Shown: positions 1 to 25,495 of the stretch, one piece after another | Layout of the letters: each line of letters begins with the position of its first letter | How positions within the stretch are numbered: position 1 is the first letter of the stretch | Origin: a virus | Reading direction: 5' to 3' (one strand) | IMG/VR virus record: IMGVR_UViG_3300020442_001390 | Coordinates: 1 to 25,495 of that record | Length of the DNA: 25,495 nt | Position numbers and translations under genes: made by a program | The notes under the pieces: generated by a model | The model's input: only the letters and a program-made list of their open reading frames with translations | Database searches by the model: none | What the model was told of the DNA's origin: nothing

Positions 1-222
1 GACTTTTTGATTCCGTCGTGTACAATAGGTATTGAGGTGCATGGTGAACAACACTTTAAGTATGTGCCATACTTTCACAAGTCTAAGGTCGGATTTGCAC
101 AAGCAAAGAAGCGTGATCTAGACAAGAAGGAGTGGTGCAGAATAAATGAGATTACACTTGTGGAGTTACGTTGGGACGAAGACCCAGAGTATTGGAGAGA
201 GAAAATTGAAAGCAGAAGATAG
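1..222 (+). CDS. Vsr/DUF559-like PD-(D/E)XK endonuclease, C-terminal part
   Basis: The reading frame is open from base 1, so the N-terminus lies outside the window. About 73 residues remain. They contain IEVHGEQH followed by a basic stretch with KKRDLDKKEW and then LVELRW. This arrangement (acidic residue, G-x-Q-H, R-D-x-x-K-x-x-W, then a hydrophobic strand) is typical of the small PD-(D/E)XK nucleases related to very-short-patch repair and DUF559 proteins, which in phages include homing-type enzymes. The protein may nick or cut DNA in repair, recombination or gene mobility. The stop overlaps the next gene, so it belongs to the replication operon. Family assignment is from motif memory; the exact role is unknown. 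Confidence 0.6.
   Translation, partial: DFLIPSCTIGIEVHGEQHFKYVPYFHKSKVGFAQAKKRDLDKKEWCRINEITLVELRWDEDPEYWREKIESRR
194..201 (+). promoter_or_regulatory. Ribosome binding site selecting a TTG start at 206
   Basis: GGAGAGAG lies a few bases before TTG at 206. The in-frame ATG at 146 has no comparable site and would overlap the upstream gene by far more, so the TTG start is preferred. Confidence 0.5.
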
Positions 223-670
223 ACTTAAACAGTTTTTAGATGGCATTGACTCCTACATTACTGCAAAAAATGTAGTTCCAACCAAGTTCAATCCAGAGTT
301 TGCAATCGCAGAAACCCTGTCGATGGAGGATCTGGAAAAGCTAACTCAAGATGATTGTTTTAATTACGCATATCAATTATATCAGTTCGCAGATCATGTA
401 GCTAGTGAAAGAGCACATGCAGAAAACGTTATCCGTTGGTGTCATGTAAACTTGCAAAGCATTATATCATCTGAGATTACTGGAGGCGTATGGGATCAAT
501 ATGCTAAACATGATACAAAGGTAGCAACAATCCTGAGAAATGACGAGCTAGCCAGAAGGATTAATGACTGGAAAATGACGGCAGAAGGTAGGCTAGAAAA
601 TATCAAAAATAGAGAATACAATGTCAGGCGTAAAGCCGACATCCTAATTGAAAAAGGTAAAAGAAAATGA
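206..670 (+). CDS. Helical phage protein of unknown function
   Basis: With the TTG start the protein is 154 residues. It is rich in charged and helical segments and has no membrane helix or cysteine cluster. Residues 50-155 read as long amphipathic helices with many E, R and K, ending in a strongly basic tail. The position next to a nuclease, a zinc-ribbon protein and the DnaB helicase suggests a replication or recombination accessory role. A recombination mediator of the UvsY type (137 residues in T4, helical) is one possibility by size and context only; I see no diagnostic motif. An alternative start at ATG 146 would add 20 residues that overlap the upstream gene. Confidence 0.75.
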   Translation: MKAEDRLKQFLDGIDSYITAKNVVPTKFNPEFAIAETLSMEDLEKLTQDDCFNYAYQLYQFADHVASERAHAENVIRWCHVNLQSIISSEITGGVWDQYAKHDTKVATILRNDELARRINDWKMTAEGRLENIKNREYNVRRKADILIEKGKRK

Positions 671-1089
671 GCGACGACTTAGTAAAAAAACTACTAGAGT
701 CACTAACACCTGATCAGAAGGCTAGTTTAGTTGACTCGCTTTTAAATGATAATGTAAAACGGGACGTTCCCGAAGTGAAAGAGGAAACACCTCCCTCTAA
801 TCCTAGTTCTAATGTGAACGAGGACTTTACTGTAACAAGAGGTGACGATTTTCTTGAGAAAAGGAAAACTCCGGTGAGAGCCAGCAAAAATCAGTGGGTT
901 GACAATGGTGAAGATAGAGACCCAGACTTTGACCCCGTTAAGTTTGAACGTATGGGTAAAACTTCTAGAAATAGAGGTAAAGCAAAAAAGAGAACGCTTG
1001 AGTGTCATGTCTGCGGCAAGACTTTTAGTATGAACGCAAACTTAGTACACGGTGAATATATTAGATGCAATCGTTGCACAGGAAGGTAA
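667..1089 (+). CDS. Phage zinc-ribbon protein
   Basis: This 140-residue protein starts in an ATGA overlap with the previous stop. The N-terminal 30 residues form a helix with leucine spacing. Residues 35-60 are a proline/serine/acidic linker. Residues 66-82 contain a basic to aromatic segment ending in NQWVDNG. The C-terminus is a zinc ribbon, C113-x2-C116 and C134-x2-C137. I recall small phage proteins with the same plan of a VRASKNQWVD-like stretch followed by a terminal C2-C2 ribbon near replication genes, but their function is not settled. Nucleic-acid or partner binding is likely. The stop lies one base before the helicase start, and the AGGAAGG at its end is the helicase ribosome binding site. 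Confidence 0.85.
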   Translation: MSDDLVKKLLESLTPDQKASLVDSLLNDNVKRDVPEVKEETPPSNPSSNVNEDFTVTRGDDFLEKRKTPVRASKNQWVDNGEDRDPDFDPVKFERMGKTSRNRGKAKKRTLECHVCGKTFSMNANLVHGEYIRCNRCTGR

Positions 1090-1090
1090 A

Positions 1091-2533
1091 ATGGATTCCC
1101 AGCTTTGCGACACTGGTGCAGAGCGGGCAGTACTTGCAGGACTGTTCGCATATGGACTAGAGTCTTATGTTGAAATAAATGATTTTATTACGCACAGCAG
1201 TTTTGCAAACCGTAATAATCAAGTCATATATAAATGTATTGAAAAGATTTTAGAAGGTGACGCAGTTGTTGACATCCCTGCTATACTTTCTGCGGCAGAG
1301 CAATTAAATCTTTCCGAGACCGTCCAAAGCAAGCAAGAGCTTGATTATATCAAGAACTTGATGGACTATCCTGTAAAGAAGCAAAACGTTTTACACTTTG
1401 CGGCACAAGTAAAAAAGTTTGAGTTCGCACGTAACGCAAAACGTATTGCAAAGAAAATAGATTCTGATATCGACTCTATCGTAGGTGATGAGAGCATTGA
1501 CGATATTATTAATCTAGTTGAGTCTCCTCTCATGGATTTTTTGAGAGACGATGAGACAGGTCAAAAACCAGAGATGTTAGGTGACGACCTAGATGAGTAC
1601 GTAGAGTTTTTAATTGAAAACAAGTGTGATCAAATAGGACTGTCTAGTGGATTTCCCAGATTTGATACCGTCATTGGTGGTGGCTTACGTCGTAAGTGTG
1701 TGGACCTTGTATCCGCAAGGCCCGGAGTGGGCAAGTCTGTCTTTGCAGATAACGTTGCTCTCCATAACGCTCGCTTGGGAATTCCAGTACTTATGCTTGA
1801 TACTGAGATGAGTAAAGAGGATCACCTAAATAGAATTCTATCCAATATTAGCGGTGTGCCTATCGGAGATATTTCTACAGGCAAGTTTGCAGAAGACGAC
1901 GAAAAGTTGATAGCAGTCCGTAATGCTATGGATGAGATTAGGGACATACCCTATACATACGTTAGCGTTGCCGGTGCTCCTTTTGAGACCATCCTAAATA
2001 CAATTAAGAGATGGATTCTGCGTGAAGTGGGGCAGGATGAAAATGGTAAGACTAATGAATGTCTTGTAGTTTACGATTATCTTAAACTTATGTCATCATC
2101 TGGTATCACAAATAATATCCAAGAGTATCAGGCGTTAGGGTTTCAAATTACAAACCTGCACAATCTTGCAGTAAAGTATGATTTCCCTTGTCTGTCATTT
2201 GTACAGCTAAACAGAGATGGTATAACCAAAGAGTCTACGGACGCTGTGAGCGGATCTGACAGGCTTATCTGGCTGTGTACATCATTCTCCATATTTAAAT
2301 TAAAGTCGGCTGAGGAGCTTGCAGAGGACGGTCCAAACGCAGGCAACAGAAAAGTAGTAACGCTAAAAGCGAGACATGGTGCTGGACTTATGGATGGTAA
2401 TTATATTAACATGAATATGGTGGGTGAGCACGCACAGTTGCTTGAACTTAGAACTAGAGATGAGGTCAGGTCTTCTCCAGATGGAGATGTTATTGAAGGA
2501 TCTGACGCACCTTTTGATTTGGAGGAAGAATAA
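1091..2533 (+). CDS. dnaB: Replicative DNA helicase, DnaB family
   Basis: This is a 480-residue hexameric 5'-3' helicase that unwinds DNA at the phage fork and recruits primase. The first ~110 residues match the DnaB N-terminal helical domain, opening with AERAVLAGLF. A linker leads to a RecA-type motor: Walker A ARPGVGKS at 209-216, an acidic motif LDTEMS shortly after, Walker B VVYDYLKL with D329, a FVQLNRDG segment as in DnaB motif 4, and RHGAG near the arginine-finger position. The C-terminus is an acidic tail. I chose ATG 1091 because AGGAAGG precedes it and the upstream gene ends at 1089; a GTG at 1052 would overlap the zinc ribbon. Length is close to bacterial DnaB. A primase gene lies downstream. 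Confidence 0.96.
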   Translation: MDSQLCDTGAERAVLAGLFAYGLESYVEINDFITHSSFANRNNQVIYKCIEKILEGDAVVDIPAILSAAEQLNLSETVQSKQELDYIKNLMDYPVKKQNVLHFAAQVKKFEFARNAKRIAKKIDSDIDSIVGDESIDDIINLVESPLMDFLRDDETGQKPEMLGDDLDEYVEFLIENKCDQIGLSSGFPRFDTVIGGGLRRKCVDLVSARPGVGKSVFADNVALHNARLGIPVLMLDTEMSKEDHLNRILSNISGVPIGDISTGKFAEDDEKLIAVRNAMDEIRDIPYTYVSVAGAPFETILNTIKRWILREVGQDENGKTNECLVVYDYLKLMSSSGITNNIQEYQALGFQITNLHNLAVKYDFPCLSFVQLNRDGITKESTDAVSGSDRLIWLCTSFSIFKLKSAEELAEDGPNAGNRKVVTLKARHGAGLMDGNYINMNMVGEHAQLLELRTRDEVRSSPDGDVIEGSDAPFDLEEE

Positions 2534-2733
2534 TGTCACTTACTGCAAAGGTAATCACCGCAACAGTTGTTGTTCTGGGTCTTGTAGAGCTTATCTCAAT
2601 AACAGTCGGCGGCACACCCACAATTAGCAGATTTATGCAGAACTCTGCGTTTGAAGCACCTTTTATTTCTTTTTCGGTTGGGTTTACGTGCGGTCACATA
2701 TTTGGATATATGCCACAGAGAAAGGCAGAATGA
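2533..2733 (+). CDS. Small membrane protein
   Basis: This 66-residue protein starts one base inside the helicase stop (TAATG), with GGAGGAAG just upstream inside the helicase acidic tail. Residues 5-27 form a clear hydrophobic helix (VITATVVVLGLVELISITV). A second, weaker apolar stretch lies at 42-58. The C-terminus is basic (PQRKAE). It is probably an inner-membrane protein with one or two helices. No family is recognised. It sits between helicase and primase and is translationally coupled to both neighbours. Confidence 0.75.
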   Translation: MSLTAKVITATVVVLGLVELISITVGGTPTISRFMQNSAFEAPFISFSVGFTCGHIFGYMPQRKAE

Positions 2734-2894
2734 TGTTAGCGTCTTGGGCAATAGGTATTTCTACTTTATGTTATGTAGTATGCGGTATAGACAACTTGAG
2801 GCAAAAGGATTTTCCTCATGCTTTAGTGTGGTTTTCTTACGCAGCAGCGAACTCGGGATTTTTATGGTATGAGTTTACGAAAAGCCAAGGGTAA
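2730..2894 (+). CDS. Small two-helix membrane protein
   Basis: The ATG at 2730 overlaps the previous stop as ATGATG, after AGAAAGG. The product is 54 residues with two hydrophobic segments, about residues 2-17 and 28-46, joined by a charged loop (DNLRQKDFPHA). The pattern of a short loop followed by HALVWFSYAAANSGF resembles small holin-sized membrane proteins common in phage genomes; I know of no assigned function. Its end overlaps the primase start by 26 bases. A longer in-frame start at 2688 would run through the upstream gene and is not preferred. Confidence 0.7.
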   Translation: MMLASWAIGISTLCYVVCGIDNLRQKDFPHALVWFSYAAANSGFLWYEFTKSQG

Positions 2895-3894
2895 AACCTT
2901 AGACCTCAACAAGGTTAAGGAAATAATTTTTGACGATATTGATCTACTTTTAGACAGTTTTGGTTTGGAGTATGAGCAAGTAGCGGATAATATATTCATG
3001 AGGTGTCCTATCCACGAGGGTAGCGATAACCCACAGGGTCTTTCTATCTCACTAAGCAGGCAGGCTTGGAGATGCTGGACTAGAGGGTGTCACGAGCATT
3101 ACAATACCGACATCTTTGGTTTTGTAAAAGGTGCGTTACATACTGACTCGTTTTCGGAAGCTCTAAGTTATATATGCAAATTGTATGATGTTGGTAATGC
3201 CAAAACGGAGAAGAAGGTAGAAGAACGTCGTGAGGATGTTTTTGGAGACTTAGTAAAAACGATATCAACAAAGACAGATGTCACAAATATTCAACCCAGT
3301 TTTGAACCTGTAGATACACTGAGTAACTCTCCATACTTTGAAAGCAGAGGCTTTGATAAGAAGACGTTACAATACTTTGGCGTGAAGGATTGTGCTGATA
3401 GATCGTGTCCAATGCGATTCCGTTCTATCATACCTATTAACTTTTGCGGACATCAAGTTGGATATATAGCTCGATCAACTAGAGAATGGCTACAGCCTAA
3501 GTATCTATTCTCTAATGGCATAAAGAAGACAGACTACCTATATAACTATGACAATGCAATTTCAGCACTACAGGAATCCAAATGCCTTTTCTTAGTAGAA
3601 GGACAAGGTGATGTCTGGAAACTGTGGGAGTGTGGTGTCAGGAATGTTGTTGGACTATTTGGCAAAGACATCTCTGGCGAACAGAGAAAGTTGCTGTTAA
3701 AGAGCGGCGTTAGCACGCTGATCGTACTTACTGACAACGATCAAGCGGGCAGAGAATCAAAGATAAAAATTAAAAGGGATTTGAGCAGATTATTTACACT
3801 GATGTTCCCCAAGATGAGTACTAAGGACTTAGGCGATATGTCAACAGAATCTGTACAAGAAAAGATACTTAAAAACCTACAAGGATATTTTTAG
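2869..3894 (+). CDS. dnaG: DNA primase, DnaG type, zinc finger plus TOPRIM
   Basis: This 341-residue primase makes RNA primers for lagging-strand synthesis. A CHC2-type zinc finger is formed by C46, H49, C69 and C74, with the usual RCPIHEG start and WRCW before the third ligand. The catalytic TOPRIM domain carries the glutamate in LVEGQGD (E244) and the acidic pair in LTDNDQAG (D289, D291). It is shorter than bacterial DnaG (about 580 residues) and has no obvious C-terminal helicase-binding domain, as in many phage primases. Its start lies inside the preceding small gene and the ribosome site is weak, which suggests translational coupling. The helicase gene two loci upstream is its likely partner. 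Confidence 0.93.
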   Translation: MSLRKAKGKTLDLNKVKEIIFDDIDLLLDSFGLEYEQVADNIFMRCPIHEGSDNPQGLSISLSRQAWRCWTRGCHEHYNTDIFGFVKGALHTDSFSEALSYICKLYDVGNAKTEKKVEERREDVFGDLVKTISTKTDVTNIQPSFEPVDTLSNSPYFESRGFDKKTLQYFGVKDCADRSCPMRFRSIIPINFCGHQVGYIARSTREWLQPKYLFSNGIKKTDYLYNYDNAISALQESKCLFLVEGQGDVWKLWECGVRNVVGLFGKDISGEQRKLLLKSGVSTLIVLTDNDQAGRESKIKIKRDLSRLFTLMFPKMSTKDLGDMSTESVQEKILKNLQGYF

Positions 3895-4677
3895 ATGATT
3901 ATTGGAATTTCTGGGAGAAAGCAGGCTGGCAAAAACACAACAGCTAACATCCTACACGGCATTGTTCTCAAAAAGCAGGGTCTAATCAAAGACTGGAACA
4001 TTGGTGGTAAAGGAGAACTAAATATTCTGACCGATAACGCTTCTGGCGAGGAGGGCTGGGGAGTATTTGATATTGCTAGAAAAGACGGTGCATTTATAGA
4101 ATATGCAGAGCATAGCATGTGGCCGTATGTAAAACTGTACAGCTTTGCTGATGAGCTTAAACGTATCTGTGTTGAGCTTTTTAATATTCCATACGAGTGT
4201 GTTTACGGTACTGATGAGCAGAAAAATCAACCGCAAGAACATTTGCTCTGGGATAATATGCCCAAAACATTCAGCTCTAAAATGAGAAAAGTATTTACTG
4301 AAGCTCCTGACGCACTTAGGTCGTGGGAGTGGAAGCAGGGGCCAATGACTGCTCGTGAGTTTATGCAGTTCTTTGGTACAGATATTTGCCGTAATGCCTT
4401 CCAGCCCATCTGGGTAAACGCATGTCTAAACAAAATTAAAAGAGAAAAATCACAACTGGCAATTATAGCAGACGTGAGATTTGGTAATGAAGCTAAGGCT
4501 ATTGAGGAAGCTGGTGGTAAACTAGTTAGACTCACTAGAAATATTTACAATGACGATCATTCAAGCGAAGTAGCTCTGGATGACTACCCCTTCACAAATT
4601 ATATTGACAATAGCGATACGAACATAGATGACCTGACGGTGAAGGTAAAGAAGTTTTACAATCACTTAAAGGAATAA
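3895..4677 (+). CDS. Deoxynucleoside monophosphate kinase
   Basis: This 260-residue enzyme is predicted to phosphorylate dNMPs to dNDPs for phage DNA synthesis. The N-terminus is a P-loop, GRKQAGKNT at residues 7-15, directly after strand MIIGIS, as in T4 gp1-type dNMP kinases (241 residues). Residues ~195-220 contain ADVRFGNEAKAIEEAGGKLV followed by LTR, a segment characteristic of this family that places an arginine near the phosphate site. A central YECVYGTDEQKN region and WEWKQGPMTAREF fit the family's substrate-binding lid region. ATG 3895 follows the primase stop directly with no gap. Context among replication genes supports the call. Nucleotide specificity cannot be read from sequence. 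Confidence 0.88.
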   Translation: MIIGISGRKQAGKNTTANILHGIVLKKQGLIKDWNIGGKGELNILTDNASGEEGWGVFDIARKDGAFIEYAEHSMWPYVKLYSFADELKRICVELFNIPYECVYGTDEQKNQPQEHLLWDNMPKTFSSKMRKVFTEAPDALRSWEWKQGPMTAREFMQFFGTDICRNAFQPIWVNACLNKIKREKSQLAIIADVRFGNEAKAIEEAGGKLVRLTRNIYNDDHSSEVALDDYPFTNYIDNSDTNIDDLTVKVKKFYNHLKE

Positions 4678-4678
4678 T

Positions 4679-5716
4679 ATGTTAGTTACATACGTAAGAA
4701 GTTCTAGTTATAATAATTATGCGTATTGCCAAATGCAATACTTTATTACCTATGTATTAGGTCATCAGTCTGATAGCGGCAAGAAAGCCGACATGGGAAC
4801 TATGGCTCACAAGGTGATGGAGATCCTAGCTGGACTGAAGAAGTTTCAGCAGGATAACTCACGCAAAAAGTATCTTGTTGTAGACGACGATGCCGCTGGT
4901 AAAATTAGAATACACAAAGATAGACTATATACAAATGAGTTAGTAGATGAACTTGTAGATATAGCTATAGATTGCTACGCTAAAAACTCCAAGCACAAAT
5001 TCTTCCCTGCTGATAGAAAAGCTGTATCTGAAACTGTCTGGACTTTTCTTACGCATAGCGATGGACAGTTTGACCCCAGACTTAGGAATATCCATCATCC
5101 AGAGCCGCACTTTGACATCCCTATCGAAGAAGATTGGGCTAAGTTTGAGTATGAAATAAACGGCGAAAAGGTAGAGGGGCAGCTTGCAATCAAGGGTACA
5201 ATCGACCTTGTGACGCTACTCAACGACGATACCATCGAGGTAATCGACTGGAAGACTGGTCGCCGCATGGATTGGGCTACTGGAGAAGTCAAAGACTACA
5301 AGAAACTAGAAAATGACGCACAATTACTTCTTTATTTCTACGCTATATCTAAATTATATCCTGAATATCCTAATAGAATTATGAGTATATTTTTCTATAA
5401 AGATAAAGATGGCGAGCCAGATCCCAAGCCTTTTTCCCTAATGTTTGACAAGAGCGACGAAGCTAGATTTCTAGAGATGTTAAAGGGTAGAGTGGAAGAA
5501 ATCAGACAAAATGTCAACCCTAGACCATTAGATTCCACGAGAAAGCACTGGAAATGCAGATATCTGTGTCATTATTGCAAGAATAATTGGCCGGGAACAG
5601 AGGAAAATATGTGTATATATATAGAGAAGCACCTAAAGGAACACGGTATGGAGGAAACAGTTAAAAAATGCACACGTCCGGGCTTTAACATAGGCTTTTA
5701 TGAAGCTCCGGGCTAA
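4679..5716 (+). CDS. Cas4/RecB-like PD-(D/E)XK exonuclease with probable Fe-S cluster
   Basis: This 345-residue nuclease probably degrades or resects DNA in phage recombination or host DNA turnover. An N-terminal helix carries C17 in YCQMQYF. H44 lies in MGTMAHKVME, matching the RecB-type motif I histidine. The nuclease core has D176 in IKGTIDLV and then E187-VI-D190-W-K192-TG, the standard D...(D/E)xK site. Near the C-terminus are C293, C297, C300 and C312. One early cysteine plus a C-terminal cluster is the layout of the iron-sulfur staple in Cas4 and AddB proteins. No cas gene or CRISPR array is nearby, so a phage recombination role is more likely than adaptation. It starts two bases after the kinase gene. 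Confidence 0.88.
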   Translation: MLVTYVRSSSYNNYAYCQMQYFITYVLGHQSDSGKKADMGTMAHKVMEILAGLKKFQQDNSRKKYLVVDDDAAGKIRIHKDRLYTNELVDELVDIAIDCYAKNSKHKFFPADRKAVSETVWTFLTHSDGQFDPRLRNIHHPEPHFDIPIEEDWAKFEYEINGEKVEGQLAIKGTIDLVTLLNDDTIEVIDWKTGRRMDWATGEVKDYKKLENDAQLLLYFYAISKLYPEYPNRIMSIFFYKDKDGEPDPKPFSLMFDKSDEARFLEMLKGRVEEIRQNVNPRPLDSTRKHWKCRYLCHYCKNNWPGTEENMCIYIEKHLKEHGMEETVKKCTRPGFNIGFYEAPG

Positions 5717-5729
5717 TCGGAGAATAGCA

Positions 5730-5894
5730 ATGAAAGAGTTTATGTTAGGGTTTTTTGTGGCATCATCGTTAATGTTAGCTGCTTACATCGTCTGGGAGAA
5801 CAAAAGGCACGTTCCAGTCGTCATACAACAAGTTCCAGTGCCTGTGCAACAGATGGCAAAGCCACCTATAGATATAGAAAGATGGGAAACATAA
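5730..5894 (+). CDS. Small single-pass membrane protein with proline/valine tail
   Basis: The chosen ATG at 5730 follows CGGAGAA and gives 54 residues; an in-frame ATG at 5700 lies inside the nuclease gene. Residues 4-22 are a hydrophobic helix (FMLGFFVASSLMLAAYIVW) preceded by one lysine and followed by ENKRH. Positive charge after the helix would keep that side cytoplasmic by the positive-inside rule, although the short tail could also be periplasmic. The tail VPVVIQQVPVPVQQM is low-complexity and proline-rich. The stop overlaps the DUF1501 start, so the two are coupled. A spanin-like or anchor role is conceivable but not supported by any motif. Confidence 0.7.
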   Translation: MKEFMLGFFVASSLMLAAYIVWENKRHVPVVIQQVPVPVQQMAKPPIDIERWET

Positions 5895-7123
5895 TGAGAA
5901 GAAGAGATTTTCTGAGACTTGGAGCTGCCACTTTTGCAGTAGGAAATGTGGAAGCTAGTTATGCACAAGCTGCGGACGCAGACAAGACTGCCGTACTTTT
6001 TGTGTTTCTGAATGGTGGAGCGTCACATATTGAGACTTTCAATCCTATTCCCCTAGCTCCCGCCGATAGACGATCTGTAAGCGGTGCTATCAAAACCAAT
6101 GTAGAAGGCATCCAACTTGGTGGATATTTTAAAGAATTAGCAAAACGCACAGATAAGATAACAATTCCAAGAGCTTTTGGTCATAGAGATCAAAACCACG
6201 CCAGTTCTGTACATTGGGTAGTGACTGGCGAGGCAAACTTTGGTGCAGGCACCAGCTCAAAATGGCCTAGTCACGGTAGCATGATGAGTAGATATCATGG
6301 ACCAAATACAGAAGACGGGTTGCCTCATTACGTGAAGATTGGCGGATTCCAACACGATGACGCTGCGTGGCTAGGTGGTAAGTATATGGGGTTTGACGCA
6401 ACTAAAGAAGGTCGCAAAGACCTGCAACTGTTAGGCTCAAGCGAAGCATTTAGAAAAAGGCTTTTTGCTCTAAGCGTTATTGATCGCGGATTTGCCGCTA
6501 AAGATCAACAACTAGCTAAAGATTGGTCAGCATTACGAGAACAATCAGTTGACATTATTCTAGGTAATGCCTCTAAGTCATTTAGGGTTGAAGAAGATAA
6601 AGACTACGACTCTTTTAAAGACCATTCTTTTGGTTCCGATGCTCTCACAGCAATAAGGCTCTTGGAAGCAGGCTCAAGATACGTAACTTTGACTATTGGT
6701 GGTTGGGATATGCACAGCAACATTAATACCAGTCTTTCCAATACGCAGGTTGTGTTAGATACTTACCTTGCTAAAATTATGGATACGCTAGAAGCTAGAG
6801 GTATGTACGAACGAGTTATGCTGATTGTCACATCTGAATTTGGTAGAACACCAAAAGTAAACGGCAACGCAGGTAGAGATCATTTTGGGAAAATTGCCCC
6901 GCTAATGATTAGCTGCGGAAGCTATGAAATGGGACGAACTGTAGGCACCACCACTGCAAATGCTGACGATTTTGACCAAGGCAGAACAACTCCAGAAGAT
7001 TTATCATGGACTATTTTTGATCATCTTAAGATGGAAAAGAAAACACGCTACACTGCTACAGACGGTCGTCCACACTACATTGTTAAAGAAGACTCCAAGA
7101 ACATTCTTACGGATATAGCCTAA
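5894..7123 (+). CDS. DUF1501 family protein with twin-arginine signal peptide
   Basis: This 409-residue protein belongs to DUF1501, which sits in the alkaline-phosphatase/sulfatase-like superfamily and is very abundant in planctomycetes. Residues 2-10, RRRDFLRLG, are a textbook Tat motif. A short weakly hydrophobic stretch and an A-x-A-like site (ASYAQA, about 21-26) follow, so the product should be exported folded by the host Tat system. Family landmarks include LNGGASHIETF at 40-49, HRDQNHASSVHW from 97, GGWDMH with D272/H274, SEFGRTPK with E315 and GRDHFGK with D329/H330. It lacks the usual D-x-F-D after GG-x-S-H, having E-T-F-N. Substrate is unknown. ATG 5882 is an alternative start. It overlaps both neighbours by one base. 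Confidence 0.9.
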   Translation: MRRRDFLRLGAATFAVGNVEASYAQAADADKTAVLFVFLNGGASHIETFNPIPLAPADRRSVSGAIKTNVEGIQLGGYFKELAKRTDKITIPRAFGHRDQNHASSVHWVVTGEANFGAGTSSKWPSHGSMMSRYHGPNTEDGLPHYVKIGGFQHDDAAWLGGKYMGFDATKEGRKDLQLLGSSEAFRKRLFALSVIDRGFAAKDQQLAKDWSALREQSVDIILGNASKSFRVEEDKDYDSFKDHSFGSDALTAIRLLEAGSRYVTLTIGGWDMHSNINTSLSNTQVVLDTYLAKIMDTLEARGMYERVMLIVTSEFGRTPKVNGNAGRDHFGKIAPLMISCGSYEMGRTVGTTTANADDFDQGRTTPEDLSWTIFDHLKMEKKTRYTATDGRPHYIVKEDSKNILTDIA

Positions 7124-7788
7124 TGAACTATATAGTTGGTGCAGATAAAGTTGTTAAAGAACAGCTAAGAAGTATTAAGTATACAGATAATCCTAAGACA
7201 TGGGACGTATCTGACAAAATTACTATTGCTTGGGACGATATTCTTCCAGACCCTCCTTCTAACGATAGCGATGTCACAAAAAAGGAGTTAGTATATTTAT
7301 CTGAACTAACTAGGAATAGATCTAATTCACAGGTTGAGCTGATTAAGTTGGTTGATAAAGAACCAAATGACCTATATCACAAAACATTGAAAAGGCTAAA
7401 CCTAGAGTTCCCACAAGACATCTTTGATAAATCTTGGAACATATTAAAAAACATAATTAAAAACTTAAAACATCAACACAATAGACCAAGACCATACCAG
7501 ATATCTGATAAGTATGGGATTGCAATAAATTTGCTTGATTCAAAAACAGCACAAACCCCTGCGTATCCCTCTGGTCATACAGCTTACGCAGCTTTAGGTG
7601 CTTACATATTAGCCGCAAAATATCCGGCACACTCAGAACACTTCTTTGACAAAGTGTCTACTGCTGGTATGGCTAGAATGTTAATGGGCGTACACTATCC
7701 TTCTGACAACGAAGCATCTATGATTATTACTGGTGCTGTGTGGGAAGACATTCGATACAAACTGTTTCCAGAACTACCAAACTTTTAG
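7123..7788 (+). CDS. PAP2-family phosphatase / vanadium haloperoxidase-like protein
   Basis: This 221-residue protein carries all three motifs of the PAP2 acid phosphatase and vanadium haloperoxidase superfamily with exact spacing. They are K116-x6-R123-P124, then P149-S-G-H152, then R185-x5-H191-x3-D195 (alanine replaces the usual serine before R185). In this fold a histidine forms the phospho- or vanadate-linked centre, so it is probably a phosphomonoesterase or pyrophosphatase. There is no signal peptide and no clear multi-helix membrane core, so it looks soluble, like class A acid phosphatases or haloperoxidases rather than lipid phosphatases. It starts on the DUF1501 stop (TAATG), which implies co-translation with that exported protein. 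The substrate cannot be deduced. Confidence 0.88.
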   Translation: MNYIVGADKVVKEQLRSIKYTDNPKTWDVSDKITIAWDDILPDPPSNDSDVTKKELVYLSELTRNRSNSQVELIKLVDKEPNDLYHKTLKRLNLEFPQDIFDKSWNILKNIIKNLKHQHNRPRPYQISDKYGIAINLLDSKTAQTPAYPSGHTAYAALGAYILAAKYPAHSEHFFDKVSTAGMARMLMGVHYPSDNEASMIITGAVWEDIRYKLFPELPNF

Positions 7789-7797
7789 GAGATAAAA

Positions 7798-8901
7798 ATG
7801 CCACTGCCATCAAGAAAAGACGGCGAAGACCGAAAAGAGTTTATGAGTCGCTGTATGAGCGACCCCAAGGTTAGAGAAGAATACAAAGACAATAGTCAAC
7901 GAGTAGCTGTATGCATCTCTAAAGCCACTGAGGGTTTAGACCATATTCAGGCAGCAGACATGAAAATGTACTTTGAGTCTTATGGATCTGAAGAAGAACT
8001 AACTGCTGACAACTATCATGTACCTTCAGAAGAAGACTATGTCTCTGCTGACGAAGTTTACTACGAAGAGTCTGAAGTAGAGGAGCTGGACTTATCTGTA
8101 GCTAAACCCGGACTCTGGGAAAACATCAGACGCAAGAAAGAGCGTGAAGGTAAAAACTATAAACCTGCTAAAACTGAAAAGGAAGGCAGACCAACTCAAG
8201 AGCAGCTCAAGCGTGCTCAGTCCGAAGAGTATCTTACGTATGCCGAGTTTGCAGAGGCTGACAAGCCGGGACCAAAAGATCCTCGCAGAACTCCTGCACC
8301 TAAAAAAGATCAGAAAAAAGGTTCTAAAAAGAACAAGCCAGATAGTGCAAAGGATGGTAAGGGTAAAATTACCTTCAGTAAAGAAGTGACCGCACAACTG
8401 TCTGCAAAAGTCAAAGAGCACAACGCTAAAGGCAAAGGCTCTAAAGCAACTCTGGGTATGCTCAAGGCTGTTTATCGTCGTGGAGCTGGAGCGTTTTCTA
8501 CAAGCCATGCACCAAAGATGAGTCGTCACGGATGGGCTATCGCTAGAGTCAACGCATTTCTTAAACTACTAAGAAGCGGAAGACCTTCTAATCCTAATTA
8601 CACAACCGACAACGACTTGCTGCCCAAAGGTCATCCACGAGCTGGCAAATCAAAGGCCGCTGAATATCAAGGACGCAAGGTTCAGTTGGGTAAACCTTTT
8701 AGAACCCCAAAAGGGCCAAAGAAATTTAGCGTTTATGTTAAAAATCCAAAGGGAAATGTTGTTAAGGTGAACTTTGGTGATCCTAACATGAAGATTAAAA
8801 AGAATATCCCCGGCAGAAGAAAGAATTTCCGTGCTCGCCACAACTGCGACAATCCCGGACCACGCCACAAGGCACGTTACTGGAGTTGCAGAGCGTGGTA
8901 G
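7798..8901 (+). CDS. Composite lysine-rich phage protein, DUF5824-like, probably virion-associated
   Basis: This 367-residue protein follows AGGAGA and appears to be built of modules. Residues 1-45 have the MPLP...EFMSRCMSDP...QRVAVCIS pattern (C19, C39) seen at the start of many phage head-region proteins. Residues 50-115 are very acidic (many E, D, Y). Residues 115-190 are lysine/proline-rich and probably disordered. Residues about 190-280 match a phage module I recall as DUF5824, with KATLGMLKAVYRRGAGAFS and NDLLPKGHPRAG. Residues 300-367 are a basic C-terminal module with NVVKVNFGDPNM and the ending RARHNCDNPGPRHKARYWSC then RAW. The C-terminal module is frequent in phage structural or prohead proteins as far as I recall. 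Role is inferred only; a packaged basic scaffold or DNA-binding virion protein is plausible. Confidence 0.8.
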   Translation: MPLPSRKDGEDRKEFMSRCMSDPKVREEYKDNSQRVAVCISKATEGLDHIQAADMKMYFESYGSEEELTADNYHVPSEEDYVSADEVYYEESEVEELDLSVAKPGLWENIRRKKEREGKNYKPAKTEKEGRPTQEQLKRAQSEEYLTYAEFAEADKPGPKDPRRTPAPKKDQKKGSKKNKPDSAKDGKGKITFSKEVTAQLSAKVKEHNAKGKGSKATLGMLKAVYRRGAGAFSTSHAPKMSRHGWAIARVNAFLKLLRSGRPSNPNYTTDNDLLPKGHPRAGKSKAAEYQGRKVQLGKPFRTPKGPKKFSVYVKNPKGNVVKVNFGDPNMKIKKNIPGRRKNFRARHNCDNPGPRHKARYWSCRAW

Positions 8902-8909
8902 AGGAAGAT

Positions 8910-9062
8910 ATGCTTGACTGCCCATTCTGCGGAGGCCGTCCCCAATCTGAAGCACTTCTAACTATACAAATGTATTGGTATGAGTGTGCTGATTGTGGGG
9001 CGTCCTCTGCGTCGGGGGACGATTTGCAAGAAGCACAAGACAAGTGGAATCAAAGAACTTGA
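8910..9062 (+). CDS. Lar-like restriction-alleviation zinc ribbon
   Basis: This short frame encodes 50 residues. It begins MLDCPFCGGRP, has YECADCGA in the middle and ends EAQDKWNQRT. That gives C4-x2-C7-G-G and C26-x2-C29-G-A, then EA...WN-x-R. This is the signature of the Lar restriction-alleviation family (lambdoid Rac prophage protein that modulates type I restriction) and related phage zinc ribbons. It starts at ATG 8910 behind AGAGGAAG. A GTG at 8895 could extend it into the previous gene. It closes the accessory operon: the region after it carries a new promoter. An anti-restriction function is possible, but many family members have never been tested. Confidence 0.8.
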   Translation: MLDCPFCGGRPQSEALLTIQMYWYECADCGASSASGDDLQEAQDKWNQRT

Positions 9063-9081
9063 ACTAAATTGAAAAAACCAC

Positions 9082-9110
9082 TTGCATAATAACAAGCTCT
9101 AGACTATAAT
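9082..9110 (+). promoter_or_regulatory. Sigma70-like promoter of the polymerase operon
   Basis: TTGCAT (9082-9087), a 17-base spacer and a perfect TATAAT (9105-9110) lie in the only sizeable gap of this part of the window. Transcription should begin near 9117 and give a leader of roughly 90 bases before the polymerase gene. The motif ACTATAAT is shared with the promoter at 13078. Nothing else was recognised in the 142-base gap from 9063 to 9204, apart from a leader hairpin. Confidence 0.75.
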
Positions 9111-9135
9111 AGTGTAGATCAGGGTTCACAAACTC

Positions 9136-9153
9136 ATCTTCTAAAATGAAGAT
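9136..9153 (+). other. Small hairpin in the polymerase mRNA leader
   Basis: ATCTTC, the loop TAAAAT and GAAGAT form a 6-base perfect stem. It lies inside the predicted leader between the promoter and the polymerase start at 9205. It is AT-rich and has no T-run after it, so it is not a terminator. It may be meaningless or may influence translation or mRNA stability. Confidence 0.3.
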
Positions 9154-9204
9154 TCATTGTTTCATCCTGACGTATGTTGAATATTTAATATTGAAGGATT
9201 TATT

Positions 9205-10833
9205 ATGGACTGGTTCCCTCTTTGTAACCTTACACATTATTCTCTGCAAAAAGGTTTCTCTAAACCAAAACAGCTCGCAGAGAAGTGCCGCACTAATAAT
9301 TTCAAAGCGTGCGGTATCGCAGACTACAAAAGTATTTCTGGAGCTGTATCTTTTTATAAGGCATGTGTCGCACAAGACATCAAGCCAATCATCGGCTGCT
9401 CTTTCGACAACTTCACGCTCTTTGCCAAGAATAAAGATGGATGGTTTGAGTTAATTCAAATCGTATCTTCTCTCTCAGACGATGGCGAACCTGATACAAA
9501 ACTTATATTATCGCTATCTAAAAATAATAATCTGATCTGTGTAGCGGAAGACGAGTCAGTATCTCCTGTGCGTGGAGAGGATTTCTACGAGAAAACTGCA
9601 TCGTTCCATACTAGCTACTATACAGAAAAAGAGCACGCAGAGCTACACCGAATCATGCTATGCTCTAGTATGAAAACTACTTTGTCTAAAGTAAATAAGG
9701 CTATTACAAATGGTCAAACTGTGGACAATCAAGTTTTCTTTGAGTCAAATGATTTCTTCTTGCGTGACAAGTTATCTGCAACGGAGCTATTGATTGACGG
9801 CAAAGACCCAGAAAGTTTTGTAGACATCTTCAGTAAGTGCAAGAACTATAATATCCTCAGTCAACCTATGCTGCCTACGTTCGATACCCCTAACGGTCAG
9901 ACCGAAAAGGATTATCTTAGAGAACTGGCTAGAGCAGGATGGAAGAAGATGCTTGATGACAAGATTACTGATGAAGATGAAAGAAAGGTCTATGGAGATA
10001 GATTTAGAAAAGAGTATGATGTTATCGAGAAGGCTAATCTATTTGGTTACTTCCTAATTGTGTGGGATATTCTAAACCATTGTAGAGATCAAGGATGGAT
10101 GGTAGGGCCGGGACGAGGGTCTGCCGCAGGATGTCTAATTTCTTATCTTATAGGTATTACGCAGATTGACCCCATCGAGTTTGATTTACTATTTGAGCGA
10201 TTTTACAACGAGGGTCGTAACACAGAGGATCACATCTCCCTTCCTGATATTGACATGGATGTGCCGGGAGACAAGCGTGACGAGATTATCGCACACCTAA
10301 AGTATAAGTATGGGTCAGATAATGTTAGTCAGATGCTGACGTTTGGTAGACTGCAAGGCAGGAGTGCTATTAAAGAAGTCCTCCGAGTAAATAACGCTTG
10401 CGGATTTGGAGAGATGAATGAAATTACGAAATATATTCCTGACGAAGCAGCTATTTCTGACCAACTAGCAGAAATGGATGAAGAAGATCGGTCAATCATC
10501 AAGTGGGCGTTGCTGAATAACGCTGACGACCTACGTGATTACTGTTATGTAAACGAGGATGGGGAGCTAAAAGGCGACTTCTCCGAGTTCTTCAAGCAGG
10601 CTATAGATATAGAGGGTACGTTTAAGACACAGGGAAAACATGCTGCTGGAGTTGTTATCTCCGCAGAACCACTTTTTAAAGTATGTCCCATGGTGAACCA
10701 AAGGAGTGGCGGTGAAAAAATCGCTGGATTGGAAATGGCAGACCTAGAAGCTCTGGGCCATGTCAAGTTCGATGTCCTTGGTATCAACTTGCTGGACAAA
10801 CTTATGAAAATCAAGGAGCTTATTAATGAATAG
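9205..10833 (+). CDS. dnaE: DNA polymerase III alpha subunit, N-terminal half (PHP and palm)
   Basis: This 542-residue protein is the front half of a bacterial-type replicative polymerase. Residues 1-100 are a PHP domain in which the metal-binding H-x-H is C7-N-L9 and the TDH triad is A39-D-Y41, so it is probably inactive. The palm holds VGPGRGSAAG (300-309), PDIDMD (347-352, catalytic aspartates) and KFDVLG with D523, the third catalytic aspartate. The protein stops 20 residues later, before the fingers domain, which is encoded at 11512-13077. Start ATG 9205 follows GAAGGA. The end overlaps the exonuclease gene by eight bases. Without the second half it should not polymerise. Confidence 0.94.
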   Translation: MDWFPLCNLTHYSLQKGFSKPKQLAEKCRTNNFKACGIADYKSISGAVSFYKACVAQDIKPIIGCSFDNFTLFAKNKDGWFELIQIVSSLSDDGEPDTKLILSLSKNNNLICVAEDESVSPVRGEDFYEKTASFHTSYYTEKEHAELHRIMLCSSMKTTLSKVNKAITNGQTVDNQVFFESNDFFLRDKLSATELLIDGKDPESFVDIFSKCKNYNILSQPMLPTFDTPNGQTEKDYLRELARAGWKKMLDDKITDEDERKVYGDRFRKEYDVIEKANLFGYFLIVWDILNHCRDQGWMVGPGRGSAAGCLISYLIGITQIDPIEFDLLFERFYNEGRNTEDHISLPDIDMDVPGDKRDEIIAHLKYKYGSDNVSQMLTFGRLQGRSAIKEVLRVNNACGFGEMNEITKYIPDEAAISDQLAEMDEEDRSIIKWALLNNADDLRDYCYVNEDGELKGDFSEFFKQAIDIEGTFKTQGKHAAGVVISAEPLFKVCPMVNQRSGGEKIAGLEMADLEALGHVKFDVLGINLLDKLMKIKELINE

Positions 10834-11500
10834 AGATATTATCGTATTTGACTTTGAAACAGGCGGTAGGAATCCGATGAGGTGTCAACCTACACAGATT
10901 GCTGCTATTGCGTTAGACGGTAGGAACTTTAGGCTAAAAGGAGAGTTCAATAGTCTTATGCGTCCTATCATTGACGACGAGAAAGCAATCGCTGCTGGTG
11001 TTGATCCACTAGAAGAAGGTGCCTTGAAAGTTACTGGACAGACCAGAGCAAAACTTGCTAAAGCACCTTTACCCAAAGGTGTATGGAAGAAGTTCTGCAA
11101 CTTTGTCAATAAATATAATTGGAAAGGTACGTCATACTTTGCACCTATTCCTGCCGGTTTTAATATCCTCGGCTATGATATGCATATCGTAAATAGATTA
11201 TGCAAAGAGTATGGACCATATGACGACAAGAGGCAGTGCCAAAAGCTATTTCACCAAATCTACAAGATTGACGTAATGGATGATGTTTGGCTATGGACTG
11301 AAGGAGACCCAGATGTTAAGTCTATTAGTATGGACAGCCTGCGAGAAAGAATGGGTTTGTCTAGCGAGAACGCTCACGACGCTTTGCAAGACGTTAAGGA
11401 CACAGCAAATATCTTTATCAAACTGCAAAAGTCAAGACGAGCAGTCTACAGAAACATGAAATTTGAAAAGGCATTTGCTGACGGAAAACTTTTTGTTTAG
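10826..11500 (+). CDS. dnaQ: DEDDh 3'-5' exonuclease, DnaQ/epsilon-like
   Basis: This 224-residue exonuclease probably proofreads for the split polymerase that flanks it. Exo I is FDFETGG with D9 and E11. Exo II is AGFNILGYDMHIV with D118. Exo III is H184-D-A-L-Q-D189-V, giving the DEDDh set. A segment PVTGQTR-like (LKVTGQTRAKL) between Exo I and II resembles the epsilon-family 'h..hhG.t...l' element. AAGGAG (10813-10818) inside the end of the upstream gene drives ATG 10826, and ATGAATAG provides an eight-base overlap. The stop is 11 bases before the next start. It has no homing-endonuclease or intein motif. No clamp-binding motif was identified by eye. Confidence 0.9.
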   Translation: MNRDIIVFDFETGGRNPMRCQPTQIAAIALDGRNFRLKGEFNSLMRPIIDDEKAIAAGVDPLEEGALKVTGQTRAKLAKAPLPKGVWKKFCNFVNKYNWKGTSYFAPIPAGFNILGYDMHIVNRLCKEYGPYDDKRQCQKLFHQIYKIDVMDDVWLWTEGDPDVKSISMDSLRERMGLSSENAHDALQDVKDTANIFIKLQKSRRAVYRNMKFEKAFADGKLFV

Positions 11501-11511
11501 AATTGAGAAAT

Positions 11512-13077
11512 ATGATTGACACTAAAGATGAGAAGTCTTGGAACTTATATAGAGACGGTTTGACCAAAGGCGTATTTCAGCTAGAAAGTAATTTAGGAAG
11601 AGCGTGGTCAAAGAGATTAGCACCAGAAAACCTAGAAGAGTTAGCTGCACTGATTGCACTAATTCGTCCGGGATGTTTGAAAGCTGTTATTGATGGTAAG
11701 TCAATGACGCAAAGATTTGTTGACAGGAAGCATAAGAAAGAAGATGTTACCTATCTGCATGAATCGTTAGAAAGCATACTCCAGCCTACGTATGGAGTAC
11801 TTGTGTACCAAGAGCAAGCTATGCTTATTGCTGTGAAACTCGCTGGCTTCAGCGAGATGGAAGCTGACAACTTGCGTAAAGCAATCGGTAAGAAGAAGGC
11901 TGACCTCATGGCTCAAATCCGTGGTGAGTTCGTAGAGGGGTGTGCTAGAGAAGGTATCGTCAATGAAGAAACCGCCAAAGAGATTTTTGGTTGGATTGAG
12001 AAGTCTTCTAGATACTCTTTTAACAAGTCTCATGCGGTTGCGTATGCTTTAAACTCTTACTGGTCTGCATACTACAAGGCTAACAACACCAAAGAGTTCT
12101 TCTTGTCGTACCTATACTACGCAAATGAAAAGCAAGACCCGCACCAAGAAATCTATGAGCTAGTAAACGAAGCTAAACTATTTAATATTGAAGTAAAGGT
12201 TCCTAAACTAAGTGCCTTTTCAACTAAGTTCTCTATTAAGTCAGATAGTATCTGCTTTGGTGTTAAGGATATTAAAAGCCTAACAGGTGTCACGGGCGAC
12301 AAAGTAATCGCAGCTATTTCGGAAACGTCGGAAGAAATAGATAAGTCCCCACAAGATTTTACTTGGATGGATATTCTAATTTACCTAGCCCCCAAGATCA
12401 ACTCTACCGCTTTTAAGGCTCTTGCGTCTATAGGTTTCTTTTCCACAAAAGCTAGTGGTGTCACAAGAAACCAAGCATTGTACGAGTACCTAATATTTAG
12501 AGAGTTGACCAAGGCGGAAGTCAAGTGGGTTACATCTCACTACCAAAGTAGAAAATGGACGAAGCTGCAAGACTGTTTTAGAGAACTATGTCCCACCAAA
12601 AAGAATGGTGGAGGGTGTAGTAATATAAACAGAAGTCAGATTATCGAGAATGAAATTGAGATGCTAAAAAATCCACCTTACGACCTGTCCGACGATCCCG
12701 CTTGGATTATCGAGCAAGAAACTAAGATGTTGGGTTGCCCAGTTTCTCTTTCTAAAATTGACGCTGTGGACACATCTATTGCCAACACCACCTGCAAAGA
12801 CATTATGGATGGCAAGAAGGGTAAAGATATCTGTATCGTTGCGAACCTACAAAGAGTAGCTAATCACAAGATTAACAAGCAAGGAAGCTCACAAAAGGGT
12901 AGAACTATGTCATTTCTTACAATCGAAGATGCGACATGCTCCCTTGACAGCGTTATCGTTTTCCCAGACGCTAGAGATAAATATCAGTTTATCCTGTATG
13001 AAGGCAACAACGTAATGCTCTGCGGTGAAGTCGGCAAAGACGGATCATTTATTGTTGACAAAATTCACGAAATTTAA
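11512..13077 (+). CDS. dnaE: DNA polymerase III alpha subunit, C-terminal half (fingers to OB fold)
   Basis: This 521-residue protein continues the polymerase. It opens with DTKDEKSWNLYRDGLTKGVF then QLES, which matches the stretch just after the palm in intact DnaE. It then has ALIALIRPG, the YQEQAM motif near residue 99, DNLRKAIGKKK and FNKSHAVAYA near 170, all fingers-domain hallmarks. A helix-hairpin-helix/beta-binding region follows and an OB fold occupies roughly residues 440-520. The tau-binding C-terminus of E. coli DnaE seems absent. Both halves total about 1,063 residues against 1,160 in E. coli. ATG 11512 has a weak GAGAAA upstream; TTG 11503 is the alternative. No intein residues are present at either break. 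Confidence 0.93.
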   Translation: MIDTKDEKSWNLYRDGLTKGVFQLESNLGRAWSKRLAPENLEELAALIALIRPGCLKAVIDGKSMTQRFVDRKHKKEDVTYLHESLESILQPTYGVLVYQEQAMLIAVKLAGFSEMEADNLRKAIGKKKADLMAQIRGEFVEGCAREGIVNEETAKEIFGWIEKSSRYSFNKSHAVAYALNSYWSAYYKANNTKEFFLSYLYYANEKQDPHQEIYELVNEAKLFNIEVKVPKLSAFSTKFSIKSDSICFGVKDIKSLTGVTGDKVIAAISETSEEIDKSPQDFTWMDILIYLAPKINSTAFKALASIGFFSTKASGVTRNQALYEYLIFRELTKAEVKWVTSHYQSRKWTKLQDCFRELCPTKKNGGGCSNINRSQIIENEIEMLKNPPYDLSDDPAWIIEQETKMLGCPVSLSKIDAVDTSIANTTCKDIMDGKKGKDICIVANLQRVANHKINKQGSSQKGRTMSFLTIEDATCSLDSVIVFPDARDKYQFILYEGNNVMLCGEVGKDGSFIVDKIHEI

Positions 13078-13106
13078 TTGGAATAATTGACCACTACTAC
13101 TATAAT
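13078..13106 (+). promoter_or_regulatory. Sigma70-like promoter of ssb and the glycan cluster
   Basis: TTGGAA (13078-13083), a 17-base spacer and TATAAT (13101-13106) lie between the polymerase stop and the ssb start. A five-base inverted repeat, TACTA (13098-13102) and TAGTA (13108-13112), straddles the -10 element. A second reading, TTGACC (13087-13092), 18 bases, TATAAC (13111-13116), is also possible. The leader would be only about 20 bases. Confidence 0.65.
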
Positions 13107-13129
13107 GTAGTATAACTAAGGAACACTAT

Positions 13130-13447
13130 ATGAATAATTGCACGTTTACGGGATACCTATATGATGATCCCGAGATTGACATAGATGAAGATAGCGGCTC
13201 GGAATATTGCGAGTTTACCCTGACCGTCTACGAATACGTCAGAAACAAAAGGGGCGAAAAGAAGAGATACCCCACCTTCCTTAGACTTAGAGCTTGGGAC
13301 AGCGGAGGGAGAACGATTGCCAAACTAGGAAAGTCTGGCATGAAGATGACAGTTACCGCTTCAGCAAAAAACATGCAGCCTGAAGAGGATACGCTGATTA
13401 CGTTTAGAGTAAACCAATTCGACTTTGGATGTTTGGACAAGGATTAA
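13130..13447 (+). CDS. ssb: Single-stranded DNA-binding protein, OB fold
   Basis: This 105-residue protein reads as a compact bacterial-type SSB that coats single-stranded DNA at the fork. It opens with NNCTFTGYLYDDPE, matching the family start (strand, G-x-L, D-P-E), continues with CEFTLTVYE and RGEKKRYPTFLRLRAWDSGG, the core OB strands with the F-x-R-x-x-A-W pattern, and then AKLGKSGMKMTVTASA. It lacks the glycine-rich linker and the acidic DDDIPF-type tip that recruit partners in cellular SSB, although the last residues are acidic. AAGGAA precedes ATG 13130. It has its own promoter and is followed within one base by the first glycosyltransferase gene. Confidence 0.85.
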   Translation: MNNCTFTGYLYDDPEIDIDEDSGSEYCEFTLTVYEYVRNKRGEKKRYPTFLRLRAWDSGGRTIAKLGKSGMKMTVTASAKNMQPEEDTLITFRVNQFDFGCLDKD

Positions 13448-13448
13448 A

Positions 13449-15125
13449 ATGAGAAAGAAAAGAATTCTATTTTGTAGTGAAGCTACTTTTCTAAATACAG
13501 GATACGCAACTTACACTAGGGAAATCTTAAATTATTTACACAGTACAGGTAAATATGAAATTGCAGAGATGTCTGCCTACGGTCAGAGGAATGATCCTAG
13601 AGCTAAAGACATTCCTTGGGGTTACTTTGGCATCGCACCTAATACAGACTGTGAGCCAAAGGCTACTCAAGAAGAGTTAGATGCGTACCACTCGTCCGGC
13701 TCTAACCAGTTTGGAGAATGGATTTTTGAGCATGTATGCTTGGAATTTATGCCAGATATTGTATGCGACATCCGAGACTTCTGGATGCTAGAATTTGCAG
13801 AGCGTTCTCCATTCAGAAACTACTTCAAGTGGTGTATCATGCCCACCGTAGACGCTAGACCACAAGCTAGACAGTGGGTTGCTTCATACGCTAACGCAGA
13901 CGCCTGCTTGACATATTCTGACTGGGCAGGAACAGTGCTCGCAGATCAATCTGGTGGGCAAATTAACTATCTCGGCAGTGCTCCTCCATCTGCCCATCCA
14001 GCATATCATCCCGTAGAAGATAAGAAAGCACACAGGAAAAAATTTGGCTTAGATCCAGATAGCATGATTATTGGTACGGTCATGAGAAATCAGAGACGAA
14101 AACTGTACCCTGACCTGTTTGAGGCTTTCCGAGAGTTTCTGGATAAGTCAGAAAATAAAAACGTATACTTGTACTGCCACACTTCCTATCCAGACCTTGG
14201 TTGGGATATACCAGAGTTGTTGCAGCAGCACAATCTATCTTCACACGTACTATTTACTTACATTTGTCCAGAGACGAAGAAGCCCTTCCCGTCACTATTT
14301 AAAGGTGCTGTTATTCAATCGCCGTTTACCGGCAAGTGGGGATCAACACTTTCTAATGTAAAGAATGGTGTTTCTTATGAAGACCTATCTTCTATCGTTA
14401 ATCTGTTCGATCTTTATACTCAGTATGCAAACTGCGAAGGATTCGGCCTGCCGTATGTAGAAGCTGCTGCCTGTGGCGTGCCTGTCTGCGGAACTGACTA
14501 TTCTGCTATGGAAAGTGAGATTCGCAAGCTAGAAGGGTATCCGATTCAACCTGCCGCACTGTATAAAGAACTAGAGACTGGGTGTTTACGTGCAGTACCA
14601 GACAACCACAAGGCTGCTCAGTATTTCCTAGACTTTTTTGCTATGTCTGAAGAAGAACGTGCAGAGCTTGGCAAACGCACGAGAGAAAACTTTGAGAAGC
14701 ATTTCCAGTGGCATATGAGCGGCAAGAAGTGGGAGGATTATTTCGACAGCGTGGAACTTCCAGACATTACGCAAACGTGGTGCTCTCCTCCTAATATTTC
14801 TCAGCCAGCACCTAAACCAGATTTGCCACCGAACGCAAACGCCCTAGACCTGTCCAGATTTCTCATTACAGAAGTGCTGAGAGATCCATCCAGACTAAAT
14901 ACTTATTTTGAGTCTAGGCTGACTAGAGACTTGACATATAGAAGTGCGACATCCTCTACTGGCGGCATGTATTTCAATGAGTCTTCCGCTGCATTTGACG
15001 GAATAAACACAAGATCTAGCTTTGATTTCAATATTGCGTATGATAATATGACACATCAAAGAAATAGAATTAACCAGTGGGAACAAAAGAGAGTTGAAAT
15101 TATGCAACAAAGGGGGCTAATGTAA
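13449..15125 (+). CDS. GT-B glycosyltransferase (GT4-like) with degenerate zinc-ribbon insert and extra C-terminal domain
   Basis: This 558-residue protein probably transfers a sugar from a nucleotide donor. The GT-B C-terminal donor site is clear: CEGFGLPYVEAAACGVPV, with the E330-x7-E338 pair. The N-terminus opens with a Rossmann-like ILFCSEATFLNTGYATY segment. Between the two domains, residues 273-296 look like a zinc ribbon that has lost ligands: C273-x2-T276 and S291-x2-T294 followed by G-K. After residue ~455 there is a proline-rich linker and a ~90-residue C-terminal extension with DLSRFLITEVLRD and a basic end, absent from ordinary GT4 enzymes. ATG 13449 is one base after the ssb stop; an upstream TTG at 13425 would overlap ssb. 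Acceptor unknown. Confidence 0.86.
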   Translation: MRKKRILFCSEATFLNTGYATYTREILNYLHSTGKYEIAEMSAYGQRNDPRAKDIPWGYFGIAPNTDCEPKATQEELDAYHSSGSNQFGEWIFEHVCLEFMPDIVCDIRDFWMLEFAERSPFRNYFKWCIMPTVDARPQARQWVASYANADACLTYSDWAGTVLADQSGGQINYLGSAPPSAHPAYHPVEDKKAHRKKFGLDPDSMIIGTVMRNQRRKLYPDLFEAFREFLDKSENKNVYLYCHTSYPDLGWDIPELLQQHNLSSHVLFTYICPETKKPFPSLFKGAVIQSPFTGKWGSTLSNVKNGVSYEDLSSIVNLFDLYTQYANCEGFGLPYVEAAACGVPVCGTDYSAMESEIRKLEGYPIQPAALYKELETGCLRAVPDNHKAAQYFLDFFAMSEEERAELGKRTRENFEKHFQWHMSGKKWEDYFDSVELPDITQTWCSPPNISQPAPKPDLPPNANALDLSRFLITEVLRDPSRLNTYFESRLTRDLTYRSATSSTGGMYFNESSAAFDGINTRSSFDFNIAYDNMTHQRNRINQWEQKRVEIMQQRGLM

Positions 15126-15126
15126 T

Positions 15127-16260
15127 ATGAAAGTTCTCTACATAGGACACTACAGAGAGTTTGGCGGCTGGGCAGAAGCCGCAAAAGGTTACATACTAGC
15201 CTTAGACGCTGCTGGCATAGATGTGGTGTGCAGAAATGTCACACTAACAAAAGATAGAGAAATATCCGGTAGACTAAAAGAGCTAGAGGATAAGGATACA
15301 GACGGTTGTGATGTTTGTATTCAACACGTACTACCTCATCATATATGTGGGTCTAATAAATTTAAAAAGAATATTGCTTTCTTGGCCACAGAGTCGGTTA
15401 GTATTAAGCATCTTCCTTGGTTTGAATATTTAAAGCAAGTTGATTCCCTTTGGGTTCCAAATGATACATCTAAAGAATTGTTAGAATCTGATAATCTAGG
15501 GATTCCCATCTCCGTTGTGCCTCATACTTTTGACACAGCAAAGTACAAGAAGAAGTACAGGGATCTAGGCATTCCACAGACAGAAGGCAATTTTACATTC
15601 TATTATATTGGTGATCTAAACGATAGAAAGAACCTAGAATGTATTATAACTTGCTTCCATAGCGAGTTTGACATCGCTGAAAATGCTCAACTAGTAATTA
15701 AAGTCAATAAGTTTGGCACGCCCCCAGAGCAATTACATGCCATAGTAGAGGATAAGATTCAAAAGGTCAAATCTAAACTACGGATGTACGGCGATCTTAC
15801 TAGGTACAAAAAAGACGTTATCATACCTAACGAGGTAGACAATGACGCTTTGTGTGCCATACACCAACAGCTAGACTGTTTTCTGTGTCCGTCGCATGGT
15901 GAGGCTTGGTCGATCCCTTCTTTTGATGCTATGGCATTTGGCAGCACACCTATTTGCAGCAACTTTGGTGGTCCTCCTCAGTTTATTACTGAAGACGATA
16001 GGACTGGATTCTGTGCAGATGGTGTTTTCACGACTTGCAAATGTAGTGATGCGGCGTTCCCAGATATGTTTACTGGGCGTGAATATTGGTTTACTCCGTG
16101 TGAAATGCAAATCAGAAAACAGATGAGAAAATATTTTGAAGCGTATAACGATAATCCAATTAAGTATGGCGTGGAAGCTAAGGCTGCTGGCCTAGCACAG
16201 GCTGAGAAATTCTCATATGAGGCGGTTGGACAACTAATGAAGGAGATCCTAAATGACTAA
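15127..16260 (+). CDS. GT-B glycosyltransferase (GT4-like)
   Basis: This 377-residue protein opens with strand KVLYIGHY and a GWAEAAKGYILAL helix as in acceptor-binding domains of GT4 enzymes. LWVPNDTSKELL and ISVVPHTFDT match the interdomain region. FYYIGDLNDRKNLECII is the usual start of the donor domain. The donor site is SHGEAWSIPSFDAMAFGSTP, where E259 is followed at +8 by D267 instead of the more common glutamate. A cysteine-containing stretch CKCSDAAF lies near residue 305. It probably transfers a hexose in the glycan pathway. ATG 15127 lies one base after the previous stop and the end overlaps the next gene by eight bases. Confidence 0.86.
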   Translation: MKVLYIGHYREFGGWAEAAKGYILALDAAGIDVVCRNVTLTKDREISGRLKELEDKDTDGCDVCIQHVLPHHICGSNKFKKNIAFLATESVSIKHLPWFEYLKQVDSLWVPNDTSKELLESDNLGIPISVVPHTFDTAKYKKKYRDLGIPQTEGNFTFYYIGDLNDRKNLECIITCFHSEFDIAENAQLVIKVNKFGTPPEQLHAIVEDKIQKVKSKLRMYGDLTRYKKDVIIPNEVDNDALCAIHQQLDCFLCPSHGEAWSIPSFDAMAFGSTPICSNFGGPPQFITEDDRTGFCADGVFTTCKCSDAAFPDMFTGREYWFTPCEMQIRKQMRKYFEAYNDNPIKYGVEAKAAGLAQAEKFSYEAVGQLMKEILND

Positions 16261-17260
16261 TCAAACTATGAGGATTTTAGATAAAGCCAACAGTTATACT
16301 CAAGATAGATATAATATTCTGACGTTTGATACTCACGAAAGATATCAATCTCAACTGTGCAAAACTGGAGATAACTATTTCAGTTTTAGATATGAGGGTT
16401 GTAAAAAGTGGGACACTTCGTATGCGCCGCTTCCCGACAACTATTATATCTTGCCAGAGTCGGCACTGATTAGTGGACTAGGAATAGATTTTATTTTAAG
16501 TCAAAGTAAGTTTGGTCAATTTCAGGTGGCCAAGCAAATTCAAAACGTGCTGCGGGTTCCTATTCTATCTTTAGAGCATACGCTTCCTATTCCCGGTTGG
16601 CCACAAGAACAACTGAATATGTTTAAGAGTATGCAGGGTGACGTTAATGTTTTCATCTCTGAGTATTCTACCAAAGAGTGGGGAATGGACTGTCCCTCTA
16701 CTGTCATTCATCATTCGGTTGATACAGAAACTTTCTGCCCAACGAACACTGAGAAAGATACTGACATCCTTAGTGTGGTCAACGAGTTTGCAAACAGAGA
16801 TTACTGCTGCAACTTTACTGGGTGGCAAAGAATTACAAGCTATTTTCGTGATGAAGTCGTAGACGTAGTGGGTAAGGACAGCGAACAAATCCCGAATGTC
16901 AAGGGCGGTACAGCCAACGGTCTAGAAGACCTAGTGTCTAGATATAATGGATGTAGAGTATTTTTAAACACATCTACAATTAGTCCTGTTCCAACATCCT
17001 TACTAGAGGCTATGGCGTGCGGGTGTGCTGTTGTTACTACTGCAACCTGTATGATACCAGAAATTATGGAGAACGGAGTCAATGGGTTCTGCTCCAATGA
17101 CGAGTCACAACTAGTAGCTTACACAAAAGAGTTACTGGCGGATGAGAACCTCAGACAGCAAATGGGGCAGGAAGCACGCAAGACTGTGCTAGAGAAGTTC
17201 TCTGAATCAAACTTTATTACAAATTGGAACAACACCTTTAACAAGGTACATGGAGTATAA
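16253..17260 (+). CDS. GT-B glycosyltransferase (GT4-like)
   Basis: This 335-residue protein follows AGGAG and overlaps the previous gene by eight bases. The first ~150 residues form a variable acceptor domain with VFISEYSTKEWGMD and a STVIHHSVDTETF segment. The donor domain contains CNFTGWQRITSYF, then NGLEDLVSRYNGCRVFLNTS and the site SPVPTSLLEAMACGCAVVTT, followed by PEIMENGVNGF, as in GT4. The first glutamate of the usual E-x7-E is replaced in ISPVPTSLLEA, leaving the second glutamate. The end (QMGQEARKTVLEKFS) is a standard C-terminal helix. It is likely active in the same pathway as the previous two enzymes. Confidence 0.84.
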   Translation: MTNQTMRILDKANSYTQDRYNILTFDTHERYQSQLCKTGDNYFSFRYEGCKKWDTSYAPLPDNYYILPESALISGLGIDFILSQSKFGQFQVAKQIQNVLRVPILSLEHTLPIPGWPQEQLNMFKSMQGDVNVFISEYSTKEWGMDCPSTVIHHSVDTETFCPTNTEKDTDILSVVNEFANRDYCCNFTGWQRITSYFRDEVVDVVGKDSEQIPNVKGGTANGLEDLVSRYNGCRVFLNTSTISPVPTSLLEAMACGCAVVTTATCMIPEIMENGVNGFCSNDESQLVAYTKELLADENLRQQMGQEARKTVLEKFSESNFITNWNNTFNKVHGV

Positions 17261-17262
17261 AT

Positions 17263-17682
17263 ATGAAGCTGCATATTGTAAGACCAAATCAAGAAGCAAT
17301 CGAAAACTTTACTAAAGCCGTAGCGTTTGAAAATAACATCAATCTAACTGAGGTTTCTGACAATGAGTGTGAACTTATTATGGCTAACGATATTGTTGAT
17401 ACTTTCACTATAGACAAGATTGGCGAGCTTGTGATGTCGTTAAGAAAAAAGATGCGTATGAATGGCAAGCTAGTACTCGGCGGCACCGACATCAGGCTTC
17501 TATGTAAAGCAATCGTCAATGACCAGATTAGTGAACAGGAAGGATCGAATATTATTAGCACGCTTTCATCAGCTTCTAATTTAACAGCATTAAAAGCTGC
17601 GGTAGAAAGTGTAGGCTTAATTGTTGAGGCCACACAAATTTCTGGTATTCACTATGAAGTTACGGCCAAGAGGAACGCATAA
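17263..17682 (+). CDS. Truncated methyltransferase-like protein
   Basis: This 139-residue protein follows GGAG. Residues 35-60 (ECELIMANDIVDTFT), the helix SLRKKMRMNGKLVLGGTD and the ending HYEVTAKRN read like the second half of a class I SAM-dependent methyltransferase (strand 4, the 'L+P-G-G' turn, strand 5 and strands 6/7). The N-terminal glycine-rich SAM-binding motif is missing, so it is either a non-catalytic relic or a partner of another protein. It is not a truncation caused by a stop, since start and stop are clean and coupled to neighbours. The call is a fold impression only. Confidence 0.65.
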   Translation: MKLHIVRPNQEAIENFTKAVAFENNINLTEVSDNECELIMANDIVDTFTIDKIGELVMSLRKKMRMNGKLVLGGTDIRLLCKAIVNDQISEQEGSNIISTLSSASNLTALKAAVESVGLIVEATQISGIHYEVTAKRNA

Positions 17683-18425
17683 TGAGCAACGAAGAGCAAG
17701 TAAACAAAATAAAAGAGAATATGTGCGAAACCTGCATTTTTCAGGTCGATGGTTCTTGCATGGATGGCGTCATAGACAGACTTGCAAAAGCTGAAAAACC
17801 AGTAGACTTCTGCATTTTGCATAGACCTAACGAGACAGATTTGAAAGGCAGGTCTGTACAGAAATATTTAGAAGTGTCTAAAAAGGCTTGTAGTAACAAA
17901 TACGGCATCATATTATTTGACGAATCAGACAACGATGATGATGTTGCGGCAACAATACAGTCAATCATTAACTGCAATTACGACAAAGGCAGAATGAAAG
18001 TTGTCATCTCTATTCAGGAGCAGACACTGCTGAACAGAGGGTCAAGTATGAGCGAATACCTTCAAAACTATTACAATTTAGCAACGAAGGGTATCTTGTG
18101 CGAACTAACATTTCACAGACCTAACATGCCTGTAGATGTGATGGAAACTGACGTTTTCCAGAAGATAGTTCAGTCTACACATTTTGTAAACTTAAATGCG
18201 GGTAGTGTTATAGATAGAGATATGTTTGAGTATATTGATAAGAAGCGTGAGGATATGGAAAAGATAATTGTGTGCAGAGATGAGAATGAAGACATCACCT
18301 GTATACCTAAGTCTGTAGCAAAGAACTTTTACCTAAATTATAATGATTATAGATTAATGAGTAAGGATCTCCAGAAGGAGGCCGCAGAAACAGGTACATA
18401 CTTTAAATATGAGAAACCAGAGTAG
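17682..18425 (+). CDS. Cysteine-cluster protein with GT-A-like domain
   Basis: This 247-residue protein starts on the previous stop with AGAGGAA upstream. Four cysteines near the N-terminus (C15-x2-C18-x7-C26-x17-C44) suggest a zinc or iron-sulfur site. From about residue 70 the sequence resembles the start of a GT-A domain: GIILFDESDNDDDVAATIQS then IINCNYDKGRMKVVISI, as in GT2 enzymes where the first strand, DE and the helix of 'SI' binding follow. The DxD metal site is not clear (VNLNAGSVID sits where it would be). The function is therefore uncertain and it could be a scaffold or inactive transferase. Location in the glycan cluster supports a sugar-related role. Confidence 0.65.
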   Translation: MSNEEQVNKIKENMCETCIFQVDGSCMDGVIDRLAKAEKPVDFCILHRPNETDLKGRSVQKYLEVSKKACSNKYGIILFDESDNDDDVAATIQSIINCNYDKGRMKVVISIQEQTLLNRGSSMSEYLQNYYNLATKGILCELTFHRPNMPVDVMETDVFQKIVQSTHFVNLNAGSVIDRDMFEYIDKKREDMEKIIVCRDENEDITCIPKSVAKNFYLNYNDYRLMSKDLQKEAAETGTYFKYEKPE

Positions 18426-19158
18426 ATATATTACAACGCCCAAGCACAGGGACGGTGACGGCAGTGATACTACTCAAGATTTTGTCACTGTTGTACTGTT
18501 CAGTGAGAATCATGGGTACAGAATGAAATCGTATGGTCCGGTTAGCCTTATAAAACTAGGCGACAAGACCATACTAGAAACACAAATAGAAGCTATCAAA
18601 GCATGTTTTCTGAATTTTGAAATCATAGTATGCTCTGGTTTTGAGACTCAGAAGACTGTAAACTTTATCAAAGACAAATTTCCAGAACTAAATATCCGTG
18701 TTGTTGAGAATCAAGTTCACTTTAACACTAATTGTTGTGAAAGTGCTAGACTGTGCCTAAATAATACGTTGAATGATAAGATATTATTCTGTAGCGGATT
18801 TAATTTAATACGGCCCTATCATCTCAAGAAATTAAATCTAGAATTTTCCTCTATACTAACTCAAGACGGCAACGAAGATTTATCTTTTGAAATAAATGCA
18901 ATATCTAATCGCGGTGTACTGGAGCAATTTTCTTTAGGCTTGAAACAGAACTTCTGGACTGAGATATTCTATCTGTCGGGGCCGCAAGTAATTAAATCAT
19001 TCTACAACATACTATCTAGCCCAGAATATAAGAACAGGTTTTTATTCGAGGCATTAAACGACGTTTCTAAAAAACATGAGATATCCAACGTGGCGGTAGA
19101 TATTCCCGTCAGAAAAGTAAACAACATTAAAACATTTAAAAGGATGGCAGAAATATGA
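18409..19158 (+). CDS. Degenerate sugar nucleotidyltransferase-like protein
   Basis: This 249-residue protein starts 17 bases inside the previous gene with a weak ribosome site. After a polar 25-residue leader it has the nucleotidyltransferase plan: VTVVLFSENHGYRMKSYGPV then SLIKLGDKTILETQIEAI, EIIVCSGF, and VVENQVHFNTNCCESARLCL. In active enzymes the loop is G-x-G-x-R with a P-K and the metal aspartate sits in 'GD' after the third strand. Here the loop is SENHGYR, the lysine is V, and the GD position is CSGFNLI. It thus lacks recognisable catalytic residues and may act as a pseudoenzyme, regulator or GT-A transferase with an unusual site. Active synthesis of a nucleotide sugar is doubtful. 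Confidence 0.7.
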   Translation: MRNQSRYITTPKHRDGDGSDTTQDFVTVVLFSENHGYRMKSYGPVSLIKLGDKTILETQIEAIKACFLNFEIIVCSGFETQKTVNFIKDKFPELNIRVVENQVHFNTNCCESARLCLNNTLNDKILFCSGFNLIRPYHLKKLNLEFSSILTQDGNEDLSFEINAISNRGVLEQFSLGLKQNFWTEIFYLSGPQVIKSFYNILSSPEYKNRFLFEALNDVSKKHEISNVAVDIPVRKVNNIKTFKRMAEI

Positions 19159-20036
19159 GGATTCTTTTACACAATTACACATCAATCATATCCACCGAAC
19201 CTATGTATCTAGCCAGATCTTTTGAGCTAACAGATCATCAAGTTCACTTGTGGAATAATCCCAATATGTCTGCATTTGATATGTTTGACAGCTTCAAGCC
19301 AGACCTGTTCATCTCACACTTTCAGTTTGTGAATGACGACTGCATGAAGTATTTGTCGCAAAATAAAAACATACAGCTAGTTCTAAACTGCACTGGTGCA
19401 ACTACAGAACAATTAAAGGTTATAGAATCTAATATACTAGAGAATAATATTAACTGCCCGTTCTTATTTACTAATGCTGGTGCGGTTCTGCCATATCCCA
19501 AAACAGAAAAGATCAAGATGGAATCTATCTTGCCGGGGCTAGATGTTTTCTTGCCGCCAGAAGTTCTGCCTGAGTATAAACTAGATCTTGGTGTTGTTGC
19601 ATTAGAACCTAACGAGACTATTGATAAAGTTGTAAAGGACAAAGATACCTATCATGTAATGAAGCTGACTAATAGTAATGAAAGAGACAAGCATTTTGAT
19701 ATGCCTGTCAATATTCTAAACTTACGATCACTTTATTCTAAGTACAAGGAAGTTACATTTGCTACGCCGATGAGTATCATATTCAGTCAACTGTTTTACG
19801 AAGCAACATTTTATGCTGATAAGCTCAGTTTTAGATTGCAAGAAGATGAACAGCCGCTATTTGACAAGTTCTTGACCCAAGTGTTCAAAGAGCAGCAGAC
19901 TGAAGATATTGCTGGAGCATTAAAGTCACAGATAAAGTCAAATCATACATGCATCAGCAGAACTGCACGCTTATGCAAGTTTTTGAAAGACTCTGACACC
20001 AAATTAAAACTAGAAAAAATGCGAGGCACTCTATGA
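19155..20036 (+). CDS. Putative GT-B-like glycosyltransferase of unknown family
   Basis: This 293-residue protein starts in an ATGA overlap. The N-terminal part, RILLHNYTSIISTEPMYLAR followed by DHQVHLWN and FKPDLFISHFQF, is a Rossmann-like acceptor domain resembling spore-maturation CgeB-type and other GT-B proteins. Residues 75-140 contain QLVLNCTGATTE and CPFLFTNAGAVLPYP. There is no E-x7-E donor motif, although RLYSKY-like and MSIIFSQLFYEATFYADKL segments suggest a compact second domain. It overlaps the next gene by four bases. It might transfer a sugar or serve as a partner. The identity is only a fold impression. Confidence 0.6.
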   Translation: MRILLHNYTSIISTEPMYLARSFELTDHQVHLWNNPNMSAFDMFDSFKPDLFISHFQFVNDDCMKYLSQNKNIQLVLNCTGATTEQLKVIESNILENNINCPFLFTNAGAVLPYPKTEKIKMESILPGLDVFLPPEVLPEYKLDLGVVALEPNETIDKVVKDKDTYHVMKLTNSNERDKHFDMPVNILNLRSLYSKYKEVTFATPMSIIFSQLFYEATFYADKLSFRLQEDEQPLFDKFLTQVFKEQQTEDIAGALKSQIKSNHTCISRTARLCKFLKDSDTKLKLEKMRGTL

Positions 20037-20740
20037 GGTTCTTGGTTCAGTTCCCCACGCTAGCTAGACCAGAAAAGTTCTTGTCCGTATTAGATAAATA
20101 CGTAATGACAAGTAGCGTCTGGAATAGTATATTCTTTAATATAAACTGCGACATAGATGACGAAACTATGAATGATGCATATATTAGAGAACGCATCAAA
20201 TATATTCTTAATAAACGCCACGAGGTGGACGGTGTAATAAACTACGACAAGGATACCGATAAAATTAGTGCAATCAATGCTAATATCAATCAAAGTTTTG
20301 ATGTTATTATTTGTGCGTCAGATGATATGGTTCCTAAAGTATATAGTTGGGATCAGAAAATTGCAACCGCTATGCAGGAGCACTTTCCAGACCTAGATGG
20401 CTGTGTGCATTTTAACGATGGAAATACCAACGGAGACCTTATTACCTTTTCTATTCTTGGTAGGAAATTATATGACTACTTTGGGTATATATATCATCCA
20501 GATTACAAGAGCTTATATTGTGACGACGAGTTCACTCAGGTAGTCCGTGCTATGGGTAAAGAAAAGTACATAGACGAAGTGTTGATTAGTCACGAACATT
20601 ATAGCGTTGAAGGAACTGAGAATCATGGCGATGTTGACTATGCAGCTAGGAAAACCCTACACTACTCAGGTAGAGATCAAATCGTATTTAACAAAAGAAA
20701 AGAGCTAGGATTTCCCAAACACAGGATTACAGCAGACTGA
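20033..20740 (+). CDS. GT-A glycosyltransferase, GT2-like
   Basis: This 235-residue protein begins FLVQFPTLARPEKF then LSVLDKY, the first strand and helix of a GT-A domain in a phage/bacterial transferase group that has 'P-T-R-x-R-P' there. The metal site appears as ICASDDMVPK with D97-D98. LYCDDEFT near residue 163 probably supplies the second acidic cluster. The protein lacks a membrane anchor and so acts in the cytoplasm on a soluble or membrane-linked acceptor. Four-base overlaps on the left and a one-base overlap on the right (TGATG) indicate tight co-expression. Confidence 0.78.
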   Translation: MRFLVQFPTLARPEKFLSVLDKYVMTSSVWNSIFFNINCDIDDETMNDAYIRERIKYILNKRHEVDGVINYDKDTDKISAINANINQSFDVIICASDDMVPKVYSWDQKIATAMQEHFPDLDGCVHFNDGNTNGDLITFSILGRKLYDYFGYIYHPDYKSLYCDDEFTQVVRAMGKEKYIDEVLISHEHYSVEGTENHGDVDYAARKTLHYSGRDQIVFNKRKELGFPKHRITAD

Positions 20741-21363
20741 TGGATCATCACGACTTAAAAAATATGAGAACCCTAGACAGGCTAAACTGCGTACAGCCGC
20801 ATGATGTGGTTGTGGATGTGGGTGCGTGCGACGGTACTTACATCAGATACTTTGGAAAGAAGCTACTAGGAACAGGTAAAATATATTGCGTAGAACTGAG
20901 CAAATCTAATTACTCTCATTTGGTTAGAACATTTTTCGGACAGCCAAATATTCTAGGAGTCAACGCTGCCATCTCAGACGAAAACGGCACACTACAATTC
21001 TACAAAGGTGATACTCCAGAGCAGTTCAATATTGTCGGACATGACACTTCTCATAACAAGCAAGAAGTTGCGGGTGTGGTCCCGTGTGTAAGGCTCGACA
21101 CTCTACTTGCAGATGAGCCAAAAATTAAGATTGTAAAGATAGATGTTGAGGGTGCAGAAGCGAAGGTACTAAAGGGAATGAAAGGTATCGTCAGCAACGT
21201 AGAGTGTATCCTGCTAGAAAATCATTTTGATGAAGATTGGCCAGAAATTAGAAAGATTTTGATTGAAGATTACGGCTTTACGTGCTATAATATGGAAACA
21301 GATGAAAAACTAGATATGGAAAGCCCTAGACCATATCAATGCTTATGCCAGAGGAAAATATGA
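20740..21363 (+). CDS. FkbM-family methyltransferase
   Basis: This 207-residue protein carries the SAM motif VVDVGACDGTY at 24-34, the acidic end of strand 2 in YCVELSKSN, and the FkbM signature KIVKIDVEGAEAKVLKGM near residues 125-145. FkbM enzymes methylate hydroxyls of sugars or other small groups, so here it probably O-methylates a sugar of the glycan made by its neighbours. The ending (YQCLCQRKI) is the last beta strand. The length is standard. It begins on the previous stop (TGATG) and ends with an ATGA overlap into a GT8-like gene. Confidence 0.9.
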   Translation: MDHHDLKNMRTLDRLNCVQPHDVVVDVGACDGTYIRYFGKKLLGTGKIYCVELSKSNYSHLVRTFFGQPNILGVNAAISDENGTLQFYKGDTPEQFNIVGHDTSHNKQEVAGVVPCVRLDTLLADEPKIKIVKIDVEGAEAKVLKGMKGIVSNVECILLENHFDEDWPEIRKILIEDYGFTCYNMETDEKLDMESPRPYQCLCQRKI

Positions 21364-22256
21364 AACATTTATGCGTAGTCTCGGACTACAATTTTTTACC
21401 AAAAGGACTGACACTATATGAGTCACTTCTGGAAAACAGCAAAGACTTCGTTCTGCACTATTTGTGCTTTGATGAAAAAGCCTATAAAAAACTACTGCCG
21501 TATGCCTGCGAAACTCTCAAGGTATATCACGATGTAGATTTCTTGGAAAAAGACGAGGTTCTAAAAAATCTTAAAGAATCTGACCGCAAATACTACTCAT
21601 ATGCTCTAGCATCTTATTTTTCTTATCGCCTAATGGAGATGCTAGATGAGCCGATAACTTATATCGACGCAGATATCTATTTCCATCAAGATATTGACAA
21701 TGTAATCAGTCAAACATCAACTAAGTCGGTAGGACTGTTTAGACATCGCCAGTACACCATGCAATTCCCTAATGGGAACGGATGGTTCAATGTTGGCGTT
21801 GTGTATTTTAAGAACGATTCGTATGGCAACTTTGCCTTAAACTGGTGGTCGGATGTTGTGCTGAATAGAAAATATCCAGACTTGGCAACCTGCGGAGACC
21901 AGAGATACTTAGATGCATTTGCATACTCTAATCTCGGCGTGATAGATAGTAGTAGAGTATTTGTAGACGGGAACATAGGACATGGAGCACCGTGGCAGTG
22001 GCAGCTTTATTACTATGATACATATGCAGAAGATGGATGTATTACTTGGCAAGGTCAAAAGCAGAAACTAGTCTTCAGTCATTTTTCACAATTTGAGTAT
22101 GACATCGCAAGCAACTCATATACACCCTCTACAATGCACCACTGCTTTACTCCTACGGAATTATATCAGTCCGGCGGACTCAAAAAGATATATGACGACT
22201 ACTTTGAAGAAATAAAAAAGACACATACTAAATATGAGTTTGAGGAGAACCTATGA
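21360..22256 (+). CDS. GT-A glycosyltransferase, GT8-like
   Basis: ATG 21360 follows GAGGAAA and overlaps the previous stop, giving 298 residues; an earlier in-frame TTG at 21339 is less likely. The N-terminus HLCVVSDYNFLPKGLTLYES then LLENSKDFVLHYLCFDE is the standard opening of GT8-like transferases. The metal-binding DxD is YIDADIYF (D103, D105). WFNVGVVYFKND near residue 145 corresponds to the conserved 'N-x-G' acceptor/donor loop. DQRYLDAF and SHFSQF fall where the C-terminal H of the family coordinates metal. It likely uses UDP-glucose or UDP-galactose, but donor specificity cannot be read directly. Confidence 0.85.
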   Translation: MKHLCVVSDYNFLPKGLTLYESLLENSKDFVLHYLCFDEKAYKKLLPYACETLKVYHDVDFLEKDEVLKNLKESDRKYYSYALASYFSYRLMEMLDEPITYIDADIYFHQDIDNVISQTSTKSVGLFRHRQYTMQFPNGNGWFNVGVVYFKNDSYGNFALNWWSDVVLNRKYPDLATCGDQRYLDAFAYSNLGVIDSSRVFVDGNIGHGAPWQWQLYYYDTYAEDGCITWQGQKQKLVFSHFSQFEYDIASNSYTPSTMHHCFTPTELYQSGGLKKIYDDYFEEIKKTHTKYEFEENL

Positions 22257-23152
22257 TTTTTTTAGTCACTGGTGGTAGAGGTTTTATAGGTAGCCACTTC
22301 GTAGAAAAGGTTCTTGACTTAGGTCACGAAGTGATTGATATAGACAAGATGACCTATGCTTCCAATCAGAAACTGCCGTGGGACGATAGTCCACGCTACA
22401 CACACATCAAGGCTGACATTGGTGAAATAACACACATTCCCGTTTGCGATATTTTGGTCAACTTTGCGGCAGAATCACACGTAGACAACTCGATAGAAGC
22501 ACCCAAAGTATTTCTAAAATCCAATGTAGAGGGCGTATTTAACCTTCTAAACCTACTTAGAGCTAAGGTGTATCAGAAGCCTAAGTTTATTCATATAAGC
22601 ACAGACGAGGTGTACGGCGACGTAAACGTACAAGAAGAAGACAAAACAGAAGAAAGTATTTTAAATCCAAGCAATCCATACTCAGCTACAAAAGCTGCGG
22701 CAGAAATGCTAATCTTTGCATACGCTAGGACATTTGGTATAAATTACCAGATTGTACGAAGCACAAATAATTATGGGCCAAGGCAATACCCAGAGAAGCT
22801 CATTCCTAAAATCCTACACAGCCTAGATACGAACCAGAAGATTCCGATTCACGGAGACGGCAGTTATGTCAGAGATTGGCTGTATGTAAAAGACAATGCA
22901 GACGCAATATACAACATCTGCTTCTCAGAAAAGCAAGACCAGATATGGAATGTATCAGCCTACAACTATCTAGAAAACCTACAGGTTGTGGAAAAGGTGT
23001 GCGGCTGGAAAGGCATTATGGATTGGCGGTGCAATGTGGAATTTATAGAAAACAGAATGGGTCAAGACTACAGATATTCCATCAATTCGACAAAGTTGAG
23101 GTCTGAGTTTGGCTGGGAACCCCAAAAGAAGGAGTTGTATAGCTTTGTCTGA
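22253..23152 (+). CDS. rfbB: dTDP-glucose 4,6-dehydratase-like SDR enzyme
   Basis: This 299-residue extended SDR protein probably converts dTDP-glucose (or a similar NDP-sugar) to the 4-keto-6-deoxy sugar using NAD. The NAD motif is TGGRGFIG (G7, G10, G13). DIDKMTYASN matches the RmlB acidic residue after strand 2 and the family 'D-K-L-T-Y-A-G-N' stretch. The catalytic site is ISTDEVYGD (T117, D118, E119) and Y143-x3-K147. RSTNNYGPRQYPEKLIP then KI and GDGSYVRDWLYV are RmlB-type substrate motifs. It is about 50 residues shorter than cellular RmlB. GAGGAGA precedes the start, which overlaps the previous stop. No rmlA, rmlC or rmlD gene is in the window. Confidence 0.92.
   Translation: MIFLVTGGRGFIGSHFVEKVLDLGHEVIDIDKMTYASNQKLPWDDSPRYTHIKADIGEITHIPVCDILVNFAAESHVDNSIEAPKVFLKSNVEGVFNLLNLLRAKVYQKPKFIHISTDEVYGDVNVQEEDKTEESILNPSNPYSATKAAAEMLIFAYARTFGINYQIVRSTNNYGPRQYPEKLIPKILHSLDTNQKIPIHGDGSYVRDWLYVKDNADAIYNICFSEKQDQIWNVSAYNYLENLQVVEKVCGWKGIMDWRCNVEFIENRMGQDYRYSINSTKLRSEFGWEPQKKELYSFV
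23127..23134 (+). promoter_or_regulatory. Ribosome binding site selecting a TTG start at 23145
   Basis: AGAAGGAG inside the dehydratase coding region lies ten bases before TTG 23145, which begins the next frame eight bases before the dehydratase stop. An earlier TTG (23109) has no such site. Confidence 0.5.
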
Positions 23153-24029
23153 TTTAAAAATAGCTTTTGGAATGATCGTCTTTGAAGGCGATTATGTTTT
23201 AGAGGAATGTTTACAGCAAGTTTATCCGTATGCGTCCCAGATTCTCATAGCAGAAGGACCGGTTGAGTATTGGCAGCGTCAAGGTAGGACAACTTCTACT
23301 GATAGAACCAATGAAATACTAGATTCCTTTCCAGACCCCGACAACAAAATCCAGATTGTACACGGTCAATACTCAGAGAAGGATGAGCAGTGTAAAGCAT
23401 ACATGCAGTTTATTAACGACGACATAGACTATCTGTGGAATCTTGATTGTGACGAGCTATACAAAACCGAGGATTTAGAGAAAACTATTAAGTTTCTAGA
23501 AGAGTATAAACCTACCAGTGTGGGTGTCACAAGCTGTTCGTTCTATGGTGGCATAAATCACCACCTAACGGGGTTTGAGTTGCAAAAAGACAACTTCCTG
23601 CGTATATTTAAGTATGAGCCGGGAGCTACATGGCTGACGCATCGCCCGCCTACCATGAAATATTCCTCTGATATTCAAAGAAAGCACATTGACAGTGAGA
23701 CATTTTATTATCTGACAGGCGTTTTAATGTACCACTACTCATACGTGTTCCCCCATCAGGTGGCCAAGAAAGTCGGTTACTACAAGGATAGTGTATCCAA
23801 ACAGAATTGTATCGACAATTACTTTGAAAAAATATATTTGCCTTGGGTAAATGGCTCGATTCAGGATAGAATAGAGATAGAGAACACATACCTCGGAGTG
23901 CATGAGTTTAACCCTTGGGTAAGAGGCGAGTGCAGGACACAGGAATTTCTGGGTACGCATCCAGAGTCAATCATTCCAGACAAGATACACAAAAGAATAC
24001 ACAAGGAGCTAGGAGAGTACTTATGTTAG
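23145..24029 (+). CDS. GT-A glycosyltransferase, GT2-like
   Basis: With TTG 23145 the protein has 294 residues. It opens with the strand KIAFGMIVFEGDYVLEECLQ, as in transferases related to GT2 and to beta-1,4-GlcNAc-type enzymes, where the polypeptide starts almost at the first beta strand. QILIAEGPVEYW and GRTTSTDRTNEILDSF follow the 'D-G-S-T-D-x-T' pattern. The metal site is WNLDCDELYK (D101, D103, E104). Residues 205-225 (MYHYSYVFPHQVAKKVGYY) are typical of the family's C-terminal substrate loop. The gene overlaps the dehydratase by eight bases and the next gene by seven. Confidence 0.82.
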   Translation: MSDLKIAFGMIVFEGDYVLEECLQQVYPYASQILIAEGPVEYWQRQGRTTSTDRTNEILDSFPDPDNKIQIVHGQYSEKDEQCKAYMQFINDDIDYLWNLDCDELYKTEDLEKTIKFLEEYKPTSVGVTSCSFYGGINHHLTGFELQKDNFLRIFKYEPGATWLTHRPPTMKYSSDIQRKHIDSETFYYLTGVLMYHYSYVFPHQVAKKVGYYKDSVSKQNCIDNYFEKIYLPWVNGSIQDRIEIENTYLGVHEFNPWVRGECRTQEFLGTHPESIIPDKIHKRIHKELGEYLC

Positions 24030-24856
24030 CAGAACCAAAACCTTCACAAGAAGGCAATGACAGGATCAAGCAGGCTATTCAGTCTGGCGATCCTTTTATA
24101 GCTTCTAAAATCGGAGCAGTGGAGAGAACTGTAATCTCCGATAGACTGCAATTTAACGACTATAGCAACCAAACCAAGTTTTTTGCTTCCAATAACGCTG
24201 GTATATCTCCCGGCGATGATAATACGTTAGACTTCTTCTTTGAAATTTATACGTCTGCACTGCAAAACATATCATACTTGGGTTCTATGGAATCTTACGA
24301 AGAGGCTATTGTCATAGAGAATTTTGCTAGTCAAGCAGAGTTCTTTGAGCTAAGATTCTTAGAGCCTTTTTACTTTGATAACCCTTGGAGTGAAGCTCTT
24401 GAGGGTAAAAAAGTGCTTGTAATTCATCCTTTTGAGGAAGATATTAAAAACCAGTACGCACAGCGTGAACATCTTTTTGGACACAACGTATTGCCAGAGT
24501 TTAACCTCAAGACAATCAAATCAGAGCAGACAAATGGTGGAGGGCTTGCGTCTGGTGGAGACTTGAACTTTGCTGAGGCTCTGGAAATTATGACTGGCAA
24601 GATGGACAAGATTGATTATGATGTTGCACTTATAGGGTGTGGTGCATATGGCCTGATCCTAGCTGACTATGCACTCTCTCAAGAGAAGCAGGCGGTTCAC
24701 ATCGGAGGTGGTCTACAGATTATGTTTGGAATCAAAGGCAAGAGATGGGATAACCATCCTGATATCGGCCCTATGTACAACGATCACTGGTGTAGACCGC
24801 ACCACTCTACCAAGCCTGTTAGATTTGAAGCTATAGAAGGAGGCACATATTGGTAG
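24023..24856 (+). CDS. GT-D-like fold protein, putative glycosyltransferase
   Basis: ATG 24023 follows AGGAGAG and gives 277 residues; an earlier in-frame start would lie inside the previous gene. SKIGAVERTVI near the N-terminus fits the 'R-x-G-x-x-E' element that begins GT-D-type (DUF1792-like) transferases. A Rossmann-like centre VLVIHPFEEDIKNQYAQRE and DVALIGCGAYGLILADYA lead to HIGGGLQIMFGIKGKRWD and the ending VEGGTYW-like (AIEGGTYW). Many bacterial glycan clusters contain proteins with this end, to my recollection, but the family is poorly characterised. Ribosome sites and overlaps tie it to the cluster. GT-D membership is an inference. Confidence 0.75.
   Translation: MLAEPKPSQEGNDRIKQAIQSGDPFIASKIGAVERTVISDRLQFNDYSNQTKFFASNNAGISPGDDNTLDFFFEIYTSALQNISYLGSMESYEEAIVIENFASQAEFFELRFLEPFYFDNPWSEALEGKKVLVIHPFEEDIKNQYAQREHLFGHNVLPEFNLKTIKSEQTNGGGLASGGDLNFAEALEIMTGKMDKIDYDVALIGCGAYGLILADYALSQEKQAVHIGGGLQIMFGIKGKRWDNHPDIGPMYNDHWCRPHHSTKPVRFEAIEGGTYW
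24836..24843 (+). promoter_or_regulatory. Strong ribosome binding site selecting a TTG start at 24850
   Basis: GAAGGAGG lies six bases before TTG 24850 within the end of the previous gene. It is the best Shine-Dalgarno match in the window and supports the start of the terminal, incomplete gene. Confidence 0.6.
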
Positions 24857-25495
24857 TCCCAGTAGTTTTAATACATAGCGGGTTGCAACCATACCTGTAT
24901 ACGTGTATAAATCAAGCATTGAAAAACAATGAGGTCTACTTGTTGGGTTCATCTGACCCCTCAGTAGACCATTACAATTTTACGTATGTCAATCCGAGTG
25001 AACAAAATCTTGGTAAGGACATAAGAGAGTTCTCTGATATATATGTACACCTAAATACAACGCCTCCAGACTATGAACTATTCTGTTATACTAGATGGTT
25101 TATGCTTAGGAATTTTATGGAGGCAAATAGTCTGCCCGTGGTGATGTATATAGATTCTGATGTATTATTATTCCAAAATGCGACAGAAGGCTGGCAAAAC
25201 TTTAACAATTATATTATGTCACTGGTTCATAGAACATCTGGACATACATCTTTTATGACACAAGAGGGTATAAACAGTTTTTGTGATATGTTGATGAGTA
25301 TATATTCTGACAAAGCAGGATATCATTTCAATAAGATTAAATCCCATCTTGACATCAGACAGGCTGCTAGACTGCCGGGAGGTGTGTGCGACATGACACT
25401 GCTGGAGTATTTCCACTATCATGCAGAGTTCGGTGGAGGTCCGGGCAGAGTTGGGGAAATGATGTCAATTATCAATGATAGCACATACGACCATA
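24850..25495 (+). CDS. GT-A glycosyltransferase, N-terminal part (runs off the window)
   Basis: The frame is open from TTG 24850 to the right edge, giving 215 residues. It begins VVPVVLIHSGLQPYLYTCIN, as in sugar transferases that start near the first beta strand, and continues with VYLLGSSDPS, where a donor-binding loop is expected. YTRWFMLRNFMEAN is a helix preceding the metal site VVMYIDSDVLLFQN, with D-x-D in SDV (YIDSDV). GVCDMTLLEYF near residue 180 resembles the 'DQ/DM-x-x-L' helix of GT8/GT32-like enzymes. It overlaps the previous gene by seven bases. The rest, including any C-terminal domain, is outside the window. Confidence 0.78.
   Translation, partial: MVVPVVLIHSGLQPYLYTCINQALKNNEVYLLGSSDPSVDHYNFTYVNPSEQNLGKDIREFSDIYVHLNTTPPDYELFCYTRWFMLRNFMEANSLPVVMYIDSDVLLFQNATEGWQNFNNYIMSLVHRTSGHTSFMTQEGINSFCDMLMSIYSDKAGYHFNKIKSHLDIRQAARLPGGVCDMTLLEYFHYHAEFGGGPGRVGEMMSIINDSTYDH

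Follow-up and report, generated by a model that had tools for sequence, protein, structure and literature searches.

The window analysed here, the whole 25,495 bases of an IMG/VR virus record, carries a block of phage genes in which an open reading frame at 5894-7123 on the plus strand encodes a DUF1501 protein of 409 amino acids (N-terminus MRRRDFLRLGAATFAVGNVEASYAQA, beginning MRRRDFLRLG). In a Pfam scan the protein matched the DUF1501 profile PF07394 with 184.2 bits (E 5.8e-54; cut-off 27 bits). The match was nearly full length, covering residues 32-404 of the protein and positions 2-386 of the 390 in the profile, and the DUF1501 identity proposed in the first-pass annotation thus holds. 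The genes around it are likewise on the plus strand. Upstream lie a replication block of DnaB helicase, primase and dNMP kinase (1052-4677; Pfam and PHROGs), a PD-(D/E)XK exonuclease (4679-5716; Pfam and PHROGs) and a small protein of cluster 72 (5730-5894) that has a single hydrophobic segment; its ORF is listed from 5700, while its relatives start at the equivalent of 5730. Downstream are a PAP2 phosphatase (cluster 22, 7123-7788; Pfam), a DUF5824 protein (7798-8901; Pfam) and two DNA polymerase ORFs that flank an exonuclease subunit (9205-13077; PHROG). The PD-(D/E)XK exonuclease, PAP2 and DUF5824 genes belong to the phage backbone; a strong hydrophobic segment was found in none of the 31 members of the PAP2 cluster. 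Both polymerase ORFs match one PHROG, and this gene order is found again in related records. Also encoded are an SSB-like protein and a block of glycosyltransferase genes. The stretch 13425-25494 holds about a dozen genes, among them several glycosyltransferases, a methyltransferase and a nucleotide-sugar epimerase, and many genes of this block had no relatives in the first set of loci.

The DUF1501 gene overlaps both of its neighbours by one base. The stop codon TAA of the upstream ORF (5892-5894) ends on the first base of ATG 5894, and the last base of the DUF1501 stop, 7123, is the A of the next ATG, so that the one-base overlaps noted earlier within the phage gene block were confirmed on the sequence. 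An alternative ATG lies in frame at 5882; relatives of the window protein (viral family A of the five families described below) begin M-x-RR. Comparison with five relatives gave dN/dS values of 0.04-0.06, a weak estimate because dS was saturated, and a sixth relative gave no dS. Two further pairs gave about 0.03 and no dS, respectively. These values roughly suggest that the gene is under purifying selection. The order exonuclease - DUF1501-A - PAP2 is repeated in records L002, L003, L007, L010 and L014. The same junctions recur in independent records, which for practical purposes rules out a chimeric contig, one of the two conditions named in the first-pass annotation as refuting it. A PHROGs search gave no match for the window protein or for families B, C and D, and none of the NCBIfam models matched any of five DUF1501 proteins submitted.

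The twin-arginine motif seen in the first pass is present in the window protein as RRRDFLRL at residues 2-9 (5897-5920, plus strand; alignment and motif count). It is followed by an uncharged stretch of 11 residues and then by ASYAQA. The RR pair is invariant among 27 aligned DUF1501 sequences, and RRx[FLMIY] occurs within the first 110 residues of 198/198 distinct full-length DUF1501 proteins, a set drawn from viral records with one member from the genome contig L058. In the other ORFs of the same loci the pattern was found in 223 of 2472 within the first 110 residues and in 82 of 2472 within 35. An uncharged run of at least 11 residues is likewise present in all 198 proteins. An AxA-like cleavage site was seen in 139/198 overall and in just 2 of the 15 family D proteins; cleavage is therefore less sure than the RR motif. 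A crude hydrophobicity rule for signal- or anchor-like N-termini flagged 10 of 237 DUF1501 N-termini. Weakly hydrophobic Tat signals would explain this low count, which gives export no support.

A structural model of the protein was built with AF2 from 27 sequences (pLDDT 80.5, pTM 0.83; residues 1-29 and 322-328 below 50). Foldseek searches with this model listed sulfatases, LtaS, LtaP and YejM. VIA-align gave Z 20.2-20.4 and rmsd 3.1-3.5 over 247-252 residues to phosphodiesterases of the NPP kind and to choline sulfatase. The assignment of the predicted DUF1501-A fold to the alkaline-phosphatase superfamily is firm, and the hydrolase-type fold suggested earlier for this protein is borne out by the prediction at a Z of about 20. 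The subgroup within the superfamily is not firm because VIA-align rows within 1 Z are tied, with choline sulfatase and NPP rows both at 20.2. A sequence search of the PDB with the window protein returned zero matches, and a search with the DUF1501 profile returned four weak sulfatase rows (best E 0.051).

Nine residues are kept in 198/198 proteins: E/D47, H102, D272, H274, E/D315, R318, T319, D329 and H330. In the window (codons on the plus strand) these are the acidic, metal-site-like E47 (6032-6034), which is E or D throughout; H102 (6197-6199); D272-M-H274 in the GGWDMH motif (6707-6715), of which the D and H are invariant; E315-F-G-R318-T319 (6836-6850), which aligned to the TSDHG stretch of a sulfatase in the weak profile match at E 0.051; and D329-H330 in the GRDH motif (6878-6883). 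H45, N50 and P320 vary within family A. The conserved D/E/H set is metal-site-like and may form a two-metal site. Residue 126 is S in most DUF1501 proteins, A in 13/15 of family D and G in 5/86 of family A; the chemistry may therefore differ. Identity as a formylglycine sulfatase was ruled out, since the motif [CS]xPxR is present in 0/198 DUF1501 proteins.

The exonuclease marks a fixed slot. For comparison, 24 exonuclease loci were taken that extend 3 kb or more downstream and lack DUF1501 over the stretch examined. Behind the exonuclease a DUF5824-type gene was found in 24/24 and PAP2 in 21/24, and both were rejected as DUF1501 partners, being kept where DUF1501 is missing. In 21 of the 24 the slot holds a glycosyltransferase-like gene of ~285 aa; five of these 21 loci look like near-copies (L335-L338 and L371), and L337 and L371 carry DUF1501 elsewhere on the record. 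This gene order marks DUF1501 as exchangeable cargo of the fixed slot behind the exonuclease. Other DUF1501 arrays lie between ribonucleotide reductase (RNR) and PhoH, and many are among genes of replication and nucleotide metabolism.

Genes close to DUF1501 (within 500 nt of it or between paralogues) were compared with genes over 4 kb away by the same crude hydrophobicity rule. Signal- or anchor-like N-termini were counted in 164 of 494 near genes and 74 of 1203 far genes, or, counted by gene family, in 37/110 and 35/253. At least one of six signal- or anchor-like families lies within 1.5 kb of DUF1501 in 78 of 155 records. By eye, the neighbours include Pro/His/Tyr-rich, Cys-rich EF-hand-like and thioredoxin-like proteins. 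Cluster 77 (L198 4489-4965 and relatives) is a small protein inside DUF1501 arrays. It combines a Cys-rich part and an EF-hand-like stretch, and starts with an NRR and a hydrophobic run of its own. Cluster 79 (L017 11649-12056 and relatives), found near DUF1501-A, is thioredoxin-like, with WCGPC and a signal-like N-terminus. Cluster 66 (L185 677-1699 and relatives; ~340 aa) stands between RNR and DUF1501 in several arrays and had no family match. Inspected by eye, it may be a tail-tube-like virion protein; the setting among replication genes would then be less clear-cut. Other genes of these loci are a phage gene of the IMP dehydrogenase/GMP reductase type (cluster 17, L039 5492-6568) in 38 of the clustered loci, an Fe-S biosynthesis protein (cluster 58, L161 4790-5125; PF01521) that adjoins DUF1501 in some records, and a protein of ~625 aa (cluster 68, L232 7260-9134) directly before or after DUF1501-B in several records, with one member giving a sub-threshold VWA match and no other family match.

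The first-pass annotation had called for a search for the same gene in other phages. At the protein level, a scan of viral contigs turned up 56 loci with 42-88% identity to the window DUF1501. Profile scans were taken as the best 80 of 211 stretches for family A and the best 80 of 169 for family B. Altogether relatives were found in 158 distinct viral records, window included; these were gathered by DUF1501 itself from the best 80 loci per scan and therefore say nothing on prevalence. Eight loci were left out, three because they are genome contigs and five because they show a contig already represented, and L036 and L056 were counted on a tblastn match, though they have no ORF in the DUF1501 cluster. 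In GenBank phages, tblastn with families A and B found zero relatives. The copy number is one in 103 records, two in 21, three in 24 and four in 10, all lower bounds, as parts of records rather than whole ones were examined. Among the 55 records with at least two copies, 19 have the order A-C-B, 10 A-C-D-B and 11 A-B. Single linkage at 45% divides the 198 proteins into five families with 86 members in A, 66 in B, 29 in C, 15 in D and 2 in E. The window protein is in A, and B proteins are 24-27% identical to it.

In samples drawn by other markers, which are biased towards relatives of the window and record G004, DUF1501 was present at 26 of 58 exonuclease loci that extend 1.5 kb or more downstream (from the best 80 loci) and in 11 of 25 long records (10/20 picked by exonuclease and 1/5 by terminase). 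The remaining 14 of these long records, including 4 of the 5 picked by terminase, were without DUF1501. A set of 24 long records picked for DUF1501 carry 1-4 copies each. Full-length terminase was found in 12 of them, and in G004 a prohead protease lies one gene from it. In the other 12, G018 included, there was no terminase match or there were short weak ones, which are read as PhoH-like P-loop proteins because PhoH itself matches the profile weakly; with such matches counted in, one search tallied 22/24. For the terminase of one record, the best GenBank phage matches reach only 25-27% identity.

Bacterial homologues were sought in a sample of 199 Planctomycetota and 194 Verrucomicrobiota genomes. 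In Planctomycetota, viral C found proteins up to 67-69% identical (33/199 genomes at E 1e-110), viral B up to 64-66% (59/199 at 1e-75), viral D up to 61-63% (14/199 at 1e-90) and viral A 31-35% (7/199 at 1e-50). Viral C reached 61% identity in Verrucomicrobiota (6/194 genomes). Among the matches listed for family A against genome contigs, the first was 76% identical (L058), followed by two planctomycete MAG contigs at 36% (L059 and L060) and by others at 28-34%, mostly of Planctomycetota and Verrucomicrobiota. L058 (JABXKB010000239.1) is a 7.4 kb contig titled Lokiarchaeota in which the 76% identical DUF1501-A has phage neighbours, and is probably a misbinned phage contig. The L059/L060 pair looks bacterial from its gene content, with genes for an aldo/keto reductase and a gamma-glutamyltranspeptidase near DUF1501 in L059. 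Since A is at most 36% identical to the clearly bacterial proteins listed, it may have left the host function.

A gene tree, proposed in the first pass as a way to find the donor clade, was built by a quick method with SH-aLRT values only and no bootstrap (103 rows, 31 viral). In this tree viral A forms one clade (99) beside the L059/L060 planctomycete pair (100), C groups with a Pirellulaceae protein (99), B and D fall among planctomycete rows at two or more points, and E is on a long branch whose position was not placed. A recent acquisition of A was ruled out, A being a deep single clade. Viral A-D are tied to Planctomycetota, and transfer would have been from host to virus. The bacterial origin, together with the accessory distribution, points to DUF1501 as an auxiliary, host-derived phage gene. 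Judged from the likely donors alone, the host would belong to Planctomycetota (Pirellulaceae-like). Across eight Planctomycetota and Verrucomicrobiota genomes the number of DUF1501 genes per genome ran from 22 to at least 87, the scoring having stopped at 87 candidates.

The bacterial loci indicate the partners of these proteins. In Stieleria sedimenti and three other genomes of its phylum, host C homologues are found two genes ahead of a PSCyt2/PSD1-type gene at 3/3 loci, host B homologues directly after one in 4/4 loci (L300 judged by position), and host D homologues before one in 1/2 loci. Two of these PSCyt2/PSD1-type genes were confirmed by Pfam and the others by similarity to those. Among viral records, DUF1501-E is beside or two genes from a PSCyt/PSD1-type gene in L232, L235 and G438. 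L232 and L235 encode a PSCyt1-PSCyt2-PSD1 protein of 794-795 aa (all three domains by Pfam), and in G438 a PSD1 protein overlaps DUF1501-E by 11 bases, in a record whose exonuclease is 75% identical to that of the window. A search of 40 viral records other than the window found a PSD1 gene in 3 and no match in the remaining 37; DUF1501 therefore mostly comes without PSD1. PSD1 was also absent among the ten Pfam-scanned window proteins spanning 146-8901. A cut-off relative was seen in L239, outside the 40. According to PMC5615132, genes for PSCyt2 and PSCyt3 usually adjoin two unknown families, nothing is known of PSCyt functions, and the products are predicted to be periplasmic or cytoplasmic; its main text does not name DUF1501. 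PMC2754498 gives 41 PSD1 and 41 PSC2 domains for Rhodopirellula baltica.

From DUF1501 membership, the twin-arginine motif, the predicted fold, the metal-site-like residues, the cargo slot, the planctomycete relatives and the cassettes, as provided by sequence or prediction, we infer an export, an activity, a substrate and a host. In the explanation that we favour, with confidence somewhat short of even, the gene encodes a metallohydrolase of the alkaline-phosphatase superfamily, derived from the host and exported by Tat, that redirects the planctomycete PSCyt/PSD1/DUF1501 system during infection. The phage would infect a member of Planctomycetota (Pirellulaceae-like) and make DUF1501 together with its replication genes. 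The protein would fold in the cytoplasm with its metal bound and then cross by the host Tat pathway. In the periplasm the phage DUF1501 would supplement or replace units of the host PSCyt/PSD1/DUF1501 system. Host genomes carry dozens of DUF1501 genes, so up to four phage classes could redirect periplasmic chemistry towards phage production, with sugar, phosphate or sulfate freed from polymers or envelope. The genes would then form an auxiliary set directed at the periplasm. A wider form of this explanation, which we put forward more tentatively, is that planctomycete phages of one lineage have a modular, Tat-sent cassette and take over the PSCyt/PSD1/DUF1501 machinery with folded metalloenzymes. 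The cassette would consist of A-C-(D)-B, small exported proteins and sometimes PSCyt-PSD1 cytochrome proteins.

The exported protein could instead trim or otherwise alter a glycan or lipid on the planctomycete surface and thereby block adsorption of further phages or prepare lysis. The predicted fold is common to the envelope enzymes LtaS and YejM, small proteins with signal- or anchor-like N-termini are nearby, a glycosyltransferase-like gene fills the slot in 21/24 loci without DUF1501, and a glycosyltransferase block lies further downstream in the window. However, many arrays sit among replication and nucleotide genes, and the host homologues near PSCyt/PSD1 point to catabolism or redox rather than to envelope synthesis, so that such remodelling appears unlikely. 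We consider it quite unlikely that DUF1501 serves in nutrient scavenging, acting in the periplasm as an NPP/AP-type phosphodiesterase or phosphatase and releasing phosphate or nucleosides that feed the synthesis of phage DNA. NPPs are among the top VIA-align rows (Z 20.2), and PhoH, ribonucleotide reductase, dNMP kinase and PAP2 are nearby. However, choline sulfatase stands at the same Z among tied rows, four divergent paralogues are more than plain phosphate release requires, and PAP2 is a backbone gene found without DUF1501 too.

A DUF1501 protein that is not exported but acts in the cytoplasm or the virion, its twin-arginine stretch being an inheritance, would agree with the short uncharged stretch of 11 residues in the window protein; this is improbable in view of the RR motif in 198/198 proteins of five families, despite B being 24-27% identical to the window protein, and of the signal-like N-termini among the neighbours. 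An assembly chimera or bacterial contamination, at which the bacterial relatives and the 12/24 long records without a detected full-length terminase could hint, is highly improbable given the identical junctions in independent records, the full-length terminase in the other 12 and the prohead protease near that of G004.

DUF1501 is thus a known protein family in a new setting, with a viral spread broader than first thought. The first-pass annotation had called it rarely discussed in phages. This stands for the literature searched, where ten papers mention DUF1501, two of them along with phage, and where nothing on DUF1501 in phages was found beyond one weak annotation, a match on a 61-aa protein in PMC5418858. 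Among the viruses themselves DUF1501 is a multi-paralogue family across 158 environmental records. Literature that combines 'phage' with 'infecting Planctomycetes' was looked for and none came up, and DUF1501-bearing records may point to planctomycete phages. DUF1501, PSCyt and PSD1 are highly multiplied, unexplained genes of planctomycetes and related bacteria, DUF1501 being among the largest such families. Phages with one to four arranged DUF1501 genes offer a pruned set in which substrate, export and partners could be tested singly.

The closest known proteins are the bacterial DUF1501 proteins (PF07394) of Planctomycetota and Verrucomicrobiota, which share with the viral ones the GGWD.H, EFGRTP and GRDH stretches, a near full-length profile match and the RR motif, seen in 70 of 72 bacterial tree rows, many of them trimmed to start before the motif. 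Unlike these, family A is a viral clade with at most 36% identity to the clearly bacterial proteins listed, and the phage genomes carry up to four classes in tandem. The likeness to PSCyt1/PSCyt2/PSD1 units (PF07635, PF07583, PF07587) lies in the three phage records with PSD1 near DUF1501-E, whereas the ten scanned window proteins and 37/40 records are without PSD1. S1 formylglycine sulfatases share the predicted superfamily fold and a weak profile match around SDHG, but DUF1501 proteins lack [CS]xPxR in 198/198 and have EFG in the metal stretch where the aligned sulfatase has DHG. NPP-type phosphodiesterases are among the best structural rows (Z about 20), with 10-15% identity in the NPP rows listed. 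A protein of an uncultured Caudovirales phage, A0A6J5M742 (BFVD), is already annotated as 'DUF1501 domain-containing protein'; it is 11% identical to the window protein in structural alignment, and no study of it was found in the literature searched. Phage auxiliary metabolic genes with products that act in the periplasm exist, for example phage-borne phosphatases. DUF1501 resembles them as host-derived accessory cargo in a phage lineage, and differs from them in its multi-paralogue cassette, its conserved twin-arginine motifs and its planctomycete-type partners.

Follow-up and report, generated by a model that had tools for sequence, protein, structure and literature searches.

A DnaE polymerase gene split between palm and fingers, with a DEDDh exonuclease gene in the break, across a group of uncultivated phages

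Introduction

Replicative polymerases split between two genes are already known from phages, both as gp43A/gp43B and as the two-gene DnaE of Microbacterium cluster EF. In the T4-related Aeromonas phages 25 and 44RR, the family B polymerase is split into gp43A and gp43B (Petrov et al. 2010, as reviewed in PMC2988022), and the two phage 25 proteins co-purify and are active (PMC2988022). A two-gene DnaE is described for the cluster EF phages in the text of PMC7302621. In the Microbacterium phages Krampusvirus Tedro (gp56/57) and TinyMiny (gp61-63), the deposited genomes show such a DnaE interrupted between PHP and palm; the gap contains at most one small gene and no exonuclease. In other deposited genomes examined here, two adjacent DnaE genes are also present in the Cellulophaga and Tenacibaculum Cbastvirus phages, where the break falls within the palm before the PDID motif and nothing lies between, while the DnaE of Alicyclobacillus MMB025 is broken in the fingers and accompanied by an endonuclease gene. 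The isolated Rossellomorea phage phiT1 (gp20/gp19/gp18, PV767480) has its DnaE split at the palm-fingers linker. Outside phages, the cyanobacterial split DnaE and the "fractured genes" (Dassa et al. 2009, cited in PMC3653736) are split genes with nuclease genes in the breaks, and are rejoined by split inteins.

Here we analysed a 25,495-base virus record, referred to as the window, in which DnaE is split at the same linker as in phiT1. The arrangement resembles gp43A/gp43B in that a replicative phage polymerase is carried by two genes with a nuclease gene or spacer between them. It differs from gp43A/gp43B in polymerase family (C instead of B), in the site of the split and in the content of the gap, which holds a conserved DEDDh exonuclease gene instead of a homing endonuclease or an untranslated spacer. 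The window differs from phiT1 in belonging to a distant lineage (about 28-39% identity) and in having the exonuclease gene where phiT1 has a 49-aa ORF, and its break has none of the split inteins of the cyanobacterial type. A C-family polymerase together with a DEDDh exonuclease is also found in PolC and in the alpha-epsilon core. PolC carries its exonuclease within the PHP domain of a single chain, whereas the window has a gene of its own for the exonuclease, located at the palm-fingers break. In a literature search that left most subscription journals outside, no prior description came up of a phage DnaE in two genes with an exonuclease gene in the break. We consider it likely that the window encodes one C-family replicase made as two separately translated chains that pair non-covalently, with a co-expressed DEDDh exonuclease that most likely proofreads.

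Results

The two halves of one DnaE and the exonuclease gene between them

Genes in the window were identified by ORF calling, Pfam, PHROGs and NCBIfam, all of which were concordant on the two parts of one DnaE and on the DEDDh exonuclease:

1052..2533, + strand, DnaB-like replicative helicase, in a replication cluster shared with the split dnaE
2869..3894, + strand, DNA primase (Toprim), same cluster
3895..4677, + strand, deoxynucleoside monophosphate kinase, same cluster
4679..5716, + strand, PD-(D/E)XK nuclease (PDDEXK_1)
9205..10833, + strand, DnaE N-half, 542 aa; degenerate PHP, palm and thumb, with D348, D350 and D523 (PF02811, PF07733)
10826..11500, + strand, DEDDh 3'-5' exonuclease, 224 aa; RNase_T/DEDDh (PF00929), phrog_192 (polymerase exonuclease subunit)
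11512..13077, + strand, DnaE C-half, 521 aa; fingers (PF17657), HhH/clamp-type region and OB domain
13130..13447, + strand, single-strand DNA-binding protein, which comes after the C-half in most relatives

A first-pass annotation, made from the letters of the window, had read 9205-10833 and 11512-13077 as the halves of one DnaE with a DEDDh exonuclease gene in the break. Its coordinates, domains and gene order were borne out by Pfam and PHROGs and by the continuity of phrog_405, a profile of 1190 positions in which the main stretch of the N-half aligns to 244-616 and the C-half to 625-1054. By these matches, the two halves make up the full PHP-palm-thumb-fingers core of one C-family polymerase (DnaE/Pol III alpha), with the catalytic palm on the N-half and the dNTP/template-binding fingers and the OB domain on the C-half. 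The C-half has no tau-binding C-terminal domain.

The 8-base overlap between the N-half and the exonuclease gene (10826-10833) was also as first annotated. An AAGGA motif lies ahead of the N-half ATG and AAGGAG ahead of the exonuclease ATG. An 11-bp spacer separates the exonuclease gene from the C-half, which starts at an ATG of its own and has a weaker motif, GAGAA; the C-half ORF could start at 11503 or 11512, and the ATG at 11512 is preferred, the equivalent Met being used by three relatives (L002, L004 and L062). Terminase matches were distant only (about 25% identity), the best being to Bacillus megaterium phages, and a host search among genome contigs found no relative.

The break lies in the palm-fingers linker

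Profile matches to PDB structures placed the break between residues ~574 and 585 of E. coli DnaE, in an inter-domain loop of the palm-fingers linker, in agreement with its first placement between palm and fingers after D523. The N-half match ends at T. aquaticus residue 637 and the C-half match begins at E. coli 585; against Salmonella DnaE, matches end at ~574 and restart at ~585 (residue numbers derived by hand). Only about 10 loop residues are absent at the break, and the end of the N-half and the start of the C-half coincide with the edges of homology. As the break falls in an inter-domain loop, nothing else of DnaE is missing. The catalytic aspartates D348, D350 and D523 (E. coli D401, D403 and D555) are all on the N-half, as first noted, and are invariant in 57/57 aligned sequences.

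Each half is predicted to be well folded on its own: AlphaFold models of the single halves had a mean pLDDT of 91.6 (N-half) and 90.7 (C-half), and the best Foldseek E-values to DnaE structures were 2e-36 and 5e-21, respectively. Query TM-scores of the halves against DnaE chains were ~0.5-0.77, for which domain shifts and the reduced PHP are probably the cause.

The split is conserved and constrained across relatives

Whether the same split and gene order occur in other viruses, a question raised at first pass, was addressed by searching viral contigs, using the two halves and also distant members as queries, which returned 59, 80, 35, 14 and 1 loci, partly overlapping. Profile mapping found the order N-half, exonuclease, C-half in 156 loci, a count in which the same contigs recur. 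After removal of near-identical N-halves, a simple filter on which the locus counts depend, this order was present in 79 of the 80 loci holding all three genes, the window included; the one exception is L055. The other fetched loci were mostly contigs ending before one of the genes is reached. Halves of the relatives were 36-88% identical to those of the window in profile alignments, with the most distant at about 35-40%, and the most distant clades with the split include L126, L130, L134 and L138. The trees of the N-half and the C-half were broadly congruent.

Even the nearest relatives are saturated at synonymous sites when compared with the window. In ten unsaturated, less diverged pairs, few in number and scored by a simple Nei-Gojobori count, the median dN/dS was 0.053 for the N-half, 0.029 for the exonuclease and 0.045 for the C-half, with values <0.08 for both halves. 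This measure shows strong purifying selection on each of the three genes, with the exonuclease the most constrained. Ten large relatives (95-173 kb) each have one DnaE palm and one such exonuclease, and no PolA (family A) or PolB (family B) polymerase was matched in these ten genomes. With no other recognised polymerase there, DNA synthesis must come from the split pair or from the host replicase. A bacterial-type sliding clamp (PF02768) was not found in the same ten genomes. Separately, L162 seemed to contain another complete DnaE at 12991-13713, but the sequence there looks chimeric, part glycosyltransferase and part DnaE of the bacterial type, and was set aside. These comparisons of sequence indicate that the split DnaE is real and has long been maintained in a large group of bacterial viruses that are uncultivated.

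The break is an insertion site

Among the 79 loci with the conserved order, both junctions are tight (<=40 bp or overlapping) in 28, and gene-sized inserts occupy the break in the other 51, lying only before the exonuclease in 19, only after it in 17 and on both sides in 15. Among the inserts that were read are HNH-type endonucleases (phrog_3322 and relatives; L008, L056, L108 and L138), an NaeI-like restriction endonuclease (L005), FkbM methyltransferases (L012, L044 and L051) and, in L021, an unassigned protein that has a YDVKTK motif. The break is an old insertion hotspot repeatedly entered by mobile and accessory genes. The split itself may plausibly have begun with a nuclease gene entering here.

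A joined relative nests among the split forms

In L055, whose contig group is shared with L058, L143 and L144, the exonuclease gene lies upstream of a joined dnaE. Just upstream of this exonuclease are homologues of two inserts, that of L021 (57% identity) and a small one of L048 (37%), which indicates that the block travels with the exonuclease and that the N-half has switched sides relative to it. The exonuclease is likewise upstream of the N-half in L173, a contig cut at its end.

According to the first-pass annotation, relatives with an intact gene and no exonuclease between would speak for a one-off insertion. Such a gene was found in L055, and perhaps in L173, but L055 nests within the split clade in trees of N+C, N or C, so that it looks like a later re-joining and not like evidence of a one-off insertion. 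Forcing all split forms into one clade cost 21.7 log-likelihood units (AU p 0.047). With long branches to the outgroup, the trees favour a later re-joining in L055 only marginally.

The exonuclease most likely proofreads but is unlikely to bridge the halves

The DEDDh residues of the exonuclease (D9, E11, D118, H184 and D189) are invariant across 11 diverse sequences. Curated DnaQ epsilon families gave only matches far under cut-off (TIGR01406 and relatives), DnaQ is not the nearest sequence, and by eye neither a clamp motif nor a tail of the epsilon type can be recognised in the protein. The proofreading role therefore rests on context: the gene neighbourhood and the DEDDh residues suggest that the exonuclease most likely proofreads for the split DnaE, as epsilon does for alpha. 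The alpha-epsilon chimeras 4gx8 and 4gx9 are listed among the structure profile matches. Recent exchange was considered as the source of the 91-97% identity of the exonuclease and rejected: most pairs are saturated at synonymous sites (pS 0.74-0.86), and the identity therefore reflects constraint. Lower exonuclease pS (0.63-0.69) was seen only in L005-L007 and L012, hinting at a later exchange in these loci.

The first-pass annotation had further proposed that the exonuclease perhaps bridges the halves in a three-part enzyme, as an integral subunit. Its near-constant presence in the break, its strong constraint and its single copy would fit such a role. However, the exonuclease adjoins dnaE even in the joined L055, and other gene-sized inserts share the break in 51 of the 79 loci. 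Furthermore, the DnaE of phiT1 breaks at the same linker and has just the 49-aa ORF in the gap, so that a bridging exonuclease is dispensable in that phage. Epsilon touches the PHP domain in known alpha-epsilon structures, which also argues against a bridge across the palm-fingers break. We therefore regard bridging as unlikely. It is similarly improbable that these phages have an obligate three-subunit C-family replicase, an ancient alternative to PolC and the alpha-epsilon core, in which the exonuclease would be structurally required to join the halves.

A weaker association, with the exonuclease as a mere passenger of the hotspot that does not proofread for the split DnaE, would be in keeping with the many loci in which nucleases, methyltransferases and other genes have entered the break. 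But those inserts are variable while the exonuclease is constant and has a dN/dS of ~0.03, and even next to a joined dnaE it keeps its place; we find this account unlikely.

Splicing and recoding as alternative readings of the split

In accordance with the first-pass annotation, which saw no intein motif, intein models missed both halves of the window, yet the same scan detected inteins in the relatives L055, L016 and L149. An N-terminal block was found in all three and a C-terminal block in L055 and L016. L055 has a split intein in the fingers, its parts separated by a NUMOD3/DUF559-type endonuclease gene; the dnaE genes of L016 and L149 contain mini-inteins; and an apparent split intein was seen by eye in L112 at GPGRG/SAAGC. 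As these matches indicate, dnaE genes of these phages are repeatedly invaded by inteins at sites other than the palm-fingers break. Such real inteins lend some appeal to the idea that the halves of the window are joined by a split intein that has degenerated, or by a trans-splicing intron that escapes recognition. But the halves end at the edges of homology, with ~10 linker residues gone and no space for intein blocks, and Rfam (E<=1) gave no match over 8900-13500, and so no group I/II intron at the break. Joining by splicing is thus very improbable. Unusual recoding, such as ribosome hopping over the 11-bp spacer ahead of the C-half, may also be envisaged, but the C-half has its own ATG and the spacers in other loci are gene-sized.

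That the polymerase is a decaying gene or an assembly error, broken and unused, has nothing in its favour but the split itself and can be practically dismissed, since the same break with its exonuclease recurs in dozens of independent contigs, both halves are constrained, the catalytic residues are invariant and the ten large genomes have no other recognised polymerase. An assembly artefact had been raised at first pass; the recurrence speaks against it and against chance.

Discussion

The evidence favours a C-family replicase in two chains. In the proposed mechanism, the N-half and the C-half would be translated separately from one operon-like cluster, and would then pair non-covalently across the palm-fingers linker to form the DnaE core with no splicing. 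The exonuclease would be produced from the same cluster as a separate enzyme, with proofreading as its most likely role. That the halves are translated separately and keep their function is well supported by the constraint on their sequences, while pairing of the halves is suggested by precedent, and the reassembled halves are presumed to be active as a polymerase. As for a split of the gp43A/gp43B type, both halves are present in the window, adjacent, constrained and without a splicing element. The first-pass interpretation therefore stands in its two halves, absence of a splicing element, conserved order and coupled gene layout, and is unsupported as to bridging by the exonuclease.

New here are the many relatives with one common break, the single-copy DEDDh exonuclease resident in that break and the one joined relative. 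The split relatives and the joined L055 form a rare pair for testing the reversibility of gene splitting, and the locus offers a defined system for testing the reassembly of split polymerases. The palm-fingers break is a natural insertion site, and it provides DnaE studies with a split site that already exists in nature. Phage DnaE proteins annotated as "truncated" may be misannotated. These results indicate that a C-family replicase can persist for long as two chains, divided between palm and fingers, across a broad group of uncultivated phages.

Domain features of the split DnaE and its surroundings

At the start of the DnaE N-half in the window (9205-9260), the HxH metal motif of the PHP domain is lost and LCNLTH stands in its place. 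Loss of HxH, together with a shortened PHP domain, is found across the window's close clade. The motif is retained in the viral loci L055 (LHNHSH) and L126 (LHVHSH). In the deepest relatives, the fingers of the C-half are preceded by an extension some tens of residues long that contains Cys (CGC), located at the C-half N-terminus in L126 and L138 and at the start of the C ORF in L134.

Upstream of the N-half in the window, genes for a DUF1501 protein and then a PAP2-type phosphatase (5882-7788) are flanked by the PD-(D/E)XK gene on one side and the N-half on the other. A long run of glycosyltransferase genes with an FkbM methyltransferase and a sugar dehydratase (13425-25494) adjoins the phage replication genes. 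In the locus L162, a phage glycosyltransferase start continues at the contig end into bacterial-type DnaE (12991-13713), and this end looks chimeric.

The dnaE break of L005 holds a gene for a NaeI-like restriction endonuclease (7466-7987). The exonuclease ORF of L149 (8657-9298) is seemingly shortened at its 3' end, with a stop near model position 216.

Inteins and additional cuts in relatives

A split intein interrupts the DnaE fingers at YSFN(R/K)|SHS in L055 (8001-12687) and L149 (9473-13109). Its parts in L055 flank a gene for an endonuclease, which gives matches to NUMOD3 and of the DUF559 type, a fractured-gene arrangement. An in-frame intein follows RPG in the C-half of L149 (9473-11059) and of L016 (10331-12679), the latter with an HNH-like stretch inside, and L185 has a similar gap.

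The N-half itself is also cut in L112 and L054. The dnaE of L112 is in three pieces, its N-half divided at GPGRG|SAAGC by an apparent split intein as read (4355-6320), without an endonuclease gene between. The additional cut of L054 (4274-6264), immediately before PDIDID and apparently without an intein, falls at the same palm site as the split between the two adjacent DnaE genes of Cbastvirus. Both Cbastvirus genes bear extra residues at their facing ends (L140, 6080-6310; L142, 6050-6290), which read KLTLEDGSIVELPEG...EGDDLIKY and MKIINIEQ...KLVN and resemble a degenerate split intein.
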